A stretch of 64,000 nucleotides of DNA from Purpureocillium takamizusanense (Eukaryota; Ascomycota; Sordariomycetes; Hypocreales; Ophiocordycipitaceae): contig NC_063079.1 in assembly GCF_022605165.1 (NCBI RefSeq), forward strand, positions 196,001 through 260,000, read 5' to 3'. Within the stretch, counting starts at the first letter, position 1, and the number at the start of each line of letters is the position of its first letter. Positions 1 through 64,000 of the stretch are shown here, piece after piece. Position numbers and translations under genes: made by a program. A model generated the notes under the pieces. That model made no database searches, had not been told where the DNA came from, and saw only the letters and a program-made list of their open reading frames with translations.

Positions 1-2
1 GC

Positions 3-377
3 ACGAGTCCATCGGATGAAGAGCTTGAAATCCTGCTCCGTCGCTTCAACCAAGCCCACCTCTCGAGAGTATCTCGTATCTGCAGCATGTCAGCGTTGGT
101 AGCAAGAGTACATGCACGGGATGGAGTTTTATGTAAGTTCATTGGACGGTATATAATGCCGCACTTGGGTGGACTATTCGAACATCGGCCCTTGAGCATG
201 ATTGCAGACGCCGAGGCCATAAGGTTTTTACCCTCGCCGCGATCGTCATTCCGAGGCTGGGAGAAGTACAGAAGCAAGGAAGACGGACATGGTATTCGGA
301 CGGTCACATTGTGTGCGTTGTTACTGTCGATTGTCTTGACGATGCTGGCGGCGTATTGGCCGCTGTCGCAGTGGTGA
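3..377 (+). CDS. 3' end of probable FAD-dependent monooxygenase (possible meroterpenoid epoxidase), partial
   Basis: An open frame enters from the left edge and runs without a stop to the TGA at 375-377. The visible ~124 residues are a C-terminus: charged helical stretch, then IRFLPSPRSSFRGWEKY, then a hydrophobic segment (TLCALLLSIVLTMLAAYW) that is probably a membrane anchor close to the end. A C-terminal 'FLP.P' block followed by an anchor fits the FAD epoxidases of fungal meroterpenoid clusters (Pyr5/PaxM type), which epoxidise the prenyl chain before a Pyr4-type cyclase acts. The adjacent cyclase supports this. No FAD-binding motif lies inside the window, so the identity is inferred from position and weak sequence resemblance. 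Confidence 0.45.
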   Translation, partial: TSPSDEELEILLRRFNQAHLSRVSRICSMSALVARVHARDGVLCKFIGRYIMPHLGGLFEHRPLSMIADAEAIRFLPSPRSSFRGWEKYRSKEDGHGIRTVTLCALLLSIVLTMLAAYWPLSQW

Positions 378-1244
378 AGGCACCACAGCCATACTTCCAT
401 TGAGAGCTGAGGAGCTCAGCAGTGGGAATAGTGTCAAACAATTGGAGTTCTTACAGTTAAAATTCATTATGCCAGTCTGAATAGTGGGCTAGTTTCAGCC
501 AGTACAATTCTGCCGCGAACGCTTTCCATGGGCTCGTGGATAAAATTGTAAGAGTAGCACTATTTATTGACAGGCACATGTTCCTCTATTTCCACGCCCC
601 CAAGACCTGCAAAGCCTAAGCAGCCTACAGTGCCACACTATCCCTTACCGACCAGGCCTGGCAGCGCAATTGTGGTCGGGCAACCTTGCTGCAGGGCTGC
701 GGTCGCAGTTGAAGCCATTACGGGCTGGTATAGCAATTGAAGCCATCGCATGCTGCCGTAATTGAAGCCCGCGGGCTGCCGGGCTGTCGCGGCAACAGGG
801 CCCATCGCAGGGCACCTGGGTTGCTGCAAGCTGCTGCATGCCAGAGGGCATTATACGTGCGGCGGCGCGTACATGGCACTGTAACCCGCTGTGAGGCAGG
901 GGGTCTTGTTGGCTGTATAGTGCCTTGGGCGCGTGTCCAGGTCGTAAGATTTAGTATTATGTATACTGTATATGCCCACTAATGGCTGGGCTTCTGGTGC
1001 GTGGAACTATCGTCTACAAATTTAGTTTTGATCGCCCAGTTGGTTGATATTGCTCAACTAAATGCATCCCACAAAATTTGGCGGGGTGCTGGGTCAAAGT
1101 CTAAGTACATATCGAGTCTTTGTGACAGCAGAGCTGGATTGGGCAGCTTCTTGCGAAATCCCACCCCGACACCCGAGCGCGCTGCGATGTCCTTGCTGAC
1201 CGTGTGTCGCCGGCATGTCCCCGCTGGCAAGCCGTAGCGCTGAA
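378..1244. other. Intergenic between partial monooxygenase and terpene cyclase
   Basis: Convergent 3' flanks of two genes. No supported gene. It contains a GC-rich patch (about 640-860) with three copies of TTGAAGCC at 709, 737 and 762, described separately. Confidence 0.5.
709..769. repeat. Three short direct repeats (TTGAAGCC)
   Basis: The octamer TTGAAGCC occurs at 709-716, 737-744 and 762-769 (spacings 28 and 25), embedded in a GCTGC-rich patch. The cause is unknown. It may be a remnant of a degenerate minisatellite or of mobile DNA. Confidence 0.4.
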
Positions 1245-2043
1245 TTACATGCTCTTTTTCTTCTCTGCCGCGGGCTTCTGTGCTTCGTATCGGCGAACAA
1301 ATCGCAGGCAGATGCCATAAGAACCGTCCACAACGAGGAAGAAGCAGACGAACCAAATGTACAACGGCTCACCCATGAATTCGTGGTCCGCTCTCCAATA
1401 TCTATACCGAATGATGTCCTGAGGGATAAGGACAAGAGAACCGAAAAAACGAGAGAACCTGGCATACAGAATGAGTATTCGGGCTTCCAGCGTCAGTCAA
1501 CACCGTGCTGTAAAGTCGTTAGACTTACCACAGCAAGTACGACGTTCCCCGGGAGCTCCCCCGGCACACCAGTTGACATAGACCGCCAACACTTAGCAGT
1601 AGCTGGCAGCCGTATGCACTCAAGGCCTGGGCGAGCGTAGGTCCGATCTGTTTGGCAAGCGCCAGATGTCCGGTTGTCCAACCTGCGACACAGACAATGA
1701 AGATTAGAGGAAGGTTCCTCTGTACCAATGGCGCGTGTGCCCATTCCCTATGGGCGTTCTTGACGGCGGTGTACATGACGCCGCAGTTTAGTATAAGGCC
1801 TATACAATGAATCCACATTTGCATGCCGCCGAGCGGGTAGATCAGAGCGTATGTCAATTCCCAGGCAAAATTGCAGCATAGCGGCATCAAGGCCATGCCA
1901 TAGGTTTGATCTTTTAGGGACTTATAGATCATGCCGACATAATTCGTCGTCCAACCAACGCCCATCAGTAGTTTGCAAATCTCAGCAATCCAGGCGACAT
2001 CACGGTACTCCGGGGGGGCTCGTGACACGTCGGCGATGTCCAT
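1245..2043 (-). CDS. Integral membrane terpene cyclase, Pyr4/PaxB type
   Basis: Two exons on the minus strand, 2043-1529 and 1458-1245. The intron of 70 nt starts GTAAGT, ends CCAG, and joins TG|G to give a Trp. The product is 242 aa, the usual length for Pyr4-family cyclases. Several hydrophobic helices are visible. The block LCCNFAWELTY carries the conserved acidic residue Glu62, and FFLVVDGSYG carries Asp216, corresponding to the two catalytic acids of Pyr4. CRGSSRGTSY before the splice is also family-typical. Known role of the family: protonation of the terminal epoxide of a prenylated aromatic or pyrone and polyene cyclisation in the membrane. It is divergent from the UbiA gene across about 0.9 kb. 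Confidence 0.9.
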
Positions 2044-2964
2044 TGTTGCGTAATGTCTGTTTGTGTCTGGGCTGTTGGACTGTTTGTTGAATGGATGTCG
2101 AATATGGTGAAGGTTTCGAACATAAAAGAGTCTGCTGCATTAATACAATTGCGATCAGCGTAGGCGTTTCTCAGGGCTTCTATACTCGCCGTATTTTAAA
2201 CGAACGGTAGCAATAGCGTCGTCCGTGTTCGCGAAGCCAATCACATCGCGCGACACGTCGGAAGGTGAAGAGCTCGTAAGATGCCCGGTTCGTCCCACAC
2301 CGGTATTGCGAAAATGCGCCGTCGAGTGGTATTGTGAGACATTCTCGGAAGCTAAAAGAGAGCTGACCGCGGGTCAGTCGACAAACATGGCCCCAACCGC
2401 CAGACCTACGTATCCACCAGCGTGCCATTGATCGCCGCACATGTGGTACCGTGGGGGGCAGGCAGGGTACGACTGGGAGACCGATGACAACCTACTGGAT
2501 AGATGATCTGAACATGCGCAGCGTGTATGGAGATAGTCCTCTCATACGTTGCCACCAAGGAATCGAAGACGCTCCTATAATGGTGCATCGTTCATTTCAA
2601 GGCAGATCCTCCCATGCATTGGATCCACCATACAATAGGATGCCAGCAACAGGATCGTGTCTGCGACGGAATAGATACTGAATCAAAGTACCGGACAACT
2701 AGTCTCCTAATCAACGCCACCATCGCCTTGGGACTGGCATTCCACACAGTGTCCTTGGCTTAGGGCCAAACCGCAAATGAGTCGCAAGGTAGCCGGGGAC
2801 TGTGTTCATGGATACGGATAGCCGACAATACCATTATATGAAGTCCGGTTAGTCCTCTGGCATCATATGCGGCGTTCAGTAGCCAAACTTTTACATCCAT
2901 CCGCGGCGAACGATATTCATCCAGTTGACAGATTTGATCGCACCCATCGTCCAGCATAGCCGCC
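2044..2964. promoter_or_regulatory. Divergent promoter region between terpene cyclase and UbiA genes
   Basis: About 0.92 kb separates two divergently transcribed cluster genes, so both promoters must lie here. I see no open frame with coding character and no certain motif. Confidence 0.5.
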
Positions 2965-4077
2965 ATGGCGAATAGACAGCTGCTTCGCAATCTACTCAAC
3001 CTTTCCCGATATGATAAATACAATCCCGTCTTTACCACATTTGCCGGGGGTAAGATTTGAATGTGCTTTCATGTTCGTACTGGCCAGTGTTGACGGAAGT
3101 TGAGAGCAGCATGGTCCGCGTTGTTAGCCGGAGCGGCTCAACTGGCAGATCAACGTGTGACTGTGTCGCCCGCATTTATCTTTCGGCAAACTGCATTATC
3201 CATCCTTGCAGCCTACTTGTTTTGTGGTGCGGGCATGGTTTGGAATGACTGGGTTGATCGCACCATCGATGCCAATGTTGCCCGAACCAAGAACCGTCCC
3301 CTAGCAGCAGGCATAGTCACTACGACCGAGGCATTCTTGTGGATGGCGTTTCAAGCAATCCTAGCTTTGGTCCTACTCTATAACACATTGGATGGAAAGG
3401 ATGTGTAGGCACCCCACCCTGTCTTCTCTATCCTTTCGCTTTTTCTTTCTCGCACCCCTCTCGCCATATGTTGTGGTCTTGTGGTAAGTGTTCAATCTGA
3501 CTCTGGCGTGTATAGATGGAAGCATTTCATCCCCGTCGCGTTGGCCTCAATACTCTACCCCTTTGGGAAACGTCCATTGGCTCGAAGGCTTTGTATCTAC
3601 CCACAATACATACTGGCCTTCACCATCGCATGGCCGGCCGTTCCGGGCCGGGCTTCAATCTACGGCCACCAGGAGTCCTTCCTCGAGTCAGCCCGCCACT
3701 GCCTCACCCTTTGCTCCATGGTGTTTTTCTGGACCATATACTTGAACACGGCATACAGCTATCAGGATGTAGTCGACGATCGGAAGTTAGGAGTGAATTC
3801 ATTCTACAACATCGCAGGGGGACGGATTCACATGTTACTTGCACTACTCACCGCGCCTGTCATTGTATGTCTAGCGCTGTACATAAATACGTTTCATTCG
3901 ATATGGCTCTGGATAAGTTGGATGGGTGTCTGGATGCCCGTTTTGACACTGCAACTGGTGCGGTTTAGCGCGAAACAGCCCGGAAGCGGCGGGCCACTGC
4001 ACAAGAGCAACTTCATGCTCGGGGTATGGACAACTATCGCATGCGCTATAGAGGTGTACCTTAATAGCAAGGGCTGA
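2965..4077 (+). CDS. UbiA-family aromatic prenyltransferase
   Basis: Three exons: 2965-3049, 3107-3404 and 3516-4077 (introns 57 and 111 nt), giving 314 aa. The start is the ATG at 2965, giving MANRQLLRNLLNLSRYDKYN, followed by the family-typical FTTFAG and then WSALLAG. Two Asp-rich Mg/diphosphate motifs are present: NDWVDRTIDANV (about residues 75-86) and QDVVDDRKLG (about 211-220). Multiple membrane helices surround them. In meroterpenoid clusters such enzymes transfer a farnesyl or geranylgeranyl chain to the polyketide ring in the membrane. The GGPP synthase immediately downstream suggests GGPP as donor. All parts needed for activity appear intact. Confidence 0.92.
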
Positions 4078-5026
4078 TAGGCACTTTCTCTTAAAAGCTA
4101 TTAGTGGATTGATGAAATGAGGAGTCAGGGGTCATAATAAGGGTCGCCCTCTCGTTAGGTAGTCAATCAATCCGAGCCACACCACACATGCCAAAATGGA
4201 GTTCATATAACATGACTAATAATACTGCACAAGGACCACCCACATGTACCATCTTGCATCTAGCGATCTCTTTATTAATCATGTTAGAGGCTACGGGAAA
4301 CACGGCAGACGTCTGTCTCAACCGATCTATTAAGGGGTCGACGACAGACTTAGGACTAACATGTAGCTTTCAGGTTACCTAGCTTTGCTATTGCGAACAT
4401 AACGCGAAGCTTGCTAGCGTCGATTCTATCCGCAGACCGTCAACAATCCAGTTGCCCTGCACCGCACGTTATGGGCTCTGAGATAACATCAACTAAGTTC
4501 CTTGGTGCATACCTCCTGTTGAACCCGCTACGTGTCGGCGGTGAATAGTGCGTAATGGGTTACCCCCCAAAATAATAGCATATCTGTAAGCCTTGGAAGG
4601 TAATCACTCCGCACAAAAGAATACGGTTACAGTGTAGTGTGCATCCTTGATAATAATGAAGCCATCGTAGCAAGGGACAGGTCTTCCGTGACCCCCACAC
4701 AGTGTCCGGCGGGGGCTCTGCCGCGTGTCTCAGATCATCATGAGTACCAAGCGCATTCGAACTCCACTATTTGTACATCACCATGCCCCTGCGTGACGGA
4801 GGGGTTGTTCTTAGATGCCCAGGTATTTATTGGGACTGCGGCAGTAGGCTGTAGTATAAGTAACGCGTCCGCAAATGAGTTTACGATGACACCAGATCTA
4901 AACTGAAGCGGAGTCGTCCACACACCGGAACTGAGCGCACGTTCCATTGCCAGCAATCTATATATTTCTATTAACAAACCTCACACTACGCCTCAGCCAC
5001 CGCTCCTGCTTTCCTTGAAAATAATC
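4078..5026. other. Intergenic between UbiA and GGPP synthase
   Basis: About 0.95 kb with only short, non-coding-looking frames. It must hold the UbiA terminator and the promoter of the synthase. No motif is assignable. Confidence 0.5.
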
Positions 5027-6211
5027 ATGGAGAACGTGCCTTTGGTAGGCAAAGAGGTAGAGGCTCCGCCTGACTCGACACATTGTCTACAACAAGAAAA
5101 GGCAAGCCAGCGGCGAACGATCGTCCCTCAGACGAACCCCGAGCCTAAAACCAATGGAATGGCGTATATGGATACTAACGTTAATAAGCAAATCTTCGTA
5201 GATCATTCGTGCTCCACTCGACTATCTTCTTGATCACCCAGGCAAAGATATGAGGGGGAAGATGATATCAGCCTTCAATCAATGGCTCCGAGTTCCTAAT
5301 GAGCAGCTCGAAACTATCAAATCTATTGTTATGCTACTGCACAATGCGTCTCTGCTGTAAGTACGGTCTATACGAATCGACAGGTAATGGGCTGTGGTCC
5401 CTGATTCCCACTCTAGACTGGACGATATCCAAGACTCCTCGAAACTCCGTCGTGGAGTACCCGTCGCTCATAGCATCTTCGGAATTGCTCCGACCATCAA
5501 CTCTGCCAACTATGCATACTTTCTGGCTCAGCAAGAAGTACTGAAACTAGGAAGCCCACGAGCGTTTGAGATATTCACCGAAGAACTGCTGAACTTGCAT
5601 CGTGGACAGGGCATGGACATTTACTGGAGAGATGCGTCTATCTGCCCGACCGAGGAAGACTATTTTACCATGGTCTCAAACAAAACAGGCGGACTCTTCA
5701 GGCTGGCTATCAAATTGATGCAGTTGATGAGCAACACTGGCCGGTAAGGGACTACCCAGAGAAGGGCGACGTAAAAAGCCGTCTAACCACAGGGAACCAT
5801 AACAGAGACTACGTTCCCCTAGTCGACCTGTTGGGGGTTATGTTCCAGGTTCGGGACGATTATCTAAACTTGCAGAGCGACGCATATGCGAAAAACAAGG
5901 GATTTGGCGAGGACTTGACCGAAGGGAAGTTTTCCTACCCTATTATCTGCAGCATCCAATCGAACCCGACAAGTATCCAGCTATCTAGCATCCTAAAGCA
6001 GCGGACGATGGATGAAGACGTCAAATTACTCGCGGTGGGGTACATTGAGTCCAGCGGTGCATTCGAGAAATGTCGACAAAAACTCGCAGAGCTGGCTGCT
6101 AAGGCGAGAGAAATGGTACCGAACACTGGCTGCGATGCAGTAGAAGACGTCAAGTTACTTAACAACATGCTTTACATGATTGGGCTTGATAGTTGCGGCG
6201 TACCGTCTTGA
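5027..6211 (+). CDS. Geranylgeranyl diphosphate synthase
   Basis: Class I trans-prenyl diphosphate synthase making GGPP. Supported exons are 5202-5356, 5417-5743 and 5806-6211. The introns between them (60 and 62 nt) have clean GTAAG/AG borders. The third exon opens with the first Asp-rich motif [12 protein letters not shown], and the second motif region is [15 protein letters not shown]. The block [15 protein letters not shown] is typical of fungal GGPP synthases. The 5' exon is less sure: ATG 5027 gives [10 protein letters not shown], and an intron ending at TAG 5201 (from GT at 5057 or 5045, both in phase) links it to [10 protein letters not shown]. An in-frame stop right before 5202 confirms that an intron ends there. 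The position between UbiA and PKS indicates a dedicated C20 donor supply. Confidence 0.9.
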
Positions 6212-8249
6212 ACAGTCTGGCAATAGCTGATTCGGAGTTCTGGGAGAACCACATTTTCAACCTGGCAATGGCAATGGTTAATCGCAATGTTCTTATGTGG
6301 GCTATCCACCATGTCATGTCCTACTGGGTCTACCTAAGTGGTGATTGTCCCCTATATTGTACCGGAGGGCTAATCTCCAACGGGTCCGTGACACTTATAT
6401 GTTGACAAAGTATAGACTCACAAGCTCAGCACATCCTGTGCGGCTCAGACAACTGCAGCTCGTCAGGTGAAACGGGTCATGGGAGCACTTCGTATGTGGG
6501 TCGTTTCGGCCGTAGCATGTCAAACTTCAGTGTCTTCCGCAGGTGCTTCTTGAACCGTTCAAAGGACCCGTCCCTGGTAAGCCGACGTTGGACTGTGTCA
6601 TCAATATTAAATATCGGACAAATATCGAACTTTATTTCGCCACCTCAAAGATTCTACGGAGCAACGGGCAGGTAGTAACCGCACCGTAATGGCCAAGGAC
6701 ACGAAAGTTACGATACGTAAATCTGCGCTTCTGCCTAACTGAAGCACGGTTCCGGAATGGAGACGTGCCGCAGTTTTGACCGTTCTGACTTGGAGAGTAG
6801 TCCCAGTGAGATTCGACATTTGCAGACTTCATCGGAGAGTCTGTTTCGCCGTTTTACAGTCCGCGCAGGCTCTGCTCCTGCAGGTAAGTGTTTCATCGCG
6901 CAGGAACCAGATCTGGCGTCAGAGTATACCCGGTGTATAAGCCTTCGTGGATTTAGGGCTACTGTGTTATCGCATGGCATTCCTGTAACGATGTCCGGTT
7001 GCATCTCATATGGGGTTTATTCCTTAGGCAGATTGTTTATGACTAGTTGGCTACATGAGTTCTGACTGCCCTACTGCCACATACATACTACCGTAAAATG
7101 GTCATCCGGACTACTTGGAGCACTATCATACCGCTGTGCGTCATTAGTGGCTTGGGGTAACGGCAGAGAGAAAAGTAACTCGAGAATCTCATAGAAGTCT
7201 AGGCCGCGTGTGTGTCTGTTGTGGAAAGGATTGCTGACTGCACGGAACACGCACGTGTGACTATAATAGCGACTGAAGGAAGGTGATGGGCCAGATGCGA
7301 TTGGGCCGTTGCCATGAGTGGCCGTTTCGTAGTAGTCTGCGAATGTACCGGTCCTGAATGCCTTAAGCTATGCCAACTACAGGGGCTTCAGAACGGACAA
7401 GGACTATAGCAAGCTTCCCATGCATTTGATTAGAGGAATCATATTATTAGTTAATTGCAAATGTTTTCCCGTCTCGTTCCTAGATTTAGAATGCCTTCCG
7501 AAGCGGCGCTACTATGGAAATGTACATTCCCCCTCGGCATGGTCCATACGTTGAGCGGCAACCAACGAAAGCTACACATGGTTGGTTGGGTACACGGTGG
7601 GTCCCTTGTATTAAATTGAGCATTTGTCATTCAGTAAAGAGGCTAGGACTGTTGGACATAATGTTTCGCCCAGATCCTTGTGGCCTGACCGTAGGCCAGA
7701 GTTCCCTTGTCTTGCGCCAAGTCCAAGCCACCAGCTACGCCGTCGTGGTATCTAGACGTTCACAGTCGTGCTACAGTGTAGAGCGGCAATATAGCACTAC
7801 TGATCGACAGCCGAATACGGTCACATCCTCTGACCAGTGGTCGGGGCTTAGCACGGACTCGCGTTCATGCCGGGATATATGGGCAGATCACAAGGTCAAA
7901 TGTCCTATCGTCGTCTCAAGGACCTTGCAGTGGAGAATTGTAACGTCGCATTGCTAATGACGAGAGCTGAGCTACGTCCTAGGGCATGCGCCCGTCCGAC
8001 GGGTTGTGGCAATTGTAACTAAGTTGGTCGTTGCGATGTTCAGGGGCGTTAACTCTGATTCCGACCCAGCTCGATATAAACCACTCCGGGTCTCCTCCGA
8101 ATCTTCTCAAAGGCCATGTGTATAATTATCTGAAAGTTATTCGAGTCTCTCTACCACCCAAAAATGACCTATGCGCCTACACAACGCCTACATTCACGTG
8201 CTGCTTTTCTCCATTTTCACTCAACGCCCACGAAGTGAAGACCAGCACC
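6212..8249. other. Long intergenic region upstream of the PKS
   Basis: About 2 kb without a supported gene. Frames such as 7514-7957 show neither splice structure nor recognisable protein features. The PKS promoter lies at its right end. It may be decayed sequence. Confidence 0.5.
8075..8080 (+). promoter_or_regulatory. Possible TATA box of the PKS gene
   Basis: TATAAA lies 170 nt upstream of the PKS ATG at 8250, a plausible distance for a 5' leader of about 140 nt. Motif match only. Confidence 0.35.
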
Positions 8250-11200
8250 ATGCCTAAAGAATCGCTCTCCATGCTCATTTGCGGCTCGGTAATGCCAAGC
8301 CCAGATGTGGGTTATATGTCCCGTCTCCGCTCGAGCATTGTCTACGATCCGTTCCTGGTAGATTTGAAGCTTGCAATTACAGAACTGCCCGATCTTTGGG
8401 CTCTTCTTGTCGAGAATGAACCCACGCTGGAACGCGTCAACGGCTTGGCCTGTCTTCAGGCTTTGGCCGACTGGATGACATCCGGAAAAGTCTGCGACCT
8501 GACAACTGCCAATTATACATCAAAGAACATGCGAGCAACAGTCCTAACGGTTCTCAGTCATATTACGGAATACATGAGTTACTTGAACAGCCTTGAAGGT
8601 GGGGAGGAAGATGAGCACACTAAAGTCTTGAATGATGTCCGCGACGGAGGCGTCCAAGGATTATGTGTCGGGCTCCTCTCTGCTATTGCTATTGCTTGCT
8701 CGCAGAGGAAAACGGATATAGCAAGGAAAAGCGCCGTTGCTGTGAGATTGGCAATGTGCATTGGAGCGTTTGTTGACCTGCACGAAATGGAGTCTTCTGA
8801 ACCAACTGTCTGCTTCAGTGCGCTGTGGCCTTCGAGCAAGGCCAAGGGCGAAATAAAGAAAGTAGCGGCAGAGGTTCATGAACCCTTTGAAGACAAGCTT
8901 GCAAGCTTCCCTCAGGTCAGTACATTCGTACGTTGCACAAGTTGTCGCTAACTCGCTCGCGAACAGAGTTACGTTGGCGTCCGTATGGACGTCTGTAGCT
9001 GGACCATCACAGCACCCAAAGGGATGGCCAAGTCGTTGATGCGCCAACTCACTGCGGAGGGCGTCACAGCTAAGGAAATAGATGTTCAAGGCCGTTTTCA
9101 CCACTCGGACAATTACGCTACGTTCCGAAAGCTGGTAGGCATCTGTACATCCGTACATATGCTTCAGTTCCGAGATAGCCATCCGCTGGTGCCGCTGAGG
9201 CGGAATGATAGCGGAGACCTGGCGATGAAGGAGATGCCGCTCCACGAGATGGCGCTGCAGTGCATCTTAATCGAGAAGGCCGAATGGTATACCACCATGA
9301 CGCGGTCGGCGGCAGCAATGATTCAGGGAGCCGAGGTTTCCAGCGTCAAGGGCAAAGCCACGGTACTCGTCATGGGCTCAGTCGATTGTATTCCGCGGTC
9401 TATCATGGCAGCCTCTCCTCTCCAAGTCCTTCGCCCTTCCGGAGCCGGAAGGATGTACCATCGCTATCCTACTGACTCCATTGCTATAATTGGCATGTCA
9501 TGTCGATTTCCCAATTCGGAGACTCCGCAGAAGTTTTGGGATATACTCCAAGCCAAAAAGATAGCGAGCGTCCTGCCGGACACAGATTCGTTCGACGCTC
9601 GGTTTTTCGGCAACACTCCCCGCGAAGTCGAGTACATGGATCCGCAGCACCGACTAGGCCTTCATCTTGCCTACGAAGCCCTAGAATCGGGTGGGCATTT
9701 CAGTCCATCGTCTTCGGCGACGAAGGATATAGGCTGCTATGTCGGCATGTCTTCTTGCGACTATGACGACGAATCCAACTGCCGAGCCGCCACTGCATTC
9801 TCCTTCACAGGCACTGCGCGTGCCTTTGCGAGCGGCCGAATCACCCACTTCTTTGGCCTAACAGGTCCCTCTGAGGCAATTGACACAGCCTGTTCGTCCT
9901 CTGGGGCGGCAATCCATGCTGCATTGAAGGCCATCCAGTCGGGAGATTGTTCCATGGCCTTGGCTGGAGGAGTCAATCGAATGCCCGCCCACGGCAGGTC
10001 ACATGAAAACCTAGCCGCGGCCTCTTTCCTGAGCCCAACCGGGCACTGCAGACCATTTGACGCGACCGCAGACGGCTATCGACGGAGCGAGGGCGGAGGT
10101 TTCGTTCTGTTAAAGAGACTGTCGTCGGCAGTGGCGGACAACGACAGAATTCTCGGTGTACTGGCCGCCTCGGCTGTCAATAGCAGCAAAGGAAACCGGT
10201 CCATTACGCTGCCATCTTCGGAATCCCAATCCGATCTCTACAAGCATGTACTTCAGAGAGCGGGCATGCACCCATGTCAAGTGTCCTATATCGAGGCACA
10301 TGGAACTGGCACTCAGAAAGGCGATCCTATCGAGTGCCAAAGCATTCGACAGGTCTTTGGACAGAACCCTCAGCTGCAATTGCCGCGGCTACGACTCGGT
10401 TCAGTGAAGGGAAATATCGGTCACGGCGGGGGAGCGTCGGGCGTGGCTGCTGTGGTCAAAGTGTTGTTGATGCTGCAGCATCGGCTTATACCGCCCCAGG
10501 CCAACTTCGCGGTGCTCAACCCGGCCATTCCTTCATTGGAGGAGGCAAATATGGAGATCCCTCAACATCTGAGCCCTTGGGAAGGTTCCTTTCGGGCGGC
10601 GTTGGTTAATAATTACGGCGCGTCGGGGACCAATGTGGCCATGATTATGTGCCAGCCGCCGCGGACTCCATTCGAGCGGACCACCAGCGAGACAGCAAAG
10701 CCTCTTCTCTATCCGATTCTGATCTCGGCCCATTCTACCGCCAGTCTGCGACGGTATTGTTCGGCCCTTTTGCGCCTCCTTGAGACTCACCATGGTACCC
10801 TCGGAAACACATTGCTTCCGAGCGTTGCTTTTCAGCTGGCCCAATGCCAGAACCACTCCCTTGTGCATCGCATCACGTCTTCCGCCGGCTCATCAGACGA
10901 ACTGAGAGCTCTGCTCCGCACGACAATCGATCGTGACGACGCGGCACCATGGAAACCACGTGAAAATCCGAAGCCCGTGGTTTTCGTTTTCGCGGGGCAG
11001 ACTGGCGGTCGGCCTCTTCTCAGCCAGGAAGTGTACCAGGAATCGATCTTGTTAAGGCGCCATTTGGATCGATGTGACCGCGCCTTGCAGACCATTGGCC
11101 TTCACAGCATCTTCCCTTACATATTCGAGGCGGACTCTATCTTTGATCTCGTTACTCTTCACTGCATGTTGTTCTCCTTGCAGTATTCAGTTGCCTCGTC

Positions 11201-14200
11201 CTGGATTGATACTGGTCTGGAGGTGAAGGCCCTAGTTGGTCATAGCTTCGGCCAGTTAACGGCCCTCTGCGTCGCCGGCGTGCTCGACGTGAGAGACGCC
11301 TTGAAGCTTATCTCAGGCCGCGCACTCTTGATTCAGAACAAATGGAGTGCCGAACCGGGCCGCATGCTCAGCGTCGATGCGGATGCGGCGACTGTGGAGG
11401 GCATCATAGGATCCATGTTGGACGGGGAAAAGGTCGAGATTGCCTGCCTTAATGCCCCGTCCAACCTCGTGGTAGCGGGCACCGAAGCAGCCATCGCCAA
11501 ATTTGAGAAGGCAGCTCACTCCAGCGACATCAATGTCAGACAACTCCAGGTCACGCATGCGTTCCATTCGAATTTGGTGGACTGCATCATGCATGACTAC
11601 CTTCAGATTATCCAGGATCTGCCCCTGAAGAATCCCATCATCCCCATCGAGCCCTGCTCAAAGTCCGCCGACGCCTGGGCCAATATCACCCCTGATTTAA
11701 TTGCGAGACAGTCCCGCGATCCTGTCTATTTTACCGAGGCCATACTTAGAATCGAGCAACGGCTGGGCCCATGTGTCTGGCTTGAGGCTGGAGCTGGTTC
11801 TACCGGAGTCACCATGGCTCGGCGTGCGTTGAATAGTTCTCGGACGCCGGCCTCGTCGTCCCATTCCTTCCACTCGGTACAGCTTCACGGTCCAGACCCA
11901 ATGGCATCCCTAAGCAACACGACTGTTGGACTCTGGAAAGCGGGTGTCAAAGTACAACACTGGTTGTACCATGCCTGTCAGAGACGTTGTTTTGTGCCGT
12001 TGGAACTGCCTCCGTATCAATTCGAAAATTCGGGACCCTGTTCTGTGGAGGATCATGAGGAGTCTGAACGCGGAGGTCGGGACTTATCAATCCCGGAGGC
12101 TCCAACGATGGTTTCCTTGGTTGGCCCGCGTGATCCCAATGCACAGGCAGTCGAGTTCTCTATCAACCAACACAGCCACGAATACTCTACTCTCCTACAA
12201 GGAAGGACCATGTTCGGCCAGGCCGTGGCGCCACCTTCGGTCTGGACGGAATCGGCTGCTCGCGCCCTTCGTCAGTTGCCGATCTACGCGTCAGCTGCCG
12301 GTCCGTCTCATGCGCCTGTGGAGGTAGGACAGGTGAAACTGCATGCACCCTTTGGCATAAATATTCGAAAACGGCTACGATTAACATTGCGAAAAATTAC
12401 AAGTTCGAGTTGGGGCTTCGATGTGGAAAGCTACTCTGCCGATGGCGACACAGACAACGTATGCGAACTACAAGCATCAGGAACGGTCAGGTGGCAGGAA
12501 GTAGAACGTCCCGAACTGGCGCCTCATCGACCATTCCTCCGCATTCTTCACGATCGATGTCAAGAGATCCGCGAGGATCGCAGTGCCTCGACTGTGCAAG
12601 GCGCGTTTGTGAGGAGCGCCGTGGGCCCGGCGATGTACTACGATACCAGGTACTTGGCAATTCATTCCATTACATCAAACGGTCTCGAGGCTGTCGGGGA
12701 GGTTACTACACCTGCCTTCGTGACTGAATGCTCTGGGACGGCAGTGTGCGACGTACCACTTCTCGACAACTTCTTTGTCGTCTCGGAGATCCAGGCTCCC
12801 AGTCTCGGTAGGCTCGCGCCTAATCAAATGTATGTCTGCACCGGCTTTGACGCTATTGTCCCGCGGGCCCATCCCGAGGGTCCGGGGAGCGATTCAGACG
12901 GACCTTGGACGGTTCTATCCAGACTCACTCGGGACGAAGGGACCGTTTTGTGCGACATCTTTGTTTTCAGTGCACGCCACAAAGGTTTATTCCTAGCAAT
13001 TCTAGGTGCAAAACTCACGCCGGTGTCGATTGATACATGGAGAGAAACGCTGGGTGCGGTGGACTACGAACATGTCGGAGGCAAGGCGGCGCTGGGCTCT
13101 CCATCCGAAACGCCCTTCTCGGCAACTCCAATTTCCTCCGTATCGAGTGACCATGCCATTGGAACAAAAGCACCGAACACTGGGGATGATATGAGCCCCA
13201 ATCCGTTCACAGAGCAGACGAAGCCGGTCATGAATTCGCGCCTGGACACTGAAAGTTGTTCCAACCCCGATCCTGTGGGACTTGATAATCCTAGCGACAC
13301 TTTGGCGCCGCCTGTCGAGCAGCTTTCGTCAGCAACTGGCTTTCATATGTCCAATCACGGTCAGCACGACATGGATTTGTCCAAACTGCTCACCGATCAT
13401 CTGAACTGCACCGGAGCAATTCCTCCCAATGAGCCGTTAGGGACATTCGGACTGGATTCGCTAGTTGCCATACAGCTCCGGTCAGATATGGCAAAAGCGT
13501 TTGGGAACGTACCCGATCTCAAAAAGATTGATGAAAATTCCACTTATTCAGACCTCTTGCGCATGGTCTCCCGCCATGGACTAGCTAAGGGGTTAGAATC
13601 GAACGCTCGACCGGGATCATGTGTCAAGAATAAGCAAAACTTGGCTGGAGCCGGTCAGCAAAGCCACGTCTCCAACTTGGGAAGCACTGCTTCCTTGCAA
13701 GGGCCAGTTCTATTCGCGCAGACTGCTCTGGAGTTTTGCCACACCAAGGAAGAGACCAGCCGGTTTGTCCACAACGCTGGATTTGCGGATTTCTACGACG
13801 CGGCTTATCACAAGCAGGTGTCTCTGGTGCTGGCCTACATCTTGGAGGCTTTTAGCGCCTTAGGATGTGATCTCAAAATCTTGCAAGAAGGGGCGCCGTT
13901 GTCGCGCGTTCGTCACGCCCCAAAGCATCAAAAATTGGTGTCTCGATTCCACCAGATTTTGGAAGACGCAGGCCTGGTCTCTCTCTCTAATGGTCAAGCC
14001 CTTGGATGCCGAACAGCCGTACCAATACCACGAGATAGATCCGCGGCAGATCTGTACAGCGAAATTTTGGCTGAGTACCCACGTTTCCAACCGGAGCATC
14101 GCCTGCTCAACATCACTGGCTCCCGCCTAGCAGACTGCCTTTCCGGTCGAGTGGACCCACTACGGTTGCTGTTCCAGGACAAGACCTCCGTTCAGCTTCT

Positions 14201-14861
14201 GGAGGACGTATATACAAGCTCCCCTATGTTTGCGATGGGAAACAAAATGCTTGGAGAGTTCGTTAGCCGACTCCTCTCGAATCGTCAGTACTATAATTGC
14301 ACCGAGAGGCTTCGGGTGCTCGAAGTTGGGGCGGGCACCGGCGGAACAACACAAACGGTCGTTGAGCAACTGCTAACATGTAACGCCAATTTTACTTACA
14401 CGTTCACCGACGTCTCAATAGCCCTCGTATCGAGCGCGAAAAAGAAGTTTACGGCGCTATACGGACAGCAGACCCCTCAGGTCGACATGGATTTCACAGT
14501 CTTGGACATCGAGAAGACACCACCAGAGAGCATGCATCAGTCGTACGACCTGATTATCGCAGCGAACTGCGTTCACGCTACGGCAAGCCTGCGGCAGTCA
14601 TGCTCGAATTTGGCCAAACTACTCCGAAACGAGACCGGCATACTGTGTCTTCTGGAACTAACACGGCCCCTGGGCTGGCTGGACTGCGTATTTGGCTTCT
14701 TGGATGGTTGGTGGCAGTTCAAGGATGGCCGACAATACCCCTTGGTTGAGGAGCAAGCGTGGAAGTCGGTACTCATGGACTCTGGTTTTCACCATGTCGA
14801 CTGGACTGAGGACGGTTCACAAGAGTCACAGCATCTGCGCTTGATCGCGGCTTGGCGCTAA
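8250..14861 (+). CDS. Non-reducing polyketide synthase SAT-KS-AT-PT-ACP-CMeT, no release domain
   Basis: Two exons, 8250-8915 and 8967-14861 (51-nt intron, GTCAGT..AACAG), giving 2186 aa. SAT: Cys139 in GLCVG and His267 in GRFH. KS from about 393: Cys531 in DTACSSSG, with EAHGTGT and KGNIGH. AT: Ser982 in GHSFG. PT: about 1280-1590. ACP: Ser1720 in GLDSLVA. CMeT: LEVGAGTGGTT at about 2008-2018. The protein stops right after CMeT (ending LIAAWR), so it lacks the TE or reductase common in methylating NR-PKSs. In the PT domain the expected 'GH' catalytic His position reads LLQGRTMFG (Arg1302), while Asp1489 (PLLDNFF) is present. Expected product class: a C-methylated orsellinate-like acid. Release must be spontaneous, hydrolase-assisted or coupled to a downstream enzyme. 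Confidence 0.95.
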
Positions 14862-16030
14862 ATCGGGCAGCGAATTTATTTAGGGAGTCGAATCGATAGA
14901 TTCATTCGATGCTAGAAGAAAATACATTGCTTTACTATTTACTATTAACTTAAATCAAGCAGGTATTATATTATCTATAGTGACTATATTTATATGAGTT
15001 ATATAGTTCCCTACTATATTATTTATCTATTATATTACGTCTCAATTCGCTCTATATAGCTTATAGTTGGGTTCCGGTTATCTATACGCCCGGTAGGCCT
15101 AACCACACTTAAATTAGGTCCTTATTTAGCTTAAAGTAAGAGCTACGTAAGCTTTTCTAGTTTCCTATTGCTATATTAAACTATATCCTAAATCTAGACT
15201 GCTATATAAACGCGTTATAAAACACTATAGCGCTCTGCGCCGATAATACCCGTTCCGACTAAGATAGTAGCATTAATCGTAGCCTCGCGAGCGGCTAACT
15301 CTATATTCACTCCTAGGAGTAACTACTTATCTGCATCTGTAAAATTGCGAGTTTGTCCTATAGCCTAATGCAAATAGCATTACGGAGCACTTATAGACGC
15401 GGCATAGCACTCTAGGAGATATACGGTCGAGAGAGACAAAGAGCGGACATTAAGGAAAAGGGAAGGAGAGGGTAAAGTGCAGCCGCCTAATAGCGAATGT
15501 AGATGGTTTTGAAGAACAAGCTTGCCTTCGCTATCTTAACGAACTAGTAGAAATCTATGCCTCTTAATCGATTGATCGATGCACTCGGTGACTAGTCTTA
15601 TCCGATATCGTAGTAGGCCCAAGTCTCGTGAGATATTAAACGGGCGCTCGCAGGATACGAGGGTAAGTATTGAGCAACTATAATAAAGAGCATCTAAATG
15701 CTTTTATAATTACCCTTCCAGATCTAACTAATAAGCGGACATCTAAGCAGCAACTAGAATATATGAGCTATTCTATGATAATTGAGCTATTCTATAATTG
15801 ACTGCCCTTTCTTTACTAGAAACAAGTAAGGGAGCAAGATTAGATCGGTTTAGAATATCCAGCCGCTAGAAGGAGCATAAGCCTTCGAAGTTACGAGATT
15901 GACACTCAGCAACTATTTCGTTTCATATGGCGGGTCAAAATAAACAGTTTGATAAACCTCTCTGTCGGTAGTGCAGATGAAGGAAGAACCGAAATTGAGG
16001 AATGCATCAGCATCACGATGTATTGGCCCG
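14862..16030. repeat. AT-rich, RIP-like degenerate tract
   Basis: From about 14,880 to 15,960 the sequence is strongly enriched in TA/AT steps (runs such as TATATTATTTATCTATTATA) with stops in every frame, unlike both flanks. This looks like repeat-induced point mutation of a former transposon, but no terminal repeats or transposase frame are recognisable. It separates the PKS from the DMATS gene. Confidence 0.5.
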
Positions 16031-17352
16031 CTAAAACTCCTGTGTCAGCAGTACTGTATCGTCGTCAAATGTAGCTTTGATTATAACGTACAAAGCGCTC
16101 TCGATGATCTTCCTATAAGATCCATCCTCCCCCCAAGGCCAACCGAAGTGGCTATAATTTTGTTCGTAATTTCGGATGATGGTATCGTCGTCCGGGGCGT
16201 AGTTTTGCGCTAGTACGTAGACTTTCACGATGGGGTTGCTGTTCCCCGGCTTCATCTCGTAGGTGATATACAAGCGATGCTGCATGTTCATGGGGCTGTA
16301 GCCTGTAACGGGCTTCTCCCACTCCTCGTCATCAATGGGCTTGGGCTCGTTGAGTAAAAGATGCCATATCTCCCGCAACTTCGATAATCCTTCCAAAGCG
16401 ACCGGATCTTTTAGCCGGCCATTCAGCGTCACATAGTCGCGTACCGTCTGGAAAGAGTTGCTCATGACGTGAACGTAGATTTTGACTCGTGCTGACGGCA
16501 GCATGCTTTCGGGGAGGCAATCAATGCCAACCTGCTCAACAGATCCGACACTTTGCTTCTCGGCGAGGAATCTAATAGGCTCCAGTCAGTCTCTGTTCGT
16601 ATTGGCTGCATGTGGCGGTAGGGTAGCCTGGGTAGCAAGACATACTGCTCCAGCATGTCGACAGCCGTCGAGTTCTCGAATCTTTCGAGGGTGCGAAGAA
16701 CTTGAAAAGTGTATTGACATGACGGAAGCCCAGTCTCGGCCTCCTTGGTTTTGGGATTGAAATAAACCTTCATGGCCTGGGACGGGCCCTCCAGATCGAA
16801 GGCTATGAAACACGAATACAATCGCGGCTGTTTGTTGGGAAGCTGTATGCGTGCTTCGCCATTGCTACTCGCCAGGTTCCGTTGGAAATACTCGAGCACC
16901 TTGGCTTGTATCTGCCGAGAGCCTTCAAGGGTTGGGTGGAAGGCAGTGATGAAGGCTTCGATCCAACCTGGCCAGACGCCAAGATGGCTGACGAGAGCGG
17001 CGAGCAACCGCTGTGAGGGGCCAAGTGCTGCGGGGTCGGCTGCGGTGCCGCTAAGGATATCGAGTGGCTCGAAGGCGTAGCGAAGCTTGGCCACACCAGA
17101 GCCGCTCAGGTTGATGCTGGGCTGCAGGGGGAAGCCACTGAACGTCAACATGCAGGGGATCTGAGTGCCAGACCCAGAAGGATGGGGCCCGAGATTGGGA
17201 AGGACAAATTCCTGCAAAAAGCGCAGCTGTGCCTCTTGGTCCGAGGCCGAGTACACTCCGCACGATTTGAGTAAGCTGGACATCATGGGAATGCAGCGCC
17301 GATTCCAATACGACAAGTCAGTTGCTGACTGGTCGACTGTGTTGCCGGGCAT
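16031..17352 (-). CDS. DMATS-type (ABBA fold) aromatic prenyltransferase
   Basis: Two exons on the minus strand, 17352-16646 and 16571-16031. The 74-nt intron starts with GTATGT and ends TTAG, joining ...DMLEQ to FLAEKQ. The product is 415 aa, near the family's 420-460. Recognisable blocks are FLQEFVLPNLGPHPSG near the N-terminus, RLYSCFIAFDLEG and MKVYFNPKTKEAETG in the middle, and ARVKIYVHVMSNSF then YVTLNGRL near the C-terminus, in the order expected for fungal aromatic/indole prenyltransferases. It is soluble, with no membrane helices. It would add a second, probably shorter prenyl group to an aromatic or other nucleophile, or act in an unrelated pathway. The RIP-like tract lies between it and the PKS. 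Confidence 0.88.
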
Positions 17353-19002
17353 GATGCCAGTAGGTTCACTAGCAATATCTTAGTCTTGAGCTGAAGGCAT
17401 AGCCAGTACTGGTGTCGGGCTAAGGAACGTAGATGGGTGACAAACTTTAGCTTCATTTCGACTTGAATGGATGTATCAGAATGAATACGTGTCAGGTCCG
17501 GAGTGTTAGTTTCTGAGCGGCTAAGTTGTAGGCGCTCATCAGCTTTAATACTTGTGTTGAAAGCGTGTATTGAGCTTGCCCGTGTGTGTGAAAGGGGCAA
17601 CCGCTTCTACTTATCCTCACACCCGCCACAGGACTAGTGCACTAATATATAGCTACCTCAAGACCCCTGCATTCCAACAACTTGTGAGGTGAAATCGCAC
17701 GTTCACACCGCGGACCAAGGTAGGTCGATACGTTCACGGGTCCCGACCGGGTCGGGGGGCGGGCCAAACCATGATTGTCAACGAAAATGGCGCAGGGGCA
17801 ACAGAACTGACTTGGCCGGGCGGCATAAATCGAGTTGAGCGGCTCTGCAAGGAGCGACGTTGTCCGTGCCAACCGAACCAGTGAGGTACCTACCGACATG
17901 TAGAGTGTTGGCGCGCCCTATGCTCAGCGATCTATTCATAGATGGATGCATAGGGTGCGTCTGGTGGTCGCAAACGTCCTAGCCATAGGTACGTCACATG
18001 CCAGCAATGGACTATCTGCGCCAGGCGCGGCTGTCGCGGTGCAACTGTAGGTGCCCAACGCTACAGACCATGAGTAAGGCTCTGAAAGCTGATGGCCTGG
18101 ATAACTTGACCGGGAGGATTGACGATCCAACCATGTGTGGCGGCAACCTGAATGGTGCGATTGGCACATATGACGGCTAGATATTAAACGTGACACTACA
18201 TAAGACTGGGCTGTTGAGCACGGCGGGCATCATTAGCACAGCATCAAGCTATGGGATTAAGTATATTCGGCCTTGTCGTTGCGGCAGCGACCGCTTGGCT
18301 CGCGTCGTGCGTTATCGATGTGATGGTCTCGATTCCCCACGAGGACGAAGATCTACGACGGGATGTCATCGTCACTCCCGTAAGCAACCGCATCGAACAA
18401 GATGTCCTGCAAGACAGTCCTTGTTAATATACTCAGGGTAGCGGCGCAACTACAAAAGACGGGTGCATGTTCGATTCGACTTAGCGACCATAGCAGAAGA
18501 GGACGCGGATAGGAAGCTCTGAAAACGGATGGTTTTCCGTTCATCTCAGACGGGACGTGTATAAGCGGCTGTGAGCACATGAGGTCAGGGGTGACATACA
18601 GAGGGCACTCAGATCGTCGGTGGTGCATAAATGTATACGTTGCAATTGGTTGGATGAATTCCATGACATCGCTCAACCAAATCCCGTTGCATCGGTGGGG
18701 TCCCACCCCATGTGAACATCAAGCCGCTCCCTGTTGGTGTACTTCAGCAGCGCCACGGCTCGGTCCGATTCATGGACCTTCGCAAGCCTGTTCGGAAAAG
18801 AAAGTTGTATTCCGACCCTAGTTTATATCTGCCTTTGTCCGGTGGAGGGAATTGCGTGCGTGATAAATATTGATTCCTGTCCTTCAAGCCTCAAAGTTTT
18901 GCATACCAATGTTTAAATCTTACCAATCTAGAGTCAGTTATTCTCACCACGAGGCTATTTCAGCAAGTATAAAAAGTCTTCCAGCAATATACAAGTCCCA
19001 AA
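17353..19002. other. Intergenic, 1.65 kb, divergent promoters
   Basis: Lies between the divergent DMATS and SDR genes. Frames inside are short and without coding character. Contains a TATAAAAAG just before the SDR start. Confidence 0.5.
18968..18976 (+). promoter_or_regulatory. Possible TATA box upstream of SDR 1
   Basis: TATAAAAAG starts 35 nt before ATG 19003. If it is functional, the 5' leader would be very short. Confidence 0.3.
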
Positions 19003-20336
19003 ATGCTACCCCTGTGGGGTCATCGGCTTTGTGTCTTGGGCGTGGACTTCATCTACGGGTGCCTTCTCTATGTACCGCTACTTTTCCAGTTCCTTGGAAG
19101 ACACCTCGCTAGCCCGGGAGCGAGTGCATGGGAACCGTCCCAGACACAAGAGCTCAACGGCAAGGTTGCCGTGGTGACTGGTGCCAAGTGAGTGTTGTCC
19201 CTGCCCAGCGAATGTAATTACGGAGCCGTGTTGAAAGTAATTAATTGCGCAAGCTCGGGAATAGGATTTTACACCGTCCGAGACCTGGCCTTGAAGGGCG
19301 CAAAGGTTTACTTAGCAACTCGCTCGGGTCACCGTGCGAAAATGGCGATCAAGCGTCTCCTTGACGAGAACCCTTCAGTGCCTCAAGAAAATCTGCTCTG
19401 GCTGGACCTGGACTTGTCAAACCAGGCCCATGTAGTTGCCGCAGCCCGTGAGCTTAGGGCAAAAGAGCAACGACTCGATATTTTGGGTACAGTCAATGTT
19501 TCATTCAGAAATTCCAGTCCAGGAACATGCTAAAGGTTCGCAGTGAACAATGCTGGAATTTGCCCTTACGATTACATCGAAACTAGCGATGGATTTGAAT
19601 TGACCATGGCAGTGAAGTCGGACAATCCTGGAGTATATGTCACACAAACAGTGGTTACTAACAGACTCCAAGCCACGTCGGTCACTGGACGCTCACACTG
19701 TGTTTGTTGCCTTTGCTCAAAACCACGGCTGCTGAGGAGGGATCGGATGTTCGCGTTGTCACGGTAGGCTCACCTCTCAGATGCCATGTAACCAAATCGA
19801 ATACATCTTGTGACTCATGTTTTCTCCAGGTTTCATCTTCGGGAGAAGCTTATTCCTCGCGCAAAAACCAGTTCACCAAAGCCAGCGATCTCAACGACCC
19901 TTGCGCCAAGCCTGGATGGGAGAACTCATGCCTCGGACAGGCACTCAGATACGGGACTACTAAGCTGGCGAACAACCTATTTGCGGCCGAGTTGCAGCGT
20001 CGCGTGGATGCAGAAGGTGCTAACATTATTTCTCTTTCTCTCAATCCCGGCAACGTGAAGACAGATGGGGCTGCCTGCGCGGTGCCATGGGTGGTACGTC
20101 CATTGATTTGGCTGTTTTTTATTGACTCGGATAAGGGGGCCCGCACTAGTGTATTTGCCGCAGCAGCCAAGGAGGTCAAGGAAAATGGTGAATCTTGGAA
20201 AGGACGCTATCTAGATGGCCCTGGAAGGGTCAAACGGCCCTCCAAGAGAGCACAGAACAGGGATACTGCTCGCTGCCTGTGGGATACTACGGCCGCAGCT
20301 GTAAAGGCGACTGGCGCTTTGGACGGGTGTCAGTAA
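19003..20336 (+). CDS. Membrane-anchored short-chain dehydrogenase/reductase
   Basis: Five exons: 19003-19187, 19254-19486, 19544-19611, 19665-19763 and 19830-20336 (363 aa). An N-terminal hydrophobic anchor (DFIYGCLLYVPLLFQFL) precedes the Rossmann motif TGA-N-SGIG, formed across the first intron. VNNAGI, Ser in VSSSGE and YGTTK follow, so the Ser-Tyr-Lys residues are present. The segment usually reading N(H)LGHW appears as TPSHVGHW across the third intron, so the structural/catalytic Asn looks replaced by Ser unless the splice site is misjudged. The resemblance is to retinol-dehydrogenase/WWOX-like fungal SDRs that oxidise or reduce lipophilic alcohols and ketones. It could tailor a terpenoid product. 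Confidence 0.85.
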
Positions 20337-20893
20337 AGGCTAGACCGCCAGGCCGGACACCGTAGAGTTAGATTCTATCAAGTCATATGTGCCAAGTCAA
20401 AGTTAGTTCAAGCAAGGTCGCAACCGACTAACTGGGAACTCGCTGATCAACTGTTCGGGTGTGACTGCGCAGAAAGATTACGACCAGCATCGGGGATTGT
20501 ACTGTGGCCCCATCACAGCACCAGAAGATGAGTCCAAGCGGGCGGAAGGGCCATTCAAGTGCTTATCAAGTGTTGGCGTGAGACCAGTACATATCGGCAT
20601 CAAAGTATGTGACATGTGTGAAGTTCATAGCAACAACGCGAGGGTTGGACGTCAAGTCGGTACGCTGTGGAGTCAACCCATGTACTGTAAGGCACATCCG
20701 TACAACCGTATTCTGGATCTGGATCAACGTCCACATTCCTGTACTCTGCAGTGAGTGAGTATTAAAGCAGCAGATGGCTCTCGTCGCAGTGCGCCGACAA
20801 AAGTAACAAAGTTGTCTGGGTTGTTTCAAGCTGCGCAACTATTCCGGTCTCTCATACTCACCACATCACCGAACCGAAGCACCAACTCGAGCA
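20337..20893. other. Intergenic between SDR 1 and SDR 2
   Basis: 557 nt. Nothing beyond the expected terminator and promoter. The frame at 20461-20754 has no recognisable content. Confidence 0.5.
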
Positions 20894-21777
20894 ATGTCCC
20901 CTCATGAGATCGAATGCGGTGCCCTGGCAGGGAAGACCTGCCTCGTAACAGGAGGAGCGGTTGGCTTGGGGAGAGCTATAGCCGCAGCCTTTCTCCATGC
21001 TGGTGCCAACGTGGTCATTTGCGACGTCAACGACCACGGCTTGAAGCAGACGTCAGCCGAGCTGGGAGGCGCAGGTAACCTGACCGCCATAACGGCTGAC
21101 ATTACGGACCCTAGCGCAATGCGACACATATTCGATGAGATCGCCCGCAAGTTTCCATCATTGGATATTTTGATCAACAACGCCGCGATCATGGACCGTT
21201 TTGAGCCAGTTGGCGACCTCGAACTCGAACTGTGGAACAGAGTCCTTGCCGTGAACCTTACGGCACCGCTCCTACTCAGCAAATTGGCAGTTTGCGCAAT
21301 GTTGCAGCAGCCTGAGCCCAAAGGGTGCATTATCAACATTGCGTCCGGAGCAGCCAAGGCTGGTTGGCTAGCAGGTAAGCCACTGCTTCCAGAGCCTTGA
21401 TTCAGGTGGTTGTAAACTCGCGCATACGGACGCTAATCGGCTCGTCATGGTAAGGCGCGGCATATACCACGAGCAAGCACGGTTTGATTGGATTGACGAA
21501 AAGCACTGCGGCCTTCTACGGGCCAAAGGGTATCCGGTGCAACGCGTTGATGCTAGGTGTTCTGGGCGGGTCTACAATGAGCGATCGTTCGTGGCCCGAA
21601 TACCACACCGAAGGCCGCCAGAAGGTAGCCGAGCTACTTGCCGGCCATGCGCCACAGTTATGTGACGTGAGGGATGTGGCAGCGTTGTGTGTGTCCTTGT
21701 GCTGTCGACCCGGATGGAATATTGTCAATGGTGCCTCGATTGCTGCGGACCATGGATGGACGAGCATGGTAGGCTAA
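20894..21777 (+). CDS. Classical short-chain dehydrogenase/reductase
   Basis: Two exons, 20894-21374 and 21455-21777 (80-nt intron with CTAAT branch-like site), giving 267 aa, the usual classical SDR length. Cofactor motif TGGAVGLG, then DILINNAA, AVNLTAP with the active-site Asn, Ser in NIASGAA, and YTTSKHG completed across the intron give a full Asn-Ser-Tyr-Lys set. It is soluble. The substrate is not deducible. Same strand as the SDRs on either side, so co-regulation is plausible. Confidence 0.9.
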
Positions 21778-21970
21778 AGGCATAGGGCTTTAGCTTTAGA
21801 TAAACTGAAGCGTCCGGTTAATTGGTCGCCGCGATAAAATTTCTTTTCAGTAGACAAGAGAATGCAAGGGAGGCATGCCTTATACCTTGAGGAATGAAGT
21901 CCCGAAAGCATTCTTATGGGCCGTCTTCTTCCCTCCTGGCTGGATTTGAGAAGTAAAAAATGATATTTAA

Positions 21971-22375
21971 CTCGCTAGTCAAGCTGTGACATACGGCTGG
22001 AGGCCAGAGCTGCTGCCGGTGATTCTAAGCCGGTTCAACAGCCAGAGAGCGGTGCCGATATCAAGGCCACCAAGGGAGACTGCTGAGCTCCATGGGACCA
22101 TTGAGGAGACCCACGCCCAGCTGCTCAAGCTCAACCCGAACTGGGACTCGGATTTCCCCAGGAACGTCACCACTGCCTTGACATAGCGCGCCTTTGACAA
22201 GGACTCGGGGTACACCTGCGAGCCGAGATGGGGATACGGAGGAGTCGGAGTCCTCCAGGATATCGTCAACGATCTAGACGGGGACCCGGCATCCCACTTC
22301 TGCGAGCGGGACCCAGTGCCTTCGCAAAGGTCAGCTGCTGATGGGATACAGCTGTCTGGTGGCGCAATGATGTAG
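21971..22375 (+). pseudogene. Coding remnant with internal stop, unrecognised
   Basis: One frame from about 21971 to the TAG at 22373-22375 has strong coding-like codon use (C/G third positions, for example around 22130-22290) but holds an in-frame TAG at 22184-22186. The upstream part includes AELHGTIEETHAQLLKLNPN and the downstream part DKDSGYTCEPRWGYGG. I do not recognise the family. Two Cys in the second half hint at a secreted protein. The reverse-strand frame over the same bases looks like its shadow. It is interpreted as a fragment of a dead gene, or as an exon pair with an unrecognised intron. Confidence 0.35.
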
Positions 22376-23037
22376 GTCTTGCTTGACCTTCAATGTCGTG
22401 CCACCCACTCAAACGAGTCAGGCGGTGCGTCTGACGTGCCAACGCATACTAAACAAAGGATAGAGCTCTCAGCTCGTACAGTGTGATCGCAAATTCCATT
22501 GCCTTCATCTGTCACTGTTACGTGGCCTCCAAGTCTGCCACGATCGCTGATCGGGTGTTTCACCCGGACAACTGGAATGTCCTTGTCTGCAGCGACGACT
22601 GCTAGGACGTTGATGCCAAGAGCCCAACTCACCTGTATATACTTTATTAATATAGTGATGACTACAGACTGAACTTTGACAACCAGCTCGGGAGTCAGCT
22701 GGTCTTGGGAACAGGCGGCGCAATGGCGATCTACGGTGGCGCAAAGCCTCCGGCACACCGGTAGCCATCAACCGAATCTTCAGGCGACAATCGACCTGGT
22801 GTTTTGGAACGTAGCTACAGGATCAGGCGCAGGTCAACGCGGGCATGAGGCGGGGTAGACGCATGGAGCCCGTTGGGGCAAAGCTGCACGACTTGACATG
22901 TGCCGCCCTGGAAGATGCAGGCGAAGCGCGACATGGCATCCAGCGGCGGAGTCATGTAGCCGCCACAAGTATATATCGCTGTTCATCCTGCAGACCAGAC
23001 ATTATCAATCACAAGCTTCTCGATCGTATCGTCCATA
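22376..23037. other. Intergenic upstream of SDR 3
   Basis: About 0.66 kb without a supported gene. Presumed promoter of the 23038 gene. Confidence 0.5.
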
Positions 23038-24067
23038 ATGCCAGCAGAAACTCCAGTACCATTTTCTGTGCTCGGAAAGACGGCCGTCGTCACGGGCGCC
23101 GGTTCCGGTACGTCCAACTTGTACTTCGTTTTGTATCTCGTTCAACAGCTAACTTCCCAAAGGCATCAATCTTGCATTTGCCCGCCTCCTACTCAACAGC
23201 GGGTGCAATGTCGTCTTTGCCGGCTTGGCCCTTCGCCCCGAAGCAGAGGACCTAGTCTCACGACACAGCGACAAAGCGAGCACCCCCCGCGCTGTCTTCG
23301 TCAAGACCGATGTGACGTCGTGGTCCGATCTCCGCAACATGTTTGACGTGGCCGTTGCCGAGTTTGGTAGCTTCGACGTTGTGTGTCCAGGAGCTGGCAT
23401 CTATGAACCGAACTGTAGCAATTTCTGGCATCCGCCAGGGTCGGCCGAGAGCAAGGACGATATCGATGGCAACAGCTATAAGCTACTCGACATTAATATT
23501 ACGCACCCTATTCGAACGACTCAGCTCGCGCTTCAGTTCTGGCTCCATCCACCTCAAGCTGCAAGTACGTCTCGCCCATCGCCGGAGAGAGTGTCAGTCA
23601 AGAATCAGAAACGAGTGATTCTCATCTCTTCCATTGCGGCGCAAATGCCGACTTTCTTTGCGCCACTGTATGGCGCTTCCAAAGGTGCCATCACCGGGTT
23701 TACTCGCACCCTGGCTGCTCTGGAGCCGATAATGGGCGTGCGCGTCAACGCTGTTGCGCCGGGGCTGGTTCGCACGCCCATGTGGACCGACAACCCGGGG
23801 AAGTTGGCTATCGTCGACGAAGAAAAGGATGGATGGGTTATGCCCGAAGAGGTGGCAAGGGCAATGCTGGATTGCGTCGAAAAAGAATCGCTCATCGGGG
23901 GAACTGTTCTCGAGGTGGGCAAGAACAGCACCCGGCCTGTTGCTATGTTCAATGACCCAGGACCAGACAGAAGGCCTGGCACAGGCTTTGTAGCCAGCAA
24001 CGCGGCACAAGCCGTGCATCTTGTCTTGGATTGGCTGGCCGATGACAACATCTGGAAGGCTCCCTAA
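23038..24067 (+). CDS. Short-chain dehydrogenase, 15-hydroxyprostaglandin-dehydrogenase-like
   Basis: Two exons, 23038-23107 and 23163-24067 (55-nt intron with GCTAAC branch site), giving 324 aa. The nucleotide-binding motif TGAGSGI is assembled across the intron. The usual NNAG reads CPGAG, as in several fungal members of this subgroup. ISSIAAQ and YGASKGA supply Ser and Tyr-Lys. A C-terminal extension ends in VHLVLDWLADDNIWKAP. Role: NAD(P)-dependent oxidation or reduction of a secondary alcohol or ketone, substrate unknown. Third SDR in a same-strand series (19.0-24.1 kb), tail-to-tail with the broken FAD oxidase. Confidence 0.88.
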
Positions 24068-24123
24068 AGCTCTGGCACGGTAGGCTACAAGCACTCGGAG
24101 CCGGAAGGGAAGAGTCAATATGC

Positions 24124-25654
24124 TCAGCACTTGGGCAATCTGAATGACCCCGACAGCAAGTTCTGAAATAATCCATGGGGATCATACTTCTGGGCAACCT
24201 GCCGCATGAATAGGACGTTGTCTTCTCCGTAGCTGCTGAGAGCGTCCTGACTTGGGTCCGCGTAATTGACATATATCCAAGGAACGATGGCTGAGATTGA
24301 CTCCGCATATCGCTTCAAATTCGCCGTCATGATGCGGCATCGGTCGTAAATGATTGACTCTTGCTCAGTGGTGCGACATGACGCGGCACAAAGCCAGAGC
24401 AGAGAATTGTCCTTGACCATGTCGAGGCCGAGGACGTTGCCGCCCTTCACGGCTCCAATATCGGCGAACAATGTGGGTAGAGGCTGGAACAGGCTCTGAG
24501 TGACAAGATCGTCCGCCGGGATGCTCTGGAGCAAATCTTCGACTAGGGTTTCGTGCATCTCGGCTGCGGCTTTGACGACACGCTTGTCGTTGCGAAAGGT
24601 TAGGGTAAACCATACGTTTCTGTGACAAATTTGAGCCGTTGGCGGCTGAAGCTGCAGCGGTAAGATGTGAGGAGCACCTTACCTCAAGCCAGAAGGAAGA
24701 ATGTAGTCGTTGGCGATGCCGCTCATCGTACGTGTCTTGAGGTCGCTGAAGAACGCCGGAATCCTCTGCACCTCATCAAACACACGAGCCTCCTGCACTC
24801 CGTCCGTGTCGACCAGGACGTGGGCCACGATGATGTCGGAGGATAAGCTTGGTTGGTGTGTGAAGTTGATAATGAAGGCTGCTTCTGGATGTCTGTGGTT
24901 GTCGCTGGTGAAGTTGACGAGAGAATCGATCAAGGCGTCGGTGCATGACGCATGTGAGGCTCCAAGCCCGCCCCAGAGCTTCGGTGCGACGAATGCGTGG
25001 ACGTCAAACCTTGTGATGTGACGATGCCAAAGTTGCTCAAGCCGCCCTTGAGAGCTCTCCACAAGTCTTCATTGGCGTTTTCATTAGCCTCAACAATCGT
25101 GCCGTTGGCGAGAACAACTTCGGCGTTGACAACATTGTCGCAGGCGAAGCCCTTTCGATCGGCGTAGTATGAGTTCCCGCCGCCAGTCAAGAGGCCCCCG
25201 ACACCGACGTCGGCATCCCGGCCGCCTGCGACCATGACGCCTTCCGACTCGAGGACTTTGTAGACGTTGCCCCATGTCTGCGCAGGTCCAATAGAGGCGA
25301 CCTTGAGGATGGGGTTGTAGGAAACCGCGTTGAAGTAGACGAGGTCAATGGTGACGCCGTCGACGATGTTGCTCCCACCTGCCCAGTGGCTGTGACCACC
25401 GCTCCTAACGGCAAAGCCGCCGTGACCACAACGAGCCAATGCTTGAAGCGTGACGGCGACATCTTGCTTGGTTCGGGGCTGGATAATGCAACATGGTCGC
25501 AGACGTGAGCTTGCTGACCACCACGATTCGATTCGCGCCTCATATTGTGTGTCCCCGGGCAAGAGCATTTGTTCTCGGAGTCCGGCCGCGATGAGAGCAT
25601 CGCACTCCCGATACAGACATGTGTTAGCAGAAGAGTGGGAAGGTTGAAACGCAT
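24124..25654 (-). pseudogene. Berberine-bridge-type FAD-linked oxidase, frameshifted
   Basis: Strong similarity to secreted BBE-like oxidases that oxidise alcohols or drive ring closures. Readable parts: signal-like MRFNLPTLLLTHVCIGS from ATG 25654, then CDALIAAGLREQMLLPGD in another frame, RSGGHSHWAGGSN with the FAD-attaching His, and DLWRALKGGLSNFGIVT. RFDVHAFVAPKLWGG follows in a third frame, then after a normal 63-nt intron (24682-24620) NVWFTLTF up to the stop at 24124. The break at about 25009-25023 is a near-tandem 5-nt duplication inside a conserved exon, too short for an intron. The one near 25597-25612 resembles a 1-nt loss between signal peptide and mature part. Either a young pseudogene or assembly errors. 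The rest is well preserved. Confidence 0.75.
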
Positions 25655-26978
25655 GTACGAGAATGACAGTAGCCGATGCCTGGCTTCAATAGCAGGCGGT
25701 GGCATCGTGCCCAGGTCAACCTCAATCGGCGGCACGGACGCACCTGTGGATTGCCTGCCATTATTCCCAATCGATGCACGACAACCGAGGGCCGTCTCAG
25801 GGAAGCTGCGCTGGGTATCAACGCTATGAGCGGAAGACATTCAGCGGAACATCTTCTATTTGTATATGAATCTTGTTACAACCACATGAAAGGAACGCCA
25901 CCCCGCCCGAGTTTCATTGTATCACCACTGTCAGTAGAGGGATTCCGAGCTGGACGCTAAATTGCTCTTCTGCATGTAATGCCAAGCTTGCTGTGACAGT
26001 TTATTAGTAAACATTCGCCAACCCAGTCCGATCGCAGCCCGCCGTACTCCATGAGGGTTGCGCGCCGAAGATTGTTGCCCTGTTAAGGACCTGAAGAGAC
26101 GGCGATTGAGGCAGTAGTACGGTTCGTGTATACATAACTCGGGCCGAGCAACCAGTAATTCGGAACCCCTATTTGGCGCCATGCCTGTTCGCGGGGGCGT
26201 GAATGAGCATTGCCCGTTCTCTAAATCCTCTGCAGTGTTGTGGGCACATGTATCAATGGATAGGGGTGCCGACCGCAAACCGCTGTGCAAGCGCATTGTC
26301 TCCAGGAAAGTGCCACTCACGGCGATCAACATGGGAAGCGCATTGTCTCATGCTTTGCCAGTCCGTAGTGTCTGGCTTTGTTACGATCCCAAACGTATCA
26401 GGCTTGCCAGGCAAATGGTACGTTGAATCACTCGACCGCCCGTGACCTCGGCGATGACGTTTCCACACTGCGGAGAGGCGTCGGCGATGTCGAGCCACTG
26501 GACTTGAGTGACGGGATGGCATATTATCGTGGCTTATGACAGGCCGGCCATTTACACTTTTGGCGCTGCAACGCCAACGGGGATTGACGCATTGCAACAG
26601 GTTCGCATCTGCTGGGGCGCTGCTGTACTGGCAGCTGAACATCGGCGACGAGAGCTGACATTGTGCCACGATGCCCGCCGACCACTCCGGTGAGCTCGGC
26701 GACCTCCACAATACCAGCTTGGCGATTGCCACGGCTGTCGGCGACTGTCTCTTACATGGAGCACCCGCCCCCGTCTCATGACATATTTGAAGAGAACAGT
26801 GTTCTGCCGCATAAAGTGAAAATGAATGGTATTCGCTGCAGCGCGAGCATGTGAAGTCTTGGTTCCTCTCTCATCAAACCTCTGGTCACGTACCTGCGAC
26901 ACTACTAGCCATTTGCAACCGGCGACAACCCCCTCAAGGCCAAATCAAGCCCGGCTTGCCCAAACGCATCTTGGCGAA
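25655..26978. other. Intergenic, 1.3 kb, divergent promoters
   Basis: Lies between the divergent FAD oxidase and MBL-fold genes. No frame shows convincing coding features. Confidence 0.5.
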
Positions 26979-27931
26979 ATGGCGAACCAGCCGCGAATTC
27001 ACGACCTGCACGACCCCAAAACTGGAACCTGGCAGTACGTGGTGGCGGACTCCGCGACTAAGGTAGCCGCCATCATCGACCCGGTGCTCGACTTCGATGC
27101 TGCCACTGCTAGAGTCAGCACGAGCAATGCGGATTCACTCGTGGCCCTTGTAAAAGAAAACGGCTACACGATTGACCTAATTCTCGAAACGCATGCTCAC
27201 GCGGACCACCTTACAGCGGCTGGCTACCTCCAGGAGGAGCTGCGCAAGACGCAGGACAAGCAGCCGAGAATAGGCATTGGAAAACACATCAAGCAAGTAC
27301 AAGAACGGTTCGGTCAGAGATATCAAGTTGGTCACGAAGAGTATGATGATGCATTCGACTTTTTATACGACGATGGAGACCAAATTACCATTGGTGGCCT
27401 TACCGGAACTGTTCTCCATCTGCCCGGCCACACTCCCGACCATGTTGGGTATCGCATTGGAGGTAGGTGGCATTCAGACTGATACAAACATTCGATACAA
27501 AATAGTAGCTCATATCCGAGTCAGACAACATTTTCTGCGGAGACTCTCTCTTCAATGCCGACGTGGGTTCTGCCCGTTGCGACTTTCCCGGCGGCGACGC
27601 CAGACAGCTCTTCGCTTCGGTCCGGAAGCTCTTGAGCCACCCTGAACAGTTCAAAATTTGGACGGGTCACGACTATCCACCCGAAACCCGTGACGGTCCC
27701 GTATCGGCAATGACGGTCGGCGAACAACGCGCACGCAATAAGCATCTTAAAGATGGTGTCGTCGAGGACGAGTTTGTCAAGTGGAGGACCGAACGCGACG
27801 CCACACTGTCGGAACCGCGCCTGATCCATCACGCGCTACAGTTCAACATTCGGGCTGGCAAACTCCCTGCAAAAAGTGCAGCTGGTGATCGCTTGTTGCA
27901 CCTGCCTATTAAGACAGAGAAGTCCTGGTAA
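26979..27931 (+). CDS. Metallo-beta-lactamase-fold protein, ETHE1/persulfide-dioxygenase-like
   Basis: Two exons, 26979-27462 and 27525-27931 (62-nt intron), giving 296 aa. The start MANQPRIHDL is preferred over an upstream in-frame codon because homologous sequence begins there. Metal ligands: HAHADH at 72-77, His in LPGHTPDH, Asp in FCGDSLF and His in WTGHDYPP. The spacing and the WTGHDY block fit the ETHE1/Blh-like persulfide dioxygenases of sulfur detoxification rather than the MBL thioesterases (ACTE type) that release NR-PKS products. A role in glutathione persulfide oxidation is inferred from family. No mitochondrial presequence is obvious. It is not clearly part of either metabolite cluster. 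Confidence 0.88.
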
Positions 27932-28474
27932 TTATATCGGCGCCTTAGTGACCGGCTAGCAGTTTAACATCTCTCAATGCTCACCTATGCCATATCTCAA
28001 ATTTACTTATGCCCTCCTATTTGCAGTAGAGCCCTACTTTGTGCCTCATTATTTTAGGCTCGTGCGATACCATTATAGTCACCGCTCTAAATTTTAGGCT
28101 TCCGTGGTTTATATACACCTTCTGCCTTAATGTCACTCTCGTTGTTAGTGATCGGTGGCCGTATCGCTGTTATTCAACAGCCACGCATGGGGCACCCCGG
28201 GAATGCGCGTGCACAAGCATGATCTTTTGGGGTTAAAAGGCTTGGTAGAGGCAATGACATCTACCTTATGGTGGGCAAGATATCAATTAACGGATTCTCA
28301 GGCCGTCTCTCTACCTATCCGAAAAAGTAGTTCTGGGTCCCATTCTTCCGGATGAGGAACTCCTTCATGTTCTTCGTATTCTCTACACACCAACTTGCCT
28401 CCATCACTACAGAGGATAGTATCTAGAAGTCAACGGTCAGTATTATAAGTTTCGATATCCAGGTGACATAAGGG
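27932..28474. other. Intergenic, convergent 3' flanks
   Basis: About 0.54 kb, fairly AT-rich. No supported gene. Confidence 0.5.
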
Positions 28475-28969
28475 CTAGTTCAGCTTACTGAGGTCGATAG
28501 ACGACTCTGTAATCGCCGACTGTCCAGGCTTTGCAGATAGTGCATCACTCCAGCAAAAGGCCTGCAATATGTTCTTCTTCCCTGATCTATGAAGGTACCA
28601 GTGCCAACAAGAACCTGTGAATCTGTACAAATGTAAGCGGTAGAGCACTTACCGAGGGAATGGCAATGCACTGAAGACTCACCCTGTTCCACGGACTAGC
28701 TGTCCAGACCTGAAGCCGATGCAAGCGTCAAGATCTATACCAAAAGAGTCGACAAGCTCCGAGACCCAAGGTTGTTCCCCCTGTTCGCATTGCCCATACT
28801 TGAGATAAAAGTTTGAGCCATCGATGCTAGGGATGCCAAAGCAAGTTTCATTGAATCTTTGGCAACTCGGGGCGGGTGTCGAGATTGCTTCACCAACCTG
28901 AACGGACTCAACAGCTCTAGCTGCAGTCCATGAGGCCATAAACAGAGTCGTCAGAGTATAAATGAGCAT
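28475..28969 (-). CDS. Small secreted cysteine-containing protein, C-terminus uncertain
   Basis: ATG at 28969 opens MLIYTLTTLFMASWTAARAV, a likely signal peptide, followed by a mature part with Cys residues in SCQRFNETCFGIP, KYGQCEQGE and DACIGF. The continuous frame ends near 28679, but GTGAGT immediately before that stop and GTAAGT further on suggest one or two introns, with the last exon ending at the TAG near 28475. The exact downstream exons cannot be fixed by eye. No family is recognised. Size, signal peptide and cysteines suit a small secreted (effector-like or cell-wall) protein. It sits next to a secreted protease on the same strand. Confidence 0.5.
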
Positions 28970-29363
28970 TTTGCTTTGAAGATTGTGAGTGGAATTATGT
29001 TTAGAGATGAAGAGCAGCTGTTGACAGAGCTCATCCTGTAGTCAGCTTTATAATCGCAAGCGGCTGACAGTTGAGATATATACTCGAAGTCCTTCGAGCT
29101 GGGTGTCGCGAAGTAGGTTAAGCGACCCCACAGAGTAACCTCGGCAAATCCAGGGTCTTGCGCAATATCTGGTAATACCACGTCTTGGCTGCGCATGCTG
29201 GCATGATCAGGCATAGGCATGGGCACGGTGTTGTAAGCCAAGCGAGCGCGGTGTGACCTCAAGTGTAATGCTATACCTCTGACGTTGTCTTATTACATGT
29301 ATAATGAAACAACATAAGGTCGGGGGCTCTGTATGCGATGCTAGCTTGCAAACTTAAGCGAGA
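28970..29363. other. Intergenic between protease and small secreted protein
   Basis: 394 nt between two minus-strand genes. Promoter of the small secreted protein and terminator of the protease are expected here. No further feature seen. Confidence 0.5.
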
Positions 29364-30698
<1,335 letters not shown>

Positions 30699-31225
30699 GA
30701 CTACCGTGATGCAGACGAGTGCTTGTACAATCACCACATTGGGTGTCGAGAAATGATGGCATCTTTGCTGATTTTATCTACCTTTTGGGTCATATTATCG
30801 CGCAGCTCCGCCTGGAGAGGGCGCGCTGGCGTCGAATTAGAGTGTACCACTCACATGCTCGGTTGGGATGGCCATAGATCAAACGGGCGGGAGGATCAAG
30901 AAGGCGTGCTGTAAAACTCAGCGGCCTTCCTGATTGAAGATGGCCGGTGCGGGGAGGGTAGCAGTGAGGCTGGACGATCGCCCAAAAATACCGGACCTGC
31001 CTGTCAAAGCAGTCCTTCTAAAGGAGCTGGATCTTATCATCGCAGTCGAGGAAGATACAGAGTCAGCTCAGACAGGCTTGCACCGGTTTCGAAAGTCCAT
31101 GTCATAGCTCGAACTACATCTTCAGCTCAATTGCGCGTCAAATTCTTCCAGCGCCTCTCAACGGCTACAAACTCCTTCAAATGCCTCCCATCCCACGTTC
31201 CCCGTCTGACGACTAGCTGTCCCCT
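30699..31225. other. Intergenic upstream of the protease
   Basis: 527 nt holding the protease promoter and the GFA gene's 3' flank. No gene supported. Confidence 0.5.
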
Positions 31226-31810
31226 TCAATCCGAAGGCCCCGTGTCATGCTTCTCACCAGTCAGGTGGTCCGTGACACCCGGTATTTCGTTTCTGCACCA
31301 TAGGTTACCTCCTTCCTTGGTCAGGAGCGGCCCATATTTGCGCAAGTCATCATCGTCGAAGCACCCCACTGCAAGGTTGATGAGCTTGCTCGTTTCTCTG
31401 CGGAAGAATATGTAGCTGCCGCAGTTACAGCAGAAGCCTCGGTGGTTTCCCGGCGCTGCTTGATACGTTCGCAGCGTCGAATCGGCGTCGAACACGACGT
31501 CGACCTTCTTGAACTGATGGAAGCGGAACATGAGGGAGCCGGTCACCTTGCGGCACCACGAGCACTGGCAGGTACCGATCTAGGCATTTGCCCGTCAGGC
31601 GCATGCGACGTGTCAGCGAACGCGTCCGTGTTATGTTTTCGGGAAGGTGGTTGTCGTGGCTGCAGGCATGCTTGAGCAATAAGGGCGTGACCCTTGAGCA
31701 CGACGTACCGCATCGTCAAAGTCATGGTCCTGAGGGACGGTGATGGTATACCGGACCGACCCGCAAAGACAACCGCCGGAGATAGTCTTGGGTTTCTCGA
31801 TTGTGGCCAT
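31226..31810 (-). CDS. GFA (glutathione-dependent formaldehyde-activating) domain protein
   Basis: Two minus-strand exons, 31810-31709 and 31579-31226 (129-nt intron), giving 151 aa. Zinc-binding cysteines are visible in GGCLCGSVRY (exon 1), TCQCSWCRKVTGS (start of exon 2) and FCCNCGSYIF, the standard CENP-V/GFA arrangement. These small cytosolic proteins are often annotated as S-(hydroxymethyl)glutathione synthase-like, but most fungal members have no proven reaction. Length and motif order are normal. It is on the same strand as the protease, 0.5 kb away, with no evident functional link. Confidence 0.88.
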
Positions 31811-32447
31811 GGGACTTTCGTTGCCGCTTTGGCTACTCGATCATGAGGAGGCGAGAGTCTGTGAGTGCACGATCAGTGAAGCATGACTCTATCATGAGGT
31901 CTTACATAGTCGTATTTGTATTCGCATCTGAGGCGATGCTCTCAGCCTCTTTCACCAGATTTGGAAGGTGCTCAAAGACATCAACCTGCGTGTCGAAATT
32001 TCACAAACTTGCGGTACCTCCGTTTAAATCTGGCTTTGAGGTACAAGTACTCTGGCCACCGTCTTACTTCTAATTCGAACGACATCGGGCAAGCTGTATT
32101 ATTTAGTCCAGCCAAGAGCCCTGAAGGGAAATGTGCTACTTCAACTCTTTTCCAGTAACGATCAAGGACGAAATGCTTGCCTGAGAGCTGACAGACAGAG
32201 CTGGCCATGAGTAAACAAGCGACAAACCTGCAGGGATTTGAGCAAGAACGGTGCGTCTTTGGAGGCGAGCGAAGCGCTAGGGGCGGGGTATCTCCAGGTG
32301 GCTCGAGTGAGTGAATCAATACGAAATACGGCGTCTCCGTTGCATCTGCCGTCAGGGAACCAAACGTTCGCTCCTTGTCTTGAAAGGTGCAGTCTGGATA
32401 AAGTACATTCTCTATTCCTCCTGTCTATCGCACCAACTGTCGGCGCC
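31811..32447. other. Intergenic between GFA protein and epimerase-like gene
   Basis: 637 nt. No supported gene. Promoter of the GFA gene expected at the left end. Confidence 0.5.
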
Positions 32448-33404
32448 TCAAACAGCCTTTAAGCTCCTGGCAAAGTCTTCCACGGTATCGCGAAAGGGCT
32501 GGTCAGGCACAAATCCGATCGCCAGCGCCCGCGAAATGTCAAACTCGAACGGCCAGCTGTCGAGCATCGCCTTGATCTCCGGTGTCGCGTCCTCCCTCTT
32601 GATCAGCCGGAGCGCCTCCTCTCCTCCGACGTCGCGCAGCGCCTGCAGCATGCTGCCAACCGTCTCCGTGATGCCAGGCAGAAGCACCTGCCGCACATGC
32701 GGTGGCATACACTCTGGAGGGAGCGTGAGGCACAGCACGAGGTTGCGGACGAGCGTCCTCGGCGAGCAGAGCCAGCACTTGAAGTCGTCTGGGCAGGGCA
32801 GCACACTCTCCTTGCCCTGAAGCGGCTCGCGGATGATGCCGCTCATCCAACTGCTCGCCGCCTGCGTAGGCTTGCCCGGACGGACCGTGATGCTGGGAAA
32901 CCGTAGCGTGAAGCCAATGATGTGCCCGCGGCGGTTGTAGTCGTTGACGGCGGCTTCGATCATGATCTTTTGCGTGCCGTAGCTGCTCTGGGGCGTGCAC
33001 ACCGTGTCCTCGGACGGCATGGAAGGCAGCGGCTGTCCGTACGCGGCGCAGGACGAGGCGTAGATGAACCGGACTCCGGGGCACGTCTTGCGGATCTCTT
33101 CCAGGAGGCGCAGCGTGCTGTGCAGGTTCACGCGGTAGCCCAAGTCAAAGTCGTCCTCGCTGCCCGCTGACATGATGCCGTGAAATGCGTACACGGCGTC
33201 GAGGTCCTTGGACAGGACAGCGCCAGGCTCCTCGTAGAGGTCGGCCTTGGTGCACGTTGCGTTGTCCCGGTTCGCAGCAGCGGCGGCGGCTGGAACGGTC
33301 GGCTCGACGATGTCTGTCAGGTGTACTTGATGCCCATCGTTGAGAAGCTGCTCGGCGAGGGCCTGGCCGACAAAGCCCCCCGCCCCCGTGATGAGAACCT
33401 TCAT
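32448..33404 (-). CDS. NAD-dependent epimerase/dehydratase-like protein (D-erythronate dehydrogenase-like)
   Basis: Single exon of 318 aa. The start MKVLITGAGGFVGQ is chosen because the Rossmann motif begins there; an upstream in-frame ATG at 33455 would add 17 unlikely residues. An extended SDR: GAGGFVG cofactor site, IYASSCAAYG with the active-site Ser and SSYGTQK with the Tyr-Lys pair. Overall resemblance is to the DenD-like epimerase group, which oxidises four-carbon sugar acids (D-erythronate), although nucleotide-sugar epimerases are the alternative. It is divergent from a permease gene across 0.93 kb and lies in a GC-rich block with a regulator and another dehydrogenase, which suggests sugar-acid catabolism. 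Confidence 0.85.
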   Translation of the reverse strand: MKVLITGAGGFVGQALAEQLLNDGHQVHLTDIVEPTVPAAAAAANRDNATCTKADLYEEPGAVLSKDLDAVYAFHGIMSAGSEDDFDLGYRVNLHSTLRLLEEIRKTCPGVRFIYASSCAAYGQPLPSMPSEDTVCTPQSSYGTQKIMIEAAVNDYNRRGHIIGFTLRFPSITVRPGKPTQAASSWMSGIIREPLQGKESVLPCPDDFKCWLCSPRTLVRNLVLCLTLPPECMPPHVRQVLLPGITETVGSMLQALRDVGGEEALRLIKREDATPEIKAMLDSWPFEFDISRALAIGFVPDQPFRDTVEDFARSLKAV

Positions 33405-34335
33405 GGTGGGCGCGCTCGATGCTTTCGAGCACACAATCAAGAAAGATGAGTCCACGCCGCGGGTTCTTTTGTTGCTTAATATCTGGTGAGCGGCACTGAC
33501 GACCCCTCACCATTGCTTTATGCAACTGCGCGAAGCATCGTCGAGTTTGTTACCGACCTGCGCCCCGCTCAGCTGCCGCTGCTCGGGCTTGTGTCCGACG
33601 CGCGGAGAACGCCCCGTCAATTCATGCATGCACTTGGTCGCGGGGAAATAAATTCCAGTGCTTGAAAACCTCCGTTGGAGACACTGGACAGGAAGCGGGC
33701 AGGGGGCCGGAAAGCGACGAACGACAGGCTTCGCTCGGCATGAATCATGGCACGCCACCTCGCAAGGGCAGAGAACGGGATGGCCGCACTTGGCAGCAGC
33801 AGTAAGACGCGCCTGGTTCCCCCCGCAAACAAGGAGACCCGCCTCGGTGTCAGATCGTCCGACTCGGGGGGGCTGGTGGTGTCACGGCTGCATCACGACA
33901 GCATCGGGAAGGGGGGAGGAGGGCGCTACTGCCAGCAACAAACCCCGTCATTGTAGGGAACAGACTTTCGTCTCGTCCGCAGAGTGGACTTATTAGCCGC
34001 GGCGGCAGGCAAAACAAGCTCCAGGAACGCCACGCGGGCTAGCAGTGGGAACCAGCCGAGCAAGTGAGCATCCTGGGTCCCGCTGTGAATTCTGGGGATC
34101 GAACATTGCGGGGGAAAGCCGGCAGTTGCCCACGGTGTTGAGTCCGCCGTGAGTCCGGTCTGGTCTCGTGGGTGCGACGCAACTCCGCTGTCCTTCTGGA
34201 ACGGCACACGTATTAAGTTAGTTATAAAGTCGGCTACCGCACATGTCCACCAGCTTTTCGTCAGGGGGCATGAGAATCCACCCTTCCCCACCGCTCATCG
34301 CACACATTTGCATCATCAGACGAACAGCCCGAGCC
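33405..34335. promoter_or_regulatory. Divergent promoter, epimerase-like gene / MFS permease
   Basis: 0.93 kb between divergent starts (33404 and 34336). Shared control by the nearby Zn2Cys6 factor is plausible, but no specific binding motif was identified. Confidence 0.45.
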
Positions 34336-36099
34336 ATGACATCTGTCAAAGAGCAGCAGGTCGATCAGATTGAGCGCCGTGCTGCCTTTGCCAAGGAACA
34401 CGATGGCGTCGTCCCCGGCGCCAACGAGGCCGACCGCGAGTTCTTCCTCGAATTCGCCTCCAAGGGCGAGGAATGGCGGTCGCTCCACGAGAAGAAGCTT
34501 CTTCGACGCATCGATTTGCACCTGATGCCGTTCCTCGTCATCATGTACCTGCTCAATTTCCTCGACCGCTCGAATCTCGCACAAGCACGCCAGGGGACAC
34601 TGGAGAAGGACCTGGGCATGAAGGGCACAGACTTTAACCTGGCAACGAGCATCTTCTTCGTCGGCTACCTGCTCATGCAGCTGCCGTCGAACCTGCTCAT
34701 CACCAGAGTGCGGCCGTCGCTGTATCTGTCCGCTTCTGTGCTTCTGTGGGGGGTCGTGTCGACCTGTAACGCGGCGACCCATAACTTTACCCAGCTGGTG
34801 GTGACGAGGTTCTTTTTGGGTGAGCATCATCACGTCTCTGGAATAGACTGCTTCATCAGCCGCCGCCGCGCGACATGTAACTCATAATGCTTCGCAGGCT
34901 TTGTCGAGGCGCCATTCTTTCCGGGTGCCGTCTTCTTGATGTCCTCATGGTATACTCGGGCCGAGCTCACGCGACGTGTGGCGTGGTTTTACTGCGGCAA
35001 CGCCCTCGCCAACATGTTTGGCGGCTTGATTGCGTACGGGGTGTTGAAGGACTTGTCGGGCACTGCTGGCATTGCGGGATGGGTACGTTGCTCTGGACGC
35101 GGCGACGCGGCTATATACCCCAACCCCCACCCCCAGGAGTCGTTCAATGCTGACAAGGGCTTTGCTTCGATGGCACCCAGCGCTGGCTCTTCATCGTGGA
35201 AGGCGTCGTGACAATCGGTGTCGCGTTTGTGGCCGCCTTTGTGCTGCCCGACTATCCCGCGACGACACGATGGCTGAGCGACGAGGACAAGGCGTTTGCG
35301 GCCTGGCGACTCCTGGTCGATGTCAACGAGGCCGATGAGCGCAAGGCCACGACCATCTGGCAGGGCGTCAAGCTTGCGCTGCTGGACTATAGGCTTTACG
35401 TCTTTGTGCTGTTCACGCATCTGAGTATCCTGGCCATGACGTTTCAGTACTTTTTCCCTAGCATCGTGCAGACGCTCGGCTACGACAAGCTCATAACGCT
35501 GCTTCTGACAGTGCCCGGTGCGTTTTTACACCATCATACTTGGTAAACGACGAAACACCAACGGTGCTAACTGTTGTCTCTCGTTAGCTTGGTTCGCGAC
35601 ATTCATCGTGGCCGTCTTTGTCAACTGGACGGCGGCGCACTACAACGACCGCTCCATCCACATCTTCTGCCTCATGATCCTCGCCACGGCGGGCAACGTG
35701 ATCGCAACGGCGTCGACGTCGACGGGCGCGCGCTTCTTCGCCATGTTCCTCATGCCCGTCGGAGCCGTGTCGACGTACACGCTGGTGGTCGGGTGGGTGG
35801 CCAACTCGTTCCCCCGGCCGCTCGTCAAGCGCTCCGCCGTCATCGCCATCGCCAACATGATTGGCAACACGGCGTCCATCTACGGCAGCTACATGTACGA
35901 CGAGAAGACGGGCCCGCAGTACGTGCCGGGCGGGAGCGCAAACGCCGTCATCAGCTTCCTCGTCGCGGTGCTGGCGATTGTGCTGCGGTACATTCACAAG
36001 TGGGAGAACGAGAAGCTGGAGAGGGCGGAGAGGGAGACGGCCGAGGAGGACGGCGAGGTGGCACAGGACGCTCCCACCGGCTTCCGCTACATCTATTAG
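34336..36099 (+). CDS. MFS permease, anion:cation symporter (Dal5/TNA1-like) family
   Basis: Four exons: 34336-34819, 34898-35082, 35181-35517 and 35588-36099, giving 505 aa with about 12 membrane helices. The N-terminal cytosolic stretch leads into LRRIDLHLMPFLVIMYLLNF and LDRSNLAQA, the hallmark of the allantoate/nicotinate/vitamin permease family. GFVEAPFFPGAVFLMSSWY in exon 2 is the next conserved block, and a charged C-terminal tail ends TGFRYIY. Role: proton-driven import of small carboxylates or related organic anions through the plasma membrane. The divergent dehydrogenase, the following regulator and the SDR at 39.8 kb suggest that the substrate is a sugar acid used as carbon source. 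The specific substrate is unknown. Confidence 0.92.
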
Positions 36100-36848
36100 C
36101 GAAGGGTATTATGATTCAGGGTAATGAATGAATAGCGTGATGATTGATTGCGGCGAGGTCTTGCCGACTCTTCCATGATGCTTTCTGTAGAGAGTGTAAC
36201 GGTATGTAACGGTGTCTACGCATGATAGCCAACTTGAAGGATTATGAGTGTGTTGTCCGCCCAACCAGCAACCGCCGCATTGCCTGATTGTGTTTCTGCT
36301 GCATCGCAAGATTTATTACATTGATGCATTCACGGCAACCATCGCCAATTTCATCCCCAAAAACAGCCTCTACCTTATCTGACGCCAGCCATCGCATTGG
36401 CAAATTGATGCAATCTCGACCTGCACGAAATGTTGATACCGTTTTTAAAAAAGTACAATAATGAACAGGGTAGTTCAATGTTGCTGACCTGGTGCCGAAA
36501 GTAAGTAATCAGCAACCAAACTCACAAGCCAGCGCAGTGTGCCAGAAGTAGACTTTGCCGTTGTGGGTCTCCTCTTCGCTAGTTTCCGCGCTGTATGACT
36601 TTGTTGCGTCACATTCCATCAGACAAGAAGAAAACGGCCGCCTTGCGCACCGGGACTCGCGCGCAAATCTCACAAAGACATCACTTCCAAGATGTTGCGC
36701 TGAGACGACGACGCGGCGAAGGCACACTCCCGCGAGAAACCATCCTATCCGTGTCGCAATTGGCACCGGACATCCGCGATCCACTCACTCCTTGGTGAAG
36801 AACGCCAATTGCTTTCCTCGTACGCACGTAGGCTCGCAGCAGCGCAAA
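36100..36848. other. Intergenic upstream of the Zn2Cys6 gene
   Basis: About 0.75 kb. Promoter of the regulator expected. Frames present look like noise. Confidence 0.5.
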
Positions 36849-37274
36849 ATGTCCAAGCGGGCGCTGGACTCGGCCAGCTCCGCGGGGTTCGGCGGCGACG
36901 AGCTGCGCAACATGAACGGGGAGCAACAATCGACTGCCGGCTCCGGATCCGAGACGCAGCCGCCGCCTCACAAGATGCACAAGCTGAATCCCCAGTTGGC
37001 GGCGCGTCGGCGGACGACGTCGTGCGCTGCGTGTCGCAAGCAAAAGGTGCGCCGCCGCTCAGTAGACCAGACACGGGCGGGGGTGAACGACTCATGAATT
37101 GAGCACGAGTAACTGACTGATGAGATGACGATGGTCTTTAGATCAAATGTGAGCTCCTGGCCGACGGGCCGCCGTGTGAGCGGTGCAAGCGCAAGAACAT
37201 TGAGTGCATCATCAACACCGGCTTGCGGAACTCGATACTCGATCAAAGGTATGTGGACAACACATCCTTTTGTT

Positions 37275-37325
<51 letters not shown>

Positions 37326-39338
37326 CTTCCTCCCCGTCCCCCTCTCTCCGTCTCTTTCGAAATCTCGTCCTGTGAAAAACTGCAGTGAGACGGGGCAACA
37401 AGGCAGCAACACAACGGGGCCGCTGACCAGATGCTGCCCATCGCGGCGCGCCCATCAGGCAAATCGCGGCGCTGAGGAGAGACCTCGGCAACATGCACGC
37501 CCATCTCGAGCGAGTGAGCCAGCGTCTCCAGATAGCAGGCCTGCCGCCGCTCGAGACGCCGGCCGTGAGCGCCGACGCGATCGCCTCCTCCCATCACGAA
37601 CCCGATCACGACTTCGACCTTGACGACGACGGCCTAGCCGAGCTGTCGCCCCCGGGATCTCCGAGCGCGGTGCAGGCGCCCATGGATGCCTATCTCGCTC
37701 CCAGCAAGGATGCCACGCCGGCAGGACCGGTGCAGACGAGCGGCGGCGCTTCCCGGGCGCGGACGCAGAAGCGCCCAGACATCATCAGCAAGGGCCTCGT
37801 GTCGCCCGAAGACGCAGAGGCCCTCGTGCGCTTCTACATGACGGAGCTGGACTCGGTCATTTACGGCACCGCGGGCCCGCACGCGACCGTCCATGCCGTG
37901 CGCGAGGCGTCGCCGACGCTGCTGGCGGTGATTTGCACCGTCGCCGCGCTGCACGACGTCGAGCACGCCCACCTGTACGACGTCTGCTATCGCGAGTTCC
38001 GCCACCTCGTCTCCGCGGCTCTGTTCGAGAAGCGCGACATCGAACACGTGCGGGCGCTCGACGTCGCCGCCTTCTGGCTGCCCGACACGTCCCGGGTCGT
38101 CCTGTACGAAGCCGTCCGCCGACTGGGTGACCTGAGGGCGCATCGCCACATCGGCAAGGCGTGTACGCCCCCTGACGATGCCTTCACCACCACGGCGACG
38201 ACGCAGCAGCAGCAGCAGCAGCACCCAACGCGGGACGGCGCGCGAGACCGTGTCCGGCTGTGGTACACGCTGTACATGTGCGACCAGCACCTGTCGGTGC
38301 TCTACAACCGGGACAGCCTGATACGGCGCGACAGGGACATCCTCGACAAGCGCGGACTGTTCCTCGCGGCCGAGGACGCGACGATGCATGACTTGCGCGT
38401 CGTGGCGCAGGTGTCGCTTCTGCTGTGCATGAGCCGCATGAAGGAGACGTTTGGGTCTGAATATCCCACGCGCGTATCCGAAGCATTGGCGCCGCAGATT
38501 CCCGTCTTTGTTGATGAGCTGGAGCAGTGGCTCGCCCATTTCCCTCCCCAGTTCCGTACGTCTACCTACCTACCTCCTCCTTAGCTAGTGAGGCGAGACG
38601 AGATGAGATGAGATGAGACGGAGAGTAAAGGTTCACTGACACTCCCCCTCAGGACAAGAACCCGGCACGGGCGAGTTTCCGCACTTTGCCTTCAAGCTGC
38701 ACTACCTCTTCGCCCGGCTCTACCTTGGCCACCACGTCTTCCGCGGGCTACACTCGGGCCTCATCCCCGAAATCTTCCTCCCCGCGGCCGCCATGGCGCA
38801 GGAGGCTTCCCTGGCCATCTTCACCATGATCCTCAACGAAGACGTGCTGCGGCGCACCCTCGTCAAGGTGCCGAGCTACGTGCACATCATGATGTCCTTT
38901 GCGGGCCACTTCCTCCTCGAGCTGTGCCTCAAGCACCGCGAGCAGCTGGGCATCAACGTCGAGGAGTGCTACCGCTGCATCAGCAGGACCGTCTCCATGC
39001 TGCGCGACACCCCCATGACGCGCCACCACCCGCTGTCGCGTGTGACCGACGGCCTAGCCAAGCGGCTCGTCGACTTTGCCGCCGCGTACGGCAAGGAGGT
39101 GCTCACCGAGTCGCCGCCCGGGTCGCGGCTCGTCTCGACGACGACGCAGACGCAGAGCAACAACAACAACAACGAGCTGCCGCCGTTTGGCGCGCCGTTT
39201 GTGGGCGTGCCGGGCCCGACGACGGGTCCCGTGTTTGATCTCGAGTCGGCCGTGATGCCCGACGAGTTTACCTACGCCGACTACGGCGACGTTGGCTTTC
39301 CGGGACCGCTGTCGGACTTTGCCATCAAGTATGACTAG
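36849..39338 (+). CDS. Zn2Cys6 transcription factor
   Basis: Four exons: 36849-37046, 37142-37248, 37459-38555 and 38653-39338, giving 695 aa. The zinc cluster is split by the first intron: CAACRKQK joins IKCELLADGPPCERCKRK and continues to IEC, which is CX2CX6CX8CX2CX6C. A short coiled-coil-like linker (QIAALRRDLGNMHAHLERV) follows. The middle region resembles the fungal-specific TF domain (TLYMCDQHLSVLYNRDSL). Gln-rich (about 38,205-38,220) and Asn-rich (39,160-39,173) tracts lie in loops. A (TC)21 microsatellite sits in the 210-nt second intron. Probably the local regulator of the permease/dehydrogenase genes. Confidence 0.92.
37279..37320 (+). repeat. (TC)21 microsatellite within an intron
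   Basis: A perfect 42-nt TC dinucleotide run inside intron 2 of the Zn2Cys6 gene, upstream of its 3' splice site. Likely variable in length between strains. Confidence 0.95.
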
Positions 39339-39832
39339 CCAGCCGTCTGCGTTAATTTCTCGACCTCGACGGACTGTGCGTTTCGGCGTTGTCTCGACGC
39401 CAGTGCGGCTAGAAGTGATCGAGAACAGGTCCATTCTGGTCCACTGCTCGTGCTGGTTTACGTAGCACTTGAGTAAACGCGCCGAGGATGTAGGCATGTA
39501 TACAGATCCATAACATAATACAGAGTCGTCCTGTGACGGACAAACTTGCCGTACATCACCAACCTCTGGCTTGATGTCACCAATCTCTGGCTTGAATCAC
39601 GAACCCACGCCCGCCTCTACTAGGGGCTGTGATGATCGCCGGCATCAGCAGACCCCACCCGCCGCCTCCTAAGTCGGAGCTGGTGGCGGAGGGGCGTTGA
39701 CTCAAGGCCGAGTATTTGTATGTAGTCCTTATTAGCAACCGGTTCGAGCGTCGGTTGAAAAGGCCGGATGGTCGACAACTCGCTTCAGTCCATTGTCTCT
39801 CCACCCAGTGCATGTAAAAGCAAGAAGACGTG
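39339..39832. other. Intergenic between regulator and SDR
   Basis: 494 nt. Contains two near-copies of 'ACCAA(C/T)CTCTGGCTTGA' around 39,558-39,594, a small local duplication. No gene. Confidence 0.5.
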
Positions 39833-40627
39833 ATGGCGGCAACGAGCAGTATCCGTGCCGGCGCATCCTACCTGGAATCGCTCTTCGGCCTCGCCGGCCG
39901 CGTCGCCGTCGTCACGGGCGGCAGCTCGGGCATCGGACGCGAAATGGCCACGGCCCTGGGCATGGCCGGCGCAACCGTCGTCATCGTCGCCCGCCGCCCC
40001 GACCCGGTCCACGAGACCGTCACGCACCTCCAGCTCGCCGGGATCCGCGCCTTCGGCCTATCTGCCGACGTGCGCGACGCCGAGGCCATCCACGACGCCG
40101 TACTGCGCGACCACGGCGGCGTGCCCGACATCCTCGTCAACGCCGCCGGCATCAACCCGCGGCCGCACATGGACACCATCAGCCTCGCCGACTGGGACGA
40201 GACCCTGGCCGTCAACCTCACGGCGCCGTTCGCGCTGGGGCAAAAGTTCGGCCCCGCCATGGCGGCGCGAGGCAGCGGGCGCGTCATCAACGTCGTCAGC
40301 CAGCAGGCCTTTAGGGCGTTTGGCAACAGCGGCGCGTACGGCGCCTCCAAGGGCGGCCTCGTGTCCCTGACGCGGTCGCAGGCCGAGGCCTGGTCGCCTC
40401 GGGGCGTCCTTTGCAACGCCGTGGCACCGGGTCTCGTGGACACGGCGATGACGACTGGCGTCATGGCCGACGAGACGAAGGCGAGAGCGCACGCGTCGAG
40501 GACCATGATTGGGAGGAACGGTGTGCCCGAGGACTTTGCGGGCATCGCCGTGTATCTCGCGAGCGAGGCAAGCAGGGCGGTGACGGGACAGGTGTTTTTT
40601 GTCGATGGAGGTTACTCGGCGACATGA
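39833..40627 (+). CDS. Classical SDR, gluconate-5-dehydrogenase-like
   Basis: Single exon of 264 aa starting at ATG 39833 (a GTG precedes it). Cofactor motif TGGSSGIG, DILVNAAGI, AVNLTAPF with the catalytic Asn, NVVSQQAF with Ser, and YGASKGG with Tyr-Lys give a complete active site. The C-terminal GQVFFVDGGYSAT is typical of tetrameric classical SDRs. Overall like gluconate 5-dehydrogenase or 3-oxoacyl-reductase-type enzymes acting on polyols or sugar acids. GC content matches the permease and regulator beside it, supporting a common catabolic role. The substrate is not proven. Confidence 0.9.
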   Translation: MAATSSIRAGASYLESLFGLAGRVAVVTGGSSGIGREMATALGMAGATVVIVARRPDPVHETVTHLQLAGIRAFGLSADVRDAEAIHDAVLRDHGGVPDILVNAAGINPRPHMDTISLADWDETLAVNLTAPFALGQKFGPAMAARGSGRVINVVSQQAFRAFGNSGAYGASKGGLVSLTRSQAEAWSPRGVLCNAVAPGLVDTAMTTGVMADETKARAHASRTMIGRNGVPEDFAGIAVYLASEASRAVTGQVFFVDGGYSAT

Positions 40628-41497
40628 CGTGCTCTCCTCTGGAGTATGTGGGATATCACATTCAAGTTACGGCGTAGCGCGCGGTTCTGCCCTCAGCTGC
40701 CCTTTTTGTATATCAACTCCGAGATCCCGCTGGTGAAAAGGCATGTTGGACATGCCCCGTATTCTGCAGTCCATCCCGCAGAGGGCGGTGCGTCGCAGCT
40801 CCTGCGCCATAAGCCAAACTTAAAGCATGACCGAGGACGGACCTGACTCCTCAGCGCAGTTCGCTGATGATGATATACATACCCGTGCCTCGCGGGACGC
40901 CTTGCCAGCGGCCGAGGACGATTCCGCCGCCGACGCCAGTGAGGCTCGACCCGCCCAGAGCCTCCAGTGGAAACGCGTCGTCCCTAAAGAACGACACTGG
41001 ATCTTGCGGGGCGGTGCTCAGGAATCAGCACTACTATTTAGGGAGGGCACTTGTGTCGTTAGACAGCATTGGGGTGACATTGAGCTCGCCACCTGTGCCT
41101 GGAACGAGTCCTCTACACGACGTACGACTGGACCAGGCATGAAGTCTCGGCTCGGGCTTCATACAGCGCTCCAGCTCATAAATGTTCGCAGCGGACGGGG
41201 CTAATCCCTGGAGCTGACAGTGACGTCAGACTGGCTGGTTAGCCGCCCAGCCGCCATCGACGGGGTTTCTCGAGGACGCGAGGCAAACGGCACTCCGCTA
41301 ATGAACATTCCTCACAAGAACCCCCGAAAGTCTCCCTACCACCAGCGTAAGGGTAAAGCATCTTGGGACGTAGCATCACGCGCAGGAGCATACACCGTAC
41401 ACAGAATACCTTTTGCTGTCTCACTACCCTACGAATACTCACTTCCTGCCCGTCACCAGCTTGCCCGCACGATACGCGCCCGCCGTCCGTCCTCAGA
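40628..41497. other. Intergenic, possible small ORF of doubtful status
   Basis: A 125-codon frame at 40827-41204 begins MTEDGPDSSAQFADDD and has an acidic N-terminal third, but no conserved feature or splice context supports it. Otherwise the promoter of the tubby-like gene. Confidence 0.4.
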
Positions 41498-41823
41498 ATG
41501 GCTCAACTGGCCCCCGTCCAGCGCCAGCTGGGCGTCTTCGACAAGTTCATCGCGCAAAACACCGAGACCTTGGTGCTCAAAGAAAAGGTGCTCTCCTTGT
41601 CCGGCGATAGCTTCGACATCAGCCTAGCCAACGGGCAGCCCATCTTCAAGATCCAGGGACGCCACATGTCCATCTCCGGACGCAAGACGGTGACGGACAT
41701 GCAAGGCAACCATCTTTTCGACATTGTCAAGGAGCACATGCACATACACTCCACGTACGCAGCCGAGGATCCGCAGGGCAACAAGATTTTGCAGGTCAAG
41801 AGCTCGTTTAAGCGTATGTCTTT

Positions 41824-41863
<40 letters not shown>

Positions 41864-42190
41864 GCTGCAAGGGGTGAAAAAAAAAAGGCTGCTAACACTG
41901 CGCACGCGCTGGGGAAAAAAGTCATTGGCAGCAAGGCCACCGCCGAATTCCAGTCGCGAGACGGACAGTGGCAGACGCTCACGATGAGTGGCAACTGGCG
42001 GGACACCAGGGCCGACATTGTGTGCAAGAACACGGGCGCCGTGGTCGCGCGCATCGATCGACAGCTCCTCAACGCGCGGCAGCTCTTTGGCGGCCAACAG
42101 ACGTATGCGCTCATCGTCGCGCCAGGCGTCGACATGGCGCTGATGGTTGCGCTATGCGTGGCCTTGGACGAGAAGAATAATGAAGGATAA
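41498..42190 (+). CDS. LURP-one-related / tubby C-terminal-like protein
   Basis: Two exons, 41498-41813 and 41922-42190, giving 194 aa. Recognised by LVLKEKVLSLSGDSFDI, the repeated beta-strand pattern with HMSISGRKTVTDMQGNHLF, and the C-terminal VDMALMVALCVALDEKNN, all typical of LOR (DUF567) proteins related to the tubby fold. Function in fungi is unknown; the fold suggests phospholipid or membrane binding. The 108-nt intron is a multiple of three and keeps the frame open, so reading through it would insert a Leu-Ser run coded by a (CT)17 tract. The GTATGT donor, GCTAAC branch site and family alignment argue that it is removed. Confidence 0.88.
41825..41858 (+). repeat. (CT)17 microsatellite within an intron
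   Basis: A 34-nt perfect CT run just after the donor site in the intron of the LOR/tubby-like gene. It parallels the TC run in the regulator's intron 4.5 kb upstream. Confidence 0.95.
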
Positions 42191-42569
42191 CTAATGCCTG
42201 GCTTGAGTCAAGCCCATTGATGAATCGGTTCACGGCGTCCACGGTGAAAGTAATGTTCGGGCCGATGTATGATCAAATATGAGTCTGTCTTTAATTCTAA
42301 CGTGCATCCATGTGCTCCTGCAGTAGAGTCGACTTATTCAACATGACTCGGCTCTTAGTCCCCATCATGAATGCTCCGAGAGCTATCCTCCCTTGGCAAG
42401 ACGGCAGGCACCGTCAATAAGCTCATGCTCCGACTTGAACAATGCTTGCACGATATATGTACACACCGGATGCACAAGATGAAAGACTATATTCGGTCAT
42501 ATGTGGGCTATGAGCTGTCATGCCATGCCATTGCATTTTCCCTGCGTAGGTGTCTCAGCCGCAAGACGT
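42191..42569. other. Intergenic, convergent 3' flanks
   Basis: 379 nt between convergent genes. Nothing else seen. Confidence 0.5.
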
Positions 42570-43717
42570 TTACCTCCGCGTAGCAGCGACCTTGTTCAAC
42601 ATAGCATCCAACTCAGCCGTAATATCGCGAAGCGGGAACTTGGTCCTGTCGCCAGCATTGGTGCCCTCGACTTTCTTTGCCGCGTCCTCGAAGTACTCGG
42701 TGACGACGTAGATGCTCTCGCCAATCTGGACAGTCGCCACAGAGTATCCCTTCTCAGACTGGAGCGCGTTTGCAATGGTGCCGACAATCTTGGCCGTCTT
42801 CCACCCGTCCTCCGACCGCACCACAATGGTCCCGTCCGTCGTATCCGAGACCAGGATAACGTTGTCCCCGTACTTGGCAGGCATGTGAGCCTTGTCCAAA
42901 GCCTTGCCGAGGGTAGTCTGCTTTCCAGACAAGGGGATCGAGACAGGCTCGCCCTTGGCCTTGTGCGCGTCGAAGCGGTAGAGACCACCGTCCTTGCCGT
43001 TGGTTGCGATGAGGGTGTTGCCGTACGACACGATGCCCGAGTAGCCAGCGACGGTGCTGTTGGCGTCCTCGTCGGCGATCCATTGCACGGCCTTGGAGCC
43101 GACCGCGCTGACCTTGACGATGCTGCCGGGATACGTGCCAACGACGAAAGCGTTGCCACACGTGTCGTAGGTGACATCCTGGAACCCGCCGTACCGCCCG
43201 CCGGATACGGCATTCAGGTCGATCGGCTCGCCCATAATCTTGTTCTCATCGAGGTTGTAGTTGACGAGGAAGTTTTCGCCCGAGATGTCCTTTCCCGAGG
43301 TGTCGAAGGCGGCGCCGGCGTTGATAATCATGGACAGATGCCCGTCGGGACGCATGCGAACACCGCTAGCATGGAGCTCCGCTCGCCCGGTCAGACCTGT
43401 AAGTTCGATGATGCGCGTCACGGCGTTTTTGTTCGCATCGTAGACCGCAACGGAGGCGTTGTAGAGGACACTTGCAGGATGTGTGGTTAGCCTGATGGTG
43501 CACACTTGGCCCACGGAGCATCAAGGGGGGGGGGGGGGGGAGCATACCTGAAGTATGTAACACATCGTTGGGTGTCAAAGTCTGCATTTTCAGGGTACAG
43601 CTGGAATGACGAAACGGTCAAATCCCCAGTGGGCGAGGTGCATGTCGAGCTGTTCGTCGGGGCGGCCAGAGTGCCAGCTGCCGAGAGCAGCGCAAGTGTG
43701 ATGGTAGACGAGAACAT
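42570..43717 (-). CDS. TRI14-like secreted beta-propeller protein
   Basis: Two minus-strand exons, 43717-43548 and 43470-42570 (77-nt intron carrying a 16-C run on this strand), giving 356 aa. Signal peptide MFSSTITLALLSAAGTLAAP. The spliced junction YF-SVLYNASVAVYDANK, the block GGFQDVTYDTCGNAFVV and the C-terminal ESIYVVTEYFEDAAKK match the TRI14 family, a secreted six-bladed-propeller-like protein named for the gene beside the trichothecene core genes of Fusarium, where it affects virulence rather than being a biosynthetic enzyme. No trichothecene genes are visible here, so this is an orphan homologue. Biochemical function unknown. Confidence 0.85.
43525..43540. repeat. 16-nt homopolymer G run (C on gene strand)
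   Basis: Uninterrupted G16 on the + strand just inside the TRI14-like intron, next to its donor site. Prone to length errors in sequencing and to strain variation. Confidence 0.95.
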
Positions 43718-45661
43718 GGTGATGCTAGAGATCGACTTCTTCTTTTTTTAATGGGTTGATAAAGGCAGGATCATCAGGAGCTGACACAGTAGAGAGTATG
43801 TGCGACAGCAACCTTCTTATATACAACGTCATGATGTTTATTTGCATTAACAATTACTACTTCGTACATGTAGCGTGTGGCAAGAGTCATTTGACAGCAC
43901 AGTCTGATCCAGACTTTCCAGGAGCGCGTACATCCGTCCATGTCGTCGCCCGGAGATTCATTGCGACTTTTGGTGGCATGTCGTCAAACTCAAGCTTCAA
44001 TTCCCCACTCGCATAAATCATCATGGCGTGGTGTTGAGGCCAGGCTTGGACCTCAGCAGCTAAGGTGCGGGCGTGGGATCGCCGACCCCGATGCCCGAGT
44101 CATGGGTGCCTTGGACTGATTTAGTGCTGCCAGTACGCTGAACTTTGGGTTCGCTGAGTAATGATGTGTTAAACAGAGTGCAGTGGAGGGAGTTTTGCAG
44201 GGCTTCTTCCTCCATGTCATCCATACGCGTCCTGCGACCGACCCAGCACGCATTACGCATCTCCTCCTCAAGCGATCCGCCGCCACTACGAGTTGATTAG
44301 CTGTACAGTATACTGCCCTGTCTTGTCTCCGGACAACTCGGCATTCCAGGGATACCCCCCGGCAGAGAACCATGACCGACCGGAGCAGTCCCCGAGTTTG
44401 ATGATATCTCCTGTTAACACATATAGTCCGAGCACGCTTATCTCTTGATCTCTTGGCTTGCCTCTTGGCTTGCATTATGTCGTCGTACAGCCTACAGGGG
44501 GGCTCTCATTGTTCTCCATCTTCCTACCCACACACCATCTTACATCCCATCCCCTCCCACACCGATCCCGCGGGAGGCCCCGACATGTCGACATTTCGGG
44601 CACATCCAGCTCCACCCGGATTGATGGTCCATTAAATGCCAGTGGGATGTGGACGGGTCAGGCAACGAGCCAGCCAGCCAGCCGGCTTGCAAACTGCCGC
44701 ACTGGTCGCGCTTTGAGTTCGTCCTGACAATTCATCCGACGGGGCAAGAAGAGCTGGATGACTTGAGCGCTGTCGTAGGCCACGATTGCATGACCCAACT
44801 TTACTGCCCATAGCCCCCAGGTTTACTTCACTTTTTCTTGTCCCTTCAACGCACAAGCTACGACACGTCACGCGTTCTGCGTGCTCGGCTCACATACAAA
44901 TCCGTCCCCGTTGCCCTTTAGTTCCGAAACTTCCACTACAGGCAGCCGGTAGCCTGTTCTCTCCGCCCAGTTGCGCATGATTGTCATGTATGACTATATT
45001 CACGAGTCGCCCACGTTCTTGGCGCGAGGAGGCAGTGCTGCATTGCCCACGGCTTCCGCGGCGGCGTTCTATAACATAGGGCGTCAGCTAGCATTCTCCA
45101 TGGAATTAATCAGATAGTTTACGAAGTAGGTAGCGGTGGTAGTTGGGCAGCCCGCGAGCACACGCACGCGAAGACGTTCAGTCTCGTGCCCGCCATGCAT
45201 TCGCTCAGTGATGTCTTTTCATTCGTTTGAGTGAGCACGGCTTCAACCCCACTCGTTCCTACCGCTGATTCTGCGTCTGCGAAGTCCAACACCTAGGTAT
45301 ATGTTTCATTTGGTAATTGAATCGTCTTGAATGTGTCCTGTCCATGTCGTAAATGGCCCCGACGAGAAAGACGACTAACTGCAACACACCAAGTCTACGT
45401 GGCCCTTGCAGCCCGGACCAGCTATATAAGAGGGCTCTTTCTTCTTCACGTCTTTTTTGTCGCCGCCACTCTAAACTCGCCGATATTGAATCTCCCATGG
45501 GACCTCATCCCACCTTTTCTTCCATCTGTATCACTTGTTCGGCTTGAGCGCGTGCCTCACAAGCTCTTGCAGTCTAGCGAGCGGCTCACCCTGCCTCATC
45601 CCAGCTGACGCTTCCACCATACAACCTACAGCCAACAAGAATTTGAATCTTTCTCGGCGCG
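43718..45661. other. Intergenic, 1.9 kb
   Basis: Divergent between the TRI14-like gene and the small gene at 45.66 kb. Frames are short and unconvincing. Holds a TATA-like element at 45423. Confidence 0.45.
45423..45430 (+). promoter_or_regulatory. Possible TATA box for the 45.66-kb small gene
   Basis: TATATAAG, followed by a pyrimidine-rich stretch, lies 239 nt upstream of ATG 45662. This would give a 5' leader of about 200 nt. Confidence 0.35.
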
Positions 45662-46138
45662 ATGTTTTACGCAGGCCAACCAGCAGCCCATGCCAAGGCT
45701 CAGGAGCTCAACGCAAAGTTGGGGACCACACAAGGCGTGAGTGAACCAAATCCTCCGCACTCCACCAAATCCGGCCTCGCATGGCCAATGGCTACACCAC
45801 AGAGCTTCGCATCAGTACAAAACTGACGATGCAGGGTAGAGGTGTAGCGTAAGCAGAAATCACTGCAGCGTCAACGCCCACTTCGCAGCCAACGAAGCGG
45901 CCGGCCTCTGGCTGGTGCGACAAGGGCCCACGAAGTTCAAGTGTGCGGCCGACTTTCCGGTTAGTGCCCCGATGCCTTCGATGTGCGAACATGCGCTGAT
46001 CCGAACCACGTTTCGGCCGACCAGTGTGCCCAGCACGCCAGGATGTGCATGATGTATTGGGATCAGAACAAGGAGGAGGCGGTTTGCGGCTATGCTTCAG
46101 ATATCTCAGGCTCTAGCGATTCCGAATGCGACCGGTAA
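45662..46138 (+). CDS. Small multi-exon protein, unrecognised, cysteine-rich C-terminus
   Basis: The first exon from ATG 45662 reads MFYAGQPAAHAKAQELNAKL and ends at a GTGAGT donor. A second coding block (about 45,867-45,959) includes VNAHFAANEAAGLWLVRQG and KFKCAADFP, ending at GTTAGT. The last exon starts after CCAG at about 46,025 with CAQHARMCMMYWDQNK and runs in phase to the TAA at 46136-46138. All three blocks have coding-like codon use and plausible splice sites. The join between blocks one and two is unresolved: it may need a micro-exon. The expected protein is about 90-100 aa with four or five Cys and no evident signal peptide. I do not recognise the family. Confidence 0.45.
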
Positions 46139-46575
46139 CTCGTCGCATCTCGCCCCGGTAATACCACCACAGCCCTGGAGCGTCGATGCAAGCGAACGCT
46201 GTAGCTAAATCCAGCAGCGACGGCTTCTATCGTTGCAGCATCTGGCGCCGCCATGACTCCCTGTAGGGTCCATGGCCCGCGATGCTCCAAATATAATAGG
46301 CTGGTGTATTGATGGCTCATTGCAAAAGTGGGAGGCAGGGGTGAGAGGGGGGATTTGGCGGGGCGGTGTGAGAATGGTCTGTCTACGCAAACACCAGCAG
46401 ATAGCACAGGTCAAGGCAGTTTCCCAAGGTCTTGGATTTCCTTCATTAGAGTAGTTGAATCTGATCAAATCGATACAGTATTTCCGACTCCCGGGCCCGG
46501 TCCGCTGGTATAAGCACGAGACCTGGGGCGCTAAGCCCCCGCTGGGCGCGATGCGCAGTGTGTCGGCGGCCGCCA
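46139..46575. other. Intergenic, convergent 3' flanks
   Basis: 437 nt between the small gene and the CFEM receptor. No gene supported. Confidence 0.5.
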
Positions 46576-48077
46576 TCACCTTCCGAGGTTTCTCTCTGTC
46601 GTTTCGGACGACAATCCAGGTTGCTTACCTCCAACCTCTGCTAGGTTGGTCTCCACGCTAGATAATTGAATCTGGTTTCGACCAAACATGTTGCTATTTC
46701 GTCCATACCTCTCCGCGAAGCCCGAGATGGACTTGTTGCGCGAGGTGTTGGTGCTGAACACCCGGGGATATATCCGCACGAGGATCAGACGAACGGTTGG
46801 CAAACAGGTGCAAATCATGCCCACGTTGACTTCGATAGTCGACCACCAAGCGACAATCCACTGGTCCCACGTAGGATTTTTGGAGTTTGCAAAGTAAATA
46901 AGCGACTGGAGACGCAAGATTGAGACGATTGTGACGCTGAAGACAAATGGTGTTAGCTGCTGCAGAGCAGATTGAGAAACGGCCCGGCGGCTCGGCGGGT
47001 AACGTACAATGTCCCTATCAAAAACATGATAGCAACACCGATTTTCTTCTTCCAGTGGAGCTCTAGTTTCTTGATCTGGAAGAGCGGTATCGCAATCATC
47101 CATACATCGACCGCGATGGCGAGTGCCGCATTGATCCAGGCGAAGAGATTGATGTTAATGCACCGGCCGTGTGACGTGGCATCAACATACTGCGTCCAGT
47201 AATAGTGGACCGGACTGCATTGAAACACAGCCGTTGTAACAAAGGTAAACCCAAATATGACGTTGAAAACCGCAGTCCCGAGAAGCAGCCGGCGTGTCGT
47301 AGTGCCTGGGAAGATGTAAAGATAGAATAGGGACAGGCTAAGTTTGATGAGTGACATTTCCGCCAGATACAGGACTTCCATGACGTAAAAGTACAACACA
47401 AAGTCGGTAAGTATATCGGGAGACAATGTCCAGACATCTTTGCCCATGCCATGGGCTGTAAGGCCAACCTTGTTGATGATTGTGCAGGGGACGCCTATCA
47501 CCAATGTCAACAGTATTGCCACGTCGTCGGCGCCGAGTGTGTTTCGCTGGCTGAAAAAGCGCTTGAAGACGAGACGAACGACGACTAGCAGCGCGGTGAT
47601 GACGCCCATGGAGATGTTCATGGCATCATATCTCGGTGCCTTGTCGCGCCTCGGTCGGTTGCACGTCGTCTCGGTCAGGTTCTTGGTGACTGCGTAGCCC
47701 ATGCGTCAGTCACAGGCGTCTTTCGGTTCAGGTACGGCGGATCTGCTGCACTCACACAAAGCTTCTATTAGAGAGCATGACTTGAGAATGCACGGTGATC
47801 CGGCCTCCTCGATGTCGGCATATTTGTCCACGCAGATGCATGTGGGATCATCAAGCGAGCAATGGGATTGCACGGTTGCGTTGGCAAGACATTCTTGCTG
47901 CGCATGTGTATCTTCATCAGCGAAATGAACATACGCGGTGCCCTATAGGACCGGGCGACAACATACCGCACAATGAGGCGCTTTTTGCAGGGATAGGAGC
48001 AGGTCATTGGCCGAAGGGAGAGATCCTGCCCATGTCAAGGGTAACGCTGTTGCAACGACGGCTGCAGCCAGACGCAT
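46576..48077 (-). CDS. CFEM-domain Pth11-like GPCR / rhodopsin-type integral membrane protein
   Basis: Four minus-strand exons: 48077-47967, 47897-47756, 47689-47008 and 46936-46576, giving 431 aa. A signal peptide (MRLAAAVVATALPLTWA) is followed by a CFEM domain whose eight cysteines are all present (HC, EC, HC, TC, IC, PC, SC and TTC across two introns). Then come seven membrane helices of the fungal rhodopsin domain: GADDVAILLTLVIG, FQCSPVHYYW, TFVTIVSILRLQSLIYF across the last intron, and NPTWDQWIVAWWSTIEVNVG. A polar Ser/Asn-rich cytosolic tail ends the protein. Known relatives (Pth11 of Magnaporthe) sense surfaces or host cues and act upstream of cAMP/MAPK signalling. The ligand here is unknown. 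Confidence 0.92.
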
Positions 48078-49748
48078 GATGAATACCGACTGTCCCTCTG
48101 GGTACTATGGAATTGCTGTATCCGTGATGCTGATGCCGGTTCCGTCGTGATTAGGTCCCATCTGGTACGTCGGATCGCATCAATGATGTGCTCGAGGTGT
48201 TGCGCCGGCGAGGTTTCAACGGCCAGGCATTGTTGGAAGCTCGCCGCTGTTGCCAGTCCCTGAAGTCTGCCGGGAAAGAGACCTTTCGGAGGCTCTGCCG
48301 GCATCAAGGGCCCTGTCAATAAGTATCTGCATCAAAATCGACATTTAAAGCCCCTTATTAAACCACAAGAACTTGGCCCGTCAACTCGGCACCGCAGGCG
48401 CGGGCCAAAGATCAGCCCGAGTCATGGCGGCTCTGATGATCGACGAACCCCCTGGAACTTGAAGCTAAGTCTGAGCGCCACTGCAGACATTTGGCTACCT
48501 AAACAGCTCTGGCCTGCCTGGGAGCCACGAGCCGCCCAGGGCCACGAAACCGGTCTAACGGAGCGACGGGCGGAGTGGCGCTGGCAGCCTCCCGTGAGTG
48601 GCTGCCAGTGGTGTTCCAGTTACGTTGTCGAGACGAGGGTTGGTGGCGACGGCTTGGCGGTTGCTGCAAATGTGTGAAAGGGAGGGCGTACTAAACTAGG
48701 CTTCGGTGGGACATTCTCTTCGCCATTGCCCTCAACAAACACACGCCGGTTCTTCCAAGCGTAAGAACGAGGACTGCTTTGGACTTAGCGGCAGCTACCG
48801 AAGGTCGCAGGGCTCTCCACGCCCGCAGTTTGCCGACCATAGGCGGGCGGGCCCCTCGTCCTCCGTGCGATGCGCCGATGGTGAACTCTTTGGCCTCTGG
48901 TTTCGGCAGTTGGCACGGATTCGACCCCAAGTTCTGTCTGCACGGAGGCATTGACGATCGATCTTGGCGTGCTTGCGCCTTCTTTGCATGACACCTTGAC
49001 ACCTGTGACATGCGCTTATTGCCACCGAAAGGGGTCTGCCATCAATCGGCCGCCCCCGTCGCCCTAGGCCGAGAAACGAAATGCAGGGAGCAGGGAGCGG
49101 GCCTCGGGCGTCTGTGCTGCAACCTGTCTGTGCTGCGAGATCCATCGCAGTTCTTTAGCGTCATCAGGGGTATCAACACCTGTGCCATCCCGCTGGGGCC
49201 CTCGACAACAAGAGCGGCTCATTGCACTGCGGCTGTCTTCGCGGCATCCTTGATGCTCTCCGAACAGTGGGCATGAAGACTCGGTTCTGTGTTGGGGCTG
49301 GCGAGGTCAACAGCAAGCACGAAACTTTGCAAGCTGGACTCAAGGCAGCAAAGAATCTCGTCTCGCCACGAAGAACTCCATGATCCTGTATCCTTGTTTC
49401 GGATCGCAACGCATATCAGCCCTCAACAACGGGGGCAGCGGAAGGGTTTCCTCCCAGCCACCTGGTAGATGTAGTCCAGTCTGAACCTGGGCTTCGTAAC
49501 AGTACGTAGTAGTGCACACTGCGAACCTGTTGCCGGCACGAGGGATAGACCCACGGATGCCGAGGGGCCCGGATAATGGAGTCTGCCCCCCGCGCGCAGA
49601 ATGCGGGGATGCCGCATCAGCCAAGTCGAATGGTTCGCGGTGAAAATGAAGGCGGTTCCGCTATTCTTCTGCATCGCGTCCTGAAACTCCCGTTTCTCTT
49701 CCCGAAGAGTGGTCCGACCATGCGTATGACGTGGAGGCTCTCCATACA
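48078..49748. other. Intergenic, 1.67 kb, divergent promoters
   Basis: Lies between the divergent CFEM receptor and C45-like genes. Several overlapping frames in 48.7-49.1 kb look like noise. No supported gene. Confidence 0.5.
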
Positions 49749-50980
49749 ATGAAGTTCAAAGAGATTCGTTGTCGTGGCACACCCTACGATGCAAGTGCCG
49801 ACATGACCTCCTTGTCACTTACTGACTCAACGCTAATCACAAGTAGATCGGGCTCGCCCATGGTGAAGCGGCCAAGGTGGAGATTGAGCGCGGGCTCGCA
49901 TTCTACGCCGGCCTCTTCTGGGAGGCAAGCAAGCTCCAATGGCCTCAAGTCCGGGAGCTGGCGCGAGACTTTGATGGCACCATAGCAGCCCGATGGCCAC
50001 GCTACTACGAAGAGATGCGAGGTTAGGGGGCCAAAGCACGACCCTGATGTTCTCTTCTGCGGAGCTGACCAGCGTACTGTAAGTGTAGGCATTGCCGAGG
50101 GAGCCAGCCGTGATATTCTCGACATTGTTGCACTAAACGTGCGGTCTGAAATAGTGTTCGGGCAGTTTAGCGATGGCTGTACCAGCGCGTACTGCAGGGG
50201 CGATGCCTACTCGTACATGGGACAGAACTGGGATGTATGCAGTGAAACCTTGATCGCGTGCGACAACGGGGAAGGATCGCACAGCTAACGTGGCCGCCGC
50301 AGTGGAAGAAAGCACAAGGAGCAAATCTGATCCAGCTCACCATTCTCCAGTCTGATATCCCGGCAATCAAGATGATCACCGAGGCGGGAATAATTGGCAA
50401 GATTGGGCTCAACGCTGCAGGCGTCGGCGTATGTTTCAACGCCATCCGCGCCAAAGGGCTCGACAAGACGCGGCTACCCGTCCACCTCGGCCTGCGGCTA
50501 GCACTGGAAAGCACCTCGGTCGAGCAAGCGTTGAGGAGGCTCCAGGGCGTCGGCATGGCGAGTTCAGCGCACTTCCTGATCGGCGACGTGGACACGGCGG
50601 TTGGTCTCGAGTTTACATCTAGCACATTCGCCCAGGTACCGGTCAACGACGTCGGCTTTATCGTGCATGCGAATCACATGCTGCGCGCGCACCAGGGCAT
50701 CTACGAGCCGGAGTGGCTGGAAGACTCCCCGCGGCGCGTCGATACGATGGGAAGGAATATCCTCGCGGCCGGGGTCCTGTCTTGGGGAGGATTCTGCGCA
50801 TTGTTTGAGGACGAAACCGGGTGGCCCTGCTCGATCAATAGGTCAGCGGAGGGCAAGAGCGAGTTCCCAACGTTGTTCAACATATGCATCGACTTGGGGA
50901 AACGAAGGGCGGTTGTGAGAGGAGGCCGGCCGACTTCAGGCGACAGTGGCCTGGTACTGTCTTTTGACGCGGGGGGATGA
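49749..50980 (+). CDS. Peptidase C45 / isopenicillin-N acyltransferase-like protein
   Basis: Four exons: 49749-49790, 49847-50021, 50089-50234 and 50303-50980, giving 346 aa, similar to the roughly 357 aa of PenDE. MKFKEIRCRGTPYD joins IGLAHGEAAKVEIERG. The nucleophile is Cys103 in DGCTS, the self-cleavage/catalytic Cys of the Ntn-hydrolase fold, followed by SYMGQNWDWKK across intron 3. The first intron uses a GC donor (GCAAGT..GTAG), an uncommon but known GC-AG class; introns 2 and 3 are GT-AG. No other beta-lactam genes are near, so penicillin synthesis is not implied. Fungal homologues act as acyltransferases or amidohydrolases with mostly unknown substrates. No C-terminal peroxisomal signal is evident (ends SFDAGG). 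Confidence 0.9.
49791..49846 (+). other. GC-AG intron
   Basis: A 56-nt intron with 5' GCAAGT and 3' AGTAG, containing a CTGAC/CTAAT branch-like segment. The join is in phase and restores the conserved GTPYD-IGLAHG stretch. Confidence 0.75.
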
Positions 50981-51796
50981 TATGCATGCGCGCTTCTTAT
51001 TTAGCGGCTACGGCGAAGACTCGAGCCTTGTTTCTCGAGTACGAAAGAGAGCACGCGACTCATGCCATCGGCACATGCAGTGGCTGGGTGGCCTACTAGT
51101 ACTGCCGGCGGCATCGTCTCTTCAGCAGATGGATAGACAGCAGTCTAATCCTCAAGAATAGTTCGTCTCGTATGTCGCTCGTTTTTGTTTGCATCTTCAG
51201 CGCCCAAGCGCGAAACACACATGCATGGTTGTGCAAGCTAGCCATCACATGCCATTGGCTCGGCCACAGTCTCTCCAACCTGCAAATACGGGACCCGCAA
51301 GACGCCTGAAACGCTCGATGCACTCGGGCAGTTATTTAGCCGGGGTTGTTTTCCAGTTTGGGGACTCAACAAAGCACCATCAATCCGCTAATGCACACAT
51401 GCAGGCATGGCAGTCGACCGAGGGGCGGCCGCCCCGCCCGTCTCCCCTTTGTTTACCCTGCGCTTGGGCTCACGAGCAACTCGAGAGCGATCGCTCGCAA
51501 GCCACAGTAAGAATGGAAGCTTAGGGTGCGCATATCGCGGGTAGAATTTAATCATTGTTGGGCTTCAGCCCCAAGTAGTGTAGCTCTTTCCACGGAGAGC
51601 GTAATGCTACCCCTGGCCCGGGCGGCACTGAAGTCGATATGTTTCCTGTCACGCTCTTGTTCTTCCAGAAGAGATTTGGTCATAAGCCATGGACCTCAGC
51701 TCTGCCGCCTCGACCATCTCAGGACACGCTTTGCCCTCTAAGTCAATCTTGGGCTAGGTGCTCCGTCGATTGCGGGCCTCCCAGGACGACAACGAC
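50981..51796. other. Intergenic upstream of the Pth11-like gene
   Basis: About 0.8 kb. No supported gene. Confidence 0.5.
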
Positions 51797-53144
51797 ATGG
51801 CTACGGGAGAAGGGCCCAACCGTGGCCCAGAGCTTCTCGCGGTCAACATTTTCTTTTGCGTGCTTGCAGGCGTCATTGTCTTGTTGCGATGCTACTCTCG
51901 CGCCGCCCTCATCAAGGGGTTTGGCCTTGACGACTGGCTCATGATCCTTTCCACCGTATGTAGGCCAAGGGCCCCTGCTGTCGTTTACCTACACTTTCTG
52001 ACTGCCAGATAGCTCTTCTTCCTTGCGTACTGCGTCATGTCCAATTTGGGTGTCAAGCATGGCACCGGCCAGCACCAGGGCAGCCTGGCAAAAGAGGACA
52101 TTAAGCAGGCCACGATGGTACGGAACGGCAACAACCCGGCGTGATCCCACAATGCTGATCTCCCCGTAGTACTGGTGGTTCTGTTACATCTTCTTCAGTT
52201 TGACAATGATCACATCCAAGGTGTCTTTCGCTTGGTTCCTTCTCCGAATCACGACAACTAGATCCCACTCCCTCATCATTTACGGCGCGTCGCTCTGCAC
52301 AGTTGTCGCAGGAGGCGTATTCTTCTTCGTGACGCTCTTTCAGTGCAATCCGATATCCTCATACTGGGACAAGGATCAAGGCGGGCACTGCCTCAACATG
52401 AACATCATCATGGCCCTCGCATATCTCTACAGCGTCTTCAGCGTGATCACAGACTTCACTTTCGCGATACTCCCAGGGTTCATCATTTGGCACCTCAAGT
52501 TAAAGACTAGAGCCAGGGTGGCCCTCATAGGTCTGGTGGTAATGGGATGCGCGTATGTATTCACATACTCTCTTATCGACTGACACAACTGGCTGACTGC
52601 CCCCAAGCGCAAGCTCAGCTGTCGTGGTGCGCTGCGGGTATCTCGTCAGGTTCAAAGATCCAGACTTTTTATGTAAGAAGCTCCTGCTGCGCAGCGCAAT
52701 TGGTCTCGCTTTGTTCATGCTTACAACCCCTTAGGGGCTACTACCGACATCGCGATATGGTCGACCGTCGAAATGGGCCTCGCCATCAGCGCCGCGAGCC
52801 TGGCCACACTGCGGCCCCTCTTCAAAATGGTCGCGTGGAGACTGGGTATCGCATCCCGGCAGACCACGTCTGCCAGAACCCCGTACGGGGCCAGCATTCC
52901 GCAAGGTCGGGCCCCGAACAGCACACACGGAGTCGACACCTTCGACAATCGCGTATACGTTCTTTCCGAGTTCACACAAGGCACTAGCAAAGTCGAACGA
53001 TTTGCGGACTGGAAAGTGGGCACGCATACGGTGGCGTACGCCGAGCATCACAAGAAGAACATGTCAGATCATGACGTCCACATGACGACGGGCAGCGTCG
53101 ACAGCCAAGAGAACTTGAACAGAGAGCAGTTCAAAGGCATGTAG
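51797..53144 (+). CDS. Pth11-like rhodopsin-domain integral membrane protein without CFEM
   Basis: Five exons: 51797-51955, 52013-52117, 52170-52552, 52614-52672 and 52735-53144, giving 371 aa. Seven membrane helices are visible, with the family blocks GLDDWLMILST, GVKHGTGQH, FQCNPISSYWDKDQGGHCLN and TTDIAIWSTVEMGLAISAAS. The tail is hydrophilic. There is no signal peptide or CFEM domain, unlike the receptor 4 kb away. Such proteins are abundant in plant- and insect-associated fungi and their ligands are largely unknown. The gene is convergent with the P450, only about 130 nt apart. Confidence 0.9.
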
Positions 53145-53272
53145 GGGTCAAGGCAGTGGGAGGAAGGTCTTTACGGTAAGACCAAACGCTATTCATCCAG
53201 GACATGAGGACTCCCGTTCCGCAGTGATCCCACCTGAACGCCAACTAGGTACATGTACATCTTAGCGTCAAG

Positions 53273-55195
53273 TTACGCACTCTTGATGACAATTCTTGTT
53301 GTTTCCCAGCCAGGTCGCCGCTTGATCCGGGCCCCAAGACCTGCTCCGTCGTTGACAGGCTTGCAGGATGCTGCTGTCATCTTCGCCCCGCCCATCTTGA
53401 CGTCGTCGAAGCCCATCCCCAGGGGCTCCAGTTCCACGCGCAATAGTACCAACGCCATGAATCCCAGAATCCCTTCAAAAGCCATGACTCTCCCGGGGCA
53501 GAGGTGCTTACCTCCGCCAAATGGCAAGAACGCAGCTTTGCGAGTGCGCTCTACCCGCGATTGGTGATGTGAAGTCTGTGCCTTGGAGTCCTGTGCTTCG
53601 GGCAGGAATCGCTCCGCCTTGAACACGTCAGCGTCCGGGCCCCAGATCCCCATGTCTCCATGACCGACGCCTGCCGGCAATTGAACATCATATCCCTCCC
53701 TCAGCAAGTATGTTTTCCCGTCTGCTGCTGTGAGAGACATGTCCGCTGTGATGCGGCGCATGCTGACTGCATGATTGATCATCCGTAGTGTCTCGCGGTA
53801 ACAGCTCGTCATGAGGGGCAGCTGGTCTTCAAGTCGACTAACATCCAATGTCGCGGTTTTGGGTTTGGCCTTTGCCGAGTCGCCAGACGCTGCTGTGGGT
53901 TCGAATACAAGAGCGCCTTCGAGCTCAGCGCGCAGCCGTGCGAATAATTCGGGCCGGCTCAACACGAAAGTGAGCAGCCAGAAGAACGTCGGCGTGGCAT
54001 TGGTGGTGGCAATCACAGCTTGTAGGGTCTCTATCTTGGCGATGTCCTCCCCGTCAAATCCGTGCTGCCGAAAAGTCTCCGCCCTCTGTTTGATCAAGAC
54101 GGACGTTGTGGGGTCGATAGCATCGCATTTCTCGCTATAGTACTTCGTCATGGCCTCGTGCAGTCGCTTCCTCGCACGATAACCACTGGGCATCGTGATT
54201 GAGGGGAAAAGCGATTTGAGAAATGACGGAAGGGCATCCTCGAACTCCCTTACAGAGGCCACGTGCGGTCAGCGAACATGTTTCAGCGCCGAGGATACTT
54301 GCCCTAACGTGTGGTTTGTCACTCACCAGAGAACAGAAATTAAACTGGGGTCCTCCGAGTAAGGATTGCAGTCGCCATAAAGAGCGTTCGTCATTGACAG
54401 CGTCATTATATCTCTGGACCATAGATACAGATTCTTCACCTCCAGTGTTTGGTTGGTCAGCGTTTCTCTGCCCGCATTTGAGGGATCAGTCGTGTACGCG
54501 TCGTTGTCAATCATATCTAGCTTGCGTGAAATGTTGTCCAAAAAGCGACGAGTCATGGTCCTTAGAGGTTGGGTCTTAAACCCTAGGCTATAGGAAGTGG
54601 TCAGGTCTGGTAGAAGGCTGTCGTCTTCAATGACTTTTGTAAGACTCTTCTTGGAGAGGTTGAATGCCATCGTAGCAAGGTTGATGATGAAGGGCTCAAA
54701 AATCGCTGACTTTGATCGCAGTACCGCGTGGATCATAGTCGGGTCGAAAATTGCGTAGGCTTTACCGTTTAACAAAGGTAGGGTCGCCAGGGAGACGCTC
54801 GGGTTGTCCTTGCTGCGCGATGGATTTGTGTCAGTATATGGCAAGTCCTTGCACGAATCTTGGCTACAGCTACACGTCTGGAATGGTGCCCTTGTGCATA
54901 CGCACCGAAGCATGAGGTGAAATTCTCCTTGAAACCTCATGACGTTGATGATATGTCCCAGAAAGGGTATTTTCGGGCGCAGGAGCGGGGGCTCCCGCGG
55001 ATCGTGCGGACATTGCAGAGTATGAAGCCAGGCGCCTACGACCACGATGGCGACCAAACAGACGATGCCCGTCGAAGACGTAGTCGTGCGTATATGTGAG
55101 CCCCAAGTACTGCGGACGAGGTTTCCACTTGGCGTCCCCGTGATCAGCGTCACCGCCGCATCGATCGGGTGCCAGAGTAAGGACGTGCTATTCAT
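53273..55195 (-). CDS. Cytochrome P450, CYP7/CYP8-like I-helix
   Basis: Three minus-strand exons: 55195-54906, 54812-54327 and 54248-53273, giving 583 aa, long for a P450 because of an extended N-terminus and a loop near SGDSAKAKPK. N-terminal anchor TGIVCLVAIVVVGAWLH; ExxR as YRETLR; heme-binding FGGGKHLCPGR with Cys509. The I-helix lacks the usual AGxDTT: it reads ATTNATPTFFW, an Asn/Pro pattern like sterol 7-alpha-hydroxylases and prostacyclin synthase. This can mean rearrangement or unusual oxygen chemistry. It is divergent from the hydrolase at 56.9 kb, so both could belong to one pathway. Substrate unknown. Confidence 0.9.
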
Positions 55196-56907
55196 CACGA
55201 TGGTTGATAGAAACAGTGCCGGCTACGCGTCGATGGTTGCATCACACGGGTGGTTAGGGGAAGAAACGGCCTAAAGAGGACGACTTGAAGCTATCATCTA
55301 TTAAATATGGGAGAAAGCAGGGATGCTGGTAGTGTCCCACAATGAAAACAATATTAAGCGACGCCCGCTTGCCTGCCTCGATCGAGATGTCTGAAGACAT
55401 TGGTCTGTTCTGTCATTGGGCGTTCAAGTGTTGAGGCTGATACTACGAAGGGGCACGTTGTTTCACTGCCAACATCTCGCAAACAAGGCTCGTTTGCTAT
55501 CAATGCGGGATAGCAGTTCGCACTGGTGCCCACCCAACAGCGCGGCTGCGTGAGCGGCATCACCTCAACCACTTGCTCCCCGCTAGCATAGCCGATCGGT
55601 CGGAGCTATCGTAGCATCGTGTTAGTCGTGGCAGCCGTATTCGCCTCATTTGGACCAATACGTCCTCGTCGCATGTAAGGGAGTCGTGGCCTTTACCATG
55701 ACGGTGACACCAACGGGCTGCATATGGCAAACATAACATGATGTTTCGACCTTGTCTCCTCCAATCGCAACAAGCCGGAGGGAACAACAATTGGGGACGA
55801 AGTCGCGCGTGGCCCGTGTCGGCAGATGCCGCCAGCATGAACGCCCGCCAGCGCCACCAACCGAGTACAAGACAATGGAACACAATAACATGGATTGCCT
55901 GCCCAATCAAGGATGGTGGTTTCGGTTGGCGCACGCCACCACCACGAGGGTTGTCTGCGACTCGGTTCCAGCAAGTATCCTCTGGCGCCCACTGACTCGG
56001 AAATAAAACTAGAAAGCCCAGTACTGTGCCACACAGCCCGGCGGCGCAACTTAATAATGTTGTTGGAGCCCCCCGGAACTGTATCCCGTCGCCCTGGCGC
56101 ACGCACGAGAAGCCACCACAAAAGCCTTTTTTCTTCAAGACGCGTGAGGTTTCACGGGCGGGTTTGCCGCCACATCAGGGGGTGAGGGACCACCACCGCG
56201 CCGACCCGATGCCTCGCCTCTAGGAAAACCCGCGGTACTTATACTGTAGATGGAAGAACCCGGAGGATGGCCGGAACAAAGAGCTTTGATGTAGAACTTG
56301 GAGTGGAGAACTTGGAGCTGTATAAAACCTTGTACGCGGAGCCAACTTCTCTAGCGGCTGCGTACGAAGTAAGTCATTGTTCAAGCTGACTGACAATTGA
56401 GGGTCGTAGTGTGAAACTAAACTACGCCTGGCTGTGGCATGATGTCACTCTGGCCTTATTACAGGGTTGCAAGCGCAGCGCACAATTATTTGTCAGTCTG
56501 CTGCAGGGCTGACGGCGAGAAGCTGCAAAGCACAACCTCCCAGCGCCAATGTGGCTGAGGTGACGCGGGGGGCGGCCCCTGCATCGCCCGTGGGCAGCTG
56601 TTTGGCTCGTGGCGGTAAGACGGACTTAAGCAGCACGGCGACGCCGGATTTTGGCGATGGAGTCAAGGTGGTGATTCCAAAGGCCAGTACCGGACGTGTC
56701 TTGTTGACGAGGATGAGAATACTTCATCCGCCATAGAAAACTTGACAAGGTCTCTCTATAAAAAAGAACATCGTGCTCCGTCAATATGACACTCCCAGAG
56801 CCTAGCACTGCACTGCCCAGGCTGAATTCAGAACACCAATATCATTGTCGTTACTCGTTCTAGAATTCGACCCTGAAAAGCGGACACCTTGTCTAAAAGT
56901 CGTCGGC
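55196..56907. promoter_or_regulatory. Long divergent intergenic region, P450 / hydrolase
   Basis: 1.7 kb between divergent starts. Frames on the minus strand at 55.56-56.14 kb overlap in several phases and look like noise. A TATA-like element lies at its right end. Confidence 0.45.
56757..56765 (+). promoter_or_regulatory. Possible TATA box of the hydrolase gene
   Basis: TATAAAAAA, 151 nt upstream of ATG 56908. Motif match only. Confidence 0.4.
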
Positions 56908-57825
56908 ATGAGACAGGACGTCAGTTTCGACAGCCAAGGCCTAAGGCTAGCTGGACATCTCTACCTTCCAGACCAGCTGACGCCTTCTGAGCGCCTCCCA
57001 GCAATCGTGGTCAGCCATCCTGGAGCAGGCGTGAAGGAACAAACTGCCGGAATCTACGCCAATCGTCTTCACAACGAAGGGTTCATCACACTTACCTTCG
57101 ATTGCGCCTACCATGGAGAGAGTGAAGGCACGCCACGGGGGCTAGAAGACCCTGCACACCGCGTGGAAGACATCAAGAACGCCGTGTCATTCCTCGCCTG
57201 TCACGAGAGAGTCGATCCGGACCGCATCGCGTTATTGGGGATCTGCGCCTCCGGTGGCTACGCCATCACCGCAACGGCGACCGACATCCGCATCAAGGCC
57301 GTTGCGACCGTCAGTGGTGTGGACCTGGGAAGCTTCATGCGAAAGGGCTTCAACGGAAAACAGGACCCTTCCGTCCTGAAGAGTCAGCTAGAACAGGCCG
57401 CACGCGCCAGAACTGCCGCCGCAGGTGGCGCTGACGCAGGAGGCTTCTCCTTGTTTCCTCCCGACGAGGCGACTGCCAAAGGTTGGGGCAAGTACGCATA
57501 TGAGGCCTGGAGCTACTACACTACACCACGCGGCTGCCATCCCCGCTCGGCGAAAGTCATGCCCTGGATCAGCATCGACAAACTCGCCAGCTTCTTTGGC
57601 TTTGGTGTGATTGATCAAATCGGCCCAAAGCCCGTTCTGATGATTGTGGGAGCCGAAGCGGAGACGAAGTGGATGGCAGAGGAGGCGATTCCGAACGCCA
57701 AAGAGCCCAAGGAGCTGTACCAGATCGATGGCGCGAGCCATGTTGACCTGTATGACATCGATGAGCATGTGACGAAAGCTACCTCACGGCTGGTAAATTA
57801 CTATAAACACTGGCTTGGGGTTTGA
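56908..57825 (+). CDS. Alpha/beta-hydrolase, dienelactone-hydrolase / polyketide-transferase-like
   Basis: Single exon of 305 aa from ATG 56908 (MRQDVSFDSQGLRLAGHLYL); upstream in-frame codons lack an ATG. Alpha/beta-hydrolase landmarks: VVSHPGAGVKEQ (oxyanion-loop region), FDCAYHGESEG, the nucleophile elbow LLGICASGGYA (Cys or Ser as nucleophile), an Asp/Glu after VLMIVGAEAE, and His in GASHVDLYD. The GxC elbow resembles dienelactone hydrolases and cluster-borne acyl/polyketide transferases. It lies divergent to the P450 and convergent with a flavin monooxygenase 60 nt away. It could hydrolyse or transfer an acyl group in that local pathway. A trans-acting release of the PKS product 42 kb away is possible but speculative. 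Confidence 0.85.
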   Translation: MRQDVSFDSQGLRLAGHLYLPDQLTPSERLPAIVVSHPGAGVKEQTAGIYANRLHNEGFITLTFDCAYHGESEGTPRGLEDPAHRVEDIKNAVSFLACHERVDPDRIALLGICASGGYAITATATDIRIKAVATVSGVDLGSFMRKGFNGKQDPSVLKSQLEQAARARTAAAGGADAGGFSLFPPDEATAKGWGKYAYEAWSYYTTPRGCHPRSAKVMPWISIDKLASFFGFGVIDQIGPKPVLMIVGAEAETKWMAEEAIPNAKEPKELYQIDGASHVDLYDIDEHVTKATSRLVNYYKHWLGV

Positions 57826-57884
57826 GCCGATCTGTCAATTATATTATGTTAGAATGTCAATGCTGGGTGAGCCTTGTATATAAA

Positions 57885-59282
57885 TCATGTCCCGCCTTGC
57901 TCACCCTGACCCTTCGTCTTGTTGTGCCGCATGTATTCGTACAACTGAGCCCGACCACTTTCGATATGCTCGTCTAAGTCGAGGTTCCACAGCCACTGAA
58001 AGCGCTCATCCCACGACTGCCTAAGTTTCTCTCCATCATTCCCTATGCCTTTGTGGCAGAGACAAAGAAGCTCGGCATTTTCCTTGCTGCTCGTGACGAC
58101 CTTCTGGCTGCGGGGCCGACGAACACTATCGTATGCCTTGAAGGCCGCCACCACGTCCTCCATAGTTTCCACCGCATCATCAGCCAGAAGTTCAGCGAGC
58201 ACATACGCATCTTCTATGGCTTGGCCGGCCCCAGCGCCCTGGTGGGGAGTCGAAGCATGTGCTGCGTCGCCTAGTATTGCGACTCGGGATCGTGAGTAGC
58301 TCGACACCGGCGGGTGCTCAAAGATCGCCCACTGCGACGTGTCGGACACGTGCTAGGAATAGTCAGCCTGTTGGCGTTTCTCGTTTCCTACTTCATATTT
58401 TTGACAGCGCGGCAGCCAACGCACCTTCATCAGCTCATTGACGTAGGAGCCCATGTGGCCCATGTCCCTGTTGAGATCCTCCTTTGCTGCAGGACGAACC
58501 CAACCATCGCTGTCCCACGTCTTCGCATCCAATTTATACATGCCAAAGTTGAGCTTCTTTCCGTTCATAATCGGGTAGGTAATCGCGTAACATCCGTTTC
58601 CAATGTACCATGTCGCAACTCTGGCTCTATGGTTGCCCACAGCACTCACCGCGTCTTGCATGCCCAGGACTGCACGATAGCAATACATCCCACTATACGT
58701 TGGTCTCGTCTTTTCCACCTCTTCAGGAAGCATGAACTCTTTCACCTTGGATTTGATGCCGTCACATCCAACGACAATATCGGCGTCGACGCTTGTCCCA
58801 TCTTCAAAGGACAACCGCACCCCATCAACATTTTCTTGAAGGGCAACCAACCTTTTGTCGAAGTGGGCTATATCTTGAGGGATCATCTCCACCAATGCCG
58901 CAAGGAAGTCGGCTCGTCGAAGCGTAGTCTGTCCTGAGGGTAGAGCTTTCAGATCCATCATGACCTGACCCGAAGCTTCCCCCGAGGCCCAAACGACTTC
59001 GAACCATGTGTCCCGAAATCGTTCGAATCCGGGGCTATCCGCATTCGTCGTGACAAGTGAATCGTATGCTACTCGTAGCATGGGATCTATCAGAGGTAGT
59101 GCACGGTGCGCGGCCGGTCCAATAGACAGGCCCAGGCCAGTCTCACGAAAGGCAGTGGCGGCTTCATAGATTTGCACGGGGACGTTGCGTCGAAGCAGTC
59201 CGATTGCCAGCGCAAGGCCCCCAATTCCGCCACCAATAATGGCGACTGTGAAATGCTTTTGCGACTGTATTTTGCTCCCCAT
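57885..59282 (-). CDS. FAD-dependent monooxygenase, salicylate-hydroxylase-like
   Basis: Two minus-strand exons, 59282-58425 and 58352-57885 (72-nt intron), giving 441 aa from the ATG at 59282; an upstream in-frame ATG at 59354 is an alternative. Group A flavin monooxygenase motifs: AIIGGGIGGLALAIG (ADP-binding), VGCDGIKSKVKEF (DG motif) and ILGDAAHASTPHQGAGAGQA (FAD ribityl motif). No C-terminal anchor, so probably soluble. Known relatives hydroxylate or decarboxylate phenols such as salicylate. It lies 0.7 kb from the RiPP-like precursor on the same strand and may modify its product or serve the hydrolase/P450 set. Confidence 0.92.
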
Positions 59283-59997
59283 TGCATCGTTCAGCACCAA
59301 GGCACGCTCTGATGTGATGAGGGAATCGGCCCTCTTGGATGCCCGACGTCTCATCAGCAGCGGATTGTCATGGGACTTGGGGGCGGGCTAGCCCTCCCAG
59401 CCCGAGATCTACAATGAAACCCCGCACGTCAGATCAATTTCCTTGACCCTGCAGCCATCTCAGTATAGGACTATCACATGACCAATGTACTGCCGGTACG
59501 CGCTGATGCTGTACTTGACGCGATGGCCCGCTAGTACAGTCCGGGTGGAACTTGTCATAGGAGTTTGAGGGGACCTGAGGACATGCATGTCGCGTGACAA
59601 GGCCTCAGACGTTTTGCACCTTGTAATAGGCGTCGTTTTGAATCCCGAAGTGTTGTAAACGAGTGTTGCCCACCATGTACGGATTCCTATTATTGGCTTT
59701 GTGATCGGACGGGGGCAGCGCGGGAATTTCTCCCCTCGACAGCGACCAGCGGGCCCTTTCATTGAACGTCCAAATCGCCGGATCTCGTAAGAGGTGGTGC
59801 GAAATTGTTTGGTGATTTCACGGTCTTGACATATCTAGAATAAGAGACAGGTACGATGCTGCGCTGCAACACTTGGTAGAGGAGAATTACGGGCGAGACG
59901 AGAGATTCGGCTTGATTCCCTGGACTTCTATCTGAAGAAACTGAGAAGCCACCTAAATCATAACCTCAACGCAATCGACGTCTGCCTCCCTTGTAGC
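59283..59997. other. Intergenic between monooxygenase and precursor gene
   Basis: 0.7 kb. Promoter of the monooxygenase and terminator of the precursor gene. No other feature. Confidence 0.5.
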
Positions 59998-60237
59998 TCA
60001 GTAATTGGCCGCTGCTTTAATGACAATCGAGTCCTTGGCCAAGTCCTTCACCTCGTCGCGCTTGTAGTTGGCGGCTGCTTTGATGACAATGGAGTTCTTG
60101 GCGAGGTCGTGCGCCTCGCTGCGCTTGTAGTATGATGCAGCTTTGATGACAATTGAATCCTTTGTAAGGTCCTGCACCGGGGCGGAGAACACGGTAAGGG
60201 CCTGCAAGGCGAGGAGAGACAGGATGCTGGTTTTCAT
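59998..60237 (-). CDS. Kex2-processed repeat precursor peptide (candidate dikaritin-type RiPP precursor)
   Basis: Single exon of 79 aa. A signal peptide, MKTSILSLLALQALTVFSA, is followed by three tandem 21-residue units beginning at Asp23, Asp44 and Asp65. Consensus DL(T/A)K(D/N)SIVIKAA(S/A)(Y/N)Y. Units one and two end in Lys-Arg (38-39 and 59-60), the Kex2 cleavage signal; unit three ends the protein at Tyr79 without KR. Linkers SEAH and DEVK precede units two and three. This is the architecture of KEP/dikaritin precursors (ustiloxin, phomopsin, asperipin), in which UstYa-type oxidases cross-link a Tyr-containing core. A UstYa-like gene lies 0.8 kb away, divergent. The core sequence does not match known members that I recall. 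Confidence 0.85.
   Translation of the reverse strand: MKTSILSLLALQALTVFSAPVQDLTKDSIVIKAASYYKRSEAHDLAKNSIVIKAAANYKRDEVKDLAKDSIVIKAAANY
60046..60171 (-). repeat. 63-nt coding tandem repeat
   Basis: The 21-codon unit is repeated three times at DNA level with modest divergence, mainly at codon positions for the variable linker and the residue before Tyr. The span given covers the repeat junctions. Units start at nucleotides coding Asp23, Asp44 and Asp65. Confidence 0.75.
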
Positions 60238-61041
60238 GGCTACTTGAAGTGTCGTTGGTTTATAGCTGTATTTGGCAATGGAGTGGGTAATACTGTCGAC
60301 GTCCAAGTAGAAGCGAACAAGAGTGCTCCCGTTCTTAATCATTCGTGAAGGTGGCTACTTATAACGTCGAGTGAAAGCTACTCAACACTTGCCCTTTTCG
60401 GCAGGTGTTATGCTCGGCCCACGCGTGGCACTTTGGCCTGTGATGACACTGGAGACCGGAGCCTCACAATGCACGACTAAGTAACCGAGGAGCGAGCGGT
60501 TGTGCACCCCCAGCCGCAGGGTCTATCAGGATCTTACTGTCACTGGCTGACTGTGTGATCTGCTGTAGCACTCGACTTGTCCGGTACCAACTGCATCGAT
60601 CGCCGCAGACCGTCTTTACCCCGACAAAGGTTCCGTCTTTTCATTCGGAATACCCAATCATGATGGCTACTTACGTTGCAACAGCTCCCGTCTCATCATC
60701 CAAGAGAGGCCAATTTGGAATCAACTTGCGAAGGCTGCATCCCGAAATCTCGGATACCTAAGAGAAAAGGCCAGTCCGTTGCCTTGGCTCTGCTGATTGG
60801 GCTCGCTTTTTATCGCCGTATGCACAGCTACACCAGATTAGGCTGGTGGAAGGGTGGTTCTGTCGCCAAGCGCGATTCTCCCGTTCCTAGCCGCAACTCT
60901 TGACATAAAGCATTCAGCCTGTCCAGTCTGCCAATTGCGAGCGACCACGAACAGCCAGAGATAGAACACGTCCGGTCGAGAACACGATACAAGAGACAGC
61001 ACCGGGACCGGTGCATCACTCTACTCTAGCCCATCACAACC
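60238..61041. promoter_or_regulatory. Divergent region between precursor and UstYa-like genes, with a possible tiny gene
   Basis: 0.8 kb. A TTATAAGT at 60357-60364 on the minus strand is a TATA candidate for the precursor. A frame from ATG 60661 (MMATYVATAPVSSSKRGQFG) stops at 60759-60761. An overlapping frame continues (RKGQSVALALLIGLAFYRRM) to 60903. They could be one small spliced gene, but no clear donor/acceptor pair was found. Confidence 0.35.
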
Positions 61042-62061
61042 ATGTGGCAGTCAACCTACTCAAAGTACAAAAGGCTTGAGCAAGATGAGTCGAATCAACA
61101 CGCCGATAAACTATCCACGACGTCGCGTTACCGTCGACGACGATCTTGTGGGATAATAGCGCTAGTGTGTTCCAACCTGCTCTCGCTTCTCGCGCTCGCT
61201 ATCATAGTTCTCGGGCATGGACGCAGTAATCTCGACACAAGTATCTCAGAAAAATGTAATTCTGCCAGTCTAACAGCTCTTGAATACGCTGACTGACAAT
61301 GGCAATAGCACCGGGATGGGAGGCAGTGAAGTTTGAGCCTAGAAAATACGCCGGTGGGTTTCGACAGCAGAACAAATGGCGAGGGGGGCCCGGAGAGCAG
61401 TCTGATGCTATTGACATGGCTTGGCACGAGATTGAAGTCGGGGCTGGAGGTGTACGACTCACCGAGGAGGACGTCCGGGCCTTCAATTTCAGCGGCTCGC
61501 CTAGTAACCCGTTGCACAAGATACCCGACAGACACGGAGGGGGCTACGTCGCGATGCTGGAGGTGTTTCACCTTTTACACTGCCTGGTAAGTTTTTTGTT
61601 GCAATAAAGATCAGGTTGCTGACTATGCAAGAACACACTACGCATGGGACTGTTTTACAATTATGAGAGATACAAGATTCTCGACGACGGAGTACCAACC
61701 GAAAATTTGTATTCTCATTTCGGTACGCATTGAAGACAGATCAGACAAAGGATGCTTCAATCTCTAACCTATGCCAGATCACTGCGTAGACATGCTGAGG
61801 GAGAGCTTAATGTGCTCCGCGGACACCACGCCGTACATTTTCTACGACCCATTAGACAAACCAAGGCGTCGTGACCCCTTACCAGACTGGTCAGCAACAC
61901 ACACATGTCGAGACTTTGACGCAATCTTGGCATGGAACAAGGAAGGTCCTCGGTCCATACGTTGGAGAGATGTTGGGACCAATCCTGCATGGAACGAGTC
62001 CCTAGAAGGGTCTGATCCGCCATTTCCTCCAGAAGATGACCATAGTCATCATCATGGCTAG
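61042..62061 (+). CDS. UstYa-like (DUF3328) oxidase
   Basis: Four exons: 61042-61255, 61309-61586, 61632-61722 and 61778-62061 (introns 45-55 nt), giving 288 aa. A basic N-terminal tail precedes one membrane helix (GIIALVCSNLLSLLALAIIV), then a lumenal domain with the two hallmark motifs: FHLLHCLN (HxxHC, split by intron 2) and HFDHCVDMLR (after intron 3). Dikaritin-pathway members (UstYa/UstYb) catalyse oxidative cyclisation or desaturation of Kex2-released peptides, and others act in cyclochlorotine-type pathways. A single copy is visible; a second may lie past the window end. The His-rich C-terminus (DDHSHHHG) is unusual but natural-looking. Confidence 0.93.
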
Positions 62062-62925
62062 CCGTTTGCGCCTAGCACTACTCACCGAATCCACCTACTG
62101 TTCTTGTGGGCTTCATAAGCTCCTATTTGGCCACGGCCCTTTTTGACTCTCTGGCACGGCTGGTCTTTTCTTACAGGACTCTAAAGGCGGGTTTGGGCGG
62201 GCGTTCCTGCGTGTTGCTTCCGAATTGAACGGCATCTAGGGACGGACACACGTTTGCATGCTGCTCGCGGTATCTATCCATTTGTTCAAATGCAGAGGCT
62301 ATGAACGCCAGAAATTTGAAGCACGGTGCGTAGCACGCGAGAAGTTGTGCGGCCCCGCAACCACCTGCAGCGCGTCGTCGACAAAGGTGCGGCCACTTGA
62401 CACCACAGCCAGGGCTGAGTATCTATCTTACCATAGCATCACCTTGCCATGGCAACGGGAAATACAAACTGGCTACGCAGGCAAACATTTGAGGGAATGA
62501 TGTCGTTGGCTGGCTCAAGACCAGGGACCTGACGTTGGTCTTGTGTTGTTGGCTCCCTGAACATGTCGCGAATCATCGTGAGTCGTCCACGCATATAACA
62601 TAAGCATAACCTCGGTATTTCCTTACTTCTGCCAGAACAATCTTCCGTCTGGGGCGGGGATTCGAGTGTATAAATCTGGCGAATACGGACTTTGCCAAGG
62701 TGACGTGGCATCGCATCCGTGCCCAGGTTTCAGTCGGACCAATCACTCGATTTCACGTACGTACGGGCGAATGCTCGTACCAATAGACCTCGCGCCGATT
62801 GTGCACGATCTTACGATCTCAGCGAGTAGTCTGTGAGTATCGTCGCATCGCATTGCTACGGGATTCGGCCATCGAGTCGACGCGCTTATGACTGCCCCGC
62901 CGACATTGTCGAAGACATCGCTGCC
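62062..62925. other. Intergenic between UstYa-like gene and FMO
   Basis: 0.86 kb. Frames at 62258-62500 and 62439-62711 have no recognisable content. Promoter of the FMO expected. Confidence 0.5.
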
Positions 62926-64000
62926 ATGGAGCATATCGACACTGTTATAGTGGGAGCAGGTGAGTGTAAACCTGCCGGGTTACAGCTAGAGTGCTAACTT
63001 GACGAGGGTGGCATGGGCTGGCAATGGCAAAAGCCCACGTCGAAGCGCGTCCAGACGCTACTTTGTTGGTATTTGATACGGCAGCGACTGTGGGCGGTGT
63101 CTGGGCTGCGGAAAGACTGTACCCCGGTTTAAAGACAAATAATCTTGTCGGGACCTACGAGTTCTCGGATTTTCCCATGACCTTCGAGCAATTTGGCGTC
63201 AAGCCTGGACAGCATATTCCCGGACAAGTCGTGCACGACTACCTGACCGCATTCGCCAACAATTTCAACCTCATGCCTCGAATGCGGTTGAACCAAAAAG
63301 TACTCTCCGCGGAGCTTCTCAACGACGGCTCATGGCTCCTGAGACTGGTCTCTACAAAGAGTCATGGTGAAGGTCCAGTGCCAGAAACACTCGTCGCTAG
63401 CAAACTGGTCGTTGCCACTGGTCTTACGTCCGAACCTCAATGGCCAGTATTCGAAGGCCGTGAACATTTCAAGAGAGAGCTCTTTCACGCCAAAGAGTTG
63501 AAAGACCGCACCGATAGCATAGAGCGAGCCAAAAGCGTAGTGGTATTGGGCGGGAACAAGTCTGCGTGGGATACGTGCTTCTTCGCTGCAAAGTGTGGTG
63601 CACATGTCCACATGGTCATGAGACCGGGCGGCGGCGGCCCGAGCTGGGTTTGGCCACTTTTCTTCTCGCCCTTCAAAGTCTCCGTCCAGCGATTGGCCTC
63701 GACGCGATTCTTCACCTGGTTCGACCCATGCATCTGGAGCGAAGAGACCGGCTTGATAAGTTGGATTCGCGCTGGTCTTCACAACACCTGTGTTGGACGT
63801 TGGATCGTGTCCAAGTTTTGGAACTGCATCGGGAGCTTCGCCCACAAAGCCCATCGATACGACGATCATCCCGAGACGCGAAAGCTGAAGCCTTGGGTGA
63901 GCCCATTCTGGATGGGGAATTCCCTCAGCATCCATAACTACACGTCCTCTTGGTTTGAGCTTGTCCGACAAGGCCGAATCACTGTGCATATTGCAGACGT
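62926..64000 (+). CDS. Flavin-containing monooxygenase (FMO/BVMO-like), 5' part; truncated by window end
   Basis: Exon 1 is 62926-62959 (MEHIDTVIVGAG). The intron is 62960-63006. Exon 2 runs open from 63007 to the last base, about 342 residues in all. The FAD motif is completed across the intron as VGAGWHGLAMA. TVGGVWAAERLYPGLKTNN, the FMO-fingerprint region and the second Rossmann-like VVVLGGNKSAWDT follow, typical of cluster FMOs and Baeyer-Villiger-like enzymes. No stop occurs before the edge. Same strand as the UstYa-like gene 0.86 kb upstream, so it may oxidise the same peptide product, as FMO UstF1/F2 do in ustiloxin assembly. Confidence 0.9.

What the first reader, a model, noticed from the sequence alone, without database searches (positions are those of the whole stretch)
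57885..64000. Candidate new RiPP locus: repeat precursor, UstYa-like oxidase and two flavin monooxygenases
Seen: a 79-aa secreted precursor with Lys-Arg-bounded repeats, a UstYa-like protein with both His-Cys motifs, an FMO running off the edge, and a group A flavin monooxygenase within 6 kb. Known: dikaritin pathways (ustiloxin, phomopsin, asperipin-2a) pair a Kex2-processed repeat precursor with UstYa/UstYb, and ustiloxin also uses FMOs. Inferred: this is a dikaritin-like pathway with a core based on SIVIKAAxxY, unlike the cores I recall (YAIG/YVIPID/FYYTGY). The cluster probably continues beyond 64 kb.
Basis: partly seen in the sequence, partly recalled or inferred. Interest (0 to 1): 0.88.

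Follow-up and report, generated by a model that had tools for sequence, protein, structure and literature searches.

The report
Fungal repeat peptide beside UstYa oxidase
A fungus carries a small gene for a secreted, three-times-repeated peptide next to an enzyme of the kind that ties such peptides into rings, so it probably makes an undescribed ring-shaped peptide; this is a new example of a known kind of system, and the link between the two genes is not proven.

Summary
On the minus strand (60237-59998) lies a 79-aa protein with a signal-like start and three 14-residue units, L-x-K-[DN]-S-I-V-I-K-A-A-x-x-Y, separated by Lys-Arg. Residues are kept while codons drift (dN/dS 0.07-0.08 in the two unit pairs that gave a ratio). 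A diverging gene, 804 bp between start codons, encodes an intact UstYa protein with both HxxHC motifs. Four precursor relatives were found; one, 37 aa with a single unit, stops at the same Tyr. Most likely this is a Kex2-processed RiPP locus with one UstYa, closest in gene content to asperipin-2a. Two features of the five-gene dikaritin definition, tyrosinase and multiple UstYa, are not met on the contig. FMO1 is salicylate-hydroxylase-like, not the class B type of ustiloxin. Against the pairing: 31 UstYa orthologue clusters (23 Colletotrichum) come without a named precursor hit, and no contig links the two elsewhere, though that check also misses this genome's own pair. KEP genes with a UstYa-family gene nearby are a catalogued class (1758 cases, PMC7329392): a new member of a known kind.

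The parts
59998..60237 (-). Kex2-processed repeat precursor (KEP), 79 aa, three units LxK[DN]SIVIKAAxxY, KR after the first two
60181..60237 (-). signal-peptide-like N-terminus (first 19 residues), judged by eye; no signal-peptide program was available
   Evidence: A-P-V at residues 19-21 is invariant in 5 of 5 family members
60238..61041 (.). 804-bp region between the two start codons, possible shared promoter
   Evidence: sharing is inference
61042..62061 (+). UstYa/DUF3328 oxidase, exons 61042-61255, 61309-61586, 61632-61722, 61778-62061, 288 aa, two HxxHC motifs, His-rich C-terminal tail
62926..64000 (+). FMO2, class B-like flavin monooxygenase, exons 62926-62959 and 63007 onward; ends 760 bp outside the window
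   Evidence: membership in the pathway not shown
57885..59282 (-). FMO1, group A monooxygenase, salicylate hydroxylase/TropB/AfoD/SorC-like, exons 59282-58425 and 58352-57885; probably not a core part
56908..57825 (+). alpha/beta hydrolase (DLH-like), possible neighbour of FMO1 in a separate module

Best explanation
This is a KEP/UstYa RiPP locus. The 79-aa precursor enters the secretory pathway and Kex2 cuts after each Lys-Arg. A carboxypeptidase removes Lys-Arg, so each unit ends at its invariant Tyr. The UstYa protein oxidatively joins that Tyr to an upstream aliphatic side chain, most likely the invariant Ile at unit position 8. That would give a seven-residue ring I-K-A-A-x-x-Y with the invariant Lys inside and a free N-terminal tail. 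FMO2, the isoflavone-reductase-like enzyme and the MFS transporter on the right may tailor and export the product. Shown: the precursor, its repeats and their purifying selection, the adjacency, the intact UstYa motifs, one Kex2-type (P_proprotein) match in the genome, and the Tyr end in a single-unit relative. Inferred: all processing, the cross-link and its position, and the role of every other gene.
For: Repeats far beyond chance; NG86 dN/dS about 0.07 and 0.08 for two of three unit pairs, dS saturated in the third. L1, K3, I8, K9 and Y14 are fixed in 12 of 12 units from five family members, the window's own included. P0075 carries Lys-Arg after its last Tyr and P0076 stops at the Tyr after one unit. 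804 bp between start codons; about 24 UstYa genes in 35.6 Mb, by my grouping of the 35 matches, put a random point within 1 kb of one about 0.2% of the time, more if such genes cluster. A control scan found clear KEPs at 2 of 16 other UstYa loci of this genome and none above noise (best score 31) in 86 kb with no UstYa match. In print, DUF3328 gene counts are highest at the position next to KEP genes, and 65.6% of the repeats of such KEPs carry Tyr against 38.2% of the others (PMC7329392, passages). One P_proprotein match in the genome. The four gene kinds of asperipin-2a (precursor, one UstYa, transporter, isoflavone reductase-like) lie within 10 kb.
Against: The UstYa belongs to a group of 31 protein clusters at E below 1e-60, 23 of them named Colletotrichum, yet no named precursor hit came from those genera in two searches. 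None of the four precursor relatives' contig lengths (4453468, 3058, 1163, 2710) occurs among the 71 UstYa hits; but the window's own contig (1033788) does not occur there either, so the check has low power. In a tree the UstYa group stands apart (support 1.0) and does not join the KEP-linked UstYa genes of L016 and L017, although plain tblastn ranked those two loci first. No tyrosinase, S41 peptidase or second UstYa was matched on the contig. The asperipin-like genes are not adjacent: FMO2 and a DHDPS-family gene lie between, and NmrA and MFS genes are common in fungi (general knowledge).
Confidence: 0.65

Rival explanations
1. The precursor gives linear secreted peptides (signal, antimicrobial or surface-active) and the UstYa next door works on something else; adjacency is accidental.
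For: 6120 of 7878 KEPs in print have no DUF3328 gene among the 15 nearest genes (PMC7329392, passages). Precursor relatives and close UstYa relatives were not found in the same named species apart from this genome. The UstYa group is well conserved in species where no precursor was seen.
Against: 804 bp between start codons, about a 0.2% chance per point (estimate). An invariant Tyr and Ile suit UstYa chemistry. Absence is weak: the searches need shared five-residue words, short genes are often left out of annotations (general knowledge), and only one of the four relatives comes from a named, annotated genome.
Confidence: 0.22
2. UstYa and FMO2 are tailoring enzymes of a small-molecule pathway (for example a chlorination or hydroxylation as in cyclochlorotine), perhaps together with the P450, hydrolase and salicylate-hydroxylase-like FMO1 to the left; the precursor is a bystander.
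For: DUF3328 proteins also hydroxylate and chlorinate in cyclochlorotine clusters (PMC12048977, passage). Several relatives carry that source name. A P450, an AAT-family gene and a hydrolase lie to the left and a meroterpenoid-type cluster at 1.5-17.4 kb.
Against: No PKS, NRPS or prenyltransferase was seen among the 13 of 28 ORFs of 150 residues or more scanned between 17.4 and 56 kb, nor among 10 of 21 to the right; the other ORFs were not scanned. The source names are presumably transferred by similarity.
Confidence: 0.1
3. The open frame is not a gene.
For: It has no Pfam match.
Against: Silent drift with kept residues between units, and homologous frames elsewhere, one of them annotated in Coniochaeta.
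Confidence: 0.02

Closest known systems
asperipin-2a locus (aprA, aprY, aprT, aprR)
   Same: Repeat precursor; a single UstYa-type oxidase; a transporter and an isoflavone-reductase-like gene nearby (PMC6514808, passages).
   Different: Core is unrelated (FYYTGY against SIVIKAAxxY); reductase and transporter lie about 7-9.5 kb from the precursor with other genes between; product unknown.
ustiloxin B / phomopsin loci (dikaritins in the five-gene sense)
   Same: Kex2-type repeat precursor with Tyr and Ile, UstYa-family oxidase; ustiloxin also uses class B FMOs.
   Different: No tyrosinase and no second UstYa matched on the contig; no methyltransferase among the neighbouring ORFs scanned; Tyr ends the unit here, whereas in those cores it is N-terminal (PMC9233826, passage).
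epichloecyclins (GigA) and victorin
   Same: The aromatic residue lies C-terminal to the aliphatic partner (PMC9233826, passages); epichloecyclins are described with a seven-residue ring and a methylated Lys (PMC6514808, passage).
   Different: No core sequence of either was compared here; no methyltransferase was identified nearby; the cross-link is a prediction.

Membership tests
Kex2-processed repeat protein (KEP) | N-terminal signal peptide | tested here: inconclusive
   Hydrophobic N-terminus by eye and by a simple score; no signal-peptide program available
Kex2-processed repeat protein (KEP) | repeated units between Lys-Arg sites | tested here: met
UstYa/DUF3328 (PF11807) | Pfam match above cut-off, with two HxxHC motifs | tested here: met
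dikaritin, five-gene definition of Ding et al. as quoted in PMC12048977 | precursor with leader and repeated cores | tested here: met
dikaritin, five-gene definition | tyrosinase | tested here: not met
   10 tyrosinase matches in the genome, 0 of 10 on contig C12
dikaritin, five-gene definition | multiple DUF3328 proteins | tested here: not met
   35 matches in the genome; the 2 on C12 both lie in this gene
dikaritin, five-gene definition | methyltransferase | tested here: inconclusive
   none among the neighbouring ORFs scanned, but only 13 of 28 to the left and 10 of 21 to the right were scanned; the one is inside the distant PKS
dikaritin, five-gene definition | transporter or peptidase | tested here: met
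   MFS gene, minus strand, about C12:264449-265774; S41 peptidase matches 0 of 2 on C12
asperipin-2a-type locus | precursor, one UstYa, transporter and isoflavone reductase in one cluster | tested here: inconclusive
   all four kinds within 10 kb, with other genes between; joint function not shown
cross-linked cyclic peptide | Tyr-aliphatic side-chain bond | not testable with these tools
   needs LC-MS or an enzyme assay

The most novel reading that the evidence does not exclude
A conserved precursor family in Sordariomycetes encodes a heptapeptide macrocycle closed between Ile8 and the C-terminal Tyr14 around an invariant Lys, made by a single UstYa of a separate subfamily without a tyrosinase, and existing in both multi-unit and single-unit precursor forms. 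It would be a new fungal RiPP type beside asperipins and epichloecyclins.
Probability: 0.3. Interest if true: 0.6.

Novelty: new member of a known kind. Interest (0 to 1): 0.42.

Why it matters
Few precursor-UstYa pairs have been worked out chemically, so a locus with one UstYa, no tyrosinase on its contig and a short conserved core would be a compact test case, with predicted masses given here. Ordinary caveat: a published survey lists 1758 KEP genes with a DUF3328 gene among the 15 nearest genes (PMC7329392, passages), so the locus alone is not surprising.

Tried and rejected
Tried without result: viral-contig scans for the precursor and for UstYa and a genome-contig scan for UstYa, hoping for fungal DNA with neighbours; none. 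A UstYa profile against solved structures gave no credible match (best E 0.033, unrelated molecules). Text searches for core strings gave 0 papers for this precursor and 0 for the two other KEPs. Papers: PMC7329392 was seen as passages, abstract and section list; PMC6339444, PMC9233826, PMC6514808 and PMC12048977 as passages; all others as search listings only. The supplementary table of PMC7329392, which lists the KEPs, could not be read, so this family may be listed there.

Rejected: that the two FMOs form a ustiloxin-like pair (FMO1 is group A). Rejected too: that closeness of this UstYa to KEP-linked paralogues supports the pairing; tblastn suggested it, the tree did not, and tblastn favours genes with long unbroken exons. 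The pattern was mistyped (the Ser codon was left out), so its 26 matches say nothing.

Dropped or limited: the KEP scan needs one unbroken frame and so misses KEPs split by introns; of its hits, 5 of 7 at UstYa loci and 2 of 2 in the control scored 31 or less and were judged noise by eye. The tree used 19 of 23 assembled UstYa pieces (at least 90 residues and score above 25), plus the window's own and six of the 71 homologues. Of those 71, 16 were aligned and 41.
Full report
Where it is. The closest named UstYa relative is from Purpureocillium lilacinum, 80% identical, so a fungus of or near that genus (Ophiocordycipitaceae) is likely; this is an inference.

The precursor. On the minus strand, 60237-59998, is a 79-aa frame with a signal-like start and three units LTKDSIVIKAASYY, LAKNSIVIKAAANY and LAKDSIVIKAAANY at a 21-residue period; the first two are followed by Lys-Arg, the last by the stop codon. 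Three-way identity is 34 of 42 against a maximum of 16 in 200 shuffles. Between pairs of units 4 to 6 of 14 codons differ silently while 1 to 4 residues differ; NG86 gives dN/dS of about 0.07 and 0.08 for two pairs and saturated dS for the third. The peptide sequence of the units is therefore kept by selection. A search of its own genome found no second copy.

Relatives of the precursor. Two searches of about 5.8 billion proteins gave four relatives besides the window's own frame: P0002 from Coniochaeta sp. 2T2.1 (three units), P0003 (two units), P0075 (three units, each followed by Lys-Arg) and P0076 (37 aa, one unit, ending at the Tyr). Across 12 units L1, K3, I8, K9 and Y14 never change. 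The variable stretches lie mostly between Lys-Arg and L1, as expected for linkers. The single-unit form and the units ending at a stop codon suggest that Tyr is the mature C-terminus.

The UstYa gene. It starts 804 bp from the precursor's start codon in the opposite direction. The four-exon model (61042-61255, 61309-61586, 61632-61722, 61778-62061) gives 288 aa with one N-terminal hydrophobic stretch (by eye), Pfam UstYa at E 7.4e-48, and HxxHC motifs at residues 159-163 and 193-197 whose His and Cys are invariant in the 17-sequence alignment. An HHH run lies at or near the C-terminal end of 13 of those 17 sequences. Its 31 relatives at E below 1e-60 comprise 23 clusters named Colletotrichum and 8 from Purpureocillium, Seiridium, Cercophora, Microdochium (2), Lasiosphaeris, Immersiella and Truncatella.

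Neighbours. FMO2 (62926 to C12:260760, 595 aa) matches the FMO-like family over its first part (E 4.9e-12). FMO1 (59282-57885, 441 aa) matches salicylate 1-monooxygenase (E 2.8e-88, below the curated cut-off) and solved structures of salicylate hydroxylase, SorC, AfoD and TropB. Further left are an alpha/beta hydrolase (56908-57825) and a P450 (Pfam match at 53276-54268). To the right, beyond the window, come a DHDPS-family gene, an NmrA/isoflavone-reductase-like gene (C12:263211-264242), an MFS transporter and a Zn2Cys6 regulator. Pfam was run on 13 of 28 ORFs of at least 150 residues between 17.4 and 56 kb and on 10 of 21 right of FMO2, besides the genes named here.

Chance and control. By my grouping of the 35 exon matches the genome has about 24 UstYa genes in 17 loci; a random point then lies within 1 kb of one about 0.2% of the time (clustering of such genes raises it). 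A scan for secreted Lys-Arg repeat frames found clear KEPs at 2 of 16 other UstYa loci (scores 108 and 139), this one at 70, and nothing above 31 in 86 kb with no UstYa match; mononucleotide-shuffled DNA gave 0 in 160 kb. In print, 1758 of 7878 KEP genes have a DUF3328 gene among the 15 nearest genes, with the maximum at the adjacent position (PMC7329392, passages).

Mechanism. Kex2 cutting and C-terminal trimming would free units ending in Tyr; one Kex2-type P_proprotein match is in the genome. UstYa enzymes take part in joining Tyr to other side chains in ustiloxins, phomopsins and asperipin-2a (PMC7329392 and PMC6514808, passages). The aliphatic residues that never vary are Leu1 and Ile8; Ile6 and Val7 do vary. 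Leu1 lies beside the variable linker, so Ile8 with Tyr14 is the likelier pair, which predicts a seven-residue ring with Lys9 inside. Epichloecyclins are described with a seven-residue ring and a methylated Lys (PMC6514808), and victorin closes from a C-terminal Phe to a Leu (PMC9233826); these are likenesses, not tests.

Results against. No named species other than this genome was found with both parts. The contig lengths of the four precursor relatives do not occur among the 71 UstYa hits. That check is weak: the window's own contig (1033788) carries both genes and is listed for the precursor but not for UstYa. It is fairest for the annotated Coniochaeta genome. The UstYa tree places this group apart from the KEP-linked genes of the same genome, against the tblastn ranking. 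No tyrosinase, S41 peptidase or second UstYa was matched on C12.

Verdict. It should not be filed as a dikaritin in the five-gene sense, since two defining features were tested and not met. The pairing of precursor and enzyme needs a gene removal with LC-MS. The core strings were found in no paper of the held library, but the published KEP table could not be read, so novelty is put at a new member of a known kind.

Noticed in passing
L016:2947-7116 (C5 about 575.9-580.1 kb): A second KEP/UstYa locus: 152-aa precursor with six near-identical units SEAQSPD[IV]LYNNQAGWG-K(K)R between two UstYa genes; core strings found in no paper of the held library.
   Followed up: partly
L017:2255-7647 (C14 about 39.3-44.6 kb): A third KEP/UstYa locus: 100-aa precursor with four units of LYPVTWP[SG]K, between two UstYa genes; core string found in no paper of the held library.
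   Followed up: partly
C1:1930691-1933263 (L024): A tyrosinase gene about 1.2 kb from a UstYa gene, a ustiloxin-like pair; no KEP seen there by the simple scan.
   Followed up: no
window 1528-17379: Meroterpenoid-type cluster: Pyr4-like terpene cyclase, UbiA prenyltransferase, polyprenyl synthase, a PKS with SAT and methyltransferase domains, and a DMATS-type prenyltransferase.
   Followed up: no
window 50246-50977: Acyl-CoA:6-aminopenicillanic acid acyltransferase (AAT) family gene.
   Followed up: no
C9:2635-9613 and 21193-21456 (L020, L021): About four UstYa genes in the first 10 kb of contig C9 and one more at 21 kb, perhaps subtelomeric.
   Followed up: no
window 62017-62061: C-terminal PPFPPEDDHSHHHG tail of the UstYa; an HHH run near the end is seen in 13 of 17 aligned sequences, possibly an extra metal site.
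   Followed up: no
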